Both the position numbers and the translations under genes were made by a program. Shown here one piece after another: positions 1 to 64,000 of a stretch of DNA of 64,000 bases; the first letter of the stretch is position 1, and each line of letters opens with the position of its first letter. The notes under the pieces are model-generated. The model saw nothing but the letters and a program-made list of their open reading frames with translations. It did not search any database and was not told where the DNA came from. The DNA comes from Pontiellaceae bacterium B12219 (lineage in GTDB: Bacteria; Verrucomicrobiota; Kiritimatiellia; Kiritimatiellales; Pontiellaceae), in assembly GCA_029432795.1 (NCBI GenBank), contig JARNMJ010000004.1:1-64000 (forward strand), read 5' to 3'.

Positions 1-731
1 GCTGCGCGATCGAGTTCGGGATGGTTGCGCAGCTTGCTTTCAACCCGGTATAGTTTGGCAACAAGTTTAACGATATCCTCCGCAGTCGGGTTGCCAGGGA
101 TCTCCTTGAACTTGCGGCGGGCATGCGCCCAGCAGGCCGCATGAATGATTGCCGCCTTTTCAGTCGCATGTGATTTCTTGCTCAACCAGCTGGTGTAACC
201 GGCGTAGCCGTCGGTCTGCAGCAGCCCGGAGTAACCAATCAGCATCGAGTCAAGGCAGGTCGCTGCACGGCTGGCGTGCCATTCAAAGAGCACGCCTTTG
301 TCTGGCGAATGATAGGCCCATAGGTATCCGTTGGGACAATAGTCCTTTTTCGGATCCTGATATTTTATAAAGGTTTCGTCGGCCTGGATGTATCCGCTTT
401 CGCGGATTTCATTTCGCAATGCTTCATAAATGAGTGATAACCATTGGCCCACCATATACATCCAACCGCCCATAGTTTTACGGCTGATTTCAACACCGAA
501 GCGCTGCTTGAAGATCTGTTCCTGCCGGTAGAGCGGAAGGTGGTCGCAGTATTTACTAAGGATGATATGAAGAACAAGGCCGACCGTGGCGTAGGAGTTT
601 TCAATCAGTTGCTTTGGAGCGGGTGCGATCAGCGGGACAACGGAACGGTCGTCACGCTTCTTGTATTTATATCCTCTAAACGTACGATAGATACCGTCTG
701 GTTCACGTGTAGCATAAATAAGTCGAATCAT
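1..731 (-). mobile_element. IS66-family transposase, decayed fragment
   Basis: A continuous minus-strand reading frame runs from an ATG at 731 off the left edge. It decodes to the central and DDE part of an IS66 TnpC transposase: SKYCDHLPLYRQEQIF, the first catalytic Asp in IQADET (codon 378-380), the second in QTDGYAGY (codon 210-212), and the CWAHARRKF block. The N-terminal third normally present (leucine zipper, zinc finger CxxCG) is missing. Recognisable IS66 similarity starts only near position 665, and the sequence beyond it belongs to the promoter region of the gene at 799. The fragment is therefore 5'-truncated and should not be an autonomous element. The C-terminal Glu of the DDE triad lies outside the window. 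Confidence 0.85.
673..714 (+). promoter_or_regulatory. Recurrent promoter-like motif, copy 1
   Basis: The 18-mer CCTCTAAACGTACGATAG (673-690) is followed after 16 bases by GTGTAGCA (707-714). It matches four other copies in the window (2717, 21397, 23406, 44413) with consensus CCCYTAAACGTGCGATAG. It lies 108 bases before the gene at 799 and touches the truncated end of the IS66 fragment. Confidence 0.4.
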
Positions 732-798
732 TGTTGAAACGAGGTGGTGCGATAAAGAAATCGGTTCTGATTATTTTGTTTGGGAAAGAGGTGTCAGT

Positions 799-2655
799 AT
801 GGGAAAGCGGACAGCAGCGGATAAAGGTATAGTGAAGGGTGCTCCAAGCGGTTTTGTGATTAGTCTGGCCGTTCATGCTGCGGCGATTCTTCTGGCCGGT
901 CTGTTGGTGGTGTTTAATGTTACCCAGAAAGAAGAGAAAAAGTTTGTGCCGCCCAAACCGGTTGACCGTCCGAAAATGAAGCTGAAAAAGCCGATGGTGA
1001 AAGTTAAAAAGTCCGCTCAGCCGAAGTCGACCTCACGCATTGTTACCAAGGTTCAGAAGGCGTCAATGCCGGATATTCAGCTCCCGGAAATGAATGGTAT
1101 GGGAGGCGGTTTTGGTGATGGAGTTGCCGGAGGGTTTGATATCATGCCTGATCTCGAAGAGATCAGCGTATTAGGCAGTTCGCAGAGTATCGGAAATGAT
1201 TTGGAGGGGACATTCTATGACTTCAACCGCCGCCGGAACGGAAGCACATACGGGATGAATACGGATGTCTTCATCTCTGAGCTGGCGGCCTTTGTTGCCA
1301 GTGGATGGAAGACGTCTAAGCTCAGTCGGTACTATAAGTCGCCTAAAAAACTGTATACGACCACAATTGCTGTTCCTCCTATGCCGTCGCCACTGGCACC
1401 TTCGGCGTTTGGGGAACCGGACAATATGGATTTCTGCTGGATGGTGCACTATCGGGGAAAGCTGGTGCATAAGGATGGAATCAAGTTCCGGTTTGTCGGG
1501 AATGGTGACGATATTATTGTGGTGGCGATTAACGGAAAAACCGTGATGAACGGAAGTCGGGGCTGGGACCGGGATACCAGCCGCTGGGTGGATTGTGCAC
1601 CGTGGCTTCCATCATCGGCTGACAACCGAAAGTGGATTAAATGCCATGACTATGCGGCAGTGAGCGATCTGATTGTGCTGGAGCCGGGCGTTCCTGTGAA
1701 TATTGATGTCATGTTTGCTGAGGTTCCGGGCGGTCAGTTTAATGCCTTTCTCTGTGTGATGGAGGAGGGGGTGGAGTATGAGAATAATTCCAAGGCGGAA
1801 CCGATTCTGCCCTTGTTTAAAACGGCTGAGCTTCCACGCGCCCTTCAGGATAAAATTTTCCGCGGCATGCCGAAAGATGAGGTCAGCGTGACCGGTGGTC
1901 CGATATTCAACGATTATGAATCGTCTTCCCCGGAATCTACACCGAATACAGAACCGGTCCAGGATTCGGAAGGTCCGAAACCCGCTGAGCAGGGTTCTTC
2001 CGCGTTGCGTACCTGGGTTTCCAAAGATGGGAAAACGCTCGAAGCGGAATTTATGACGGCGATGGGCGATAATGTTGTGCTGAAAACCGCCAGAGGAAAA
2101 CAACTTAAAATTCCGCTCTCGGATTTGTCAGAAGAGGATAATAAATTTGTAAAACTGGCCACACCTCCCCGTTTTAAATTGGATCTGGGGAAAAAGATCA
2201 GACAGAAGCGTTTAAAATATGGAGCGGATGCCATCGGGATTAATGAGTATACGTTTACAGCTAAAGTAAAGCAGGAGTCTTCCGGCAAGTACCCGTATCC
2301 TTTGACGGTGGAATATTATGCAATCGGCTCTGAGCTTGCCGGGAATAAGTTTATTCTTCTGGACAAGGCGGAGAGCGTTTTTGTTCCGTCCGAGCTGGAA
2401 AACGGAACTGCGCACGAGTTTTCAGGCCGCACGTTTGATATGCTCGACTACAATGTCTATGAAATGCGCCGCGGCGATAAATATGCGGGCTTCCTGATTC
2501 TCGTGAAGGACCAGCGCGGGGAAGTCATTGCCCATCGCTCTTCTCCGACCTGGCTTTATAAAAATATGGATAACCTGAAAAAACTGCCGGTTGGAAGTTT
2601 TATGGATAAAACCTGCACGCGGGTCTGGCCGACTCCGTTACGTTCCGGGCATTAA
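799..2655 (+). CDS. Membrane-anchored PA14-like / SHD1-domain protein
   Basis: 618 aa. One transmembrane segment near residues 18-40 is followed by a Pro/Lys-rich stretch (about 48-85, PPKPVDRPKMKLKK) resembling the periplasm-spanning linker of TonB-type proteins. A Gly-rich hinge and a PA14-like beta domain come next (about 130-350, containing VHYRGKLVHKDGIKFRFVG). After a Ser/Pro/Glu linker there is an SHD1-like module (about 395-450, RTWVSKDGKTLEAEF and PLSDLSEEDNKFVKL), a module common in planctomycetal and verrucomicrobial envelope proteins. The C-terminal ~150 residues are unassigned. The linker suggests a TonB relative, but no TonB C-terminal domain is visible, so I call it only an envelope protein of unknown role. 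An AAAGAGG-like site precedes the ATG. It is first in the plus-strand block. Confidence 0.7.
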   Translation: MGKRTAADKGIVKGAPSGFVISLAVHAAAILLAGLLVVFNVTQKEEKKFVPPKPVDRPKMKLKKPMVKVKKSAQPKSTSRIVTKVQKASMPDIQLPEMNGMGGGFGDGVAGGFDIMPDLEEISVLGSSQSIGNDLEGTFYDFNRRRNGSTYGMNTDVFISELAAFVASGWKTSKLSRYYKSPKKLYTTTIAVPPMPSPLAPSAFGEPDNMDFCWMVHYRGKLVHKDGIKFRFVGNGDDIIVVAINGKTVMNGSRGWDRDTSRWVDCAPWLPSSADNRKWIKCHDYAAVSDLIVLEPGVPVNIDVMFAEVPGGQFNAFLCVMEEGVEYENNSKAEPILPLFKTAELPRALQDKIFRGMPKDEVSVTGGPIFNDYESSSPESTPNTEPVQDSEGPKPAEQGSSALRTWVSKDGKTLEAEFMTAMGDNVVLKTARGKQLKIPLSDLSEEDNKFVKLATPPRFKLDLGKKIRQKRLKYGADAIGINEYTFTAKVKQESSGKYPYPLTVEYYAIGSELAGNKFILLDKAESVFVPSELENGTAHEFSGRTFDMLDYNVYEMRRGDKYAGFLILVKDQRGEVIAHRSSPTWLYKNMDNLKKLPVGSFMDKTCTRVWPTPLRSGH

Positions 2656-2716
2656 AGGGTCAGTTTTTTTCAGAATCGTCTTTGTATTTGATGCCGCGCC
2701 GGTTCTTCCGCTGTAT

Positions 2717-2758
2717 CGCTTAAACGTGCGATAGGCTGGTTCGGGGTAAAAGCTAGGA
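2717..2758 (+). promoter_or_regulatory. Recurrent promoter-like motif, copy 2
   Basis: CGCTTAAACGTGCGATAG (2717-2734), 16-base spacer, then AGCTAGGA (2751-2758), 74 bases before the PEP-CTERM gene start at 2809. A second, weaker look-alike, GGTTAAATAGTGGGATTG, follows at 2768-2785. Confidence 0.45.
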
Positions 2759-2808
2759 TAACCTGCCGGTTAAATAGTGGGATTGTGATAAAAAAGGAGC
2801 AGGGATCA

Positions 2809-4145
2809 ATGCAGAAAACGGTCGTTTTAGCAGGAATTTTTATACTGGTTGCGGGAGCCGCACAGGCGGATACCTCGCATTGGAATCATGGGGGAAGCGG
2901 CAATACGGAATGGACCAATGCTGTGCGGTGGACCGACGGTATGCTGCCCGGCACTGAACAACAGGATAATGCGGTTCTGAGTGGGTCCGATACGGTGACG
3001 GTAAATTCTGAAGTCACATCAACGTATGGAGTGGATCTCTCGGTGCGAAACGCAACGGTGGATACGAGTCTGACTATCGCAGCGGACATGAGTTCCCTCA
3101 ATAAGATCGATATTTCCACTGCTGGAAATGCCACCGATAATAAAGTGGTCCAGAATGCAGGGACCGTGACTGTAAGCGGGAATGTGACTGCCGGGGGTGT
3201 TGCGGAGGGCACTGGCGTGTACGAGCAAACGGGGGGACGCTGAATGCCGGCGGAGTTATTGTTCAATCCGGAGGCGCCTACAGCATGAGCGGGGGCAGTG
3301 TTTCGACCGCTTCCATGGAAATGAAAGATGGAGGGGCCGGAAGTTTTTCTGCCGGAAGCGTGCATGCGACAGCCCTTAAGGTGGGAGTGAGCGGGGCGGG
3401 AACAATTACCCAATCAGGTACTGCTGCGGTGGAATCTGAAGGGCTTAATGTCGGAACTGAAGGCATCTATAATCTGAATGCGGGAACCTTGACTGCGACT
3501 GTGGAAGCGCCCACGGTTAACGGCACGTTAACGATTGGCGGCGGCACGTTTTCGTTGAGCCAGAATGATCTGAATGTGAACGGAAGCGGGCTTGTGGAAT
3601 TAAAGTCCGGGCTGCTTGAACACAGCTATACAGGAGGTGGCGATTTGGTGCAATGGAATGCGGACATTGCAATCAGCGGCGGCACAGTGGACATGAACGG
3701 GCAGGTCCGGATGGGTGGTGAATTTAAAGTGATCGGAAGCGATGCGACGATTGATATCAGACGTTTGAATCAGGGTGGGGGAGACTTCGTTTTTGAATTT
3801 AATGCATTTGATAATTCGGGCGGAACGGATCTGAGCACCATTGCAAATGGAAGTGCCGGTTATATTAATCTCGGGAATGTTTCGATTACCGTGGACGGTT
3901 CGAATTATCAGGGAGGAGAGGCCGTGATTACTCTGTTCGATGCCTCCTTCGGAGGCAGTGGTTTGAACGGAACTTCATCAGTTGTCAATGTGACCGGTTT
4001 TACCGGTGGACTCAGTGGTTATATTACGCAGGATCAGGAAACTGATATGGTTACCCTGACGATCGTTCCGGAACCGGCTGTTCTTGGTTTGATCGCCGTC
4101 TTCGGCGGCGGCCTGCTGATCTCCCGGCGTTTGTTCGGGGAATAA
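2809..4145 (+). pseudogene. PEP-CTERM surface protein interrupted by a frameshift
   Basis: Two adjacent frames form one gene. The first runs from ATG 2809 (AAAGGAG ribosome site at 2792-2798, signal peptide MQKTVVLAGIFILVAGAAQA) to TGA 3241-3243. The second is open through 3240-4145. At the G6 run 3231-3236 one extra G would join them as ...EQTGG-TLNAGGVIVQSGG..., which continues the Gly/Thr/Val repeat pattern without a break. The product would be a repetitive beta-solenoid-like protein ending in the PEP-CTERM sorting signal VPEPAVLGLIAVFGGGLL followed by Arg-Arg, the substrate signal of the exosortase system. As read, the first part would be released truncated and the second lacks a signal peptide. 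The cause may be a true mutation, a slippage-controlled switch or a base-calling error. Confidence 0.75.
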
Positions 4146-4161
4146 AACGAGCTGCATGCAC

Positions 4162-4193
4162 AAAGCCCCGGCGAATTGGACCGGGGCTTTTTC
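4162..4193 (+). terminator. Rho-independent terminator
   Basis: Perfect 10-bp stem AAAGCCCCGG/CCGGGGCTTT with a 9-base loop, followed by a T run. It closes the PEP-CTERM gene. Confidence 0.9.
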
Positions 4194-4434
4194 GTGTTCA
4201 TCCATATGCCCGGGGCGGCCCCGCTGTATACCTGTCTGGTTCTTGAGGAAAATCGGCAAAAAGGTGAGCGCTGAATGCTGGGATGGATTGCTTAGTATTG
4301 TGGTCCAGCAACAAATACCGGATGGGGTTAAAATTGCCTTTTCGCCTTCTGATACATTTCGGATCATAGTGTATTTGAGGGATGGGAACCTGTGATTGCT
4401 CAACTATACTGTCCCTCCCAAATAGGAGCTTTCT

Positions 4435-6852
4435 ATGTTGCAAAAGTTAACGTCGGTATCGCCAAAAAGTATGATTTTGGTGCTAAGCATTGTTGGCCTT
4501 GTGGGGCCGGTGCCGGCCACAACAGAAGCTGCAACGGAGTTGTGGTACGGGCAGCCGGCGAAAAAATGGACGGAGGCACTTCCGCTTGGTAACGGACGGC
4601 TGGGGGCGATGATCTTTGGTTCGGTGCCGATTGAACGACTGCAATTGAATGAAGAGAGTTTGTGGGCGGGGGAACCGTTGGAGAGTTATCCCGATAATTT
4701 CCGCGCAAATTTGTCCGAACTTCAGCAGTTCGTGCTTGATGGTCAGATCGAGGAGGCGCATTCGTTTGGATTGAAAAATCTGACCCAATCTCCGACATCG
4801 TTTCGGTCGTATGAACCGCTGGCCGATCTCCTGATTGAAATTCCCGAAGAAACATCGATTCGTGATTACCGTCGAAATCTGGATTTAGCGACGGGCGTTG
4901 CCTCTGTGCGCTATGAAAGCAAGGGTGTTCGCTATACCCGGGAAATATTTATTTCGGCGGTGGATGATGTAATGGCCATTCGGTTAAGCGCAGATAAGCA
5001 GGGGGCGGTGGATGCAACGATTCGTCTGACGCGTGAAAAAGATATGACCGTGACGGCTGTCGGCAATCATCGTCTGAGGATGGACGGGCAGATTGTCGAT
5101 GTCGCAGCGCCGGCTGGATATGATGATAATCCCGGCGGTTCGGGACCCGGCGGAAACCATATGAAGTTTGCCGGTCGTCTGCTTGTGCGTGCTGCCGGAG
5201 GGAGTGTTGTGGCCGATGGCGACTCACTGGTGGCCTCAGGAGCCGACGAAGTCGTGATTTTGTTCTCGGCCAAAACCGACTATAAGGTGGCGTTGCTCAA
5301 TTTTGACCGCTCCATTAATCCGGGAGCCGAAGCAGATGCCATACTGGCGAAGGTTGCCGATTCCTCCTGGCAGCAGCTGAAGAGCGATCACATTGCGGAA
5401 CATCGGGCGATGTTTGACCGGGTGACTTTAGATCTTGGAGGAGCCGAGACCGCTGAGAATCCGACCGATAAACGGCTGAATACGGTTAAAAAAGGTGGCG
5501 AGGATCCGGCTCTGTTGGCGCTCTGTTTCCAATATGGTCGGTATCTGCTGATGTCGAGTTCGCGCGGTCCTTCACAACTGCCTGCCAATTTGCAGGGGAT
5601 CTGGAACGATCGGATGTGGGCACCGTGGGAATCGGATTATCATCTGAATATTAATCTGCAGATGAACTATTGGCCTGTTGATGTCTGTAACCTTTCCGAG
5701 ACGATCGATCCGTTGGTCGATTGGTTTGTGCCCACAACAGAGCGGGGGCGGATGTCCGCAAAACGGCTCTATGATGCAGATGGCTGGGTGGTATTTACGG
5801 CAACAAATCCTTTCGGGCGGGTGACGCCCAGCGGTTCGACGAAGAATTCCCAATTCGACAACGGTGTGCTCGATCCGCTGGCCGGCGCCTGGATGGCCAT
5901 GACGCTTTGGCGACATTATGAATTCACAGGCGATCGCCAATTCCTGAGCGACACCGCCTATCCGGTGCTCAAAGGGGCCGCGGAGTTTCTGCTGGATTAT
6001 CTGGTTGAAGATTCGGATGGAATGCTTCTGGTGATCCCATCGACTTCACCGGAAAACTCCTATTTTCATCCTGAGACTGGAAAAGCCGTCCGTATCACGA
6101 AGGGCTCAACCTACTCAACGACGATCGTTCGCGCGGTCTTTGAATCAGTGATTGCCGGTTCAGAGTTGCTCGATGTGGATACGCAATTTCGCCAGCAGCT
6201 TGAAACGGCCGTCGTGCTGTTGCCGCCCGTGCAGGTCGGTGCCGACGGAACGATTCAGGAATGGGTCGAAGATTACCGCGAGCAGAACCCGGGGCATCGG
6301 CATATTTCGCATTTGATCGGGTTGCACCCTTTCTCACAAATCACACAGAAGAACTCGGAGTTGTTTGCTGCGGCCGCAAAAACGATTGAGCGGCGGCTGA
6401 CGAGCGGCGGCGGCCATACAGGATGGAGCCGGGCCTGGGTGATTAATTTCTATGCGCGATTGCTTGATGGAGATGCGGCTCACGAACATGCATTGATGCT
6501 GTTGCGAAAAAGCACCTTGCCGAACCTGTTCGATACTCATCCTCCATTTCAGATCGACGGCAACTTCGGCGGTACGGCCGGCATTGCGGAAATGCTGCTC
6601 CAGAGTCACGATGGCGAAATTCATCTGCTGCCGGCGCTGCCGAAAGCGTGGCCGGACGGTTCGGTTTCCGGCTTGCGGGCTCGCGGCGGCTTCGAGGTTT
6701 CCATGCATTGGAAAAACGGAAAACTCGTAAAGGCGGACGTAAAGTCGATTCTTGGAAATCCATTGGTAATCCATACCCCGGAAGGAAATCGGATCGAGTA
6801 TGAAAAAACCGAAACGGGTAAACATTATGAAATAGAAGGTGCTGAAAAATGA
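4435..6852 (+). CDS. GH95 alpha-L-fucosidase (or alpha-L-galactosidase)
   Basis: 805 aa with a signal peptide ending near residue 30 (VPATTEA). The N-terminal GH95 signature [14 protein letters not shown] lies near residue 50. The (alpha/alpha)6 catalytic domain shows the expected residues: the Asn pair N405 and N407 in [12 protein letters not shown], general acid E540 in STSPENSYF, and D708 in [16 protein letters not shown], corresponding to N421/N423, E566 and D766 of Bifidobacterium AfcA (from memory). GH95 enzymes are inverting exo-hydrolases that usually release alpha-1,2-linked L-fucose. Length and motifs are complete. Its stop overlaps the start of the next sulfatase (ATGA), so the two are probably translationally coupled. 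A TATACT at 4405-4410 is a possible -10 element. Confidence 0.93.
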
Positions 6853-8267
6853 TGAAACGTCTCTTAGGATGTTTTGCTGCGTTCGCTGCGTTCGCTGCGT
6901 TCGCTGTGTTGGGATGTTTGGCCGGACCCGTTGTTTTGGCGAACCCACCCAATATTCTTTTCATTATTATCGATGATATGGGCTGGAAGGATATCGGAAT
7001 TTCCGGCAGCACGTTCTACGAAACTCCGCATATCGATGCGTTGGCAGCCGAGGGGATGCGATTCACGAACGCCTATTCGGCTGCGCCGGTCTGCACGCCG
7101 TCGCGGGGCGCGATCTATTCCGGTAAATGTCCGGCCCGGACGCAGTACACGGCCGTCTATAACGGCAAGGCGGGGCCGGACGATCGGCTTCAGAAAAAAA
7201 GTAAATATAGCGGCGAATGGGACGAGAATTTTGAAGCGCTCCATCGCCATGCCTTGCCGGCGGGGGAATTTATTCTGCCGCAGGCTTTGGCGGCCGGTGG
7301 TTATGCAACCGGCTTTTTCGGCAAGTGGCATATTGGCGAGTGCGAGGGCTTTCAACCGGATGACCGGGGTTTTGATGTGGCCAAGGGATATCGAACATCC
7401 TATGTGCCGACCTCCAGGTCCGGGCACTGGATGAAAACCTTCCAGCAATATGGTGCAAATCTGGAGGGGGCCGATCCGGATGCTTATGTGGCCGACGTGC
7501 TGACCGAAGAGTGCATTGATTTTATCACCGCCAACAAAGATAAATCCTGGCTGGCAGTTTTATCGCACTATCTGGTTCATACACCGATTCAGCCGAAGCC
7601 GGAAAAGATGGAACATTACCGGAAGAAGCCGGAAACGGATCAGAAAAATCCCGGTTATGCTTCCATGGTGGAGTCCGTTGACGAAAGCGTCGGCCGGGTG
7701 CTCGAGGCTCTTGAGAAGTTGAATCTGGAAAAGGATACCCTCGTTATTTTTACATCGGATAATGGAGGGCTCACGCCGAATTCGACCTCGAACTATCCGC
7801 TGCTGGGCGGAAAATCCTTTCCTTTCGAGGCCGCTATGAGAGTGCCCTTCATTGTGAAGTGGCCTGGAAAAATCAAGCCGGGCATTTCGGAAGAGCGTAT
7901 TGTCGGAACGGACATCTATCCCACCATGCTCAGCGCGGCCGGTCTGCCGTTGCGACCCGAACAGCATGTCGATGGCGTCGACCTGATGCCGGTTCTAACG
8001 CAGCAGGCCCGCCTGGAAGATCGTCCAATCATCATTCATTACCCGCACTATACGCACGCTACCGGTCCGTTTTCTTCCATCGTTTCCAGGGACTGGAAAC
8101 TGATCCGGTTCTACAATGATTCGGAAGGAGCCTATCTGCTGTATAATCTGGCTGACGATCCGAATGAACAAACCGATCTGGCTGCCACACATCCGGAGAA
8201 AGTAACCGACCTTTCTTCCCGGTTGGCCCTCGCTTTAACCGAAATGAAAGCTGAGATGCCTACCTAA
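6849..8267 (+). CDS. Sulfatase (S1, formylglycine type), apparently C-terminally truncated
   Basis: 472 aa, alkaline-phosphatase fold. The catalytic cysteine to be converted to formylglycine is C82 in [13 protein letters not shown]; calcium-binding Asp residues are D42-D43 in [15 protein letters not shown] and FTSDNGG supply further metal and sulfate ligands. The signal peptide is encoded by a 9-base tandem repeat (6876-6911, Ala-Ala-Phe units). The ochre stop at 8265-8267 looks premature: the same frame continues as NPGYKPNKKALNLKTT... to TAG 8367-8369, a tail typical of this sulfatase class, and a single TAA to CAA change would give 506 aa. All active-site motifs lie upstream of the stop, so activity may persist. 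It overlaps the GH95 gene and likely desulfates the substrate that gene works on. Confidence 0.9.
6876..6911 (+). repeat. 9-base tandem repeat in a signal peptide
   Basis: Three exact copies of GCTGCGTTC followed by one degenerate copy (GCTGTGTTG). They encode Ala-Ala-Phe units in the hydrophobic core of the sulfatase signal peptide. The unit length keeps frame, so copy-number change would lengthen or shorten the h-region. Confidence 0.9.
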
Positions 8268-8394
8268 AATCCCGGTTATAAACCGAATAAAAAAGCCCTC
8301 AATCTTAAGACCACCAAGGCGTTGGCTGAAAAAGAACGGCATCAGTTTGAAGCCAAACTGAAGCAGTAGTTCCCTATAAAAAAGTGAAAATAAG

Positions 8395-9933
8395 ATGACA
8401 AGTAGAAGAGATAACGGATTTGTGCTCGCTGTAATCGCCGGGCTTGGTTTGGCTTGCGCCGGGGCGGTTTTTCCGGAACAGAAAAAGGAGATAAATCCTT
8501 ACGCGGCCACGAAAAATAATATGGCTCCTGCCACGTATGCCAACCTGAACATTGATCCTGATGCGATCAATATTCTGGCTCCGAATGTGGGAAAAATGGA
8601 TGCCAATATGCGACCGGCTGTTGCAAACCATATGATTCTGTGGAGTGCCGCGAGAAAAGCGGGGCCATGTCAGGTTGAATGGACGGTGGAGGTGCCGGCA
8701 GACGGGGGATACGGTGTAACGGCTTCCATCGATGGACAGGGATCGGGATTGGTCGTCAGCTGCAACGATCAGAAACTGGAGGCAAACGTTACAGAGGAAG
8801 GCTGGCACTTTCTGGAACTTGGGACTCTGTTTCTGAACGCGGGGGAAAACAAGGTGCGACTGGATGTTGAAGCCGTTACTGTGCAAGCCGGGAAACGCAA
8901 TAAACAATTCCGAATGAGTGCGCTCGAACTGGTGCAACCTGCAGTTAAAGAGAAGGTGCTGCAGGACGCGCTGGCCATGAGACAACAGCACGACTGGTTC
9001 AAGGATGCCGGATATGGCTTGATGTTTCAGTGGACCAATCGCGCAACGCCTCCCGAAGGGCCTGTCAAGGCATGGGAGCAGAAAGTGAATGACTTTAACC
9101 TCGATGGTTTCATCCAACTGGTAGAGGACTCCGGCGCGGCATACGTGATCTGGTCCGTCACATGGGGAAATCAATATATCTCCGCACCGATCCAGTCTCT
9201 GGAAAAAATTATTGCCGGGCGCACAACGACCCGTGATTTATTGGGCGAAATGGCGGACCGGCTCCATGAAAAAGGCATCAAGCTGATCTTTTATTACCAT
9301 TATGGCTATGAATGCTACCACGCACAGGATACCGAGTGGTTAGAAGCCGCGGGCGGATATAAGGCCGATAAAACAGAACTCTATACCAACTTGATGAACA
9401 TTATATCGGAGGTTGGAACCCGCTATGGCGATAAGCTCGATGGCTGGTGGTTTGATGGCGGGGCACGCTATTTAAATTGCCATTTCGATGGGACTTCGGC
9501 TGCGGAAGGGATCTTAAGTGCTCCGTTTAAAGCTTACACGCAAGCGGCCAGAAGCGGGAATCCTGAGCGGCTGGTGGCATACAATTCATGGATTAAACCC
9601 CGTATCACCGAATATCAGGATTATTATGGCGGCGAGGGGAAAACTTCATTCAATCCAGCCGAATTAACAGATGGTATTATCAATACCGGGCGGCAGCAGG
9701 GATTGCAGGCGCATGGCTGTTTTACGCTGAAAAGAAGGTGGGGGCATATTGATCGGGATACGACAATTGCAACGCCGAAATACAGTTTGAAACAATTGAC
9801 GGGCTTCGTGACCAAGGCACAGCAAAACCGTTATCCGCTGTCGATCAATCTGGAGATGTACGAGGACGGTTCCGTTTCGCCGGAGTCTTACGCTTTGTTG
9901 AAAGAGTTGAAGGCCGCGGTTCGAGTGAAATAG
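8395..9933 (+). CDS. Divergent GH29-like glycosidase with N-terminal beta domain
   Basis: 512 aa. After a signal peptide (VIAGLGLACAGAVF) comes a CBM-like beta-sandwich (about 60-185, EWTVEVPADGGYGVTASIDG) of the kind placed before GH29 domains. The TIM barrel then starts at WFKDAGYGLMFQWTNRATPP, the counterpart of the GH29 opening 'FGxFxHWG'. DGWWFDGG contains D354, aligned with the GH29 nucleophile. The usual KHHDGF motif is replaced by the region AAYVIWSVTWGNQY. The protein may therefore be a distant fucosidase or a different retaining glycosidase of that clan. It follows the sulfatase by about 25 bases beyond that gene's ancestral stop, in the same run. Confidence 0.7.
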   Translation: MTSRRDNGFVLAVIAGLGLACAGAVFPEQKKEINPYAATKNNMAPATYANLNIDPDAINILAPNVGKMDANMRPAVANHMILWSAARKAGPCQVEWTVEVPADGGYGVTASIDGQGSGLVVSCNDQKLEANVTEEGWHFLELGTLFLNAGENKVRLDVEAVTVQAGKRNKQFRMSALELVQPAVKEKVLQDALAMRQQHDWFKDAGYGLMFQWTNRATPPEGPVKAWEQKVNDFNLDGFIQLVEDSGAAYVIWSVTWGNQYISAPIQSLEKIIAGRTTTRDLLGEMADRLHEKGIKLIFYYHYGYECYHAQDTEWLEAAGGYKADKTELYTNLMNIISEVGTRYGDKLDGWWFDGGARYLNCHFDGTSAAEGILSAPFKAYTQAARSGNPERLVAYNSWIKPRITEYQDYYGGEGKTSFNPAELTDGIINTGRQQGLQAHGCFTLKRRWGHIDRDTTIATPKYSLKQLTGFVTKAQQNRYPLSINLEMYEDGSVSPESYALLKELKAAVRVK

Positions 9934-10012
9934 GCCGGAAGGGTTTAATGATTCATTCCTGAAGCCTTTTCAGACGGTACGCTGATACAGATTAAATAGG
10001 TAAGAATTTGAA

Positions 10013-11548
10013 ATGTTTAAACGGGTGAGTGATATGTGTAGAAAAACGATAGCGTTAGTCGTCAGCCTACTGGCCGTAGCGGGCGCGGCGTGTGCGGAGC
10101 AGAAACAGCCCAATATCATTTTTATTAATGCGGACGATATGGGAGTTGGAGATGTTTCTCATACAACCGGTCTGGCCCCGACCCCGAACATCGATCGGAT
10201 GGCCGCGGAAGGCATGCGTTTTACAGATGCGCATACCGCATCCGCAGTTTGTACCCCCTCCCGTTATGCGCTGCTCACAGGGCGCTATAACTGGCGCACC
10301 CGCCTGACCGCGCATGTCTTCAGCAATCCGGATTGTGCGCCGTTGATTGAGCCCGATGAACCAACGATTGCAACGTTGTTGAGTGAAAATGGATATCATA
10401 CGGCGTGTATCGGAAAGTGGCATTTGGGCATTCAGTGGCAGTATCAGCAAGACTATAAATTCACTGCGGGTCAGCGCCCTAAACAAGGCTGGGATATCGA
10501 TTTCAGTAAGCCGGCGATTATTTCGCCAATATCGCATGGTTTTGATTATTTCTGGGGAATCGCCGCGTCTTTGGATATGCCGCCTTATCTCTATATTGAA
10601 AATAAAAAAGCCGTTACGACGGAGCTGGTGGCTAAGAAAGGGGGGCGAAAGGGGCCGATGGATATTGCATTCAAACCCGATGGCTGTCTTCAGTCCTTTG
10701 CAGAAAAGTCGGTGGCTTATATTGATGAACGGGCCAAAGAGGATCAACCGTTTTTCCTCTATCTTCCGCTATCCTCGCCGCATTCTCCGGTGGTGCCGAG
10801 TGACGCCTGGAAGGGAAAGTCCGGCCTGGGTCGGTATGGCGACTTTCTAATGGAAACCGATTGGGTGGTTGGGCAGGTGCTGGCTGCGCTGGATAAGCAT
10901 GGGTTGGCGGAGAATACGCTGGTTATTTTTTCAACGGATAACGGATGTTCGAATTCTGCCGGGATTCCGAACCTTATTCAACAGGGGCATAATCCCTGTG
11001 GCGGTTTGCGTGGACACAAGGCGGATATCTATGAGGGCGGACACCGTGTTCCTTTTGTTGTGCGGTGGCCGGCTCTGGTGAAACCGAATACTGTAACGAG
11101 TCGTTTGACGTGTCAGACCGATTTCATCAGTACCTGCGCGGATATTCTGGGCGTCGAGCTGGCGGCCAATTCCGGGGTGGATAGTGTTTCCTTTTTGCCG
11201 ACGTTAAAAGATCCGTCGAAAGTGGAGCGTGATGCTGTGGTGCATCACTCCATCAATGGATCGTTTGCCATCCGCGAGGGCGACTGGAAACTGATCCTCT
11301 GCAAAGGCTCCGGCGGGTGGACCTATCCCAAACCGGGAGATGCTCCCGCTGAATTTCCAGACGTCCAGCTGTTTAACCTGGCGGAGGATCTCGGAGAGAC
11401 CAATAATCTGCAGGCGGAGTATCCTGAGCGGGTAACCGCCATGACCGAAGTTTTGAAGCGTTATGTTGAGAACGGTCGCAGTACAGAGGGGCCGGCTCAG
11501 AATAATGCGACGGAAGTGAATATCTATGCACTCCCGATCAAAAGGTAG
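10013..11548 (+). CDS. Sulfatase (S1, formylglycine type)
   Basis: 511 aa from the ATG at 10013. A second in-frame ATG at 10034 gives a tidier signal peptide (MCRKTIALVVSLLAVAGAACA), and neither start has a strong ribosome site. The formylglycine cysteine is C80 in VCTPSRYALLTGRYNWR. Metal ligands are D41-D42 in NADDMG and the Asp-Asn pair in STDNGCS; GKWHLG is also present. The C-terminal region GSFAIREGDWKLILCKGSGGW closely parallels the sulfatase at 16397, with which it shares nearly the whole motif set including ASLDMPPYLYIEN. The two look like paralogues acting on related sulfate positions. It sits between the GH29-like and GH141-like genes. Confidence 0.93.
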   Translation: MFKRVSDMCRKTIALVVSLLAVAGAACAEQKQPNIIFINADDMGVGDVSHTTGLAPTPNIDRMAAEGMRFTDAHTASAVCTPSRYALLTGRYNWRTRLTAHVFSNPDCAPLIEPDEPTIATLLSENGYHTACIGKWHLGIQWQYQQDYKFTAGQRPKQGWDIDFSKPAIISPISHGFDYFWGIAASLDMPPYLYIENKKAVTTELVAKKGGRKGPMDIAFKPDGCLQSFAEKSVAYIDERAKEDQPFFLYLPLSSPHSPVVPSDAWKGKSGLGRYGDFLMETDWVVGQVLAALDKHGLAENTLVIFSTDNGCSNSAGIPNLIQQGHNPCGGLRGHKADIYEGGHRVPFVVRWPALVKPNTVTSRLTCQTDFISTCADILGVELAANSGVDSVSFLPTLKDPSKVERDAVVHHSINGSFAIREGDWKLILCKGSGGWTYPKPGDAPAEFPDVQLFNLAEDLGETNNLQAEYPERVTAMTEVLKRYVENGRSTEGPAQNNATEVNIYALPIKR

Positions 11549-11617
11549 TTCCGGTCGTTTGGCCGGTGGGGACTGGCTGAATCGATCCGCTTAAATGTTT
11601 GGGGTGAAGGGAAGGGA

Positions 11618-14188
11618 ATGAATAGATATCGAATATATTTAAAGTGGACAGCCGTTGCCTTCTTCGCGGTGCCTTCCGTTTTGCTGGCACGCACCGTGTA
11701 TGTGTCGCCTCAGGGGGATGATGCAAATGCGGGAACTCAAACAGCGCCTTTTGCCTCCATTGCAGCCGCCCGAGATGCACTTCGTGCCAGTGGAAAATTA
11801 GGGAAGGAGTCTTGTGAGGTCATTATCGGTTCGGGGACGTATCGCTTTACTGAGCCGTTGACTCTTTCTCCTTCTGACAGCGGCAGTAAAGATGCTCCCG
11901 CAGTTTACCGTGCGGCAGAAGGAGCTGAAGTGGTCTTTACCGGCGCGCAGGAGATCAACGGTTCCTGGGAGCATTGGAACGATGGTATTTACCGTACGGA
12001 AGTCGGAAGGATGCAGGCGATTGATCAGCTTTTTGTAAATCATCGGCGTCAGATTATGGCGCGCTATCCCGACTTGGAGGCAGGCTATGTGTTGGCTGAA
12101 AATCAGAAACATCAAGGCGGAAAAGCGGGGAACCCTCCTTACGAAGGCTGCACGCCGGATGCCTGGGATGCGAGTAAGGCCAGAGGGTGGAGCGATCCTG
12201 CTGGGGCCTTTATGCATGGGATGCATGGCGGGCTGTGGGGCAGTCAGCATTACCGGGTTTTGGGAAAAAAGGCGAACGGCGAACTGCTGTTCGAAGGGGG
12301 GTGGCAAAATAACCGCTATCGGTCCGCCCACCCGTCCTACCGCATGATCGAAAATATTTTTGAAGAACTCGATGCGCCGGGCGAGTGGTATCACGATATG
12401 AAAGAAGGCTGGCTGTATTATAAACCGGCCGCAGGAATCGATATGGCATCTGCACAATTCGAGGCCGTGTTGCAGATCAAACATCTCGTCGAATTCCATG
12501 GCGCGCATAAGCAACCGGTCGCTGTAATGGAGATTCCAAACAGTGGAAACGGTTTGCCGATGACAACGGTTAAAACCTATGAAACCACCACAGCGGTAAA
12601 GTACATTCAGTTCGAGGGCATTCACTTTGCCGGCACGGCACGCACCTTCATGGAAACGATTGAGCCGCTGTTGCGCAGTGACTGGAGTATTTATCGTGGC
12701 GGTGCGGTCCATTTGCGCGGTACGGAAGATATTACGATTGCGAATTGTTCCTTTGAAGAGTTGGGGGGGAATGCCGTATTCATCGATGGATACAATCGAA
12801 GGGTCGTGATTCGAGGCAATCGGTTTCACAATAACGGGGCGTCTGATGTGAACATTGTCGGTTCGCCTGCCGCGGTGCGCGATCCTGCGTTCAGCTATGG
12901 TGCCAGCGCCCGCCCGCTTGATACGATTGATACGGAGGTCGGACCAAAGTCCGACGAATATCCAGCGGATTGTCTGGTTGAGGACAATCTCATGACACAT
13001 TGCGGACGTTTTGAAAAACAGGTTGCGGGAGTCAATATATCAATGTCTTCGCGCATTACGGTTCGACATAATACCATCAGCCACACCCCGCGAGCAGCGA
13101 TCAATGTCTGTGACGGGACGTGGGGCGGCCATCTGATTGAATGGAACGACTGCTTTGATACGGTATTGGAGACACATGATCATGGAGCTTTCAACGGATG
13201 GGGACGTGACCAGATCTGGCACAATGCCTCGCCCTCGGGGCCCACTGAACGAGATGAAAACGGAAAACCGCTGATCAGTTATTATATAGAGAAGTATCCG
13301 AACGCCCCCCGCTGGGATGCATATCAGACCAGCATTCTGCGTAACAATCGTATGCATTGTGAACATGGCTGGGATATTGATCTGGATGATGGCTGCACCA
13401 ACTATGAGCTGTATAATAACCTCTGCCTCTTTGGAGGGCTCAAAACGCGCGAGGGATTCTACCGCATCGTCACGAATAACGTGATTGTCGGAAGACTCGG
13501 CTATACCTGCAATGTGCCGTATCCCAAACCCACCTACGACATTTTTGAACGCAATATCATCTGGGCTCCAACGGTCTACAGTTCATCCAATCCCGGCTTA
13601 TGGGGCGGTGTGCGCAACCATACTTTTGTACACAATCCCGAAGCCACAGAAACGGGTCCGGCTGTGGCACTGCAAAAAGAAACCTTCGATGATGCAGAGA
13701 GCCTCTACGGAAATGCTGCATTCGTGGCGCCCGCGGACGGAAACTTTCGAGTGAAGGCCGGTTCTCCCGCACTCCAAACCGGGTTTAAGAATTTCCCGAT
13801 GACCGGGTTTGGTGTGACTTCTCCTGAACTCAGGAAAAGCGCGGGAACGCCTCCGGTGAAATTGCCGACAAAAGCGGCATCGAACCGGTATAGGAAGGTG
13901 CCTGCAAAAGAAGTTTGCGGTGCCATGGTGAAGAGCTTGGACTCGGAAGCCGAATTAACGGCGACCGGGATGCATGAACGCATCGGCGTTTTCCTGATCA
14001 ATGTGCCACCGGACAGCGAATTGGCAGCATATGGATTTAAGAGTGATGACGTCGTCTTGTTTGTTGATGGAACCTCCACACCCGGACTGCGTGAATTTTC
14101 GAGAATATTTTCGAAGCTTAAGCCCGGATCGCATAACGCCAAGGTCTGGCGTGCTCAGGAACCCGAAACATTTACCTTTAAGAAATAA
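11618..14188 (+). CDS. GH141-like right-handed beta-helix glycosidase with C-terminal PDZ domain
   Basis: 856 aa. The signal peptide ends near LLARTVYVSPQGDDANAG, the usual opening of secreted parallel beta-helix enzymes. The helix spans roughly residues 25-720, with rungs such as VEDNLMTHCGRFEKQVAG and SSRITVRHNTISHTPRAAIN. The architecture and insertions (IFEELDAPGEWYHDMKEGWL) match GH141, a family with characterised alpha-L-fucosidase and xylanase members. The last ~75 residues (ERIGVFLINVPPDSELAAYG, SDDVVLFVDGTSTPG) form a PDZ-like domain, probably for peptide or partner binding. A GAAGGGAAGGGA ribosome site precedes the ATG. Substrate assignment to fucose is inferred from the neighbours. 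Confidence 0.8.
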   Translation: MNRYRIYLKWTAVAFFAVPSVLLARTVYVSPQGDDANAGTQTAPFASIAAARDALRASGKLGKESCEVIIGSGTYRFTEPLTLSPSDSGSKDAPAVYRAAEGAEVVFTGAQEINGSWEHWNDGIYRTEVGRMQAIDQLFVNHRRQIMARYPDLEAGYVLAENQKHQGGKAGNPPYEGCTPDAWDASKARGWSDPAGAFMHGMHGGLWGSQHYRVLGKKANGELLFEGGWQNNRYRSAHPSYRMIENIFEELDAPGEWYHDMKEGWLYYKPAAGIDMASAQFEAVLQIKHLVEFHGAHKQPVAVMEIPNSGNGLPMTTVKTYETTTAVKYIQFEGIHFAGTARTFMETIEPLLRSDWSIYRGGAVHLRGTEDITIANCSFEELGGNAVFIDGYNRRVVIRGNRFHNNGASDVNIVGSPAAVRDPAFSYGASARPLDTIDTEVGPKSDEYPADCLVEDNLMTHCGRFEKQVAGVNISMSSRITVRHNTISHTPRAAINVCDGTWGGHLIEWNDCFDTVLETHDHGAFNGWGRDQIWHNASPSGPTERDENGKPLISYYIEKYPNAPRWDAYQTSILRNNRMHCEHGWDIDLDDGCTNYELYNNLCLFGGLKTREGFYRIVTNNVIVGRLGYTCNVPYPKPTYDIFERNIIWAPTVYSSSNPGLWGGVRNHTFVHNPEATETGPAVALQKETFDDAESLYGNAAFVAPADGNFRVKAGSPALQTGFKNFPMTGFGVTSPELRKSAGTPPVKLPTKAASNRYRKVPAKEVCGAMVKSLDSEAELTATGMHERIGVFLINVPPDSELAAYGFKSDDVVLFVDGTSTPGLREFSRIFSKLKPGSHNAKVWRAQEPETFTFKK

Positions 14189-14317
14189 CGGAGGGATAAG
14201 GAATGCGATCCGTTCAGGCAAACGAAGTCGGGAGGATTGCTGAAAAGTGTACAAAAATATTTGGGTGCGGCATGGGCCGATTGACGCTGCACTCCTAAAA
14301 CAAAAGGAATCGATATT

Positions 14318-15100
14318 ATGTTAATAAAAGAAATTCGTATCTTACTGGTGGTTTCAAGTGTGTTGTTGGGGGCGAATGTTTCTGACGCGGGGCTCAAAAT
14401 TTATTATATCCGCCATGCCGAAGGCGGGCATAATGTAAAAGCCGACTGGGAGAAAAAAGGAATTCCCGAGTCAGAATGGCCGGCCTACGTGGGGGATCCG
14501 AATGTCTTCACCCCTTTAGGAGTCACGCAGGTTGCAGGCGCCACTGAAAAACTGCAGAAGTATCAATTCGATTTTATTGCCACGAGCCCTGTGTGGAGAG
14601 TCCATAACACGATCGCCCCTTATCTGAAGAAGACAAACCAGACGGCTGAAATATGGCCTGAACTGAGGGAGGGGCCAGGAATGACGACGATCCTTTCTGA
14701 GGACATTCCGGAGGTGCAGGAAGAGATCTTAAACAAAGGCACCGCCATTGTGTTGACGGAAGATGAGGCTGCCTATTTAAGGATTCGCCCCGGTGCAGAG
14801 AACAACTACAAAAAGTATCCAAAGGGCAGCAGCGAAAACGAAAAAGTCGCGTATATGAAACATGCCTCGCTGCATGCGATCGACTTGATCGAAACACGAT
14901 TCGGAGGATCTGATCAGTCCATCCTGCTCGCGGGACATAATAGTGCGGGAGTATCGCTGTTGAAGTTACTTCTGCAAGAGGCGCCGACCGGAGAGGCCAG
15001 AAGGGGATTGAGTAATACCGGAATCTGGATGGTCGAGCAGCAGGAGGACGGTTCGTATGAACTGAAGATATATAATGATAAGCCTTATGAACAGGAGTAG
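14318..15100 (+). CDS. Secreted histidine phosphatase family protein
   Basis: 260 aa, phosphoglycerate-mutase-like fold. The signal peptide is followed by the catalytic RHG-type motif YYIRHAEGGHN (R32, phospho-acceptor H33). The second catalytic histidine H207 lies in LLAGHNSAG. Members dephosphorylate small molecules or proteins; the substrate here is unknown. It begins a tandem duplication with the gene at 15304, and the first 60 residues of the two are nearly identical. It lacks the C-terminal EF-hands of its paralogue. Its presence inside a glycosidase-sulfatase run suggests a role connected with the polysaccharide, but no direct link can be read from the sequence. Confidence 0.85.
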   Translation: MLIKEIRILLVVSSVLLGANVSDAGLKIYYIRHAEGGHNVKADWEKKGIPESEWPAYVGDPNVFTPLGVTQVAGATEKLQKYQFDFIATSPVWRVHNTIAPYLKKTNQTAEIWPELREGPGMTTILSEDIPEVQEEILNKGTAIVLTEDEAAYLRIRPGAENNYKKYPKGSSENEKVAYMKHASLHAIDLIETRFGGSDQSILLAGHNSAGVSLLKLLLQEAPTGEARRGLSNTGIWMVEQQEDGSYELKIYNDKPYEQE

Positions 15101-15303
15101 CACAATGCGGTATAACAGGAGCGTTTGAGTTTTTTCTGTTGAGTCCGCCATGGTTTAGACCGCGAAACAATGCAATATGCATTTTGCGGCTCCTCTGTCA
15201 GAGCATCTCTTTTTGTTGATAGAGGATCTGGGAGCCATATGCTGAAAATACGCAAATGTTTTGTCTGTTTTTACCTTAATCACAACCCAAAGGAATCATT
15301 GTT

Positions 15304-16374
15304 ATGTTAATGAAAGAAATCCGTATTCTGCTCGTGATGAGTTCCGTATTCGTCGGGACGCGTGCTTCCGAAGCGGGTCTTAAAATTTATTATATCCGCC
15401 ATGCCGAAGGCGGGCACAATGTAAAAGCCGACTGGGAATATCGAAAGGTGCCCAAAGATCAATGGCCCGCGTATGTCGGGGATCATACTGCATTTACCCC
15501 GAAGGGGCTCGCGCAGCAGGCCGCAGTGGCAGGAAAGCTCAAGCAATACGATTTCGATTTTATTGCTGCCAGTCCGGCATGGCGCTGCCGGAATACAATC
15601 CTGCCCTATATGAAAGAGGTGGGAGCCACGGCAGAGATCTGGCCGGAACTTCAGGAATTAAGCGCCAGCGCATTGATTCTTTCCTCCGATTTGCCGGAGC
15701 CCGCAGAACCGATTCTCGGCGTGGGGGATGCCGTGGAAATTCTGCCCGATGAAGCTCCTTATTTCTCTGTGCGTGAGGATGGAAAAAATGAGTTTCACAT
15801 ATCGCGCGGTGGAGCGGGACCGGAGGCCCGTAAACATTCGAATGCCGCCGCCCGGGTGGTTATTCAACAGGTGGTTGACATGATTCAGGACCGTTTTGGC
15901 GGAACGGATAAAACCATCCTGCTGTCGGGACATGGCAGCAGCGGTCAGGCGGTTCTCAGAATGCTTACGCAGGATCCGCTGGATGGGTTCACCGGGATTG
16001 ATAATACAGGCATCTGGATGGTGGAAGAACAGGCCGATGGCACATTTAAGATGATGATGTACAACAGTTATCCGCTTGAAAACGGTAAGCCCTCCGCCGC
16101 ATCAAAGTTTGCTTTGATGGATACGAATGGCGACGGGCAGGTCACGAAAGAGGAATACGTTGCTCGTCACGCTTCCGGCTTCGGGCGAAAAGACCGGAAT
16201 AATGATGGGGCCCTTTCGGAGGAAGAGCATGGGCACTCCTCGTTTGCAACCGCGGATAAGAACAATGATAACCAGCTGTCCGCCGAAGAGTATACAGCAA
16301 TTTTTGAGGGCCAGTTTGATCATTCCTACGACAAAAATGGCGATGGAATCTTCACGCTCGATGAAATGAAGTAA
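15304..16374 (+). CDS. Secreted histidine phosphatase with C-terminal EF-hands
   Basis: 356 aa. The N-terminal ~250 residues are a histidine phosphatase with R32-H33 in IRHAEGGHN and the second histidine H210 in LLSGHGSSG. The last ~90 residues hold EF-hand calcium-binding loops: DTNGDGQVTKEE, DRNNDGALSEEE, DKNNDNQLSAEE and DKNGDGIFTLDE. EF-hands on an exported enzyme probably stabilise it or help it bind calcium-rich polyanions. It is the tandem paralogue of the gene at 14318 and ends 22 bases before the next sulfatase, suggesting co-transcription with it. Confidence 0.88.
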   Translation: MLMKEIRILLVMSSVFVGTRASEAGLKIYYIRHAEGGHNVKADWEYRKVPKDQWPAYVGDHTAFTPKGLAQQAAVAGKLKQYDFDFIAASPAWRCRNTILPYMKEVGATAEIWPELQELSASALILSSDLPEPAEPILGVGDAVEILPDEAPYFSVREDGKNEFHISRGGAGPEARKHSNAAARVVIQQVVDMIQDRFGGTDKTILLSGHGSSGQAVLRMLTQDPLDGFTGIDNTGIWMVEEQADGTFKMMMYNSYPLENGKPSAASKFALMDTNGDGQVTKEEYVARHASGFGRKDRNNDGALSEEEHGHSSFATADKNNDNQLSAEEYTAIFEGQFDHSYDKNGDGIFTLDEMK

Positions 16375-16396
16375 CTGAACATAAGGAAACGCGGTT

Positions 16397-17920
16397 ATGT
16401 GGAAAAAAGGAATAGCTTGTATTGTCGGGGGATGTCTCGGGACATCGATGGCTGTTGCGGAACCCAACCCTCGGTGGCCGAACCCGCCAAATCCCAATAT
16501 TATCTACATTCTTTGTGATGATCTCGGCTATGGCGATGTGCAGTGTCTGAATCCGGAGCGCGGAAAAATTGCCACGCCGAATATGGATCGGCTGGCGGGG
16601 GAGGGCATGGTTTTCACCGATGCGCATACCAGTTCATCGGTCTGCACGCCGAGTCGCTATGGCATTCTGACGGGGCGCTACAATTGGCGTACGAGCCGTC
16701 AGGCCGGAGTGCTCGGCGGGTATGGCGCACCGATGATTGCTTCGGACCGCCTCACGGTGGCCGGATTTTTAACTGCGCAGGGCTACCGCACGGCTGCTTT
16801 TGGAAAATGGCATCTTGGAATGACGTTTCCAACTGTGGACGGAAAACGAGTCGCGAAAAACGGGGCGAATATCGATTGGAAAGGAGCCATCACAGACGGC
16901 CCCGTTCAGCATGGATTTGAAACGTATTACGGAATTTCCGCTTCGCTGGATATGCCGCCTTACATCTACATCGAGAATGACCGGTTCGTCGGCGAATGTA
17001 CGACCACAAAAGCATTCTTCCGGAAGGGGGCCGCGCAGGCGGATTTTGAAGCGGTTGATGTTCTTCCAACCATTGGAAAAAAGACCGTCGAATTTATCGG
17101 GCAGCAGACCGCAGACCAACCGTTCTTTATCTATGTTCCCTTAAACTCTCCGCATACGCCGATTGTCCCAACACCGGAATGGCGGGGTAAAAGCGGACTC
17201 GGAACCTATGGCGATTTTGTCATGCAGACCGATGCCGTGATCGGACAGATTGTTGATGCGGTGGATGCCGCCGGGCTGGGTGAAAACACCCTGATCATCG
17301 TCACCAGCGATAACGGCTGTTCCAAGGCCGCAGGTATTCCGAAAATGCAGGAGAAGGGGCACTATCCGAGTGCTCAGTTTCGGGGTTCAAAAGCCGATAT
17401 CTGGGATGGGGGACATCGCGTTCCGTTCATCCTCCGTTGGCCGGCGGGCATCAAAGCGGGCAGCCGGAGCGACCAAACCGTCTGCCTGACCGATCTGATG
17501 GCGACCTGTGCCGAGCTGACCGGAGCCGCTTTGCCGGATACTGCCGGGGAAGACAGCGTCAGTTTTCTGCCGGCGTTGTCGGGCAAGCCGATCGTTTCCA
17601 CACGCAGCGGAGTGGTTCATCATTCGATCTCCGGACACTTTGCGTATCGTGAAGGAAAGTGGAAACTCGTGCTTGCCAAGGGCTCGGGCGGCTGGACTTC
17701 TCCAACCGAAAAGGAAATGCCGGAGGGCAGTCTTAAAGCGCAGCTGTATGATATGGAAGCCGATCCCGGTGAAACGACCAACCTTTATACCACATATCCG
17801 GAAGTTGCCGAACGTCTGCTCAAACAGTTGGAGGTCGATGTGAAACGTGGCCGCAGCACGGAAGGTGCGGAGGTGAAAAATGACACGGAAAAGATCAACC
17901 TCTGGAAAGGAGGACGCTAA
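16397..17920 (+). CDS. Sulfatase (S1, formylglycine type)
   Basis: 507 aa with a signal peptide (CIVGGCLGTSMAVA). The formylglycine cysteine is C83 in VCTPSRYGILTGRYNWR; calcium ligands are D41-D42 in LCDDLGYGD; GKWHLG, TSDNGCS and the C-terminal GHFAYREGKWKLVLAKG are all intact. It is closely related to the sulfatase at 10013 (shared ASLDMPPYIYIEN and SPHTPIVP blocks), so the two are probably paralogues with related specificity. The start is supported by an AAGGAAA site a few bases upstream. It lies directly behind the EF-hand phosphatase. Confidence 0.94.
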   Translation: MWKKGIACIVGGCLGTSMAVAEPNPRWPNPPNPNIIYILCDDLGYGDVQCLNPERGKIATPNMDRLAGEGMVFTDAHTSSSVCTPSRYGILTGRYNWRTSRQAGVLGGYGAPMIASDRLTVAGFLTAQGYRTAAFGKWHLGMTFPTVDGKRVAKNGANIDWKGAITDGPVQHGFETYYGISASLDMPPYIYIENDRFVGECTTTKAFFRKGAAQADFEAVDVLPTIGKKTVEFIGQQTADQPFFIYVPLNSPHTPIVPTPEWRGKSGLGTYGDFVMQTDAVIGQIVDAVDAAGLGENTLIIVTSDNGCSKAAGIPKMQEKGHYPSAQFRGSKADIWDGGHRVPFILRWPAGIKAGSRSDQTVCLTDLMATCAELTGAALPDTAGEDSVSFLPALSGKPIVSTRSGVVHHSISGHFAYREGKWKLVLAKGSGGWTSPTEKEMPEGSLKAQLYDMEADPGETTNLYTTYPEVAERLLKQLEVDVKRGRSTEGAEVKNDTEKINLWKGGR

Positions 17921-18161
17921 CCTTGCGCTCCATAGATCCGGAAAATATTAACATCCAGAAAGCAGCTGGACGGTGTTTATGCAATGCATGGACCTAATGC
18001 TTTCTTCTGACGGAGATCAAAGCGTATGATGATGCCAGGTTGCGCTTATAGGTAACTGCCGGCTCAGTATCCCGCACTCGCAGGAATACAGCCGACACAT
18101 TGAAAACTCGGCGCAACCCAACGTGGACCGCCTTCGGAAATCTTTAACTGAGGAATAACCT

Positions 18162-19925
18162 ATGACGTCTGAATTGAAATATATTTTATTGATATGGGGA
18201 CTATCCATTCTTGGAACCAATGCGGCTCCGACCCATTTGGTCGATGAATCTCCGGTTCATATCAACGAGGTTGAAACCGGAGTTTATCTGGTCGATTTCG
18301 GGCGGGTGGCTTTCGGTAATATTCGGTTAATTGCCTCGAAGGATAGCGAGGTCAAGGTTCATTTCGGGGAAGACCTGGTGGACGGACGCATTAATCGTAA
18401 ACCTCCCGGGACGGTTCGGTATAAAGCGGCCTCAGTCTCGCTTGATGGGGGGACAATGAAGGTTGTGGCTCCGTCCGCAGATAAACGGAATACGAATTTT
18501 TCCCGAAAGCCGCCGGCCATTCCGACGCCAGCGGAATGGGGTGTCGTACTGCCTTTCCGTTGGGTTGAAATTGAAGGATGGAACGGGCCCTTGAAACCGG
18601 ATCAGATTGTGCGGCAATCCGCTTTTGCATCCACCTGGAATGATGGTGCGGCCTCTTTTGAATGTTCGGATGAAATGCTCAATCAAATCTGGGAGCTGTG
18701 TCGCTATTCAATCAAGGCGACGACCTTTGCCGGCGTGTATGTGGATGGCGATCGTGAACGGATTCCATATGAGGCCGATGCGTATCTGAATCAGCTGAGC
18801 CACTACTATACCGACCATGATGTCCAGATGGCGCGCGATACGATTGATCACCTGATGGTGCATGGCACCTGGCCCAGCGAATGGGCCCCTCATATGGTAT
18901 TTATGGTGCATGCGGATTGGATGTATACCGGCGATAAAACATGGGTGAAAAAGCACTATGAAGCCTTGAAAGCGAAGACGCTGGAACATCGAAAAGGGGC
19001 GGATGGATTGATTGCCAGTAATCCGCAGCAGATGAATAAAATTGATATTGTGGATTGGCCGAAAGTAGAGCGCGACGACTATGTTTTCACTTCCCGCAAC
19101 ACGGTTGTCAATGCCTTCTATTTGCAGGCGATCAAGCAGATGGCGGAAATGGCGCACGCGCTGGGGAAAGAAAACGAGGCCGCCGAATTTGAATCCGATT
19201 TTGCGGTATCCTATCCCATCTTTCAACAGACATTTTTTGATACGGAGACCGGTTTGTATAAAGATGGTATCGAGACGGATCACGCGTCGCTGCATGCCAA
19301 CCTGTTCCCGTTAGCCTTTGGTTTGGTCCCCGAAGACGCGCGCGGAAAGCTGGCAGCATGGCTGGCGGAACGCGGGATGAAATGTTCGGTCTATGCGGCG
19401 CAGTATCTGATGGAAGGGCTTTTTGATAATGGGGAGACCGAGCAGGCCGTTGCGCTGATGACGGCCCGGAATGACCGCAGTTGGCGACATATGGTCGAGA
19501 GCGGAGCAACCATCACCTGGGAAGCGTGGGACCATAAATATAAGCCGAATCAGGATTGGAACCATGCCTGGGGCGCAGCCCCGGCCAATCTGCTGCCGCG
19601 GTATATTCTCGGAGCAGCACCTCTGACCCCAGGTTGGAAGACAGCTCTGGTTCGTCCTCACCTCGCGGGGCTGTCCGCTGCCAAAGGCAAGGTGCGGACT
19701 CCGTTAGGGCCGATTGGAATTGATTGGGAAAATTCCGATACCTTCTCGCTTTCGTTGTCCCTTCCAAAGGAAATGAAGGCTCGCGTGGAGCTTCCAATGA
19801 TTGGAACTTCTTCGGAGGTTTTCTGCGATGGAGTGCCTATGACAGGCGTGTTGTCTGATGGGTATTATGTGCTGTTTGTGGAAAATAAAGAAACGGTAAA
19901 TTTCGAAGTCCGGAGAGAGCAATGA
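18162..19925 (+). CDS. GH78-like alpha-L-rhamnosidase family protein
   Basis: 587 aa, shorter than typical GH78 enzymes because the usual N-terminal accessory modules are reduced. An N-terminal beta-domain (about 25-165) contains VYLVDFGRVAFGNIRL and LPFRWVEIEGW. The (alpha/alpha)6 domain follows, with DGDRERIPYEADAYLNQ: E199 aligns with the general acid of the GH78 motif (DxxxRDER), and D195 and D206 with conserved acidic residues. E454 in ATITWEAWD is the candidate base. The C-terminal beta domain starts after NHAWGAAPANLLPRYILG. GH78 enzymes remove alpha-L-rhamnose, but this subgroup is divergent and could take another deoxy-sugar. Its stop overlaps the next gene's start by ATGA, so it is coupled to the sulfatase. 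Confidence 0.8.
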   Translation: MTSELKYILLIWGLSILGTNAAPTHLVDESPVHINEVETGVYLVDFGRVAFGNIRLIASKDSEVKVHFGEDLVDGRINRKPPGTVRYKAASVSLDGGTMKVVAPSADKRNTNFSRKPPAIPTPAEWGVVLPFRWVEIEGWNGPLKPDQIVRQSAFASTWNDGAASFECSDEMLNQIWELCRYSIKATTFAGVYVDGDRERIPYEADAYLNQLSHYYTDHDVQMARDTIDHLMVHGTWPSEWAPHMVFMVHADWMYTGDKTWVKKHYEALKAKTLEHRKGADGLIASNPQQMNKIDIVDWPKVERDDYVFTSRNTVVNAFYLQAIKQMAEMAHALGKENEAAEFESDFAVSYPIFQQTFFDTETGLYKDGIETDHASLHANLFPLAFGLVPEDARGKLAAWLAERGMKCSVYAAQYLMEGLFDNGETEQAVALMTARNDRSWRHMVESGATITWEAWDHKYKPNQDWNHAWGAAPANLLPRYILGAAPLTPGWKTALVRPHLAGLSAAKGKVRTPLGPIGIDWENSDTFSLSLSLPKEMKARVELPMIGTSSEVFCDGVPMTGVLSDGYYVLFVENKETVNFEVRREQ

Positions 19926-21361
19926 GTTTGAGATACATAACATTATTGAGTCTAATCTGTGCCGGATGCACTTCGTTTGGCGGGGCGGAAGCACCGAATG
20001 CGAGCCATCAAAAAAATATATTGCTGCTCTGCATCGACGATCTGCGGCCGGAGCTGAATTGCTTTGGGGCAACACATATCCATTCGCCGAATATCGATCG
20101 ACTTGCATCCGGGGGGCGCGCATTTCATCGCCACTATGTTAATGCGCCCAGTTGCGGGCCTTCCCGCTACGCCATGCTGACGGGGCGCTATCCGGTTAAG
20201 GGGCGGGGTAACGAACAGCTGCGTGTGCGGGCAAAGGACGTGGCCGAAGATCCAGCGGGGGTTCCGCCAAGCATGCCCGAATGGTTCCGGATGCATGGCT
20301 ATACCACCGTTTCGGTAGGGAAAGTTTCGCACTATCCGGGCGGACGATACGGAAATGGATGGGCTGATGAATCGCTGCCGGAGCTGCCGAACGCGTGGGA
20401 CCGGCACCTGATGCCGGTCGGTGAGTGGGAAAATCCGCTGGGAGCGATGCACGGGTATGCCAACGGAAAAAAGCGAATCAAGGCGAGCGGGGAGAATTTT
20501 GTGTATGAGTCGGTGGAAGGACCGGACACCATCTATCCGGACGGATTGATTGCCGAAGAAGGGGTCCGGCAGCTGGAAGAATTGGCGACTGGGGGTAAAC
20601 CGTTCTTTCTGGCGATTGGACTGATTAAGCCGCATCTCCCGTTTGGGGCCCCCAAAAAATATCTGGATTTGTATGATGGGGTTGCGATTCCGCCGATTCC
20701 CCACGCCGGGAAGCCGGCGGGCCAAACCACCTGGCATGGGTCTGGCGAATTTATGGGATACAACCGCTGGGGCAAAGACCCGCGCGACGATCAGGCGTTT
20801 GCCGACGAGGTGCGCAGGCATTATGCCGCCTGCGTCAGCTATGCCGACAAACAGGTTGGCGATATTCTGGCCAAACTGAAGGAGACCGGCGCAGATCGGG
20901 ATACGATCATCATGCTGTGGGGCGACCATGGCTGGCATTTGGGAGAACACAGCATCTGGGGCAAACACAGTCTGTTTGAAGAGGCGCTGCGCTCGCCGCT
21001 GATCGTATACTATCCAGGCATTGGAAAAGCGGGGCAGGAAAGTGATGCGGTGGTTGAAACCGTAGATCTTTTTCCGACGCTGTGCAATCTGACCGGCGTT
21101 GATGTTCCGGATTTTACGCAGGGTATTTCGCTTCAACCTCTTTTAAACGATCCCGCAGCTTCAGGCCATGGGGCGATTGCCTGCTGGAATAACAAAGAAA
21201 CCATTCGCACCGATCGCTATCGGCTTGTCGTTCATCCATCGGGCGCAGTTGAGCTCTACGATCATACGAGCCCTGAAAAGGAGACGCTCAACATTGCCTC
21301 CGTACATCCTGATCTGGTCGTCACACTTAAAATGAAGCTCCGGAAACAATTGGAAAGGTGA
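19922..21361 (+). CDS. Sulfatase, iduronate-2-sulfatase-like (S1)
   Basis: 479 aa. The N-terminus MSLRYITLLSLICAGC resembles a lipoprotein signal, though the residue at -3 is not the usual Leu. The formylglycine motif is CGPSR (C78 in NAPSCGPSRYAMLTGRYP), as in choline and iduronate-2-sulfatase relatives. D39-D40 in CIDDLRPELNCFG and WGDHGWHLGEHSIWGKH are also characteristic of that branch (S1_7-like). The C-terminus ends in HTSPEKETLN. It is translationally coupled to the GH78-like enzyme, suggesting that the two act in sequence on one side chain. The substrate sulfate position cannot be read from sequence. Confidence 0.93.
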   Translation: MSLRYITLLSLICAGCTSFGGAEAPNASHQKNILLLCIDDLRPELNCFGATHIHSPNIDRLASGGRAFHRHYVNAPSCGPSRYAMLTGRYPVKGRGNEQLRVRAKDVAEDPAGVPPSMPEWFRMHGYTTVSVGKVSHYPGGRYGNGWADESLPELPNAWDRHLMPVGEWENPLGAMHGYANGKKRIKASGENFVYESVEGPDTIYPDGLIAEEGVRQLEELATGGKPFFLAIGLIKPHLPFGAPKKYLDLYDGVAIPPIPHAGKPAGQTTWHGSGEFMGYNRWGKDPRDDQAFADEVRRHYAACVSYADKQVGDILAKLKETGADRDTIIMLWGDHGWHLGEHSIWGKHSLFEEALRSPLIVYYPGIGKAGQESDAVVETVDLFPTLCNLTGVDVPDFTQGISLQPLLNDPAASGHGAIACWNNKETIRTDRYRLVVHPSGAVELYDHTSPEKETLNIASVHPDLVVTLKMKLRKQLER

Positions 21362-21396
21362 TTTGGTTCTGCCCGTTTCTATCCTGAACAGCGTGT

Positions 21397-21438
21397 CCCT
21401 CAAACGTGCGGTAGGCGGTTTGTTTATTTAAGGTAGTC
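21397..21438 (+). promoter_or_regulatory. Recurrent promoter-like motif, copy 3
   Basis: CCCTCAAACGTGCGGTAG (21397-21414), 16-base spacer, AGGTAGTC (21431-21438). It lies 183 bases before the start at 21598, in the 236-base gap after the sulfatase. The rest of the gap shows no gene. Confidence 0.45.
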
Positions 21439-21597
21439 TGGTGTTCAAATGGCAGGATTTTTTGGGGTTTCAGACTGTTCGATGACGGTTCCGTTTTGCG
21501 ATGCGAGCCGCAGGCATCCTGCTGCCTTTGTTTTATGAGCAATATAACCGACATACGACGAACCGTTGTATCTGAATATGGAAAAAGGAAGTGTAAA

Positions 21598-23244
21598 ATG
21601 AACAGAAGTACTCGATTTAAGTTTAAAAAATGGATGGCTGCAGGTGTTGGTCTGCTGGTTGGAACTACAGCCTTTGGGACTGAACGGATGGTGCTGGATA
21701 TGGTGCATCATAATCCCGGTGAAAAGCCGTATGATAGCGCCTATGTAGATCCGGCAGTGATTAAGGAAATGGGCTATAACGGAAAGGTTTATTTTCTCTT
21801 TGAGTCGCCCGCTTTGGCAATCAACTGGGAATCGGTTGATCCGGATATTCTGCCGAAAGGGTCCGAAGAGCGGGTATGGGTGGATGCGAAGGCGGCGCAG
21901 ATTCGGAAGATGCATGCGGCCTGTGCGGCACAGGATATCGATATTTATGCGATGTCGGATCTGGTACTTTTTCCGAAACGGTTAATTGAAAAATACGGCA
22001 TTGAAGAAACCTTCGGGGATCCCAAGAATCCGCAGGTTCAAAAATTATTGCGTGCGCAGATCAACGAGATGTTCGACCAGTTCCCCGACTTTGACGGGCT
22101 GGTTGTGCGCATAGGCGAAACCTATCTCCAGGATGCACCGTATCATCAGGGCCACATTCAGGATAAGACCGATGCGCAGGCGACGATCATTCCGTTAATG
22201 CAGCTGCTGCGTGAAGAGATCTGCGTGAAACGCGACAAAAAACTAATCTTCCGCACCTGGCGCGCTTTCGATAATAATGCGCCGCGGTATCAGGCCGTTA
22301 GCGACGCAGTGAAGCCGCACCCGAATCTGGTTATCAGTATTAAGCATTGTGAAGGCGATTTTTTCCGGACTAAACCGTATAGCCGTTGCATCGGAATGGG
22401 GCGGCATCCTCAGATTATTGAAGTCCAGTGTGCGCGGGAATATGAAGGAAAAGGGGCCTATCCGAACTATGTCGCCAACGGGGTCATTGAAGGTTTTGAA
22501 GAACATGCCGGGATGAAGGAGGAAATCAATAGTTTGCGTTCCTTCTACGAAAAGAGCCCGGGGCTCTTTGCCGGCGTTTGGACCTGGTCGCGCGGCGGAG
22601 GCTGGGCCGGTCCTTACGTTAAAAATGAAATGTGGTGCGATCTGAATGCCTGGGTAATGGCGCAGTGGGCATTGGATCCTTCCCAAAGTGAAGAGGCCGT
22701 TTTTAACCGTTATGCGATGGAACGGCTGAAGTTGAACGGCGAGGATGTTGCCACGTTTCGAAAGCTCTGCCTGCTCTCCGCTGATGCTGTAATCAACGGA
22801 AGGTATTCGGAGCGCGGAGGAATTCAGTATACATGGACACGGGATCAGGGAATCAGTTGGCCAAGCACCATAACCGATGCCGCTAAACAGCAGCGTAACC
22901 TGAAGAAGAAGGATGAGGCGATTGCCCAATGGGAGGAGATTGTCTCACTGGCGAAATCTATTCAGTGGGCCGATGAATCAACGCGGGAGCATGCCATCGG
23001 CTCGGCCTGTTATGGGCTGCGGCTCTACGAAATCTACCGGAGCATTATTTATCTGGCTGACGCAGAAGCGCATCAGAATCAATCCGGAATTCAGCAATGG
23101 ATCCAGGCGTATGATGAGGCCTGGGCAGCCTATAAACAATTGCCGGAACAATACCCATCCGTCGCGTCGCTGTACACTCAGGATTATACCAGAGGAATTA
23201 AAAGTCCTGCTGACCAAAACGTGGATCGTTTGCGCAATGATTAG
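21598..23244 (+). CDS. Secreted putative glycoside hydrolase, family not recognised
   Basis: 548 aa from the ATG at 21598, chosen because AAAAAGGAAG sits just upstream and it opens a signal peptide (KKWMAAGVGLLVGTTAFG); the frame itself is open further upstream. The body looks like a TIM barrel: VKEMGYNGKVYFLFE-like openings, FDGLVVRIGETYLQD, KKLIFRTWRAFDN, HPNLVISIKHCEGDF, IIEVQCAREYEGKGAYP and GVWTWSRGGGWAGPY. The pattern of acidic residues at strand ends (the Glu of RIGETY, the Glu of IEVQCAREYEG) recalls GH67/GH115-type barrels, but I cannot assign a family. The C-terminal ~170 residues are helical. Its position between sulfatase and GH29 suggests a role in polysaccharide breakdown. Confidence 0.6.
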   Translation: MNRSTRFKFKKWMAAGVGLLVGTTAFGTERMVLDMVHHNPGEKPYDSAYVDPAVIKEMGYNGKVYFLFESPALAINWESVDPDILPKGSEERVWVDAKAAQIRKMHAACAAQDIDIYAMSDLVLFPKRLIEKYGIEETFGDPKNPQVQKLLRAQINEMFDQFPDFDGLVVRIGETYLQDAPYHQGHIQDKTDAQATIIPLMQLLREEICVKRDKKLIFRTWRAFDNNAPRYQAVSDAVKPHPNLVISIKHCEGDFFRTKPYSRCIGMGRHPQIIEVQCAREYEGKGAYPNYVANGVIEGFEEHAGMKEEINSLRSFYEKSPGLFAGVWTWSRGGGWAGPYVKNEMWCDLNAWVMAQWALDPSQSEEAVFNRYAMERLKLNGEDVATFRKLCLLSADAVINGRYSERGGIQYTWTRDQGISWPSTITDAAKQQRNLKKKDEAIAQWEEIVSLAKSIQWADESTREHAIGSACYGLRLYEIYRSIIYLADAEAHQNQSGIQQWIQAYDEAWAAYKQLPEQYPSVASLYTQDYTRGIKSPADQNVDRLRND

Positions 23245-23405
23245 GGGCGGAGCGACAGGAGTTCAGAACCATGGCGTATGCAGAACATATGGAAAACCGG
23301 CAGAATCAACGAACTTCCAGTGGCAAAAACTCCTGACTCCTTCTTCAGCGTGCGACTATACGATATCTATTGAACTTCAATCGAACGTTTGAATGGTAGC
23401 GGCAT

Positions 23406-23447
23406 CCCCTAAACACGCGATACCTGAGTTGTATTTTTCCGATATAT
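23406..23447 (+). promoter_or_regulatory. Recurrent promoter-like motif, copy 4
   Basis: CCCCTAAACACGCGATAC (23406-23423), 16-base spacer, CGATATAT (23440-23447), 73 bases before the GH29 start at 23497. The motif is preceded by GGCAT, as in copy 5. Confidence 0.45.
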
Positions 23448-23496
23448 TTATGACAGGTTGTTAGCGATCACTAATAGGGTTACAGGAAGAGTGTAG

Positions 23497-25002
23497 ATGA
23501 AAAATTTGACGATTAAACAGGCGGTATGCGCAGGAGCGATCCTGCTGACGGGTATGGCTTCTGTGGCACAGATAGAGCCGACGTGGGAGTCTTTGGCGGC
23601 GAACTATGAGGTGCCGGACTGGTTTGTAGATGGGAAACTGGGGGTTTGGTTTCACTGGGGGATTCCATCCTCAATCAAGGATGGGCGGCCTCATGACGGT
23701 TCGCACTATGGCGCGTGGATGTATGGAACCGAGGGGCAGCTGAGTGCGGCAAAGCATCCTGAAGCGGTTCAACGACTGACGGATTGGCATGATCAGACTT
23801 ATGGGCTGCATGCGGAGTTCGGTTATGAAGATCTGATTCCGGAGTTTACGGCTGAAAACTGGGATCCGGATACCCTCGTGGCTACGGTGAAGGATGTCGG
23901 TGCGCGTTTTATTATGCCTGTGGCCTGCCATCACGATAATTTTGATATGTATGACTCCTCCCATCCCTGGAACTCCGTGGATATGGGGCCGAAGCGGGAT
24001 ACGCTGAAGGAGTGGAAGGCGGCGGCAGCCAAACATGGCCTTAAGTTCGGCGTCTCAACACACCTGTACTGGTCACCGCGATTCTTTAACAGTGCCCGGA
24101 AATACCAGAAAAAGGGCACGCTGGCATGGTCATTGTTTAACATGGATTATGACCCGATGGGCTATTCCGGTCAGGACAGCTGGAATGAACACTGGTATGT
24201 GCGCTGTTGGGAAATTATTGAAAAGTATGATCCCGATATGTTCAACAACGATTCGCCTTATCCGACGCTTAAAAGCGGAAACGGGCTTGGGATTAAGCTG
24301 TTCACGGACTATGTGAATAAGGACCTTCAGGAAAATAACGGCAAACAGGGTGTGGTTCTCTCATTCAAGGATTCAAAGGCAAATAAGGCGGCTTTTACCT
24401 ATAATATGGAGCGCGGCAGTGCGGCTCAGATTGAGCCGGAACCCTGGATGTGGGCGACGGACCTTTCCGGAACCTGGTTTTATCGAGACGGTGCCCGCAA
24501 CCGAATGCCTGTTCCGGTGATGGTCGGCAATGCGATCGATTCCATAAGTAAAAATGGTGTCGTAATGCTAAATATTGCGCTTAAAGGCGATGGTACGATT
24601 CCGGATAACCAGATGGAATATCTGAATGCGTTCCGTGATTTCATGCAGGTAAACGGCGAGGGAATATACGGTTCCAGACCCTGGAAAATATTCGGCGAAG
24701 GACCGTTGGTTATTCAGGACGGGCGTGGTAATGAAAATACCGCACTATGGTGTCAAGAGGACATTCGTTTTACGATCAAAGGCGGAAACCTGTACGCGTT
24801 TGTGCTGGCTCCGCCGACGGAAGATATTGTGATTAAAACGTTCGCCAAAGGCGGGGAGTTGGAAAAAACGATTGAAAGCATCCATCTGATGGGCAGTAAT
24901 GAAAGAATCGTTTGGAAACAAACGGATAAAGGTCTGGTGATCAGATGTCCCGAAGCGCAGCCTGGGCTTTACGTCAGTGGATTCAGAATTGTTTTAAACT
25001 GA
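23497..25002 (+). CDS. GH29 alpha-L-fucosidase
   Basis: 501 aa. The signal peptide (AGAILLTGMASVAQ) is followed directly by the catalytic barrel: WFVDGKLGVWFHWGIPS, a PVACHHDNFDMYDS variant of the KHHDGF motif, and FGVSTHLYWSPRFF. The nucleophile position falls at D252 in YDPDMFNNDSPYP, where most GH29 proteins have (L/M)WFD. The Trp-Phe replacement by Asn-Asn makes this a divergent member. A C-terminal beta-sandwich (about 380-501) follows NGVVMLNIALKGDGTIPD, the GH29 'LLNIGP' equivalent. GH29 enzymes are retaining exo-fucosidases. Ribosome site AGGAAG precedes the ATG. It is followed by a sulfatase 168 bases downstream. Confidence 0.87.
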   Translation: MKNLTIKQAVCAGAILLTGMASVAQIEPTWESLAANYEVPDWFVDGKLGVWFHWGIPSSIKDGRPHDGSHYGAWMYGTEGQLSAAKHPEAVQRLTDWHDQTYGLHAEFGYEDLIPEFTAENWDPDTLVATVKDVGARFIMPVACHHDNFDMYDSSHPWNSVDMGPKRDTLKEWKAAAAKHGLKFGVSTHLYWSPRFFNSARKYQKKGTLAWSLFNMDYDPMGYSGQDSWNEHWYVRCWEIIEKYDPDMFNNDSPYPTLKSGNGLGIKLFTDYVNKDLQENNGKQGVVLSFKDSKANKAAFTYNMERGSAAQIEPEPWMWATDLSGTWFYRDGARNRMPVPVMVGNAIDSISKNGVVMLNIALKGDGTIPDNQMEYLNAFRDFMQVNGEGIYGSRPWKIFGEGPLVIQDGRGNENTALWCQEDIRFTIKGGNLYAFVLAPPTEDIVIKTFAKGGELEKTIESIHLMGSNERIVWKQTDKGLVIRCPEAQPGLYVSGFRIVLN

Positions 25003-25170
25003 TGGGCTGAAGTGGCAGGAAGCATGAAATATGAACTATGACAGATGAGCTATGAAGGTCAGTCGGTGTTGGCCATTCTTGTTAATGGGGTCGTAGACCC
25101 ACTCTCACAGTTCATCTTTCATTTTTCCTCTTTTAGGAACGCAGCGTGGAAAGAATAAAGGTGTCGTGAA

Positions 25171-26697
25171 ATGAAAAATATGAAATTGAAAATTATGGGG
25201 GGGGTGATGCTGTGCATGCTCATGGGGGAAGCAGCAGAGCGACCGAATATTATCTTTATTCTGGGCGATGACATGGGCTATGGATCGGTACAGGCCAATA
25301 ACGAAAAATGCACCATTCCGACGCCGCATTTGAACCGCCTGGTTGAGGAAGGGATGAATTTTACGGATGCGCATACCGATACCTCGGTCTGCACGCCGAC
25401 GCGCTACGGCCTGCTGACGGGGCGCTACAGCTGGCGCTCGGGGTTGAAAAGCGGCGTGACCTGGGCGTATTTCCCTTCGTTGATCGAGCCGGAAATTGTG
25501 ACGGTGGCCGAAGTGCTTCGCGATGCGGGCTACGACACCGGCATGGTCGGTAAATGGCATCTGGGCCTCGATTTCACGAACAAGGACGGACAGACCGTTG
25601 CGGAGGAGATGAGCCTGGATCAGCATCACTTTGTGAACTGCGGTGATTTCAGGGCGGTTGATTTAAAGTACAACTGGAAGAAGCTCGATTTCACACAGCC
25701 GATCAAAGGCGGGCCGGTCGATCACGGCTTCAACTATTACTTCGGTGACGATATTCCCAACATGCCGCCGTATGTCTTTTATAAAAACAATCGGATTGTC
25801 GAACAGCCGACCGTTCCGAAGCCCAAAGAGATGTTTGGTCTTCCCGGTCCCATGGTGCCGGGCTGGACACTCGAAGCCGTTATGCCGGCCCTGACCAAGG
25901 ATGCGCAGCGCTATATCGCGGAAAAAGCACACGGGGATAAGCCGTTCTTTCTCTATTTTTCGCTCAACTCGCCGCATACCCCCATCGCGCCTTCCGATGA
26001 ATTCAAGGGCAAGAGCGGGCTGAACACCTATGCGGATTGGATTATGCAGACCGATGCGGCGGTCGGCGCGGTGCTCCAGACCCTGGATGAACAGGGCATT
26101 GCCGATAACACATTGGTTATCTTTTCCACTGACAATGGAAGTACCGGCCCCGAATTGAATCAATTAAAAAAGATGGGATGTGATCTGACCCATCAATTCC
26201 GGGGGCAGAAACGCAGTCTGTATGAAGGTGGGCATCGTGTGCCGTATATCGTCCGCTGGCCGGGCGTGACGCCGCGGGGCAGTTCGTGCGACGCCACGAT
26301 CTGTCTGAATGATTTTATGGCCACCGCCGCTGAGATTGCCGGCATTCAGTTGGATGAAAATGCGGGGCCGGACAGTCGCACTATCCTGCCGCTCTATCAG
26401 GGGAAAACCCGCGCGGAAGATCCGGCGGTGATCCATCATGATTTCGACGGTGGCTATGCCATTCGCCAGGGCAATTGGAAGCTGGTGTTTTCGCTGAACC
26501 GCAAAACGAAAACCTTCACCCGCGAACTCTACAACCTGAAAGACGATATCAAAGAAACCAATGATGTGATCAGTCAATATCCGGAAGTGGCCGCAGAACT
26601 CAGTCAGCTTTTTGAGACACAGGTTAAAAACGGCCGCAGCACACCGGGTCCGAAACAGGAAAATCTGGAAGATCCGGACTGGCTGTTGCCTTTTTAA
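25171..26697 (+). CDS. Sulfatase (S1, formylglycine type, CTPTR variant)
   Basis: 508 aa with a short signal peptide (MGGVMLCMLMGEAAE). The formylglycine cysteine is C74 in VCTPTRYGLLTGRYSWR; Thr replaces the more common Ser, which is within the accepted C-x-P/A-S/T-R consensus. D33-D34 in LGDDMGYGS, GKWHLGLDF and FSTDNGSTGPE complete the site. The family resemblance is to the sulfatases at 10013 and 16397 (LNSPHTPIAP, GGYAIRQGNWKLVFS). It is the last gene of the first plus-strand block. The 206-base convergent gap to the response regulator contains only a degraded repeat. Confidence 0.93.
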   Translation: MKNMKLKIMGGVMLCMLMGEAAERPNIIFILGDDMGYGSVQANNEKCTIPTPHLNRLVEEGMNFTDAHTDTSVCTPTRYGLLTGRYSWRSGLKSGVTWAYFPSLIEPEIVTVAEVLRDAGYDTGMVGKWHLGLDFTNKDGQTVAEEMSLDQHHFVNCGDFRAVDLKYNWKKLDFTQPIKGGPVDHGFNYYFGDDIPNMPPYVFYKNNRIVEQPTVPKPKEMFGLPGPMVPGWTLEAVMPALTKDAQRYIAEKAHGDKPFFLYFSLNSPHTPIAPSDEFKGKSGLNTYADWIMQTDAAVGAVLQTLDEQGIADNTLVIFSTDNGSTGPELNQLKKMGCDLTHQFRGQKRSLYEGGHRVPYIVRWPGVTPRGSSCDATICLNDFMATAAEIAGIQLDENAGPDSRTILPLYQGKTRAEDPAVIHHDFDGGYAIRQGNWKLVFSLNRKTKTFTRELYNLKDDIKETNDVISQYPEVAAELSQLFETQVKNGRSTPGPKQENLEDPDWLLPF

Positions 26698-26903
26698 AGG
26701 CGGTATTTAAATAATACCAATCGAAATAATTTTTCGGTATAAATTTAATTCCTCGCAGAGACGCCGGGAACGCAGAGAAAATCTGTAATACGGCTCTGCG
26801 CGAAATACCTCGGCAGTTTGGCCCCGTATGTCCGAGGTTTTAAGATGCTTTTCAAGCAGACTATACCCTATGGTGAGCAGATGATATTTTCTGTTAATCT
26901 GGA

Positions 26904-27569
26904 TCAAGGCTCCGGAGAGAAAATTCCAAGCCGATGGGCTTTGTTGACCGCGGCAGCTGCGTTTTGGACTTCGAGTTTTTCGTAGATGTGGCGGACGTGG
27001 TCGGCAACAGTCGTAAAAGCGATTCCCAGTTGATCGGCAATTTCTTTTTTTAACAACCCTTCCCCGATAAGGATCAGTATTTCAAGTTCCCGGGAGGATA
27101 GTTCTTTTTCAAGAGGAACTTTGTCTGTGCGTTTGGCCAGGGTGTCGAGAATGAATCGAGCTACTTGAGGGTCGAGCGTTGCTCCGCCATTCATGACCGT
27201 GTTGATGCCGTCCTTGATCTGGGTAACCGTCGCTGATTTTAACAGATAGCCTTTTGCACCTAATGAAATTGCTTTTAAAACATCATTCTGATTATCGGAC
27301 TGCGTCAGGATGATGACTTTAAGGCTGGGAATGGTTTGTTTGAAAAAGGGCAATGCTTCGAGTCCGGAAATACCCGGAAGATTCAAGTCGAGCAGGAGGA
27401 GGTCAGGTTCGATACGAGTCGTCATATCCTGCAGGCTGCGAAGGGCAATTTCAGCGGTCGTGAACTGGCTGATCAGCTCGATCTTCTCTTCTCCTTTCAA
27501 TGCCCTGGCAATGACTTCGCGGTATCCTGCATGATCTTCAATGAGCATAACTTTTATTAATGATTTCAT
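26904..27569 (-). CDS. NarL/LuxR-type response regulator
   Basis: 221 aa. An N-terminal receiver domain has acidic pocket E11-D12 in MLIEDHAGYREV, phosphoacceptor D61 in DLLLLDLNLPG, and conserved Thr/Ser and Lys in LTQSDNQND and GAKGYLLKSAT. The C-terminal LuxR helix-turn-helix (about 155-215) contains LSSRELEILILIGEGLLKKEIADQLG and TTVADHVRHIYEKL. Its start overlaps the kinase stop by ATGA, so the pair is co-translated. It is about 65% alike by eye to the regulator at 63099. The most likely targets are the surrounding glycan-degradation genes, possibly through the recurrent motif, but this is inference. Confidence 0.93.
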   Translation of the reverse strand: MKSLIKVMLIEDHAGYREVIARALKGEEKIELISQFTTAEIALRSLQDMTTRIEPDLLLLDLNLPGISGLEALPFFKQTIPSLKVIILTQSDNQNDVLKAISLGAKGYLLKSATVTQIKDGINTVMNGGATLDPQVARFILDTLAKRTDKVPLEKELSSRELEILILIGEGLLKKEIADQLGIAFTTVADHVRHIYEKLEVQNAAAAVNKAHRLGIFSPEP

Positions 27570-29539
27570 AGTTTTATCTTCTTCATTTTTTCAAGAATCC
27601 AGCGGTGAACTTTTAGACGCAGGTGTATGCGTGAGCCGCCTTCCGGAGGGGACTCGACCCATAATCGGGCACGGAGCAGTCGGGCACGACGCGTCAGTGA
27701 AGGGGGCGTGACCCCATTCAGGCCAAACCCGTTATCGGAGATGATAAGTTCAATTTGGTGCGGATCGGCGATCAGGCGGGCATTCACCTCCGTGGCATTG
27801 GAATGGCGAATAATATTGGCGAGGCACTCTTTATAAAAAAAGAAGAGGTCGACTCGGTACCGCGGCTTGAGCTGCCGCAGTATTTTCTCTCCCTGGAATG
27901 AAAGTTCATAGCTTAGGTCGCCCAGGAGCCGCGCACTGGAGCGTTTCATCTCTTCGGCCAGGTCTTCACAAAGTCCTTTGGCTTCCAGCATATTTGTGCA
28001 ATAGCGGGCGGCGGCACCACTGCGTTCCGTGAAGACGCGGGAGCGTTCGAGCAGTTCGAGCAGTTCTTCGCGGGAATCAATGGCTTCCCGCGCGAGGTCG
28101 CCGAGCATGCCGATTGTGTGCAGGTTTGCTCCAAGCTCGTCATGCAGGTCGGCGGCAAAACGTTCTTTGATACGGGTTAACTGCCGCATTCGGATATTCC
28201 GATCAATGAGGATGGTAAAGCCGATGCCTGCCGCGAAGAGAGCCGTGAGCCAGCTCATGCGGTGAAGGTGTTTCTTTTGCGCGGCATAGCGGCGGGTGAG
28301 TTCGGTTGCGATTCGGGGGCGTTCTGCTTCGAGATCATGACGAAGCGCCAGTTGATTCAGCCAATCCCGTAAGGGAAGAATCTGTCCGAAATAGTTGAGT
28401 CCGTCAGTCATGTTCGATAGGGATCGATCGCTTGTTATGGTTAGAAACTTGCTGGTAAGTGGTTTTCCCCGGGCATGGTTGATCCCATTCTCAAACAGTT
28501 CAATTTCTGCAAATCCAAGGCGATGGCCTTTAAAAATGCTGGGCTCGAGTGCTGTCAGCCGAATATATCGTGTGGATATTGCGGGGGTATTCCACCACAT
28601 AATGGGGGCTGTTTGATAGATGTCAGAACACCATGCGTCGACGAGGATGCTGGCATCAGAAAAGTCCGGTTGCAGGGCACCTTCTATTTTAAAATGCTGA
28701 GGAATTCCGAACCCATTCGGATTCGACTGAGGAATGGTATCGCTTTGATCTATCGCATGGAGGCTGATCTGAGAGATGGAGCGGGCATTCCCTAAGTCGA
28801 GCGTGATAGTCGGATGTTTCCCCTCAATAACAGTTCCAAGAAAGGCGATGCTTTTTTCGCCGGTTGCTGCATCCATTAAATAAGGAACGGACCCATCCGT
28901 TAAATATGCCGCTCCCCATGGACCGGAATTTGCATCCAGAGACGGTCGGCCTGAATAGGAAACCGAGCTTCTTAAAGCGACATTCTTCCCCTCACTGAAA
29001 ACGAGCAGTTCCGCGAGTTGGAGAGCAAAATAAGAATCCAACCCCCGGGGAGAGAGTTTGCCTGCTTCGATCCGAACCCAGGAGGCTCTGACTTTTGGGC
29101 ATGGGATAACAACGGGGGCAATGCGGGGCAGCAGTTTGTCTTTTTCGGTGAAGTCGGCGATGAGTGTACCTTGTTTATCCTGAGCTGTGCCGGCAAGAAC
29201 GCGGAACTCAAGGGGGAAACCTTCAGCTTGAAGTCCGTTTTTGCTATCATGCAGCAGTGTGGGTATCAGGATAATTTCTTCGACCGGTATCTCCTGCCCC
29301 CAATCGACTTCAACCCACTCCGGATGATCCGAGGTTGGGTTCGCTTCGGTTCGGAATCCGTTGGATCCGGTTCCGCTGCGCAGGCTGTAACTGGCGAGCT
29401 GTTCGAGTTCCATATCGATCGTTGAAAGTCGTTGTTCGAGTTCTTTCATGGAACGGGTCGCAAGGGGGACGTCTGCGTTAGCCATGAAACCGGAATGTGA
29501 TCCCAGTGTAAATAGACAGAATGTAATTAATCGCCGCAT
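27566..29539 (-). CDS. Sensor histidine kinase with discoidin-like input domains
   Basis: 657 aa. A signal peptide is followed by a long extracytoplasmic region (about 25-415) containing two F5/8-type C (discoidin)-like beta-sandwiches: HPEWVEVDWGQEIPVEEIIL ... and HPTITLDLGNARSISQISLHA ... STRYIRLTALEPSIFKGHRL. This fold often binds sugars. One transmembrane helix (WLTALFAAGIGFTILI) leads to a HisKA_3 dimerisation domain with H466 in FAADLHDELGANLHTIGML, the N-box YKECLANIIRHSNATEV and G-box SDNGFGL. This is the NarX/DegS-type kinase class. A kinase carrying lectin-like sensors inside a glycan locus suggests direct sensing of oligosaccharides. Confidence 0.88.
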   Translation of the reverse strand: MRRLITFCLFTLGSHSGFMANADVPLATRSMKELEQRLSTIDMELEQLASYSLRSGTGSNGFRTEANPTSDHPEWVEVDWGQEIPVEEIILIPTLLHDSKNGLQAEGFPLEFRVLAGTAQDKQGTLIADFTEKDKLLPRIAPVVIPCPKVRASWVRIEAGKLSPRGLDSYFALQLAELLVFSEGKNVALRSSVSYSGRPSLDANSGPWGAAYLTDGSVPYLMDAATGEKSIAFLGTVIEGKHPTITLDLGNARSISQISLHAIDQSDTIPQSNPNGFGIPQHFKIEGALQPDFSDASILVDAWCSDIYQTAPIMWWNTPAISTRYIRLTALEPSIFKGHRLGFAEIELFENGINHARGKPLTSKFLTITSDRSLSNMTDGLNYFGQILPLRDWLNQLALRHDLEAERPRIATELTRRYAAQKKHLHRMSWLTALFAAGIGFTILIDRNIRMRQLTRIKERFAADLHDELGANLHTIGMLGDLAREAIDSREELLELLERSRVFTERSGAAARYCTNMLEAKGLCEDLAEEMKRSSARLLGDLSYELSFQGEKILRQLKPRYRVDLFFFYKECLANIIRHSNATEVNARLIADPHQIELIISDNGFGLNGVTPPSLTRRARLLRARLWVESPPEGGSRIHLRLKVHRWILEKMKKIKL

Positions 29540-29789
29540 AGTTATAACCCAGATTTTAGCAAGAGATTGCCCATAGATGCTATTTCAGTTTGAACATTCT
29601 TTTTTCATCTCCTGCTTGAATCAGAGGGTTTCGGTTTCGTTCTGATGAGGGTCGAACAAACTGCCAGTTTACTTCTGGATTCAACACCCTCCAAACGGGG
29701 GGTGTTCACGATTTTTCTCCGCCGATACATTATTTGGTGCTCAGGAATGGAATCTGCCGTTCCAATGAGATCAACAATAAGGAGATAAT

Positions 29790-32588
29790 ATGAAACTGGT
29801 AACAAATAAAGCGGTTGGGGTTTTGCTGGCAACCCTGACCATGGCAGGGATGAGTTACGGGGCGGACTATGTCTGGAACGGCACGGCCGCAGATGGAGAC
29901 TGGAGTAATGCGGTAAATTGGGATGGTGGTCTGGTGCCGGCGTCTCTATCGGCGGCAGGTGGTGGTGATGCACCGGATGTGATTACCTTTAACGGCGCGA
30001 ATATGCCGACCGCAAACCTTGCGACGTACGGGGGGACATATAACAACGATTCAGCCACGATGATTTTTAACAGTGGCGGCGAGTTTACACTGAATTTATC
30101 CGGCAGCTTCGATTCGTCACCGATTTCCGAAGTGGATAGAACCTGGCTGACGGTGGGGGATGGCAGCGGCGGTGCATCTGAGGTGATCGTCAATATTACG
30201 AATATGTTCTACACGATTCGTCACAGCGGGAATACGATCACGAATGTGATTCATTCCGATGGCGAGTTGAATGTATTGGGTAATTTGACGCCTTATGGAA
30301 ATGTCAATCGACACATGGTTTTTGTATTGGACGGTGGCGCAGTAGAAATTACGGGAAGCATTAGTGCGATTTATGACTCTCGGCCGGAAGATTATTTTGA
30401 GTTGGCCGCACTCGGAAGCACATTCACGGCCGCATATGGAGGGGCCTATACCAATTTTGCTGCGGTTCAAGCGGACGTCGGCAATAACTTCCAGGCGACT
30501 GCAGGCCTTGCACTGGCATTTGCTGATAACGGAGATACATTTACGGTCAGTTCAGTTGAGTCTCCATTAACTGCCGTAATTCAAGTTTCGCCCGATACCG
30601 GCATTGTTCCATTGGAAGTGGTGTTTGACGGTTCCGGCAGCCTGGCTGACCCCGGAGTTATTAATGAATATAACTGGGATTTCGGTGATGGCAACAGTGC
30701 GAGCGGTGTATTGGTTACGAATACTTTCACGACGGTTGGCGAATTTACAACCACGCTGACGGTGGTGGATTCGCTTAGCAATACAAACAGTGCCACGGTG
30801 TCGATTCATGTTAACGGACCGGCTGAGAATATTGTTCTGAATGCTGATGGTGCTAATTCCAGCGCGGCTTATTACGGTTCAGACATTGGATTCCTGTTGA
30901 CTGACCCATTTGCTTACAGCCCGTATGATCCAACGGCTGAAGTCCCGTCGCTTGTCTTTACCGATGGTTTTCACGGGAATGACGCCAGCGGAACCAATAT
31001 CCTTAGTTTTACACTTTCCACTGCGTATACAACGGTCTCCGATAACCCTGTAATTGCGCTGGATATCTGGGGGCGTGATAAACAGCAGGATCGGGATGAT
31101 AATCTGGATGTGATCCTTTATAACGGTGATTATTCAACCGCTGTTGGCCGGGTAGATGGAATTGCTGTTGCAAACGGTGCAGTACCTTACGTCCGCGCGT
31201 TAATCAATACGGTTCCGGTCGGTACGACTTTTGACCGAATACAGATTATTGGCTACCACCCTTCGTTCACACTGTCCGAGGTGCGTTTAGCAGCTGTTAC
31301 GGGAGATCTCGTTCCGTTGGCGGCCCGATTTAGCACCTCTACAACGAGTGGTGACAATCCGTTGGAAGTGATTTTTGATGCTTCGGCGACTGTAGCCCAT
31401 GAAGGTGTTGATTCCTATAACTGGGATTTCGGCGACGGCAACAGCGCGAACGGTGTACTGGTAACGAATACCTATGTTAATCCAGGAGATTTCACGGCCA
31501 CGCTGACGGTGGTGGATATGCTGAGCAACAGCAACAGTGCCACAACGATCATTTCGGCAATCAGTCCCGGGGAAGCCATCATGACGGTTTCGACCATCAG
31601 TGCCCAGGCCCCTGCTGAAATCACCTTTGATGCATCGGCCAGCTGGGCTAGGGACGGAATTGCTTCCTACCTCTGGGACTTCGGTGATGGAAGCTCCAAC
31701 AGCGGTGTGACGGTTGTTCATACCTATCCGGAAGGCAGTTATACGGCCACGCTGACCGTAGTCGATACCGTAGGATTCAGTAACAGTGTGTCTACCAACA
31801 TCATGTCGTGGAATATGCCGGCGGATGTGGCGTATTCAACCGCTCAGTATGTTGAACCTGACACTGAAAACCCGACGAATGGACCTGCCGTAAGTACAGC
31901 CGACCTGGGTCAGACCGCATTTCTGAGTGTAACCAATACCGGAGTCTGGGCTGATCCGCGATCCGATCAGGATGTGGATCTGTTTAACGGAACCATCACG
32001 AACGCGACCTGGCTGCATACCGGGGCCTCGGTTACGATCACCTTCGATACCTCCATCAGTCACTACGGCTACGATATATATCAGATCGATACGGTCTTCG
32101 GAGGCGCTGTCGGGGGGGGAGGGCGTGCCAATCAGGGTTATAGCGTGACGGTGACCTACATGGATGATTCGTCTGAAAAAATCCTGGGCAATAACGTGTG
32201 GGAAGCAAACGATCCGGCGACCTTCTGGACCAAGGTATCGTTCTCTAATACGGTTGGCGACGTCATTGCTTCCGGCGTAAAAGCCATTACCTTCGGCGAA
32301 TTCGCTCCTGCGAACGCGGCGGCGTTCGGTGATTATTCGATCGCTCGCGAGTTCGATGTTTTCGGCGTCCCCTCCGAATCTCCCAATGGACTGGTACTGA
32401 CTATCACTGATGGAAATATCCTGATGTGGGAAACCATGAATGTGAAGAACTATGAAGTGCAATGTAAGAATAGTTTACCGTTCGAAGAATGGGGTACCTA
32501 TACGAATATTACCGCAACGCCTCCGGCGACTCATATAGAGCTTCCAATGGGACGCTATGAGTCGGAATTCTTCCGCGTTGTTGAATAG
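29790..32588 (+). CDS. Large secreted WNG-domain / triple-PKD protein
   Basis: 932 aa; AAGGAG ribosome site and signal peptide (VGVLLATLTMAGMSYG). Domains in order: a beta-rich domain opening VWNGTAADGDWSNAVNWDGG (about 25-255) shared with the next gene and with the esterase at 36321; PKD 1 (about 262-345, NWDFGDGNSASG); an unassigned beta domain (345-505); PKD 2 (510-590, NWDFGDGNSANG); PKD 3 (595-672, LWDFGDGSSNSG); a second shared domain (about 675-870, GGGRANQGYSVTVTYMDDS); and a short Fn3-like tail. There is no PEP-CTERM signal or catalytic motif. PKD domains usually space or bind polysaccharide, so this is probably a secreted binding or scaffold protein. Confidence 0.8.
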   Translation: MKLVTNKAVGVLLATLTMAGMSYGADYVWNGTAADGDWSNAVNWDGGLVPASLSAAGGGDAPDVITFNGANMPTANLATYGGTYNNDSATMIFNSGGEFTLNLSGSFDSSPISEVDRTWLTVGDGSGGASEVIVNITNMFYTIRHSGNTITNVIHSDGELNVLGNLTPYGNVNRHMVFVLDGGAVEITGSISAIYDSRPEDYFELAALGSTFTAAYGGAYTNFAAVQADVGNNFQATAGLALAFADNGDTFTVSSVESPLTAVIQVSPDTGIVPLEVVFDGSGSLADPGVINEYNWDFGDGNSASGVLVTNTFTTVGEFTTTLTVVDSLSNTNSATVSIHVNGPAENIVLNADGANSSAAYYGSDIGFLLTDPFAYSPYDPTAEVPSLVFTDGFHGNDASGTNILSFTLSTAYTTVSDNPVIALDIWGRDKQQDRDDNLDVILYNGDYSTAVGRVDGIAVANGAVPYVRALINTVPVGTTFDRIQIIGYHPSFTLSEVRLAAVTGDLVPLAARFSTSTTSGDNPLEVIFDASATVAHEGVDSYNWDFGDGNSANGVLVTNTYVNPGDFTATLTVVDMLSNSNSATTIISAISPGEAIMTVSTISAQAPAEITFDASASWARDGIASYLWDFGDGSSNSGVTVVHTYPEGSYTATLTVVDTVGFSNSVSTNIMSWNMPADVAYSTAQYVEPDTENPTNGPAVSTADLGQTAFLSVTNTGVWADPRSDQDVDLFNGTITNATWLHTGASVTITFDTSISHYGYDIYQIDTVFGGAVGGGGRANQGYSVTVTYMDDSSEKILGNNVWEANDPATFWTKVSFSNTVGDVIASGVKAITFGEFAPANAAAFGDYSIAREFDVFGVPSESPNGLVLTITDGNILMWETMNVKNYEVQCKNSLPFEEWGTYTNITATPPATHIELPMGRYESEFFRVVE

Positions 32589-32609
32589 GAAAAACAGTTG
32601 AAAATCATC

Positions 32610-32637
32610 GCCTCCCTGAATGATTCGGGGAGGCTTG
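32610..32637 (+). terminator. Rho-independent terminator
   Basis: GCCTCCC ... GGGAGGC stem (32610-32616 / 32628-32634) followed by a T-rich tract. It is similar in sequence to the terminator after the esterase fusion at 39248. Confidence 0.75.
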
Positions 32638-32664
32638 TTGTTACAAAAAATAAAAAGGTGAAAA

Positions 32665-33492
32665 ATGAAAATAATAAGTATGTTTGCGATGAGTCTGCTG
32701 GCGGCAGGAGCTGCTCAGGCGGCAGTCTACACGTGGAACGGCAGTGCGGATGACGGCGACTGGACGAATACGGCAAACTGGGATGGCGAATTGGTTCCGG
32801 TAAGCCTTTCATCAACGAATGCTGACGAGGATACGATTATATTTAACGGAGCGAATATGCCGGAGTTGAATTTGGCTACATTCACCAGCGGGTATAGCGC
32901 TGATTCAGCTTCTATGATCTTTAACAGTGGCGGAGCGTTTGCTTTAGATTTCTCAACCAGTCAGAACGCGGCTCCGATTATGAGCGAGAGTCGAACGTTG
33001 TTAACCGTTGGAGACGGTGTGGGAGGAGGAACGGAAGATGTGGTGGTGAATATCAGCAATATGCTTGATCTGCTGCGTCATACCGGTAGTACCGCTACAT
33101 ATTTGGTCAATTCTGACGGGACGCTGAACTTCGCTGGGAATATCGGCCTCTATAATGACAATAACAAAAATGGCGTACTTCAGCTGAATGGCGGCTCCAT
33201 TGTTGCAACCGGTAACCTGGATGCACGCTTCAATGATATGGCAGGGAGTTATGTGGAATTCCTTTCAGAAGGGGGATCCCTAACGGTTGCATATGGGGGA
33301 AGCTATACTGACTTTTCCGCAGTTCAGGCCGATGCAGGAGGTAATTTTGTCGATACGAATGGCGGCGGACTCCAGTTTACCGATAACGGCGGAAGCTTTA
33401 CGGTCACTGCCATTCCTGAACCGGCTACGTTAGGGCTGATTACTGCTTTTGGAGGCGGACTGCTGTTTATTCGGCGCGCCTTTAAACTCTAA
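32665..33492 (+). CDS. PEP-CTERM protein with WNG/DGDW domain
   Basis: 275 aa. The signal peptide (MSLLAAGAAQAA) is followed by one copy of the domain opening YTWNGSADDGDWTNTANWDG. The C-terminus is a PEP-CTERM signal: IPEPATLGLITAFGGGLLF plus a basic IRRAFKL tail. Exosortase-type processing would anchor or release it at the cell surface. DNA similarity to 37271-37950 is very high over parts of the domain (for example a shared 30-base stretch at 32911 and 37459), indicating recent duplication. It is likely a surface glycan-binding or matrix protein; no catalytic motif is visible. Confidence 0.85.
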   Translation: MKIISMFAMSLLAAGAAQAAVYTWNGSADDGDWTNTANWDGELVPVSLSSTNADEDTIIFNGANMPELNLATFTSGYSADSASMIFNSGGAFALDFSTSQNAAPIMSESRTLLTVGDGVGGGTEDVVVNISNMLDLLRHTGSTATYLVNSDGTLNFAGNIGLYNDNNKNGVLQLNGGSIVATGNLDARFNDMAGSYVEFLSEGGSLTVAYGGSYTDFSAVQADAGGNFVDTNGGGLQFTDNGGSFTVTAIPEPATLGLITAFGGGLLFIRRAFKL

Positions 33493-33515
33493 GTGATGTG
33501 TTTTGACGCATGAAT

Positions 33516-33552
33516 TGATGATCTGTCCTGTTATGGAGCGGGAAGATCATCA
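33516..33552 (+). terminator. Hairpin after PEP-CTERM gene
   Basis: Perfect 9-bp inverted repeat TGATGATCT / AGATCATCA with a 19-base loop, followed by GTTCTTAAT. The loop is long and the T run weak, so it may be a processing or regulatory hairpin rather than a terminator. Confidence 0.45.
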
Positions 33553-33585
33553 GTTCTTAATCCCCTTATCAAAAGAGGAACAAAA

Positions 33586-36267
33586 ATGATGGCGGCAACA
33601 AAGGTTTTTTGGAGTACATACTTAGCTCTGGGCGGGGCTCTTATCTGTCATGCAGATGTATTAATTGATGATGATTTTTCGTCATCTGCGATCGTTGTGA
33701 ACAGCCGCTTTTGGTCGGATCAGGTGGATGATGGATGGAATAAATTCAGCACATCGGACTGGAGTCTATCCAATGGTCTGCTGACCAACCCCGGTACGGA
33801 GGCGGGCATTCCTTCGGAAGGCGCCATTGGCCAGTTTGTTTCCACCGCGGGAATAGATGAACGAAACACGAAACTGCGAATCTCATTTGACTACGATGTC
33901 GGAACCGGCAGCACCCTCTATTTTCATCTGATCGGTTGGACTACTAATGGAACGCCCAGCTCCTCCGAAATGATGGGGAATACCGGAGCTCAGAACGGCA
34001 GCATACAAAATCAGGGTGATGATCAGTTCGGAGATCTGAATCTGATCACCGGTGATGACCCCTCGGGAGCGGCTTCAGACGCGGTTTCATTTGCAGCCGG
34101 TTCATCCGGTACCTATACGGCGATGATTGATCTTACGGATTATGCCTGGTCTGCCGACGAAAGCCCCGGGTTGACCGGAAGCATTTCGAATATTCGGGAT
34201 TTCGATTTTATTCAAGTGGCTTTTGCCGCCGACATGAGTGCGGCTGACGGAAGCGGTGCGATTACCCTTGATAATGTTCGGCTGCATGCACTCCAAACCC
34301 CATCCATCATGCCGGAGTTTTCGTGGGATACGATTCCGCGTTGGATCATCTTTAGAAGCGGGAATCGAATCAGTGATGAAGCGGTAGAGCGAATAGGAGA
34401 TCATTATCAGGTAACGATGCTGGAAAAGCCTAACCAGCAGGGGTTTGATTATACAGAAGATGGTTTTGCGGATGTTGCAACGCGGCTGAAAACGGCGAAC
34501 CCGAACATCATCAATTTGGCCTATTGGAATTCCTATTATTATTGGCCGGGTTATCGTGCCGGGATTGAATTCTATGAAAATTATGAGGCGTGGTCGAAGG
34601 ATGAACTGGACACCGGAGGCCGCATGAAGCTGGAATTCTCCAATACCGATATGCAGGAGTGGTGGGTTCGAACGGCGCTGGAGATTGCGGCGCTGCCGGG
34701 CATTGATGGATTGGATATTGATACGATTCGTCCCGATGCCCAGCCGATGATTGCGGAGATGCATCGACAACTTTCATCGGAAGTCATTGCCATTGGAAAC
34801 GGCACGTGGCGGGAAGAGTACTGGCTGAATTATTTTGATGGTTCCTATATGGAAGGCTGGGCTCCCGACGCGGATTTTGTGGTCGACACGATTCACTATT
34901 TTAGAGAGGACAATCTCGCCCTCGGGAAGATTGCCCTTTTTCGAGGAGGTCCGGAATACAACACGGACTTCACTGGGGAGGAAAAGCCGTCGTCTTTGGC
35001 TGATCGGTTGGATTGGGTGGAACGGAATGTTGATTTTTCTTTGGCCGTCTATCTGATGGTTGCCGAGGAGTATGCCTATTTCCAATATAGCGAAAACGTG
35101 TATGCCGGCAATGGAGAGAACGACTGGCATGTTTGGGATACGAGTTATATGGACATCTTTTCACGTCCCTTGGGGCCGCCGTTAGGAGATCCGGTGAAGG
35201 AGGGTTATTTATACACCCGTTCGTTCCAGTATCTGGATGTGTCTGTGAACGTGGAAACGGGGGAAACCTCTTTTGATTGGAAAACGCCTGAGGAGGCACA
35301 CTGGGCTTTGGATGATGCTTCGGGGGGTACGGTCACCGACAGCTCTGGCAATGGGTTTGACGGAACGGTTACCAATGGTAGCCGGGTCGCTGGAATTGAT
35401 GGGGGCGCGCTGGAATTTGATGGAAGTGGTTCGGGGGTATCGCTTCCGGCGGAAGCCTTCAGTTCGATCAGTAATCAAATTACGATCGCCATGTGGGCCT
35501 ATGGTTCGGTGAATCAGCCCGTTGCGGACTCCGTGCTCTATGCCATAGATGCATCAAGTAACCGGGTGCTGAATATTCATCTGCCCTTCAGCAACTCAAC
35601 GGTGTATTGGGACGCGGGCTTCAGCGGCACGTATGATCGTATTCAACAAACAGCCTCTGCGGCAGATTTCAAGGGGCAATGGAACCATTGGGTCTTCTCT
35701 AAAAATGCAGCTTCGGGAGAGATGAAGATCTTCCTGAACGGTTCGCCTTGGGCGAGTGGAGATGGAAAAACGAGGGCCATTAGTGGAATAACCGATGTGC
35801 GGCTGGGAAGTGATTTCAGCGGAGCGGAGTATAGCGGTCTCATTGATGATGTTTTGCTCTATCGTTTTGCACTCTCCGACGAAGAAGTTGCGCAGCTCTA
35901 TCAACAATATGAACTGGTGAACGGCGTCCCGGTCGATTGGCTTCCTGCGTATGGGCTGGCGCGTACAGATGAGGCGGCTCTGGAGGATGCGGATGGCGAT
36001 GGCCTGCTCAACTGGGAAGAATATGTTGCAGGCTTGAATCCAACCAATTACAGCCCGTTTACAGTATCCGATTTTTCAGTTGGAACCAGCAACAGCTTCA
36101 CGTGGAGTGCCGTAAGTGGCCGCGTATACAACATCTATTGGTCCAGTAATCTGGTGGATGGATTTACACTGATTCAGAGCAATTTGGTGAACGGAAGTTT
36201 CAGTGATATTGATGCATCAGCGGACCAGCAGGGCTTCTATAAAATTTCGGTGGAATTGGAGCGCTGA
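33586..36267 (+). CDS. Putative TIM-barrel glycoside hydrolase with LamG-like domain
   Basis: 893 aa. Signal peptide, then an N-terminal beta domain (about 25-240, DVLIDDDFSSSAIVVNSRFW). A TIM barrel follows (about 243-560) with FSWDTIPRWIIFRSGNRISD, IDGLDIDTIR (D377, D379) and GSYMEGW (E423) at positions expected for a nucleophile and acid/base pair. A LamG/concanavalin-like domain (about 568-775, GGALEFDGSGSGVSLP ... ITIAMWAYGS) is next, then a TSP3/EF-like loop DADGDGLLNWEEYV (about 802) and a short Fn3-like tail. The barrel recurs at 39481 and in the C-terminus of the protein at 58362. It resembles the hypothetical GHL15 group; a GH168-type endo-fucanase is one possibility, not shown here. 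Confidence 0.65.
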   Translation: MMAATKVFWSTYLALGGALICHADVLIDDDFSSSAIVVNSRFWSDQVDDGWNKFSTSDWSLSNGLLTNPGTEAGIPSEGAIGQFVSTAGIDERNTKLRISFDYDVGTGSTLYFHLIGWTTNGTPSSSEMMGNTGAQNGSIQNQGDDQFGDLNLITGDDPSGAASDAVSFAAGSSGTYTAMIDLTDYAWSADESPGLTGSISNIRDFDFIQVAFAADMSAADGSGAITLDNVRLHALQTPSIMPEFSWDTIPRWIIFRSGNRISDEAVERIGDHYQVTMLEKPNQQGFDYTEDGFADVATRLKTANPNIINLAYWNSYYYWPGYRAGIEFYENYEAWSKDELDTGGRMKLEFSNTDMQEWWVRTALEIAALPGIDGLDIDTIRPDAQPMIAEMHRQLSSEVIAIGNGTWREEYWLNYFDGSYMEGWAPDADFVVDTIHYFREDNLALGKIALFRGGPEYNTDFTGEEKPSSLADRLDWVERNVDFSLAVYLMVAEEYAYFQYSENVYAGNGENDWHVWDTSYMDIFSRPLGPPLGDPVKEGYLYTRSFQYLDVSVNVETGETSFDWKTPEEAHWALDDASGGTVTDSSGNGFDGTVTNGSRVAGIDGGALEFDGSGSGVSLPAEAFSSISNQITIAMWAYGSVNQPVADSVLYAIDASSNRVLNIHLPFSNSTVYWDAGFSGTYDRIQQTASAADFKGQWNHWVFSKNAASGEMKIFLNGSPWASGDGKTRAISGITDVRLGSDFSGAEYSGLIDDVLLYRFALSDEEVAQLYQQYELVNGVPVDWLPAYGLARTDEAALEDADGDGLLNWEEYVAGLNPTNYSPFTVSDFSVGTSNSFTWSAVSGRVYNIYWSSNLVDGFTLIQSNLVNGSFSDIDASADQQGFYKISVELER

Positions 36268-36320
36268 TGAAATTCGGATTAAAGAGTAATCGACGAATAT
36301 GTGCTGAGGTGGTTGGTTCG

Positions 36321-39233
36321 ATGAACAGAATAATACTGACAGCTATTATACTGTTTGCGGGCCTTTCTGCAGACGTGATGGCGGCACTCAGCTGGAGTGG
36401 AACACAGCACCTGGATGTCCCGTATAAAACGGTTGATGGACAGACGCTTCTGCTGGATATTTATCTGCCTGATACGGTGGGTCCTTCACCGGTGGTTATG
36501 TATACACACGGTGGGGGCTGGTCTACAGGCGATAAAAGCACGATTGAAGTGGGATACAAGAGCTGGGTGGCTCTGAATCTTCTGGAAGCGGGCGTGGCTG
36601 TTGTGACCGTGGACTATCGGCTGGCCACAGATGGAGTCATTATTCGTGATTGTATTACCGACTCGAAAGATGCCTATCGCTTCATCTGTAAAAATGCCGA
36701 CATGTATAACATCGACAAGATGAAGGTGGCTGCCTTTGGCGATTCGGCAGGAGCACATATCGCCATGATGTGTGCTTTAACGGATAATGATGATGCCGGT
36801 TTTCCCGGGACCGCAGAGTTGGCGGCATATACGGATTATAAAATCAAGGGATGCGTTGCCTGGTATGGCCCAACCAGTTTCCGGCTGGAGGAACTGTCAT
36901 TTTGGATGGACCGCAGTATTTGGGGATTCAGTGAACGGTTGTTTGGTGATGAAACCGACGCCGATACGCAGAACTATTTGCGGGAATTAGTCAGTCCGGT
37001 CGTCTACTTTGATCGGTACAGCCCGCCTCTGTATCTTATGCATGGCGCTGACGATACGACCATTCCGGTGGGGCACGCATATGGTATGAATGATCTCGCC
37101 ACTGCGGTTGGAAATGCTTCCTTTGGTTACCAGATTGTTGAGAATTCAGGGCATAATTTCAGAGTAAGCGATACGCTTCCCATCAGTCCAACTGCTGAGG
37201 AGCTTGCAACGTTGGCCACCGAAAAGCTGTTGAGTTATCTTGATGTGGAAGTTACGAGTTCCGGGCCGGACTACACGTGGAACGGCAGTGCTGCGGACGG
37301 GGATTGGACGAATACGGCAAACTGGGATGGCGGAGTTGCGCCGACTTCTCTTTCGGCATCCGCGGGCGGTGACGATCCGAATACGATCACATTTAACGGG
37401 GCGAATATGCCTGCGATGAATTTAGCGACTTTCACGACGGGGTATAGTGCCGACTCTGCTTCTATGATCTTTAACAGTGGCGGAGCGTTTGATTTGGATT
37501 TTTCAACCAGCCAGAACTCGGCACCCATCCTGAGTGAAAGCCGGACGCTTTTAACGGTGGGTGATGGCACGGGGCCAACGAATGACGTGGTTGTTAATGT
37601 CAGCAATATGGCCATGTTGTTGCGCCATAACAGTGTGACGGCGGACTATACCGTTCATGCGGATGGCGTACTGAATTTTGACGGAAACCTCGAGACCTAT
37701 CAGCAAGACAACAAAAAGGCCACCTTTACGCTTAATGGAGGAACGGTGGTGGCGGCGGGGTTTGTCGGCACAGGAGTCAAAGCGCTTGAATCGATTGAGT
37801 TTACCGCGCTGAATGGATCGTTTACGGCTGCTTACGGAGGAGAATTTGCAGATTTCGCCGCTGTTATGGCTGATGCAAATGGGCTCTTTGTCAATAATTC
37901 GGGGGGGATCCTTGAAAAGGTGGATAACGGAGATGCTACGTTTACAGTTTCTGCTATCTATTCCTCTGTTCTGGCAGACATCAATGCTTCTACAAATGTC
38001 GGTGTTGCACCGTTGGAAATTACATTCGATGGTTCCGCCAGCACACCGATTGGAGACATTGTCTCCTACAGCTGGAACTTCGGTGATGGAAGCTCGAACA
38101 GTGGAAGTGTTGTTTCGCATACCTATACCAACATCGGAACGTTTGTTGCTACGCTGGAAGTGGTCGACAGTTCGGACACCACCAACAGCACCTCTGCTGC
38201 TATTACGGTTGGAAGTCCCATTGTGGTGGATATTACGGCTTCAGCCGACCATGGGCAAGCCCCTGCAGAAATCATCTTCGATGGTTCCGGAAGTTCAGCC
38301 TCTGCGGGCATCGTGAGCTATGAATGGGACTTCGGTGACGGCACCACGAACTATGGTGCAATCGTGACCAACATCTTCGACGTTGGCGAATATACTGTAA
38401 CCCTGACGGTTGTGGATGGTATTGGCGACAGTAACAGTGCCACAACCAACGTTCAGGCCTGGGTCATGCCGGAAAATGTGGACTATTCCATTGATCAGCC
38501 TGCTTCTGCACCTGCAGTCAGCACGAACGATCTGTGTCAGACCGATCTGCTGGATATCACGGTCGAGAATCTGCACACCGGACCGATCTCAAACCTGGTT
38601 GACGGGATTGCCTCAACAGATAACTCCACTCGAGTTCGTTTGAATTCTAATTCATCTGTCACCATGACCTTTGATACCTCCGTGAATGCTCTCGGCTATG
38701 ACATTACGGATATTTATACGGTATATGGAGCCAGCACATATGGTGGCGGTCGGGCGAACCAAGGGTATAGCGTGACCGTCACCTATATGGACGACTCGAC
38801 TGAAAAAATCCTGGGAAAAAAGACATGGCAACCGAATGATCCGGCGACCTTCTGGACGACGGTTTCTTTCTCAAATACGGAGGGGGGCGTAATCGCTTCC
38901 GGCGTGAAAGCTATTACGTTCGCCGAATTCGACGGCGCCGTCGTCGGGGATCAGGGTTTCGGCTATTACATTGAGCCTCGTGAGTTTGATGTAATCGGAA
39001 TGCCGACGACCGATATCTCCGAGCCGCCGGTACTGGGGCTCAGTGGAAGCACCCTGTCCTGGGGTACCCCGATTGAGAAGGGGTATGTCGTACAGGTGCT
39101 GACCAACCTGACGACTGATACCTGGTTAACCTATTCCAACGTTATGGCAACGCCGCCGGAAACCCATGTTGAGCTTCCGTTTGGACGCGCCGATTATGAA
39201 TTCTTTCGCGTGAAGGTCGACAATTCAGAATAA
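36321..39233 (+). CDS. Esterase fused to WNG and PKD domains
   Basis: 970 aa from ATG 36321, preferred over the ATG at 36267 (which overlaps the previous stop) because it opens a clean signal peptide (MNRIILTAIILFAGLSADV). Residues about 30-310 are an alpha/beta-hydrolase of the acetyl/feruloyl esterase type: oxyanion motif THGGGW, nucleophile S142 in FGDSAGAH, D245 in GADDTTIP and H278 in SGHNF. Then come a WNG/DGDW domain (about 316-545), PKD 1 (549-632), PKD 2 (635-712), the GGGRANQGYSVTVTYMDDS domain (about 715-890) and an Fn3-like tail. Everything after the esterase parallels the protein at 29790. It probably deacylates polysaccharide while tethered to it by its binding modules. Confidence 0.83.
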   Translation: MNRIILTAIILFAGLSADVMAALSWSGTQHLDVPYKTVDGQTLLLDIYLPDTVGPSPVVMYTHGGGWSTGDKSTIEVGYKSWVALNLLEAGVAVVTVDYRLATDGVIIRDCITDSKDAYRFICKNADMYNIDKMKVAAFGDSAGAHIAMMCALTDNDDAGFPGTAELAAYTDYKIKGCVAWYGPTSFRLEELSFWMDRSIWGFSERLFGDETDADTQNYLRELVSPVVYFDRYSPPLYLMHGADDTTIPVGHAYGMNDLATAVGNASFGYQIVENSGHNFRVSDTLPISPTAEELATLATEKLLSYLDVEVTSSGPDYTWNGSAADGDWTNTANWDGGVAPTSLSASAGGDDPNTITFNGANMPAMNLATFTTGYSADSASMIFNSGGAFDLDFSTSQNSAPILSESRTLLTVGDGTGPTNDVVVNVSNMAMLLRHNSVTADYTVHADGVLNFDGNLETYQQDNKKATFTLNGGTVVAAGFVGTGVKALESIEFTALNGSFTAAYGGEFADFAAVMADANGLFVNNSGGILEKVDNGDATFTVSAIYSSVLADINASTNVGVAPLEITFDGSASTPIGDIVSYSWNFGDGSSNSGSVVSHTYTNIGTFVATLEVVDSSDTTNSTSAAITVGSPIVVDITASADHGQAPAEIIFDGSGSSASAGIVSYEWDFGDGTTNYGAIVTNIFDVGEYTVTLTVVDGIGDSNSATTNVQAWVMPENVDYSIDQPASAPAVSTNDLCQTDLLDITVENLHTGPISNLVDGIASTDNSTRVRLNSNSSVTMTFDTSVNALGYDITDIYTVYGASTYGGGRANQGYSVTVTYMDDSTEKILGKKTWQPNDPATFWTTVSFSNTEGGVIASGVKAITFAEFDGAVVGDQGFGYYIEPREFDVIGMPTTDISEPPVLGLSGSTLSWGTPIEKGYVVQVLTNLTTDTWLTYSNVMATPPETHVELPFGRADYEFFRVKVDNSE

Positions 39234-39247
39234 TCGAAAACATCATG

Positions 39248-39270
39248 CCTCCCTGAGCAATTCAGGGAGG
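39248..39270 (+). terminator. Hairpin terminator
   Basis: CCTCCCTGA / TTCAGGGAGG stem directly after the esterase fusion, followed by TTGTGTTCCC. It is similar to the terminator at 32610. Confidence 0.65.
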
Positions 39271-39480
39271 TTGTGTTCCCCCCCAAAAAATAAACGGAGA
39301 CAATACGAAAAGAAATCCACCTAAGTAGGATATCCATTTTTCATATGTAATGAAAAGAAGAGCGGCAAGCGATGGAGACAGAGTTTAATGATTCCGAACC
39401 TTGTTCGATTGTCTAGCTTTGAAAGAAAAAGGAATCACGAACAGGCCATGAGTAATGGGTCACGTCAAAAGGAGGAAGTG

Positions 39481-41652
39481 ATGAAGTTGAAAGACAAAAT
39501 TATGATCACATTGAATCTGAACAAGTTAGGTGCGAAGAAGAAAATGAGTCTTGCAGGGCTACCTCTGGCTCTGGGGGTGTCCATGCTTATGCATATCAAT
39601 GTGTATGGGTCATTGGATAATTTAGAGGATTATTCAGAATTTGGATCATCCTATTCAGGTGCCGGCAGTACCTACTTATCCGATACGTATTCCGCTCAAA
39701 TGGATCAATCGGGATTCGCTGCGTTTTCCTGGGATACGGTGCCGCGCGCGGTCATCTTACGGAGTGGTTCCCGGATGAGTGACGACGCGGTGGAGCGAAT
39801 CGCGAATGCCTACTCTCTGGTTGTGCTGGAAAAATCAAATTCACAAGGATTGGCATCTACAGAAGAGGGCGTTATTGACCTTGCGACACGCTTAAAGGCG
39901 GTAAATCCAAACGTAAAAAATCTATTTTACTGGAATACGTTTTATCGCTGGGACGGATATGAGGCGAATGTCGAATTTGATGAGCATCTTGTTGAATGGA
40001 CCCGGACGGCGGGAGTGCCTGACAGTATGGGACGCTACCGCTATGTGCACAATAACAGTGATTTCCGAGACTGGTGGGTGGCGAGCGGTCTGGCGGTAGC
40101 CATGAACAGTGCGGTAGATGGCGTCTTCCTGGATACCCTTGATAATTGGGAGGGACGTTATTTTAATGATGATGGAAGTACGGTTACGGAATACAGCAGT
40201 TACTGGAAATATGGCCATACGGATATGGTGAATGAACTCGTAAAGCAGCTTCCGTCGTCAAAGCTGATGATCGGAAATGGCGGAACCTACAACCACGAGC
40301 CTAATGGGGGGCGGGAGTGGCTGCGTATTCTGGATGGAACGTATACGGAGGCATGGGAGAGGGTCAATTCCGAGAGCATTCCCGCACAAACGCAAGCGGA
40401 TGGAACCGCGATCAATATGCAGCTGTTACGTGAGGCCGCCGTTAAAAATAAAACGATACTTTTTCGGTCGAGTCCTGATCACAATACGCAATTTACAAAT
40501 GATCCGGAACCGGCGGAACTGTCCGATCGACTGGATTGGGTAGAGCGAAACGTCTATTATCCTCTGGCGGTATTTTTAATGATTGCGGAAGAAAATTCGT
40601 TTTTCCATTTCAGTGACGGAGTCTATGCCGGTACCGGCGAAAATGACTGGCATATTTGGGATACGAGCTATATGGAGATCTTTGAAAAGCCGTTGGGAGC
40701 CCCGCTGGGTGCTCCGGTAAAAAATGGCTATCTCTATACCCGTTCTTTTGTTTACCTGGATGTGTCGGTGAATGTGGAAACCGGAGAAACAACCTTTGAT
40801 TGGAAAGATTCGGAAAGGGTTGAACCGGTCGCCTTGGGCAAGGTTACTGCGCAGTCTACAACGGTGCATGGCGGAGTTGCTTCGCGCGCCGTTGATGGGA
40901 ATACGAGTGGTGTTTGGGGCGATGGATCGGTAACGCATACCGCTTCGGAAGAAAATCCCTGGTGGGAAGTTGATCTGGGTGCGAACTACAGTATCCGCGC
41001 CATACAGATCTTTAATCGTTCGGTTCTTCAGAGCAGGCTTTCGGACTTTACTGTTTCTCTGATCAACAGTAGCGGTGCCGTCACATATTCTCAAACATTC
41101 AGTGATTATCCTGACCCGTCTCTTGTTATAAATACAGAGGGGGCGGTCGGCCATACTGTCCGGGTGCAGTTGAATGAAACGGGAATATTGTCATTGGCCG
41201 AAGTGGAGGTTTATGGCGGTTTAATTCCCTACGTGAATATACGTAAACGTAATGCATTGGAGTATGCGCTTGATGGAAGCGGGAATGAATCCAACGGTCA
41301 GAATGTGTATCTGTGGAGTTACGCAATAAATAATCCTAATCAGCAGTGGGAAGAAATCGACCGGGGTAACGGATATTATTCATATCAAAAAAAGGGAACG
41401 AACTATTCCCTGGATGGCGGATCCGGCGGGGCCAATAATCAGAATGTGAATTTATGGACCACCAGTGCCTCAAATTATAATCAACACTGGAAAAAAGTGG
41501 ATATGGGCAATGGATACTTCCAATTGCAGAAACGTAATGCATTGGGATTTTGCCTGAACGGTGGAAGTGGTGGAGCCAATTCTCAGAATGTAAATCTTTG
41601 GTCTTCCAGTAGCTCCAGCTACAACCTGCAATGGTTGATTGAGGAGCAATAA
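39481..41652 (+). CDS. Putative TIM-barrel glycoside hydrolase with CBM32 and ricin-type lectin domains
   Basis: 723 aa from ATG 39481, selected because AAAAGGAGGAAG immediately precedes it; the frame is open further upstream. A signal or membrane segment (SLAGLPLALGVSMLMHINVYG) is followed by the same TIM barrel as at 33586 (about 75-440): FSWDTVPRAVILRSGSRMSD, DGVFLDTLDN (D213, D218) and DGTYTEAW (E290). A discoidin/CBM32 domain (about 446-580, ENPWWEVDLGANYSIRAIQI) and a ricin-B/CBM13-like trefoil (about 583-723) with three repeats of the NVxLW ... NxQW type follow. Two carbohydrate-binding modules on a catalytic barrel suggest an enzyme acting on insoluble or long polymer. The GH family is not assigned with certainty. 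Confidence 0.7.
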   Translation: MKLKDKIMITLNLNKLGAKKKMSLAGLPLALGVSMLMHINVYGSLDNLEDYSEFGSSYSGAGSTYLSDTYSAQMDQSGFAAFSWDTVPRAVILRSGSRMSDDAVERIANAYSLVVLEKSNSQGLASTEEGVIDLATRLKAVNPNVKNLFYWNTFYRWDGYEANVEFDEHLVEWTRTAGVPDSMGRYRYVHNNSDFRDWWVASGLAVAMNSAVDGVFLDTLDNWEGRYFNDDGSTVTEYSSYWKYGHTDMVNELVKQLPSSKLMIGNGGTYNHEPNGGREWLRILDGTYTEAWERVNSESIPAQTQADGTAINMQLLREAAVKNKTILFRSSPDHNTQFTNDPEPAELSDRLDWVERNVYYPLAVFLMIAEENSFFHFSDGVYAGTGENDWHIWDTSYMEIFEKPLGAPLGAPVKNGYLYTRSFVYLDVSVNVETGETTFDWKDSERVEPVALGKVTAQSTTVHGGVASRAVDGNTSGVWGDGSVTHTASEENPWWEVDLGANYSIRAIQIFNRSVLQSRLSDFTVSLINSSGAVTYSQTFSDYPDPSLVINTEGAVGHTVRVQLNETGILSLAEVEVYGGLIPYVNIRKRNALEYALDGSGNESNGQNVYLWSYAINNPNQQWEEIDRGNGYYSYQKKGTNYSLDGGSGGANNQNVNLWTTSASNYNQHWKKVDMGNGYFQLQKRNALGFCLNGGSGGANSQNVNLWSSSSSSYNLQWLIEEQ

Positions 41653-41670
41653 TTATTGAATCGTTTAACC

Positions 41671-41702
41671 GCCTCTTCCCGGACTTCGGGAGGAGGCTGT
41701 TT
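41671..41702 (+). terminator. Rho-independent terminator
   Basis: GCCTCTTCCCG / CGGGAGGAGGC stem (one mismatch) with a 5-base loop, followed by TGTTTAT. Confidence 0.75.
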
Positions 41703-41835
41703 ATAAAGTCCGGACATACATAACCATTCCATAACACCCAATATTTGTACAGAAGCCGATATTCGGGACTTCTATACCGTTACGGTGGAACTGGAATCCT
41801 AAGCAGGGGCGAAGCTCCGTAGAAGGATGTAATAT

Positions 41836-44082
41836 ATGAATAAAGTTGTATTGGTGAGCTTGGTGGCCCTGTCGTTTGTGACAGCTATGGCACGTTCTGA
41901 AACGCCCGATATTATGCTGGATGTCAACTGGCCTGAATTTATGGAAAACCTGGACCCTGTTTGGGAAGAGTTGCCGAGTGTTCCGAAGCATGGCCCCATG
42001 ATTGGAAACGGCATGCTGGGTACTTACCTGATTCAGGATGAAGAAACGGGGGAGATTCGTTTTGAAATGAGTCGGTCGGACTTATGCGATGTACGGGCCG
42101 GATTTAATCGCCGGAAAACGAATGGCTATTTTAAGCTGGCGCTCAACGGAGAACGACCGACAGGAACCTGTCGGCTGGATCTGTGGAATGCGCAGTTGAC
42201 CGCGGATCTGCAGGTGTCAGATGGATCTCTTTCTTTACGGGCGTTTGCCGATGCCAACAGTGATGTGATCGTTTTTGTATTTGAACAAACGGGCGTAAAC
42301 CTGACATGGGATTGGGTTCCGGACAATCGGGGCTGGGCGGGGACCGTTCCGAAAATTCCTGATGGGTATGTTCCGTATCCCGAGCCGGTGCTGCTCGAAT
42401 ATCAGAAGTGCCAGGTTAGTGTGCAGGATATGCCGACAGACCAAAAATACTGGACGCAGCATGAACCGGCAGCCTCTCAGCATGCGACAGCTTGGCGCAT
42501 ACTCCATGCGAAGGGAAAAACCTATGTTTTTGCCAGCACGACCTTCGCTTATCGCACCTCAACCGCGAAACAACAGGCGGTGGATAATATCAATCAGGCG
42601 ATTTCCAAAGGGTTTCCGGAACTGGAGGCCGAACATCAGGCCTGGTGGCAGGAGTTTTATCAGCAGAGTTTTGTGACTCTTCCTCAAAAGTTCGAGTGGT
42701 TCCATTGGATGCAGATCTATAAAATCGGCTGTATGACGCGGCCCGATGCGCCGGTGATTATCGACTTGATCGGCCCGTGGTTTGATCGGGATTTGATCTG
42801 GAATGGAATCTGGTTCAATTGGAACACCCAGAAGCAGTATAGCAATGTGTTTACTTCAAACCATCCGGAACTGGCCGATTCTCTTCTCAACAGTTTATGG
42901 AATCAGCGCGAGAATTTATATGATGCTGAAAGTGACGGCTACGGTGTTCCGTGGGGAGGATGCGGTGCGCATAACCTTGCACGGCAAAACTGGAGGGATG
43001 CAGCCTGTCTGACATGGTTGCTCAGTTTGGGTTGGGAGCGCTATCAGTGCACGATGGATGCAGAGCAGTTGCTGAACAAGGTGTATCCCATGTTGAAGGG
43101 ATCATACAACTACATGAAGCACCATTACCTCGTTGAAGGAGAGGATGGATTGCTTCATTTTAAGCCGGGAGCCAGTCCGGAATATCATTTTAAGGTCGAT
43201 GGGGTGAAAATTCGGGACTTTGAGGATATCACCTTCCAGATCGCGAATATGCGTTGGGCGTGTAATACCATTATCAAGATCAATGAACGGTACGGAGTCG
43301 ATGAGGCCGATGCGATTGAATGCCGGTCAATCTTAGACCGGTTGACGCCCTACTGTGTCGACCCCGAGCAGGGATTCATGATTGGAAAAGATACATTGCT
43401 GGGCCATGCCCACCGGCACGACTCGCACGAGCTTCAAATATTTCCTTACTACGAATACACGCCGGATAACCCGGAGCAGGTTGATGTGATTCAAAAAACA
43501 CTGGCACATCATAAAAATATCGGATTTCAGGACCAGGGAATGGCGGATGCCACGTGGGGAATTATGCGGGCGATGTTTGGCGACGGAAACGATGCGCTGT
43601 GGTCGATCACGCATGAAACCGGCTATGTAAATCATCCAGACGTCAGCCCATACACGACGCGGTTGGCTGTATATAAAACCGCCTATGTTGAAGAAGGGCC
43701 CTTTCTCGGCGATCGAGTCATTCAGGAAATGCTGTTGCAAAGCTGGGGCGACGACATTATCCGGGTATTTCCCGCTGTGCCCGACGATCCCGACTGGGAT
43801 GACCTCGCTTTCCATAATTTCAGGGCAAAGGGCGCGTTTTTGGTGACCGCCAAACGGGCTGACCGGAAAACGAGTTTTATAAAAATTGAGAGCCTCGAAG
43901 GCGAAGTTTGTAAAGTGAAGTTCGATCTGGACGGGCCGATACAGATCGCCGGTAACGCCGATTGTACGATTACAGATTTAGGGAATGGAATTATACAAAT
44001 TAATAACCTTAAAAAGGGGCAGTGGTGCGTGCTCTATACCGGCCCGCTACCGGATCTGCGTATCGTGGCGAAAAATTTGTAA
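41836..44082 (+). CDS. GH95-like glycosidase, divergent clade
   Basis: 748 aa with a signal peptide (VSLVALSFVTAMARS). The layout follows GH95: N-terminal beta domain with PMIGNGMLGTY (counterpart of [11 protein letters not shown]), an (alpha/alpha)6 domain, and a C-terminal beta part after EMLLQSWGDDIIRVFPAVP. The general-acid motif is retained as GASPEYHF (E449), and an Asn of the Asn pair is retained in WFNWNTQKQYS. Where GH95 has the catalytic Asp of IDGNFGG, this protein has E620 in VEEGPFLGD, counted eleven residues before the shared (E/D)MLLQS block. The gene at 55966 shows the same change. Specificity is unknown; alpha-L-fucose or alpha-L-galactose would suit the neighbourhood. No sulfatase overlaps it. 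Confidence 0.7.
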   Translation: MNKVVLVSLVALSFVTAMARSETPDIMLDVNWPEFMENLDPVWEELPSVPKHGPMIGNGMLGTYLIQDEETGEIRFEMSRSDLCDVRAGFNRRKTNGYFKLALNGERPTGTCRLDLWNAQLTADLQVSDGSLSLRAFADANSDVIVFVFEQTGVNLTWDWVPDNRGWAGTVPKIPDGYVPYPEPVLLEYQKCQVSVQDMPTDQKYWTQHEPAASQHATAWRILHAKGKTYVFASTTFAYRTSTAKQQAVDNINQAISKGFPELEAEHQAWWQEFYQQSFVTLPQKFEWFHWMQIYKIGCMTRPDAPVIIDLIGPWFDRDLIWNGIWFNWNTQKQYSNVFTSNHPELADSLLNSLWNQRENLYDAESDGYGVPWGGCGAHNLARQNWRDAACLTWLLSLGWERYQCTMDAEQLLNKVYPMLKGSYNYMKHHYLVEGEDGLLHFKPGASPEYHFKVDGVKIRDFEDITFQIANMRWACNTIIKINERYGVDEADAIECRSILDRLTPYCVDPEQGFMIGKDTLLGHAHRHDSHELQIFPYYEYTPDNPEQVDVIQKTLAHHKNIGFQDQGMADATWGIMRAMFGDGNDALWSITHETGYVNHPDVSPYTTRLAVYKTAYVEEGPFLGDRVIQEMLLQSWGDDIIRVFPAVPDDPDWDDLAFHNFRAKGAFLVTAKRADRKTSFIKIESLEGEVCKVKFDLDGPIQIAGNADCTITDLGNGIIQINNLKKGQWCVLYTGPLPDLRIVAKNL

Positions 44083-44412
44083 TGAAAGCGGAACGTGTCC
44101 AATTGAAGAGCAGAAGCTGATCCAGCAGACGGCATACTCTTTGAATGTGATGACCCGTTAGGCACTGCTTACGATCACCTCACAACATCTTCCGGCACGG
44201 GCCCTGTTTAAACAGGAGCTCGATGTCTTTTTTCTCCTGATCATGATTCGTATTTGTATCTCAGTACGGCCCGGCTGTTGCGGAGAAATCATGGGGGGTA
44301 TCAGCAAAGCGGGAATATTGAAAATAAATTTTGCAGGAACTTTTTAAAATACGATCAGTGTCTGTTTGGATTTTTTTAGAATATGGATGAGGTCGGCGAA
44401 ATACGAGGGCAT
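44083..44412. other. Intergenic region without a recognisable gene
   Basis: About 330 bases before promoter copy 5. I see only a perfect 14-bp palindrome, CCTGTTTAAACAGG (44203-44216), followed a few bases later by TTTTTTCT, which could act as a weak terminator. There is no coding signal and no similarity to neighbouring genes. Confidence 0.6.
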
Positions 44413-44454
44413 CCCTTAAAAGTGTGATAGTCACGATTTATATTTACGATACGG
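44413..44454 (+). promoter_or_regulatory. Recurrent promoter-like motif, copy 5
   Basis: CCCTTAAAAGTGTGATAG (44413-44430), 16-base spacer, CGATACGG (44447-44454), 161 bases before the GH29 start at 44592. Preceded by GGCAT, as in copy 4. Confidence 0.45.
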
Positions 44455-44591
44455 TTAGATGTGGGTGATGGATCTTCACCCTGTTTAAGGCGGAATGGAA
44501 GCAGGTCTCAGCATCACTAACGATTATCCGCAGTGCACGAACGGACGTTACCTGGGCGTGAAGAATGTGGGTTGATGTGGATAAAGGAAAC

Positions 44592-46421
44592 ATGATGGGA
44601 AATTTTGATGTGAAAAAACAAATGAAGTCAATTTTAAGTGTGGGTTTATGCACCCTTTTGAGTCAGGTGCATGCGGAACCCGTGGCAGTACAGCGTGCGG
44701 ACAGTTGTGTGGTGATTGGAGCCGGGCAGACCGCGATGGACGGCAATCGGTTGACCGCGGATTTTGAATTAACGTCGCCCGGTGAATATGTGGTTCAGCT
44801 CATTCATAAGCCGGAGCAGGCCGGTACAGCGCTTTCGGCATCCGTGTCGGTGGATGGCTCCTCCCTTTGTGAACAGCTGGAGCGGAGTTACTGGATCGAA
44901 GACGGCATTGTTTCAACCTTTGAGACGCCGGTTCATCTTCCAAAGGCTGGAAACTATTCCGTTACAGTTAAGTGCGATGTGAAGCCCGAAAAAGTCCGGC
45001 TGATTCCGCGGGTCTATTTCGGAAGCCGGATTGTGGTCGGTTCCGAAACCTATTACGACGCGTGGATCAAAATGCACGAATCGCCGGAAAAACAGGCGGC
45101 GATGCAATGGTATAAAAATGCGCGCTTCGGCATGTTTATTCATTGGGGCGTCTATTCCCAGGCGGCGGGAAGCTGGAAGGGAACCCGCATTGAGGATTCT
45201 CCGATTCAGGGACCGCGCGTGGCGGAGTGGCTGATGTTTACCTTCAATATTTCGCGGGACGAATATCGCGAATTTGCGAAGCAGTTTAATCCCGATGCAT
45301 CTTTTGCGGTGAATATTGCGAAACTGGCCAAGAATACCGGCATGAAATACGTCGTCATTACGGCGAAACATCATGATGGGTTTGCGCTGTTTGATTCCGC
45401 CTGTTCGGATTGGGATGTGACGGATGGGACGTCGTACGAAGGCGATCTGATCAAGGAGCTCTATGATGCCTGTCGGGCAGAGGGTATTGATTTCGGGGTT
45501 TATTATTCCCACGGCCATGATTGGATGGACGGCTGCGATGCGGATTATGCCAACGTGAAAATGAAAAATGATGAATACGGTGTCCCGACGCGCCCGAACG
45601 GGAAAAATCTATGGGATCCGAGTTCGAATTCCTATTCGGACTATCTGGAAGAAAAGGCCTATCCGCAGATTGTTGAATTAATCAATCTGCTGCCCGATCT
45701 GCGCCTGATCTGGTTCGATGGCGAAGGGCTGATTACGGAAGCGCAGGCCTTTCGATTTTATGAAATGATTTATGATCTGAATCCGAACATTGTGGTGAAC
45801 CGCCGTGTGGGCTATGAGTACGGCGATTATATGGACGCGGGCGACAACACGACGCCAGAGGCAGGTGAGCTGGTGGCGAAATATTTTGAAACCTGCGGAA
45901 CGGCCAATCATTCCTGGGGCTTTAAAGCGCATGATAATAACTGGAAGAGCACGAACCAGCTGTTGCGCAACTTTGTGGATATTATTTCCAAGGGAGGGAA
46001 CTATCTGCTCAATATCGGTCCCGATGGAAAGGGCCATGTGCCGCAGTCCTGCGCGGACAGCTTTGTGGAAATGGGGCAGTGGGTGAAGACCAATTCTGAT
46101 GCCATCTTCGGAACGACCCGCTGGAACCGTTTTAATGAAAATGTGAACCCTGCAAAAGGGGCGGAATCGGTTCCAGGCGAATTCTGGTTCAGTGCAAAAG
46201 AAAACAAGGTGTATGCCATGTCGATTACGCCGGCTCCGCAAACCGTTCGCATAGAATCGTTGAATATATCGTCCGGAAACGTGACGGCGTTGCGTCTATT
46301 GGGCAGCGATGAAATACTGCAATGGAAGCAGACCGGCGATGCGTTGGAAATCGATTTTAAAGGTATAGAAACAGATCCTCAGGGTTTTGTGATTGAAGCA
46401 ACTTTCGGGGAACAGGGATGA
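44592..46421 (+). CDS. GH29 alpha-L-fucosidase with N-terminal beta domain
   Basis: 609 aa from ATG 44592 (AAAGGAAA just upstream). Signal peptide (ILSVGLCTLLSQVHA), then a CBM-like beta-sandwich (about 20-150, TADFELTSPGEYVVQLIH). The GH29 barrel starts at ARFGMFIHWGVYSQAAGSW and contains ITAKHHDGFALFDS, DFGVYYSHGHDW, nucleophile D376 in RLIWFDGEG, NHSWGFKAHDNNWKS and GGNYLLNIGPDGKG; all canonical motifs are present. A short C-terminal beta domain follows. Exo-acting retaining fucosidase is the likely activity. Its stop overlaps the next GH29 gene by ATGA, so the two fucosidases are made together. It carries promoter motif copy 5 and so heads a probable operon. Confidence 0.94.
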   Translation: MMGNFDVKKQMKSILSVGLCTLLSQVHAEPVAVQRADSCVVIGAGQTAMDGNRLTADFELTSPGEYVVQLIHKPEQAGTALSASVSVDGSSLCEQLERSYWIEDGIVSTFETPVHLPKAGNYSVTVKCDVKPEKVRLIPRVYFGSRIVVGSETYYDAWIKMHESPEKQAAMQWYKNARFGMFIHWGVYSQAAGSWKGTRIEDSPIQGPRVAEWLMFTFNISRDEYREFAKQFNPDASFAVNIAKLAKNTGMKYVVITAKHHDGFALFDSACSDWDVTDGTSYEGDLIKELYDACRAEGIDFGVYYSHGHDWMDGCDADYANVKMKNDEYGVPTRPNGKNLWDPSSNSYSDYLEEKAYPQIVELINLLPDLRLIWFDGEGLITEAQAFRFYEMIYDLNPNIVVNRRVGYEYGDYMDAGDNTTPEAGELVAKYFETCGTANHSWGFKAHDNNWKSTNQLLRNFVDIISKGGNYLLNIGPDGKGHVPQSCADSFVEMGQWVKTNSDAIFGTTRWNRFNENVNPAKGAESVPGEFWFSAKENKVYAMSITPAPQTVRIESLNISSGNVTALRLLGSDEILQWKQTGDALEIDFKGIETDPQGFVIEATFGEQG

Positions 46422-48175
46422 AAAAACAAAGTCGAAAGATGTTGGTCTTAATGGCCGGGCTGCTTGCGAGTCTGAATGCGACCCGTGCTGCGGAGCTGAT
46501 TGTGGAGAGTGATGAGGCGTATCAGCAGCGCATGCAGTGGTTCACCGATGCCCAGTTTGGGCTGTTCATTCATTATGGGGTCTACTCGACACTGGGCGGG
46601 GAATGGAAAGGCGAACCGGTTCCAAAATATGCGGAATGGATTCAGCGCTGGGGAAAGATCACACCGGAGGAATATATTCCGTTGGCGGCCGATTTTCATC
46701 CGGATAATCTGGATGCCGACCTCTGGGTGAAGACGGCCAAAGAAGCAGGTATGAATTATATGGTCATCACGACTAAACACCACGAAGGCTTCTGCCTGTG
46801 GGACAGCGCCTTTACCGAATATGATTTAGGAGAGGCGACGGACTTTGATCGGGACATTCTTGGTGAGCTGAAAGCGGCTTGCGATAAATACGGCCTCAAG
46901 TTTGGTACGTACTATTCGATTATCGATTGGCACCACCTGTCTCAGCGCGCTGCTCAGTCTATGAATCAGACGCCAATGAACGATAAAGAGGGCTATGTGA
47001 CTTACATGAAGGCCCAGCTTAAAGAGCTGATCGATCGCTATGATCCGGCAATCATGTGGTTTGATGGTGATTGGACGAAATGGTGGACGATGGAGGACGG
47101 CATCGACCTGTATAACTACCTGCGGGAATTGAGCCCGGACATGATCATCAACAACCGGGTCGCCAAGCGGAAAGAATTCAAGAAAGACTACGGTACGCCG
47201 GAAAATTCCACGCCGGGTGCGGCGCTGGATCACATCTGGGAGGCCTGCTGGACGGTGAATCATTCCTGGGGTTTCAAGAAGAGCGATACCAATTGGAAAA
47301 GCACGGAGGTGCTGATTCAAAAACTGATTGATATCAATACCAAGGGCGGAAATTTATTACTCAACGTCGGCCCGCAGGCAGACGGTTCCTGGCCGGAGGA
47401 ATCGATCCGGCAGCTTAGGGAAATGGGGGCATGGAATCAGGCGCACACCGAGGCCGTTTACGGAACGGCGGTTGTGGCAGTGCCGGTGCAATCCTGGGGC
47501 AAGGTGGCGCAGGAAAAAGGATCGACTGCTGAAGCCGGCGAACTTTTTATTTATGTTTTTGACTGGCCGGAAAACGGAAGGCTGCTGCTGAAAGACGTCG
47601 CCTTCGGTCAGGTTGAGGCATTCACCTATGGCCGGGAACCGCTTCCTGTTTCGGTGAAGAAAAACGGTGTTGAAATTGATATCTCTTCGGTAACACCCGA
47701 TCCGTATGCAACGGTGCTGCGTCTTGAATTTTCCAAGGGTTGGAAAAGCATGGGGGCGGCGGAACCCGCTTTGGAACTTTCCGGGAATGAATTAATACTG
47801 CAGGCCCAAGAGGCAAAACTCAACGGGGCCGCCATTAAGCTGGTGAATAATGCGCACATCGGTTTCTGGACCGATCCGGCGGCCACCGCATCGTGGGCGC
47901 TGAATATTCCGGCCCCTGGAAAATACCGGGTGAAAGCGCTCTGTTCCTGCGCCAACGGCTACGACGGAGCCGATGCGCGTTTGGCGGTGGGCGGGCAGGT
48001 GCTGACTGCACGGGTAAAGCCGACGGGCGGTTGGGAACAGTTTGCACTATTGGATTTCGGGACCGTGAACTTGAATCAGGTCGGGGCAACGGACTGCATT
48101 CTCGGATTCGGGGAATCCGGCAGCAAGGCGCTGTTTAATTTGAAGACCATCATCTTTGAACCGGTTGGGCAGTAA
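46418..48175 (+). CDS. GH29 alpha-L-fucosidase with C-terminal carbohydrate-binding-like domain
   Basis: 585 aa. Signal peptide (VLMAGLLASLNATRAA). The barrel opens at AQFGLFIHYGVYSTLGGEW, followed by ITTKHHEGFCLWDS, KFGTYYSIIDWHH, nucleophile D216 in PAIMWFDGDW, NHSWGFKKSDTNWKS and GGNLLLNVGPQADG. After a GH29 C-terminal sandwich there is an extra beta domain (about 455-585, IGFWTDPAATASWALNIPAP) resembling the N-terminal module of the preceding fucosidase, but placed at the other end. The ATGA overlap with the upstream gene indicates coupling. The two neighbours probably split specificity, for example by linkage or by sulfation of the adjacent residue. Confidence 0.94.
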   Translation: MKKQSRKMLVLMAGLLASLNATRAAELIVESDEAYQQRMQWFTDAQFGLFIHYGVYSTLGGEWKGEPVPKYAEWIQRWGKITPEEYIPLAADFHPDNLDADLWVKTAKEAGMNYMVITTKHHEGFCLWDSAFTEYDLGEATDFDRDILGELKAACDKYGLKFGTYYSIIDWHHLSQRAAQSMNQTPMNDKEGYVTYMKAQLKELIDRYDPAIMWFDGDWTKWWTMEDGIDLYNYLRELSPDMIINNRVAKRKEFKKDYGTPENSTPGAALDHIWEACWTVNHSWGFKKSDTNWKSTEVLIQKLIDINTKGGNLLLNVGPQADGSWPEESIRQLREMGAWNQAHTEAVYGTAVVAVPVQSWGKVAQEKGSTAEAGELFIYVFDWPENGRLLLKDVAFGQVEAFTYGREPLPVSVKKNGVEIDISSVTPDPYATVLRLEFSKGWKSMGAAEPALELSGNELILQAQEAKLNGAAIKLVNNAHIGFWTDPAATASWALNIPAPGKYRVKALCSCANGYDGADARLAVGGQVLTARVKPTGGWEQFALLDFGTVNLNQVGATDCILGFGESGSKALFNLKTIIFEPVGQ

Positions 48176-48214
48176 AAAATCAGCGTATAACTTTTGAATA
48201 TGGGGAAGATAAAT

Positions 48215-49258
48215 ATGAATCGAAAAGTGAATAAGTCAGTATGGTTAGGGATCAGTATAGCGGGTTTGATGAGCATGCAGGCGGCAGCCATTGAGGTGTC
48301 CTCCTTTTGCGCGGCGCAGGTTCCCGGGGAATATATTCTTCCGTCGGAAGAGGGCGAATGGACCTGGGGCATGGCGCCGATCTATGATGAGGCCGGGAAG
48401 CTGCATGTTTTTAATTCCATCATTCCTGACAATGGAACATGGAAAGAAAACAGCCGGATTGTTCATTGGGTGGCCGATCAGCCGGAAGGGCCGTACACGT
48501 TGATTGGCGATGTTTTTGCGAGCGACGAGGCCGGCTATCATAACCCGCAGATTTCCAAGGTGGGCGATACCTATGTCCTGGTTTATCTGTTCAATAAACT
48601 TAACGACGAAAACGGATCGATGCAGGAGGTCGGTATTGCCACGGCGAAATCATTGAACGGCCCCTGGACCGAAAGTCCATTGAACCCGATTATTCCAGCC
48701 TCTGGAAAAATGGGCGGCGCGGAAATCAACCATGCCTCCAACCCCACATTTGTGGCGGCACCGGATGGAAAATTCCGGATCTATTATAAGTCGATGACGG
48801 ATAAGCATCAATTCCGCGAAATCTCGCTGGCGGTCAGTGATGCCATCGAAGGCCCCTATGTGAATTATGCCGGGAATCCGGTAATCAGTTACGCCGAACA
48901 ACAACTCGATATCGAAGATCCCTATGCGTTTTTTTACAACGATATGTATTACATGATCGTGGAGGACCGCCGGGGTGTGAAGGATATGCTCGAGGACAAC
49001 CCGCTTCCTGTAAATCATAGAAAATCAGGCGGCCTTCGTCCGGGGCTCATCTATACTTCGGAAGACGGGATCGACTGGGGTATTCCGGAGGTTGGATATC
49101 TGACGAATGAGCAGTATTTCGGTGCAAAGCTGGCGCGCAGTGAACGCCCGAGTATTCTGTGGAAAGACGGCAAACCCGAATGCCTCTTTCTCGCCTGCCA
49201 TGATGATGATCCGACGGCCGGCTATTTCGTGCGAATCAATGGATGGGAAGGTAAATAG
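48215..49258 (+). CDS. GH43/GH117-type beta-propeller glycosidase
   Basis: 347 aa from ATG 48215, chosen because GGGGAAG lies 6 bases upstream; TTG 48194 and ATG 48200 are alternatives. Signal peptide (WLGISIAGLMSMQAAA) precedes a five-bladed propeller with repeating blades: GEWTWGMAPIYDEAGKLHVF, YHNPQISKVGDTYVLVY, NHASNPTFVAAPDGKFRIYY, IEDPYAFFYNDMYYMIVED and RPSILWKDGKPECLFLAC. The Asp of IEDPYAFF and Glu of MIVED are candidate active-site acids, consistent with clans holding GH43 and GH117, but the exact family is not clear. The next propeller gene follows with no gap. Its partners are two fucosidases upstream, so a bond near terminal fucose is the likely target. Confidence 0.78.
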   Translation: MNRKVNKSVWLGISIAGLMSMQAAAIEVSSFCAAQVPGEYILPSEEGEWTWGMAPIYDEAGKLHVFNSIIPDNGTWKENSRIVHWVADQPEGPYTLIGDVFASDEAGYHNPQISKVGDTYVLVYLFNKLNDENGSMQEVGIATAKSLNGPWTESPLNPIIPASGKMGGAEINHASNPTFVAAPDGKFRIYYKSMTDKHQFREISLAVSDAIEGPYVNYAGNPVISYAEQQLDIEDPYAFFYNDMYYMIVEDRRGVKDMLEDNPLPVNHRKSGGLRPGLIYTSEDGIDWGIPEVGYLTNEQYFGAKLARSERPSILWKDGKPECLFLACHDDDPTAGYFVRINGWEGK

Positions 49259-50191
49259 ATGAAGTTGCAAACCGTGTTATTCGTATTCACGCTTACTGCA
49301 GGCGGAATTCTGCAAGCGGCGGAGCGGGCGCCGAATCCGTTTGTCACCCATATGTTTACCGCCGACCCCTCGGCGCACGTTTGGGAGGACGGTCGTTTAT
49401 ATGTGTATCCGTCGACCGATATCAAAGGGCGCGGGTATGCCAAAATGGATGGATATCATGTATTTTCGACGGACGATATGATTACGTGGACCGATCATGG
49501 CGAAATCCTTAATGCCGGCCAGGTTCCATGGGGACGTGAAGAAGGCGGATTTATGTGGGCGCCGGACTGTGCCTATCGAAACGGGACCTATTATTTCTAT
49601 TTCCCGCATCCAAGCGGAACCGATTATAAATCAACCTGGAAAATCGGTGTGGCAACCAGCACCAGTCCGACCTCCGGCTTCAAAGAGCGGGGGTATATCA
49701 AAGGGTTGAAACCGATGATTGATCCGTGCGTTTTTATGGATGATGACGATCAGGCTTATCTGTTTTACGGCGGGCCCAATCAACCGCACGGCGTGAAGCT
49801 TAAAGAAAACATGATGGAGATCGATGGCGAACTTCAGAAACTGGAAGGCCTCGATGGTTTTAAAGAAGGGCTGTGGGTGTTTAAGCGAAATGGAATTTAT
49901 TACGCCATCTATCCGGACGCGACCAAACCCGCAAACGAGATGCGCTATGCAATGAGCAAAAACCCGCTCGGTCCCTATGAGCATAAAGGCGTATTTCTGG
50001 AAGGCTCTGATGTGATCACCACGCACGGTTCCATCGTGGAGTATAAAGGGCAGTGGTACATCTTTTATCACAACGGCGCACTCTCCGGCGGCAGAGCATC
50101 CAATCGGTCTATCTGCTTTGATAAGGTGTCTTTCAATGACGACGGTACCATCAATAAGGTTGTGCAAACATTGGGTGTCGATCAGCATTAA
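49259..50191 (+). CDS. GH43-family beta-propeller glycosidase
   Basis: 310 aa with a signal peptide (LFVFTLTAGGILQAA). The GH43 triad is visible: base D36 in FTADPSAHVWEDGRLYVYPS, pKa-modulating D155 in PMIDPCVFMDDDDQAYLF, and acid E203 in GFKEGLWVFKRNGIYYAIY. GH43 enzymes are usually arabinofuranosidases, xylosidases or galactosidases. Here the sugar is more likely a side-chain pentose or galactose on the fucan, inferred only from context. The start codon follows the previous stop directly (TAGATG), indicating one transcript. It lacks the C-terminal beta-sandwich of larger GH43 members. Confidence 0.88.
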   Translation: MKLQTVLFVFTLTAGGILQAAERAPNPFVTHMFTADPSAHVWEDGRLYVYPSTDIKGRGYAKMDGYHVFSTDDMITWTDHGEILNAGQVPWGREEGGFMWAPDCAYRNGTYYFYFPHPSGTDYKSTWKIGVATSTSPTSGFKERGYIKGLKPMIDPCVFMDDDDQAYLFYGGPNQPHGVKLKENMMEIDGELQKLEGLDGFKEGLWVFKRNGIYYAIYPDATKPANEMRYAMSKNPLGPYEHKGVFLEGSDVITTHGSIVEYKGQWYIFYHNGALSGGRASNRSICFDKVSFNDDGTINKVVQTLGVDQH

Positions 50192-50273
50192 GGCTGTGCG
50201 CGGAGCGAAATAGCGGCGGAAGTTGACTGATCTCTAATGCGAATTGAATGTTTGACCAAATAAGGAAATGGCA

Positions 50274-51746
50274 ATGAAACTAAGAACCCTTGGACTGCTT
50301 GTCCTTTACATGGCATCGGCATCAATGGCGGGAGCAATCGCACTGGAGGGCAGCCGCCCGAATATTATTCTGGTGATGACGGATGATCAGGGAATGGGCG
50401 ATCTTTCCTGTATGGGAAATCCGATTCTCAAGACGCCGCATCTGGATCAATTCTATGAGCAGTCGACCCGCTTCACGGATTTTCAGGTGAGCCCGACCTG
50501 TGCACCGACGCGTGCCGCCATCATGAGCGGGCGCGCGCCGTTTAAGAATGGGGTAACGCACACCATTCTGCAACGTGAACGCATGGCGCTTGATACTTTC
50601 ACGATCGCGGAGGCCTTGAAGTCGGCCGGTTATGCAACCGGGATCTTCGGGAAATGGCATCTCGGGGATGAAGAGGACTATCTGCCCGGCAGCCGCGGAT
50701 TTGACGAAGTTCTGATTCATGGGGCGGGGGGAATCGGACAGGTTGCCCTCGGCGATTTCCCTCCGAACAGGGACGACTGCTATTTTGATAATGTCCTGTT
50801 GCACAACGACACCATTGTCAAAACCGAAGGGTTCTGTACGGATCTGTTTTTTCAATCCGGCCTGGCCTGGATCAAAAAACAGGAAAAGTCAGGTACACCG
50901 TATTTTGCCTACATTTCCCTGAATGCGCCGCATGGTCCATACTACGCGCCGGCTTCATACACGCAGCGTTTTATCGATGCAGGGTACGATGAGAAAACCG
51001 CGGGCCGATACGGCATGATTGAAAATATCGACGATAATTTCGGGCTGCTTTGGAAAAAGCTCAATGAATGGAAGGCATTGGAAAATACGCTTCTTATTTT
51101 TATGACCGACAACGGCATGTCCATGCCGGCGATCACATTCAACGGAAAGAAGCAGCGCCCGTTTAATGCGGATATGCGAGGTGGTAAAAATTCGCCGAAT
51201 GAAGGCGGAACCCATGTTCCGGCATTCTGGTATTGGAAGGGCGTGCTGGGCGAAGGTGTGGATATCGATGCGCTGACAGCGCATATCGATCTTTATCAAA
51301 CCTTCTGCGATCTGGCCGGAGTGCAGCTGCCTGCCACGGTGCAGAAAATGGATGGTCGCTCGCTGATGCCTCTGCTCAACAATCCGGACGCCGACTGGGC
51401 GGACCGTGAGTTGTTCTTCCATTGCGGCCGCTGGAAAGCGGGCGAGCGCGACGATTTTAAATTTAAAAAATGCGGGGTGCGTACCGGGAAATGGCGCTTC
51501 ACGAATAATACGGAATTATACGATATTTCAACGGATCCGGGCGAAACCAGGAATGTGGCGTCGGCCCATCCTGAGGTGGTGGAGAAACTTCGTAAAGCCT
51601 ACGACCAATGGTGGGCATCGGTGTTGCCCCTGATGGTGAATGAGGATTTGCCGAGAGTGGCTCCGGATGATCAGCCGCTGGCTGTTCGTTATAATCACCA
51701 GCTGAAGGAAATCGGGATTCCGGACTGGGCTCCGGAAGATTTGTAA
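50274..51746 (+). CDS. Sulfatase (S1, formylglycine type, CAPTR variant)
   Basis: 490 aa from ATG 50274; AAGGA at 50262-50266 is better spaced for this start than for the ATG at 50268. Signal peptide (LGLLVLYMASASMAGA). The formylglycine cysteine is C76 in PTCAPTRAAIMSGRAPFKNG. Other site motifs are MTDDQGMGDL, GKWHLGDEEDYLPGSRGFDE and FMTDNGMSMPA. It is closest to the sulfatase just downstream (both have TDDQG and the GFDE/GFQE plus HGAGG/HGGGG block), so these two form a subgroup different from the CTPSR enzymes in the first block. It probably acts on another sulfate position. Confidence 0.93.
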   Translation: MKLRTLGLLVLYMASASMAGAIALEGSRPNIILVMTDDQGMGDLSCMGNPILKTPHLDQFYEQSTRFTDFQVSPTCAPTRAAIMSGRAPFKNGVTHTILQRERMALDTFTIAEALKSAGYATGIFGKWHLGDEEDYLPGSRGFDEVLIHGAGGIGQVALGDFPPNRDDCYFDNVLLHNDTIVKTEGFCTDLFFQSGLAWIKKQEKSGTPYFAYISLNAPHGPYYAPASYTQRFIDAGYDEKTAGRYGMIENIDDNFGLLWKKLNEWKALENTLLIFMTDNGMSMPAITFNGKKQRPFNADMRGGKNSPNEGGTHVPAFWYWKGVLGEGVDIDALTAHIDLYQTFCDLAGVQLPATVQKMDGRSLMPLLNNPDADWADRELFFHCGRWKAGERDDFKFKKCGVRTGKWRFTNNTELYDISTDPGETRNVASAHPEVVEKLRKAYDQWWASVLPLMVNEDLPRVAPDDQPLAVRYNHQLKEIGIPDWAPEDL

Positions 51747-51832
51747 GGGCGCGGCTGCGCTAAAACCGTTTAAGCCTGTGTTCAGAGGTTTTGAAAGCAG
51801 GGTCAGATAAAAAAACGTATGGGGATGGAATC

Positions 51833-53617
51833 ATGAATTCTAAGGCTGTGTTTCGTTTGATGATTGGGATGGTGGTGCTGACCGCTGTTTCTCGCGGAGT
51901 TGCTGCGGCAAAAGAGCGGCCTAATGTGGTTGTGGTTATTACAGATGATCAGGGAAAGAACGATCTGGCCTGTCTGGGTAATCCGATTATAAAAACGCCC
52001 CATATCGATGCCTTTTATGAGGATGCGGTTCGTTTCACCGATTTCCATGTTTCCACCACCTGTGCTCCGAGCCGCGGGTCGCTCATGACCGGTCGGCACT
52101 GCAACCGGTTGAATGTATTCCATACCATCACCGGACGTTCGCTGCTGTTTGAAGATGAGGTTATTCTGCCGGAGCTGTTTGCCCAAAACGGCTACGCCAC
52201 GGGCATGTTCGGGAAGTGGCATCTGGGGGATAATTATCCCTTCCGTCCGATGGATCGCGGTTTTCAGGAAGTGGTGCGGCATGGCGGCGGCGGGATTACA
52301 CAGGGACCCGACTACTGGGGCAATGATTATTTTGACGATACCTATTGGCATAACGGGGAACTGCAGACGTATGAGGGCTATTGCACGGATGTCTTTTTTT
52401 CCGAAGCACTGCAGTTTATTGAGAAGAACAAAAATCGACCGTTTTTCTGCTACATTTCCTCCAATGCGCCGCATGCGCCGTACAACGTTCCGGAAGCCTA
52501 TCTCAAGATGTATGAAAATGTTCCGGGGCTGGCGGAGCGGTTTCAGCGCTTTTACGGCATGATCACCAATATCGATTATAATTTCAAGCGGCTGACCGAC
52601 AAACTGGATGCACTGAATTTGACGGACAACACGATTCTTATTTTTATGACGGATAACGGTTCGGCCGGCGGCAACAAAATTTATGACGCGGGCATGAAGG
52701 GCTCCAAGGGCAGTGAGTACGAAGGCGGACATCGGGTGCCGTTTTTTATCCGCTGGCCGAATGGTCAGATCACCGGCGGAAAGGACATCGATCAGCTGGT
52801 GGCGCATTACGATGTGTTGCCGACGTTTGTGGATCTGCTCGGACTCGATTATGAGCCAGCCAAACCGTTGGATGGCATCAGCTTTAAATCGCTGCTGACG
52901 GAATCCGAGCCCGCCTGGCCGGACCGCATTCTGTATATGGATACCCAGCGGCTTCAGAACCTGGTTAAATATCGTAAATATACCGTGATGGATAAGGACT
53001 GGCGGCTGGTCAACGGCGATGAGCTTTATAAGATGTCCGACGATCTCGGTCAGACGACGAATGTATTTGATCAGTTTCCAGAGGTTGGAAAACGGCTGGC
53101 CGAGGGCTATGAGCAGTGGTGGACTTCCATTACGGAGGAGGGCGTGAATGAACGCTACGCGTACATCAAAGTGGGAACGCCCCATGAGAACCCGAGCCGT
53201 ATTTCTGCACACGATATGCTGACGGGAAAACACGGGCAGGTGTGGCATCAGATCGGCGCGGCGGTTGGGGCACAGGGTACGGGCCGTTGGAAAATTGAGT
53301 TTGTCGAGGATGGGGAATACACCATCAGCTTGCGGCGCTTTCCGCGGGAAAGCGGACTGGCCATCAACGCCACCTTTCCGGCTCAGGAAAAAACAGTTGA
53401 GCTGGACCGGACGCTGCCGGCGAGTGTGAAGTCAGATTTTACGGAAGCTTACCTGTATGTGGCCAATCTTCAGGGCACCCGGAAAATAGAAGAAGGCCAG
53501 GATGAAGTAACGTTTAAGGCGACGATTCCGGCGGGCAGGTACGACATGGAGGCCCAGTTGATCGATCGAGAGAAACGCGTATCTCCCGCATTCTACGTGT
53601 ATATCGAGAAACTGTAA
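51833..53617 (+). CDS. Sulfatase (S1) with extra C-terminal beta domain
   Basis: 594 aa from ATG 51833 (GGGGATGGA upstream), where a signal peptide begins (LMIGMVVLTAVSRGVAAA); the frame is open 42 bases earlier. The formylglycine cysteine is C77 in TTCAPSRGSLMTGRH. Supporting motifs: ITDDQGKNDL, GKWHLGDNYPFRPMDRGFQE, FMTDNGSAGG. The sulfatase fold ends near residue 450. The remaining ~140 residues (WHQIGAAVGAQGTGRWKIEF ... YTISLRRFPRESGLAINATF) are a beta-sandwich often attached to this arylsulfatase group, perhaps for substrate contact. It is the paralogue of the preceding sulfatase. A weak promoter-like motif and a palindromic element follow before the next GH29. Confidence 0.93.
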   Translation: MNSKAVFRLMIGMVVLTAVSRGVAAAKERPNVVVVITDDQGKNDLACLGNPIIKTPHIDAFYEDAVRFTDFHVSTTCAPSRGSLMTGRHCNRLNVFHTITGRSLLFEDEVILPELFAQNGYATGMFGKWHLGDNYPFRPMDRGFQEVVRHGGGGITQGPDYWGNDYFDDTYWHNGELQTYEGYCTDVFFSEALQFIEKNKNRPFFCYISSNAPHAPYNVPEAYLKMYENVPGLAERFQRFYGMITNIDYNFKRLTDKLDALNLTDNTILIFMTDNGSAGGNKIYDAGMKGSKGSEYEGGHRVPFFIRWPNGQITGGKDIDQLVAHYDVLPTFVDLLGLDYEPAKPLDGISFKSLLTESEPAWPDRILYMDTQRLQNLVKYRKYTVMDKDWRLVNGDELYKMSDDLGQTTNVFDQFPEVGKRLAEGYEQWWTSITEEGVNERYAYIKVGTPHENPSRISAHDMLTGKHGQVWHQIGAAVGAQGTGRWKIEFVEDGEYTISLRRFPRESGLAINATFPAQEKTVELDRTLPASVKSDFTEAYLYVANLQGTRKIEEGQDEVTFKATIPAGRYDMEAQLIDREKRVSPAFYVYIEKL

Positions 53618-53630
53618 TTTAGAGATTCGA

Positions 53631-53648
53631 CCGTTAAATAGTGTGATC
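53631..53648 (+). promoter_or_regulatory. Weak, partial match to the recurrent motif
   Basis: CCGTTAAATAGTGTGATC resembles the recurrent motif with one extra base and no clear -10 partner. It lies upstream of the GH29 at 53766 and matches the look-alike at 2768. Confidence 0.25.
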
Positions 53649-53662
53649 GTATATGGAGGGAT

Positions 53663-53698
53663 GCCGTCTCCGGCGTCCGGACAGCGGGGACGCTGTCC
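53663..53698. repeat. Compact palindromic element (REP-like)
   Basis: Two adjacent hairpins: GCCG-TCTC-CGGC (53663-53674) and GGACAGCG-GGGA-CGCTGTCC (53679-53698), overlapping a GTCCGGAC palindrome (53675-53682). The GC-rich sequence differs in composition from the flanks and resembles small extragenic palindromes. No second copy was seen in the window. Confidence 0.6.
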
Positions 53699-53765
53699 CC
53701 CCAGCAAGATCCCAACATTCAACTGGCTGAGCAACAGAAACGAAATGCTGTTAAAGGATGGAATG

Positions 53766-55580
53766 ATGAACCTATTAAATATGAAATGGATTTCGGCGGC
53801 TGCCATCCTGACCGGTTGCTTTCAGGTTTGCGCGCAGGAAACCGTCGACTCTGTTGTCAAAATAACCGGAAGCGATGAATTCGGTTCCGCCGGTGTTTCG
53901 ATCTATACGCCCGAGATTCGGGAAAATATGAAACAGCTCTATGAGGATAAATTCGGCCTGTTTGTTCATTGGGGACCCTATGCGCAGCTCGAAGGGATCT
54001 GGGACGGAGAAGAAGTCTCTGCCGAATGGATTATGAAGCGGGCCTTTATACCGGTGGAGGATTATGAACGGGAGGCATCCGGCAAATTCAAACCGACAAA
54101 ATTCAATGCCGCTGATTTTGTGACGATTGCAGAGAATGCCGGGATGCGTTTTATTGTGATAACCGCAAAGCATCATGACGGCTTTGCCATGTATAAATCG
54201 AAGCATCCGTATAACCTGGTTGATTTCGCCGGCTACGGGCGCGATGTGTTGAAGGAGCTGGCTGAGGCGTGTGCTGACCGGAAGATGAAGTTGGGGTTTT
54301 ATTATTCGCAGAGTCAGGACTGGCATGAAGAGGGCGGGTTTGGAAACCATTGGGACTTTGAAGGAAATCTGAAACCGCAGGAAAAATTCGATGCTTATTT
54401 TGAAGACAAAGCGGTTATGCAGGTGAAAGAGCTGACGCGCAATTATGGCGATATCTTTATGGTCTGGTTTGATACGCCGGTGCAGATGGACGATGAAAAA
54501 TGCCGGCAGATGATGGATGTTGTGAAAGAAAATCAGCCGGGTGCCTTGGTGAATTCGCGGTTGGGTCAGGGGTACGGTCATTTTGATGTTTCGATGGATA
54601 ACGGCAAAACCCCGAGCGTGAGCAAGGCCACCTGGCTTCCCGATCTGAAGGTGCCGTGGCAGACGCATGAATCGGTGACGGAACGTGGATGGGGATACAC
54701 GTCGTACGGTGGCGAAAATGATCGTTCGGATGAATACGCCGACTTTATTTATGCCCTGTGCCGTGTTGTGAGCAATGGCGGGGTCTACCTGCTGAACGTG
54801 GCGCCGCGGCCGGATGGCACCATTCCGGAATCGCAGGTCAACAGCATTACGGCCATCGGCGATTGGCTGAAAGTGAACGGGGAGTCGATTTACGGTGCCG
54901 ACCCGAGCCCGCTGAAGTTTCCGCCGTATGCAATTACCAGCAAACCGGGAAAGGTATTCCTTCAACTGAAAGAACTTGAGGGAAATCAGGTGGAGCTCAA
55001 GGGGCTGTTGTCGAAGGTGAAAAAAGCCTATTGCCTGGCCGATCCATCGCAGAAAGCACTGATGTTTAACCAGAAAAATGAACACCTTTCCGTTACCGTG
55101 CCGGACGAACTCAAACAGCCGCATGTGACGGTGATTGCGTTGGAGCTTGATGATGAAATTCCTCAGGTCGTGGATGAAACCATTCAGCAGGGCGAGGGCG
55201 GATCCTTTGATTTGCCCGTTGCACACTGCGAGTATGCGGTTCGACGGATCAGTTATGACTATGATGCCCAGACAACGCGCAATTGGGGCGGGAAAACCAA
55301 TCAGGGGTTGGTCTGGACGGTAAACGTTAAAACGCCGGGCATTTTCGAGGTGATCAGCGAAGATAATGGAGACAATAAACTCAGTTATGAACTAAAGACA
55401 CCTTCGGACATGCTGGTCGTATATTCGAAAGGAACCGTTGGAGAAATCACAGAAAAATCTGTTGGAACGATTCGGATCGATCAACCCGGCGTCATCCGTA
55501 TCACGGCCTATCCCAAAGATACGATTTCGTGGTTTAACGACTTTCGACTTAAAGGAATTAAGCTGGTGCCGGTGGAATAA
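53766..55580 (+). CDS. GH29 alpha-L-fucosidase
   Basis: 604 aa from ATG 53766; AAAGGA at 53753-53758 has suitable spacing, and the signal peptide (WISAAAILTGCFQVCAQ) begins there. Frames opening earlier would read through the palindromic element and are unlikely. The barrel begins at DKFGLFVHWGPYAQLEGIW, then ITAKHHDGFAMYKS, KLGFYYSQSQDWHE, nucleophile D236 in FMVWFDTPVQ, GWGYTSYGGENDRSDEY and GGVYLLNVAPRPDG. A C-terminal GH29 sandwich and an additional beta domain (about 480-604, NWGGKTNQGLVWTVNVKTPG) follow. The insertion NHWDFEGNLKPQEKFDAYFE lies near the active site. Retaining exo-fucosidase is the likely activity; the linkage is not known. Confidence 0.93.
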   Translation: MNLLNMKWISAAAILTGCFQVCAQETVDSVVKITGSDEFGSAGVSIYTPEIRENMKQLYEDKFGLFVHWGPYAQLEGIWDGEEVSAEWIMKRAFIPVEDYEREASGKFKPTKFNAADFVTIAENAGMRFIVITAKHHDGFAMYKSKHPYNLVDFAGYGRDVLKELAEACADRKMKLGFYYSQSQDWHEEGGFGNHWDFEGNLKPQEKFDAYFEDKAVMQVKELTRNYGDIFMVWFDTPVQMDDEKCRQMMDVVKENQPGALVNSRLGQGYGHFDVSMDNGKTPSVSKATWLPDLKVPWQTHESVTERGWGYTSYGGENDRSDEYADFIYALCRVVSNGGVYLLNVAPRPDGTIPESQVNSITAIGDWLKVNGESIYGADPSPLKFPPYAITSKPGKVFLQLKELEGNQVELKGLLSKVKKAYCLADPSQKALMFNQKNEHLSVTVPDELKQPHVTVIALELDDEIPQVVDETIQQGEGGSFDLPVAHCEYAVRRISYDYDAQTTRNWGGKTNQGLVWTVNVKTPGIFEVISEDNGDNKLSYELKTPSDMLVVYSKGTVGEITEKSVGTIRIDQPGVIRITAYPKDTISWFNDFRLKGIKLVPVE

Positions 55581-55965
55581 TCCGCGGCAACGGAAAAGCA
55601 ACGAAATCATTTATATGTTGCACAGTAGTCACTTAACCCCACAGAGGAAGTGCTAACTACGGAAGACACTGGATACACGGAACCTTTCGGTCGGCTTGTC
55701 CTGTGTTTTTCGAGTCTTCCGTCGTTAGCATAAAATGCAGCATGTTGGTCTATCTGTCGCGCACAGCCCGATCCTCATTTTGCATGCAATCATTCTTCCT
55801 ATATTCTCCAGCAAACCCTTGGGGAGCGAAGATGATCCTGTTCCAAATACTGGAACCTTCAGTCCATATGGTCTTCATATCGTATTGTACCCCCCGTATA
55901 CGGGATGTTCAGTTTTTCTGCACGTGCTACGTTGTTCTCTCAATGGCTAAGGCAGGGAGAGTTGA
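55581..55965. other. Intergenic region with a long imperfect inverted repeat
   Basis: No convincing gene in 385 bases; the short frames present have neither ribosome sites nor family motifs. Arms TGCTAACTACGGAAGAC (55651-55667) and GTCTTCCGTCGTTAGCA (55714-55730) pair with one mismatch, and weaker pairing extends inward to give a stem of about 33 bp in an 80-base unit. A 12-bp palindrome CCCGTATACGGG lies at 55893-55904, about 60 bases before the next gene, and could be an operator. Confidence 0.65.
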
Positions 55966-58365
55966 ATGAAGTATAGATGGTTGGCTACATTGGCGACTTT
56001 GTTGTGCGGCACGTGTTTCGGCGAGGCAAACGGCGTTCAAACCGAACCGCCCTCCATTGACTTTGAAGCCTTTCTGACGCAGCACGACATGGTTTGGGAT
56101 CGGATTCCCGACTGCTGGCAGGTGGCACCGTATACGGGAAACGGCAATGTGGGGTTTCTACTCTATCAGCTGGAGGATGAAGGCGCAAATACGATAGCGC
56201 TGCATATCGGTCGGCATGATTATTATGATCACCGCCTGCCGTATGAGGGCAAACAAATGCTCTGGATCTATCGCTCCCGACTTCCGCTGGGTCATTTTAA
56301 ACTCGAATCGGAAGGGGACATTACGGATATCGATCTGCGTCTGAGCCTGTGGAATGCGGAAGTGACCGGCGAGATTAAAACAACCAAGGGCTCGTATGCA
56401 GTTCATGGGCTGACACACGCCATGACCGATGTGATCTATTTTGAAACGGATGCGGAGGGCGGAGAGTCGGTAAAAATTACGTGGCATCCGGACGTGCCTT
56501 TCGCTCCCGTTCGTAAATCGCTGGATGAAGGCGGCGGGCCGAAGGGCTCTTCTTTTTGGGACGACATGCGCACGGCCCCGTATCCGCTCCCGCCGGAACC
56601 TGTCCTGAGTGAAGAAGACAGGATGCAGTTTTGCCTGCAAATGCTTTACGATAACCGGGGCGAAACCACCACCGGCTGGGACATTTCCGGCAAGGCCGAC
56701 GGTAAACAGCTTTTAACCGCGAGTGTTCATCACAGCTTTCCGGAACACAACAGTCTGGATATCGTGAAGGAGAATCTTTCCAATGCCCGGAACATGGCGA
56801 GGGACCAGACCTTTTTATCCAGTCATCGGACCTGGTGGAACGACTACTATCCGCAGAGTTTTCTGACGGTAAATGATCCGGAGAAGGAAGCCTTTTACTG
56901 GATTCAGATGTATAAGTTTGCTTCAGCCACCCGCGGAAACGGGCCCATTCTGGATCTGATGGGACCGTGGTACAACGAAACCTTCTGGCCGATGGTCTGG
57001 GGCGATCTCAATGTGCAGCTGATTTACTGGACCCACCTGACGGCCAATCGGCTGGAGGCTGGCGAGTCGCTGGTGAATAACGTGGATAAATATGCGGAAA
57101 ACCTCACGAAAAATGCGCCGGAGCGTTGGCCGGACAGTGCAACATTGGGGGCTTGTTTCCCACAGGATATGCTGGCCGATAACGGATTCCCGGACATGCT
57201 GGTCTGGTTGCTGCATGACTATTGGCTGCATTGTGAATTTGCCGGTGACCGTGAACGTATGCGCGATGGCCTTTTCCCGGTATTGCGGCAGGGCGTGAAC
57301 AGCTATCTGAATTACCTCAAAGAAAATCCCGTGGAAGCCGAGGATGGCACCATTCATATTAAAAGCAGCTGGTCGCCTGAGTATAAACCCGGATATGGGC
57401 AGGATATCAATTTCACCATTGCACTGATGCAGTGGAGTTGTCAGACCTTATTGGATCTAAACGCGGAGTTTCAGCTGAACGATCCGTTGGCTGCTGAATG
57501 GCAGAACATCGTCGACAATCTGGTCGAATTCCAGATCGATGAAAACGGGCTGCGGATTGGAAGGGATATTCCGTTCGATAAACCGCATCGCCACTATTCA
57601 CACCTGCTCGGATTTTATCCGCTGGCGGTGATGACTGCCGACAATGATGCTGAAGCGGCATTAGTCCGTACAACATTGGATCATTGGTTGGATGTCTCGA
57701 TTAACGGGACCGATACGAGTGCCGGCGGAACGAAGGTGACCGGTTATACCTGCACGGGCGCGACCTCGATGTATGCCTGGTTGGGCGATGGTGAAACGGC
57801 CTATACCTATCTCGATATGTTTATCAAACATCCAGGCGTTGCTCCGACGACGATGTATGCGGAAGTGGGCCATAATCCGGTGATTGAAAGTCCCTTCTCC
57901 TATGCCACCTCCATGCACGATATGCTGTTGCAGAGCTGGGGCGGGAAGATTCGTGTTTTTGCGGGCGCTCCTTCAACCTGGTCCGATGTGGCTTTCAGGG
58001 ATTTGCGCACGCAGGGCGCATTTTTGGTCAGTGCCAAAAAGAAGCAGGGCATCACGCAGTTTGTTACAGTTGAAAGTCTGGCCGGCTCTCCCTGCTTCAT
58101 TAAAACCGATATTCCGAACCCGAAGATTTATATTAACGGAACGGCAGTCCAACACGATCAGGTACGTATCGATGAAGATGGCATAACAGAGCTTTCTTTG
58201 AAAAAGGGGGATGTTGCCATCTTTACGCCGGTTGCGCTCGAAGAAACCGATCTGAATATCCAGCCGGTTCCGGTCCGCGCCGAGGATCAGAATTTATTTG
58301 GATTGAGCGAGAAAACCAAACGCCTTCCGGGGCATCAGAACTATTACAACGAGGATGTGAAATGA
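55966..58365 (+). CDS. GH95-like glycosidase, divergent clade
   Basis: 799 aa with a signal peptide (LATLATLLCGTCFGEA). It is homologous to the protein at 41836 over its whole length: VWDRIPDCWQVAPYTGNGNVG at the start, RLSLWNAEVTGEI, GPWYNETFWPMVWGDLN, and DMLLQSWGGKIRVFAGAP near the end. The GH95 general-acid motif survives as SSWSPEYKPG (E472), and a conserved Asn in GDLNVQLIYW. The Asp of the GH95 IDGNFGG motif is replaced by E641 in VIESPFSYATSMHD. A C-terminal beta tail contains PCFIKTDIPN. Its stop overlaps the next gene by ATGA, so it is coupled to the GH141-like/TIM-barrel fusion. Specificity is not known. Confidence 0.72.
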   Translation: MKYRWLATLATLLCGTCFGEANGVQTEPPSIDFEAFLTQHDMVWDRIPDCWQVAPYTGNGNVGFLLYQLEDEGANTIALHIGRHDYYDHRLPYEGKQMLWIYRSRLPLGHFKLESEGDITDIDLRLSLWNAEVTGEIKTTKGSYAVHGLTHAMTDVIYFETDAEGGESVKITWHPDVPFAPVRKSLDEGGGPKGSSFWDDMRTAPYPLPPEPVLSEEDRMQFCLQMLYDNRGETTTGWDISGKADGKQLLTASVHHSFPEHNSLDIVKENLSNARNMARDQTFLSSHRTWWNDYYPQSFLTVNDPEKEAFYWIQMYKFASATRGNGPILDLMGPWYNETFWPMVWGDLNVQLIYWTHLTANRLEAGESLVNNVDKYAENLTKNAPERWPDSATLGACFPQDMLADNGFPDMLVWLLHDYWLHCEFAGDRERMRDGLFPVLRQGVNSYLNYLKENPVEAEDGTIHIKSSWSPEYKPGYGQDINFTIALMQWSCQTLLDLNAEFQLNDPLAAEWQNIVDNLVEFQIDENGLRIGRDIPFDKPHRHYSHLLGFYPLAVMTADNDAEAALVRTTLDHWLDVSINGTDTSAGGTKVTGYTCTGATSMYAWLGDGETAYTYLDMFIKHPGVAPTTMYAEVGHNPVIESPFSYATSMHDMLLQSWGGKIRVFAGAPSTWSDVAFRDLRTQGAFLVSAKKKQGITQFVTVESLAGSPCFIKTDIPNPKIYINGTAVQHDQVRIDEDGITELSLKKGDVAIFTPVALEETDLNIQPVPVRAEDQNLFGLSEKTKRLPGHQNYYNEDVK

Positions 58366-61300
58366 AAACGATATTGAGTGTGATTTGTCTGGGTGTTTGC
58401 TGCAGCCTCTCGGCAAAAGAGGTCTATGTTTCGCCGGAGGGTCATGCACAGGCTGACGGCAGTATTGAAAAGCCGTACGCCACCCTTCCCGGAGCGGTAG
58501 CGGCAGTTCGGGCGCTTCGTGCGTCGGGCTATACCGAGCCGGTATCGATTCTATTGCGCGAGGGGCGGCATTCCTTAAAAGAGACGCTGGTGCTCGGATT
58601 GGCGGATGGGAATCCCGCTGCCCCGATGCAAACTGCTCTGCCGATGTATGGGGCCGGCGAAATTGCGGATTCAACGTATTTGACGATTGCGGCCTATCCG
58701 GGCGAGCAACCGGTGATCAGTGCGGGGGTTCCGGTGACCGGCTGGCAACGCCTTGAAATGGCACCGCCTGAACTTCCGGAGGAGGCGGCCGGCAAGGTGT
58801 GGGTGGCCGATATGCCCGAAGGAATGGGTCGGTTTTATACGCTTTATGATGGAAACGGTCGCCTGAAGCGCGCGCGTGACAGCGGTTTTACGGTGACGGA
58901 ACCGGGGGACCTGCGAACACTTCATTTTCCGAAAGGCGCGTTGAAGAATTGGGATAATGTGGAAGACGTGGAGATCAACATCCGACCGTCTCGTGCCTGG
59001 GTGATTAATATGCTTCCGCTGGCATCGGTGAATGAAGAAACGGGCGTTGCAAAAACGGGTGTTTCCGCAACCTATGCCATGGGCCCGATTCCGGGCTGGG
59101 TGCACAATCCTTCCGGGAACCATGTCTGGGTTGAAAATATGCTGGAAGCATTGAACGAGCCCGGCGAGTGGGTGGTGAATACAAAAACGCGGAAGATATA
59201 TCTCTGGCCGCGCGATCCCCAGACGGATGGATCGCCGCGCGGGATTCTGGCGCCAAGCACCAGTGAGCTGATTCGCGTGGAGGGCCAAATTGATTATGAC
59301 GGGCCAACTGATGTTCCAGTGGTTGGAATTGCCTTTGAAGGGCTGACGTTTACGCACGGTGACCGCCGAGCATGGACCAGCGACGAAACGCGTCTGGGCT
59401 GGGGCATCCAGCACGACTGGGATCTGTTTGACCGGCCTTCCGCCATGCTTCGTTTTCGCGGAGCGGAAGCATGTGTGGTGAAAGCGTGCCGATTTGTCGA
59501 TGCCGGCGGTACGGGTATTCGACTGGATCTTCATGCGCAGCGTAATCGGATTGAAGATTGTGAATTTGCGCATTTGGGTGAAGCGGGGATTCTGCTGACG
59601 GGCTATGGCCCCGGAACAAAAGATGTGAATCACCACAATACGATTTCCAACAATCATATTCACCACTTCAGCGAAATCACCTGGCATTCTCCGGGCATCT
59701 GGGCCTGGCAGAGCGGACATAATGAAATGGTGCACAATGAACTGCACCATAGCGGCTATGCGGCCGTAATGATCACGACGCGTGTGCCGCCCGACCGGGG
59801 CTTGAATTCAGAAGGCGGACGGACGGTTCGCCAGCATGAAATTCCGGCGGAAGATAAAGAGGGGGTTGTCCGGTCGTATGAAAACTGGAAGGCACGCGAA
59901 AAATATAACCATTCACGGAACAACCTGTTTGAATACAATGAAATCAGCCATACCGTGCAGCTGCTCTCCGATGGCAATGCGGTTTATGTTTCCGGAACGG
60001 GCGGGGGGAACATTATCCGCTATAACTATATTCACGATAATCTGGAGCATTCCTTCCCGTCCGCCATTCGGTGCGATGATGACCAGCATGAAACGCTTAT
60101 TTATGGAAATGTGCTGGTTAACAACTATGGGTTTTCTGCCGGTATTGCATCCAAAGGAGTCAACGATATCATCAATAACTTTATCGTGAATCCGCTCACT
60201 GCTCCCAATTGGGGATATATCAGTCTGGAATGGTATCCGGTGACGGGCTCGAAAATTCAGCGGAATGTGATTATTGCCCATTCTGACGGGGGCAATGCGC
60301 AGGCGCAGCGCCCGATACATCCGAGTAAGCAGGGTCCGCTCGGAAAGCCTGAACTGAAGACAACGAATATGGATTCAAATCTCTATTATCATGCGAGCAG
60401 TCCGGCATGGATGGATGAGCATTTGGAGATGATGCAGTCGGCTGGACTGGAACGGAGCAGCCTGGTGGGCGATCCTCTTTTTGTTGATCCGGATAACGGC
60501 GATTTCTCGTTTCATCTTGGCAGCCCGTTTGTACCTCAAAAGAATTTTCCGAAGTTCAGTTGGGACACCACGCCGATGTATTACATGTTCGGTGAAATGG
60601 CTCGGGTGCTGCATCCGGAGGAAATGGCTTTTATTGCGGAACGAACTGACTTCCTCTGTATTGAAAAATCGCATGGACTCAAGCAGCTCGGTGCGGCTGA
60701 ACTGGGTGCAAAGCACGATGCCGCCGCCTTTAAACAGATTAAGCCCGATATGAAGGTGCTGTTTTATTTTAACTCGGCCTATGCCTGGCCGTTCACCTCG
60801 TATAACAAAATGTTCCGGGGCGGAATGATCGATCAGTATCCTGAACTGAAGAAATTTTTAATAGTGGATCCGGAAACCGGTGAACTGGAGCATCGCAACA
60901 AGGTCTTTTTCTTTGACGTGCTGAATCCGGATTTACGCGAATGGTGGGTGAACACGGTTGCGAAGGGCGTGACGGAATCGGGATGTGACGGAGCCTTTAT
61001 TGACCAGATGCATGGTTTTTCCTGGTTGCGGAAAGATAGGAGCGCAGAGGTTGAGCTGGCCATGGGGGAAATGATGGCTGCGCTGAAAGAAAAGATGGGG
61101 CCGGATAAAATTCTGCTTGCGAACAATGCCCATCAGGATATTGCCAAACACGTCTTCCCGGTCATGGATGCCAGTATGTTTGAGCATTATAAGGGAGAAC
61201 TCCTCAGCAAAGAGAGTCTGCTGCGGGACTGGAACGATATGCTGCGTATCGCCCGGGCGGGTAAAATGTCTATCTTCCGGATCGGAGTGGAAGTTGATCG

Positions 61301-61601
61301 CAGCCGGGGCAGGAAGAGCAGCGTGGACGAGCGGGCCGAGCTGGCACGGGAACGTCTTGAATATTATCTCGCCTGCTATCTCATCGGTGCCCAGCCTTAT
61401 TTCTATTTTCAATATGGCTGGGGGTGGAAGCTGGGGGATGGATCGCTGTATGATTATCCGGAGCTGCAAAAACCGTTGGGAGAACCAAAAGGGCCGTATC
61501 GGCGCATTACGCCGGATGGGTGGGAGTTTACCCGTGAATTTGAGCACGCCGAGGTGTGGGTGGATACTGACAAGGGTGAAGCACGAATCACGTGGCGGTA
61601 A
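58362..61601 (+). CDS. GH141-like beta-helix fused to TIM-barrel glycosidase domain
   Basis: 1079 aa. Signal peptide (ILSVICLGVCCSLSA), then a right-handed beta-helix (about 20-720) opening KEVYVSPEGHAQADGS, with LNEPGEWVVNTKTRKIYLWP and rungs such as NRIEDCEFAHLGEAGILLTG; this is the same architecture as the GH141-like protein at 11618. At about residue 725 the sequence switches to FPKFSWDTTPMYYMFGEMAR, the opening of the TIM-barrel family at 33586 and 39481. Candidate catalytic residues there are D881 in GCDGAFIDQMHGF and E941 in DASMFEHYKGE. The C-terminus RRITPDGWEFTREFEHAEVW corresponds to the barrel ends of the other two. Two potential glycosidase activities in one chain suggest sequential cleavage of one substrate. 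Confidence 0.8.
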   Translation: MKTILSVICLGVCCSLSAKEVYVSPEGHAQADGSIEKPYATLPGAVAAVRALRASGYTEPVSILLREGRHSLKETLVLGLADGNPAAPMQTALPMYGAGEIADSTYLTIAAYPGEQPVISAGVPVTGWQRLEMAPPELPEEAAGKVWVADMPEGMGRFYTLYDGNGRLKRARDSGFTVTEPGDLRTLHFPKGALKNWDNVEDVEINIRPSRAWVINMLPLASVNEETGVAKTGVSATYAMGPIPGWVHNPSGNHVWVENMLEALNEPGEWVVNTKTRKIYLWPRDPQTDGSPRGILAPSTSELIRVEGQIDYDGPTDVPVVGIAFEGLTFTHGDRRAWTSDETRLGWGIQHDWDLFDRPSAMLRFRGAEACVVKACRFVDAGGTGIRLDLHAQRNRIEDCEFAHLGEAGILLTGYGPGTKDVNHHNTISNNHIHHFSEITWHSPGIWAWQSGHNEMVHNELHHSGYAAVMITTRVPPDRGLNSEGGRTVRQHEIPAEDKEGVVRSYENWKAREKYNHSRNNLFEYNEISHTVQLLSDGNAVYVSGTGGGNIIRYNYIHDNLEHSFPSAIRCDDDQHETLIYGNVLVNNYGFSAGIASKGVNDIINNFIVNPLTAPNWGYISLEWYPVTGSKIQRNVIIAHSDGGNAQAQRPIHPSKQGPLGKPELKTTNMDSNLYYHASSPAWMDEHLEMMQSAGLERSSLVGDPLFVDPDNGDFSFHLGSPFVPQKNFPKFSWDTTPMYYMFGEMARVLHPEEMAFIAERTDFLCIEKSHGLKQLGAAELGAKHDAAAFKQIKPDMKVLFYFNSAYAWPFTSYNKMFRGGMIDQYPELKKFLIVDPETGELEHRNKVFFFDVLNPDLREWWVNTVAKGVTESGCDGAFIDQMHGFSWLRKDRSAEVELAMGEMMAALKEKMGPDKILLANNAHQDIAKHVFPVMDASMFEHYKGELLSKESLLRDWNDMLRIARAGKMSIFRIGVEVDRSRGRKSSVDERAELARERLEYYLACYLIGAQPYFYFQYGWGWKLGDGSLYDYPELQKPLGEPKGPYRRITPDGWEFTREFEHAEVWVDTDKGEARITWR

Positions 61602-61697
61602 AAAAGACGAAGAGGCCGGTGCGAGAGTCAATTTTTTATAGGTATTTTATGATGAGTAGGTTGAGGCAGTTCAGCACGTTTTGAGTGGAGAAAAATA

Positions 61698-62831
61698 ATG
61701 GACATGAAAATTCTAAATAAGGTGCTCTTGGTCGCCATCGCATCGGTGGCATGTTGTGTTCCAGTTCGCGCTCTGGAACCGCTGGAGGAATCCAATCAGG
61801 AGTATCTGGCCGTGGCGGTTAATCGGTTTCTGGAAAAATCCGATAAAAACGGAGATGGCATTGTTGAGCAAGACGAAGACGAAACGCAGTGGAAGCGGAA
61901 CCGTAAGCTCGATAAAAACGGCGATGGAGTATTGGACCGAAAGGAGCTGGAGGGACTTTCGCTGCAGTATGTAACCAGTCCCGGGAAACAGTTGCGCAAC
62001 GTCTGTTTTAAACGCACTGAAACTGAAGATGTCTATCTGGACTTTTATTTCCCGGATGTGGATGACAGCAAAAAGAAACCCGTCGTTCTTTATACGCATG
62101 GCGGCGGTTGGGCGGCGGGAAGCCGGCACGGAGCCGGCAATGCATCGTTTGATGTTGTTCATGGTGCCTTGTTGAAGCAGGGATTCTGTGTTGTTTCTGT
62201 GGGGTATCGCTTATGGAGTAAAGAAGGAATGACTGCCATGCGCGATTGTGTGATTGACTCAAAAGATGCGCTCCGTTTTGTCTCGGCCTATCGAAAGGAA
62301 CTGGGAATTGATCCGAACCGGATCTATACCTTCGGCGATTCGGCCGGCGGCCATCTTGCACAAATGGTACTGCTGTCGCCGCCGGACAGCCTGCAGGGCG
62401 ATCCTGAACTGGCGAAGTATTCGTATAAAACGGTGGCGGGCGTCTCGTGGTACGGGCCGTGCGATTTCGAAGATGAGCAGTTGTTTAATCACGACGACCG
62501 CGAAAATTTCAGAGACCGGTTCGGGCCGCGTATTCTGGGGAAAGACGCTAAGCCTGAAGATAAGCTGAGGCTTTATCGGGAGATGAGCCCGATAAATTAT
62601 CTGACCAAAGACAGTCCGCCACTACTGATGATTCAGGGGGACAAGGATACAACCATTCCGGTTAAGCAGGCCTATCACATGGAAAAGAAGGCCGACGCGA
62701 TCGGGGCTCCGGTGGAAATCATGATTGTGAAAAATGCCGGGCACAACTGGCGGAAGGTGGATGCCGATATTGATCCTTCCAGAAACATTATTATAGATCG
62801 AACCGTCGAGTTTTTCATCAACCACCAATAG
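61698..62831 (+). CDS. Secreted esterase with N-terminal EF-hands
   Basis: 377 aa. Signal peptide (VLLVAIASVACCVPVRA), then two EF-hand loops (DKNGDGIVEQDE from D49, DKNGDGVLDRKE from D72). The alpha/beta-hydrolase domain (about 95-377) has oxyanion motif THGGGW, nucleophile S215 in FGDSAGGH, D317 in GDKDTTIP and H349 in AGHNW: the acetyl/feruloyl esterase arrangement, closely related to the esterase domain at 36321 (shared DCVIDSKDALRF / DCITDSKDAYRF). Removal of acetyl groups from the polysaccharide is the likely role. EF-hands occur also on the phosphatase at 15304. It is the last plus-strand gene; no clear terminator follows. Confidence 0.9.
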   Translation: MDMKILNKVLLVAIASVACCVPVRALEPLEESNQEYLAVAVNRFLEKSDKNGDGIVEQDEDETQWKRNRKLDKNGDGVLDRKELEGLSLQYVTSPGKQLRNVCFKRTETEDVYLDFYFPDVDDSKKKPVVLYTHGGGWAAGSRHGAGNASFDVVHGALLKQGFCVVSVGYRLWSKEGMTAMRDCVIDSKDALRFVSAYRKELGIDPNRIYTFGDSAGGHLAQMVLLSPPDSLQGDPELAKYSYKTVAGVSWYGPCDFEDEQLFNHDDRENFRDRFGPRILGKDAKPEDKLRLYREMSPINYLTKDSPPLLMIQGDKDTTIPVKQAYHMEKKADAIGAPVEIMIVKNAGHNWRKVDADIDPSRNIIIDRTVEFFINHQ

Positions 62832-63098
62832 TGTGGAACCGAAGCCTTCTTCCCCTCTCCGCTGTTGAACTGCGCATGAAGCATCGGCTCATTAAATCCA
62901 TTGAGGCTGTAGGGGCAGGAAAACTGCTGGTTGAATGAGCCGGTGGCTTGAAATCACCGGGGTTGATGGCGACGCCTCGCCGGAGCCCTGAGCAGGGTAT
63001 GGCTCGGGCAGAGCCTCGCCCTTCACAAAGAACATGTGGCGCGCAGCACAAGCTGCGGGATATAAAACTCAAGGCTCCGCAATACATGTGTACATCGC

Positions 63099-63764
63099 CT
63101 ATAAAAGGCCTTTTTTGTGAGCTTTCGAGATCGCGGCGGGTGCGTTTTGCACGCCGAGTTTTTCGTAGATATGCCGAATATGGGTGGCCACGGTGAAATG
63201 GCTGATGTTGAGCTCGCTGGCAATCTGTTTTTTAAGCAGACCCTCTCCGAGCAGTTTGAGCGTTTCCAGTTCCCGTTCAGAGAGCAGGATTTCCACCTCC
63301 TCTTTGGGCAGTCTGGTTCGCAGCGTATTCAGGATAAAGCGGGCCACGGAGGGGTCGAGCGATGATCCGCCATCCACAACCGTTTGAATGCCTTCTTTAA
63401 TCTGTTGAATTGTGGCTGATTTTAATAGGTATCCTTTGGCACCGTGTGAGATGGCCTGAAGGACATCCTCTTCTTTATCGGATTGGGTGAGTGCGATGAC
63501 GGGGCTGTCGGGAACCGCCTTTGAAAAATGGGGAAGGGCTTCAAGGCCGGACATGCCGGGCAGGTTGAGATCGAGCAGAATGATGTCGGGAACGATCCGG
63601 GTCGACATATCCTGAAAACTGCGCAATGCCCGTTCCGCTGTTCCAACCTGGCTGACCAGTTCCATGGTGGGCTCACGTTTGAGTGCAATATCGATGACCC
63701 GTCTGTATTCCGGGTTGTCTTCGACGAGCATGATTTTAATTTTCTGTTTCATAGCAGGTTTCAT
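63099..63764 (-). CDS. NarL/LuxR-type response regulator, paralogue of the one at 26904
   Basis: 221 aa. Receiver domain with acidic pocket E15-D16 in MLVEDNPEYRRV, phosphoacceptor D65 in IILLDLNLPG, and LTQSDKEED plus GAKGYLLKSAT. The LuxR helix-turn-helix contains LSERELETLKLLGEGLLKKQIASELN and FTVATHIRHIYEKLG. Apart from N-terminal offset it matches the regulator at 26904 through both domains, so the two arose by duplication. Recognition-helix residues are similar (HFTVATHIRHIY versus FTTVADHVRHIY), and related binding sites are possible. Its ATG overlaps the stop of the upstream kinase by ATGA. The two regulators bracket the second half of the locus. Confidence 0.93.
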   Translation of the reverse strand: MKPAMKQKIKIMLVEDNPEYRRVIDIALKREPTMELVSQVGTAERALRSFQDMSTRIVPDIILLDLNLPGMSGLEALPHFSKAVPDSPVIALTQSDKEEDVLQAISHGAKGYLLKSATIQQIKEGIQTVVDGGSSLDPSVARFILNTLRTRLPKEEVEILLSERELETLKLLGEGLLKKQIASELNISHFTVATHIRHIYEKLGVQNAPAAISKAHKKGLL

Positions 63765-64000
63765 CTCCGAATTCTAAATTTGTGCGGTTTAAACTTCAGG
63801 GTGATGCAGGTTCCGCCGGATGCCGGGGTTGGACTGGAAACCTGTCCCCCGAGCAGGCGGGCTCGGCGTTTTAACGACGTTGGAACCTCTCCGATAAAGC
63901 CGTGGCCGTTATCGGTGATGGTTAAATAAATTTCGGTGCTGTCCGCAGTCAGGTTAATGCGTACTTCTGTGGCTTCGGAATGGCGGCTGATATTGACGAG
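63761..64000 (-). CDS. Sensor histidine kinase, C-terminal end (partial)
   Basis: The reverse strand from 64000 to the TGA at 63761-63763 reads as the ATPase end of a HisKA_3-class kinase: N-box LVNISRHSEATEVRIN, G-box ITDNGHGF and a closing SGGTCITLKF. It corresponds to YKECLANIIRHSNATEV and SDNGFGL of the kinase at 27566, with the same SLxRRARLL segment. The gene continues beyond the right edge, so its sensor region cannot be described. It is coupled to the regulator at 63099 in the same arrangement as the first pair. Confidence 0.9.
   Translation of the reverse strand, partial: LVNISRHSEATEVRINLTADSTEIYLTITDNGHGFIGEVPTSLKRRARLLGGQVSSPTPASGGTCITLKFKPHKFRIRR

Follow-up and report, generated by a model that had tools for sequence, protein, structure and literature searches.

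A GH141-type beta-helix and a GH168 barrel joined on one predicted secreted protein in a fucoidan-type gene cluster of Pontiellaceae bacterium B12219

Overview

We analyzed a 64,000-nucleotide stretch of DNA (the window), which sits on a 146-kb contig of a marine bacterium, and found in it a single gene encoding a GH141-type beta-helix followed by a GH168 barrel. Judged from their sequences, both halves of the fused protein appear to act on fucoidan, a tough sulfated sugar found in brown seaweeds. The fusion would be best explained as a secreted two-headed endo-fucanase, a reading that we hold at somewhat better than even. The families are known, and their combination is new and recurrent. The fold and family of both halves, the conserved catalytic residues, the recurrence of the fusion and the cluster context are directly supported. 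The GH141-GH168 join is probably a real working unit rather than an assembly accident, since the same join recurs in distantly related bacteria.

The fused gene

The gene is a single uninterrupted frame of 1079 codons (1079 aa), whose ATG start and the stop codon of the GH95-like gene before it overlap by 4 nt. Its features are as follows.

58362-61601, forward strand: whole fused gene, putative signal peptide, GH141-type beta-helix and GH168 barrel, 1079 aa
58362-58415, forward strand: probable signal peptide, residues 1-18 (LSA followed by KEV), from sequence reading; low-confidence model helix at residues 4-10
58416-60527, forward strand: GH141-type parallel beta-helix, residues 19-722; 9rx2 match, GH141_M at cut-off, BT_1002 fold match
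58791-59213, forward strand: GH141 insertion domain, residues 144-284; Pfam PF21231 at 27.2 bits, cut-off 27
59418-59420, forward strand: Trp353 of QHDW, in 31 of 31 GH141 rows; its counterpart is the Trp of fucanase-type GH141 (PMC12786026) and Gln in BT_1002
59970-59972, forward strand: Asp537 (DGN motif), first of two putative catalytic acids in the GH141 half, conserved in all 31 rows; BT_1002 has an Asp at the aligned position
60075-60077, forward strand: Asp572 (IRCD, RxD signature), the other putative catalytic acid, likewise conserved in all 31 rows; RxD from PMC12786026
60519-60527, forward strand: GSP (residues 720-722) where the halves join; the sister fusion has about 29 residues more at this point
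60528-61598, forward strand: GH168 (beta/alpha)8 barrel, residues 723-1079; PF14885 at 158 bits, 9jos and 8ya6 matches
61002-61004, forward strand: Asp881 (FIDQMHG), equivalent to FunA D206 (PMC7401878); the Asp-to-Ala mutant 9jp3 is altered at the same position
61182-61184, forward strand: Glu941 (MFEHY), equivalent to FunA E264 (PMC7401878)

The hydrophobic leader was read by eye from the sequence as MKTILSVICLGVCCSLSA followed by KEV. An AlphaFold model of the whole fused chain had a mean pLDDT of 91.6 and a pTM of 0.83, with pLDDT values of 84-87 at the GH141/GH168 junction; the least confident stretch is the loop 345-356, which holds Trp353. A search of NCBIfam gave no informative match. 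The initial annotation had described one secreted chain carrying a full GH141-like beta-helix to about residue 720 and a complete barrel, and this description is borne out by the reading frame, the 9rx2 match to residues 33-724, the PF14885 match and the AlphaFold and Foldseek results.

The C-terminal half belongs to GH168

The C-terminal barrel is firmly assigned to GH168, the endo-1,3-fucanase family. The Pfam profile GHL15 (PF14885) matches residues 791-1063 with 158 bits against a cut-off of 27, covering profile positions 1-270 of 271, and GH168 endo-1,3-fucanases in the PDB match residues 720-1079 with E values down to 7e-189. The barrel is 73-76% identical to the solved enzyme 9jos and about 60% identical to Fun168A, and a Foldseek search with the C-terminal half of the model retrieved 9jos and 8ya6 (Fun168A), each with a target TM score of 0.96. 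For residue comparisons we aligned 50 homologues, 31 with a GH141 part and 25 with a GH168 part. Asp881 and Glu941 align with the catalytic residues of 8ya6 and are identical in all GH168 rows, fused or not. Mutation of the corresponding D206 and E264 of FunA abolishes activity (PMC7401878), and the solved mutant 9jp3 has Ala at the position equivalent to Asp881. GH174, GH187 and GH107 were set aside as families for the barrel, given that its solved relatives are named GH168 and that the FunA residues align.

Because the barrel is a GH168 domain, it would very probably be the endo (1,3-fucanase) part of the protein. The linkage that it cuts is not guaranteed by the family, since one GH168 member, FWf5, is an endo-1,4 enzyme (PMC10778895). 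The solved GH168 endo-1,3-fucanases (FunA/Fun168A, 8ya6; 9jos/9jp2/9jp3) have the barrel fold and both catalytic acids in common with the fused barrel but are single catalytic units, whereas the GH168 domain of the window is the C-terminal half of a GH141 protein. Likewise, unfused GH168 relatives have their own signal peptide, whereas the window domain follows GH141 instead.

The N-terminal half and its probable mode of action

PDB entry 9rx2, named "Parallel beta-helix repeat protein", matches residues 33-724 of the fused protein with an E value of 1e-149 and 504 bits. It is a full-length relative of the GH141 half, with the QHDW, DGN and RxD motifs in common, but is a stand-alone beta-helix, unlike the fused window protein. 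The Pfam domain GH141_M (PF21231) at residues 144-284 was barely over threshold (27.2 versus 27 bits), and Foldseek with the N-terminal half of the model found the GH141 enzyme BT_1002 at a target TM score of 0.64-0.69. Asp537, Asp572, Gln350, His351, Trp353 and Arg570 are identical in all 31 GH141 rows, fused or not, and Asn539 of the DGN motif is present in most of them. Asp537 aligns with the BT_1002 Asp at chain position 528, assuming a numbering offset of five residues relative to D523; that alignment ends before the second Asp (D564).

GH141 is polyspecific and includes a xylanase, an RG-II fucosidase and a fucanase (PMC12786026). Its classical member, BT_1002, is an alpha-L-fucosidase, and four GH141 enzymes of a fucoidan cluster are endo-fucanases without fucosidase activity, two of them shown to be endo-1,4 (PMC12786026). 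In the endo-fucanases Wf141_1, Wf141_2 and Wf141_4 of Wenyingzhuangia fucanilytica, three positions that hold other residues in BT_1002 are occupied by Trp, Asn and Arg (PMC12786026). Trp353, Asn539 and Arg570 of the window half, together with the R570-x-D572 pair, fit this set and the RxD signature when matched by motif and spacing only. The Wf141 enzymes resemble the window half in their beta-helix, its putative catalytic Asp pair, Trp/Asn/Arg set, RxD signature and location in a fucoidan cluster; their fusion to another catalytic domain was not found in PMC12786026. They differ in carrying HQxW where the window half has QHxW. The full GH141*6 signature, HQxWxxxD, is absent from the window half, which reads QHDWDLFD, with His and Gln swapped and with the Trp and the Asp four residues on retained. 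Because the published HQxW reads QHxW throughout the clade of the GH141 half, we did not file it in the GH141*6 branch.

By analogy with the Wf141 enzymes, we infer an endo-fucanase-like action for the GH141 half. Two endo activities on one sulfated fucan would be likelier than an exo and an endo activity, because the GH141 enzymes of the fucoidan cluster are endo-fucanases (PMC12786026) and the window half has their Trp/Asn/Arg residues. Alternatively, the GH141 half could be an alpha-L-fucosidase, either exo-acting or debranching, which would remove branches or chain ends and leave cleavage of the 1,3 backbone to the GH168 half. This deserves consideration given the fucosidase activity of BT_1002 (PMC12786026), and joins of an exo and an endo enzyme do occur here, since another Pontiella carries an exo-type GH29 joined to a GH168 domain of this clade (L094, described below). 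We nevertheless consider it unlikely, as BT_1002 is just 17-20% identical and lacks the Trp/Asn/Arg set, and the four fucoidan-cluster enzymes act as endo-fucanases without fucosidase activity (PMC12786026). BT_1002 (PDB 5mqp, active on RG-II) has the overall beta-helix and the insertion domain in common with the window half but differs in its subsite residues, its pectin substrate and the lack of a barrel. The initial annotation had proposed an exo activity combined with an endo or a second exo activity; the endo part agrees with the GH168 assignment, whereas the exo role given to the GH141 part is modified here in favor of a second endo activity.

The same architecture recurs in other genomes

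A search for the same two-domain architecture elsewhere, the check proposed with the initial annotation, comprised a scan of one genome collection together with searches in about 1400 genomes. It yielded four further single-ORF GH141-GH168 proteins, 67-75% identical to the window protein; with the window copy this brings the total to five, each in a different genome, from two phyla.

Pontiella G092 (congener): GH141-GH168 fusion, 1106-aa frame
Rhodopirellula rubra CECT 8075: GH141-GH168 fusion, 1134 aa
Planctomycetia G972: GH141-GH168 fusion, 1129 aa
Pelagicoccus SDUM812005: GH141-GH168 fusion, 1124 aa

With the same domain order in one ORF in four other genomes, the fusion is more than chance or mis-assembly. 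The spacing between the matched parts is exactly 32 residues in all four of these proteins, and the spacer consists of the end of the GH141 unit (ALGIEPLDVSKMGR), about 7 variable residues and then (R)ISDGS, with which the mature GH168 domain begins. These four copies retain the GH141 C-terminus and the mature GH168 N-terminus without the GH168 signal peptide, which in the unfused GH168 relatives precedes the same (R)ISDGS start. Among about 90 more distant GH141 proteins in the same screen, no GH168 fusion was found.

The two domains also occur apart. GH141 and GH168 genes are separate but adjacent in P. desulfatans, Pontiella G093 (in reverse order), P. sulfatireligans and a second Pelagicoccus locus, and lie about 5 kb apart in Cellulophaga. 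In P. sulfatireligans (L095:10932-13818, reverse strand) the GH168 gene that adjoins the GH141 gene is itself split by a DDE transposase gene, and a second GH141 gene (L095:4368-6503, reverse strand) has two in-frame TGA codons 300 codons apart, reflecting either a pseudogene or a sequencing fault. Two further fusions were observed. In Planctomycetia G972, a fusion-clade GH141 domain (72% identity) is joined to a distant GH168 domain (28%) about 16 kb from the standard fusion of that genome (L169:5404-8736, reverse strand). In Pontiella G093 (C122, L094:7195-9777, reverse strand), a GH29 alpha-L-fucosidase is fused to a GH168 domain 79% identical to that of the window, a join of an exo and an endo enzyme. 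GH29 is a second fusion partner for the same GH168 clade.

The junction of the window copy differs from that of the other fusions, reading GSPFVPQ against GSPAxALGIE...SDGSxFVP. Compared with the congener G092, 29 residues are missing in frame, and both ends of the missing segment are GSP in G092. A deletion between these short GSP repeats would be the simplest account of the window junction; an assembly collapse is conceivable from the contig alone. With about 29 residues gone from the join, among them the C-terminal end of the GH141 unit, some decay is conceivable, and the GH141/GH168 pair is broken in P. sulfatireligans. Both observations would suit a protein in which one half serves mainly in binding, or a fusion that arose as a neutral accident through loss of an intergenic region. 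Either reading seems very improbable to us, given the recurrence in two phyla with constant spacing, the confident AlphaFold fold of both halves in the window copy, and the conservation of the catalytic residues. Loss of these residues in one half across homologues would have pointed to a binding role; instead, Asp537/Asp572 and Asp881/Glu941 are intact in all rows.

To examine the origin of the fusion, we ran eight topology tests on small sets of sequences. In the GH141 tree, R. rubra and G092 are sisters (support 95-97/98), whereas in the GH168 tree the same sister pair was rejected (p 0.002). A single clade of fused GH141 halves was rejected (AU p 0.008), and one of fused GH168 halves was allowed provided that the GH29-fused copy formed part of it (p 0.31) but not otherwise (p 0.024). 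A single ancestral fusion inherited as a block was set aside on these tests of the two halves. The conflict between the trees is evidence of half exchange or of repeated joining, and not of more. An early fusion followed by swapping of halves between genes suits the data, because the GH141 and GH168 trees disagree while the join spacing is constant; repeated fusion is a further possibility. Synonymous sites are likely saturated at the protein identities of 73-83%.

The fused gene lies in a fucoidan-type cluster

Pfam scans of the window found at least seven S1 sulfatases, five GH29-type and three GH95-type genes and two further multidomain GH168 genes, in addition to a remote beta-helix, GH43, GH78-type and GH67-like genes and esterase genes. 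By its predicted content this gene set is a fucoidan-type cluster. P. desulfatans and P. sulfatireligans are recorded as fucoidan degraders (PMC10880615). The nearest neighbors of the fused gene are listed below.

50268-51746, forward strand: S1 sulfatase, with a counterpart close to the fusion in two more of the fused genomes
51791-53617, forward strand: S1 sulfatase, travels with the fusion or its unfused relatives at 65-84% identity
53643-55580, forward strand: GH29 alpha-L-fucosidase, with homologues 60-86% identical in clusters with the fusion or related genes
55966-58365, forward strand: upstream GH95-like gene, overlapping the fused gene by 4 nt
61698-62831, forward strand: downstream alpha/beta-hydrolase (BD-FAE esterase type) with an EF-hand-like segment; two other genomes have a homologue close to the fusion

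Homologues of the GH29 gene are found close to the fusion, or to the unfused relatives of the fusion, in G092, R. rubra, G972, both Pelagicoccus loci and G462, and beside the GH29-GH168 fusion of G093. Those of the sulfatase at 51791-53617 were found in G092, both Pelagicoccus loci, G462 and Cellulophaga. Since the gene set keeps its neighbors across phyla, one substrate is pointed to. The GH141 half might instead act on a different part of the cell-wall polymer, for example galactofucan or another sulfated glycan, as the polyspecificity of GH141 (PMC12786026) and the GH43, GH78-type and GH67-like genes of the window would allow. We regard two substrates as improbable, because the closest unfused GH141 and GH168 genes, too, stay close together across phyla and keep the same GH29 and sulfatase nearby. 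A common fucan substrate for the two halves is preferred.

The initial annotation stated that each part also occurs in the window as a protein of its own, which is true only loosely. A beta-helix gene is present at 11618-14188, but it is a remote relative (20% identity) without the QHDW and DGN motifs, and the GH168 barrels at 33586-36267 and 39388-41652 are 25-30% identical and lie within multidomain proteins. A closer stand-alone GH141 (43%) is located at contig position 118318, beyond the window.

Several other features of the cluster were recorded. The GH95-like genes at 41836-44082 and 55966-58365 score 79-85 bits, against 535 for the gene at 4435, and possibly form a separate subgroup. 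Two histidine-phosphatase-family genes, one with EF-hands, lie inside the cluster at 14318-16374, and in Cellulophaga (L172) a 69% homologue of such a window gene follows the GH141 gene. Two response regulators of the LuxR type, accompanied by sensor kinases encoded on the other strand, are located at 26904-29539 and 63099-64000 (reverse strand); one of the window sensor kinases has a 48% homologue beside the Pelagicoccus fusion (L175). An IS66-type transposase gene (3-731, reverse strand) borders the cluster at the left edge of the window.

Proposed function and significance

If both halves are endo-acting, the GH141 beta-helix would cut one type of backbone linkage in sulfated fucan, most likely alpha-1,4, and the GH168 barrel would cut alpha-1,3 linkages of the same polymer. 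Tethering may keep both cuts on the same chain, so that a polymer with alternating linkages or mixed sulfation would be reduced to short oligosaccharides, which the co-travelling sulfatases and the GH29 and GH95 fucosidases could then trim. A more specific proposal, which we hold tentatively and at a little under even, is that of a bifunctional endo-fucanase cutting the alternating alpha-1,3 and alpha-1,4 linkages of one fucan, accompanied by a fixed sulfatase-GH29 set moving among Planctomycetota, Verrucomicrobiota and Bacteroidota, with GH168 as a swappable module partnered by GH141 or GH29.

Multimodular GH-GH enzymes carry two catalytic domains on one chain, as the GH141-GH168 fusion does, and are presumed to gain from a proximity effect. 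A description of this fusion was not found in the open-access literature on GH141, GH168, GH174, GH187, Pontiella and multimodular fucanases (subscription papers and CAZy lay outside the search). Degradation of fucoidan is slow, and understanding of the enzymes involved is poor. Fucoidan clusters have GH141 among their core families, and a role for it there first emerged with the report of endo-fucanase activity in December 2025 (PMC12786026). The natural joining of GH141 to a GH168 domain with a well-supported predicted activity would tie both families to a common substrate. The single protein and its four natural variants offer a system for studying linkage choice and the effect of tethering, and the fusion protein could serve as a tool for making defined fucoidan oligosaccharides.
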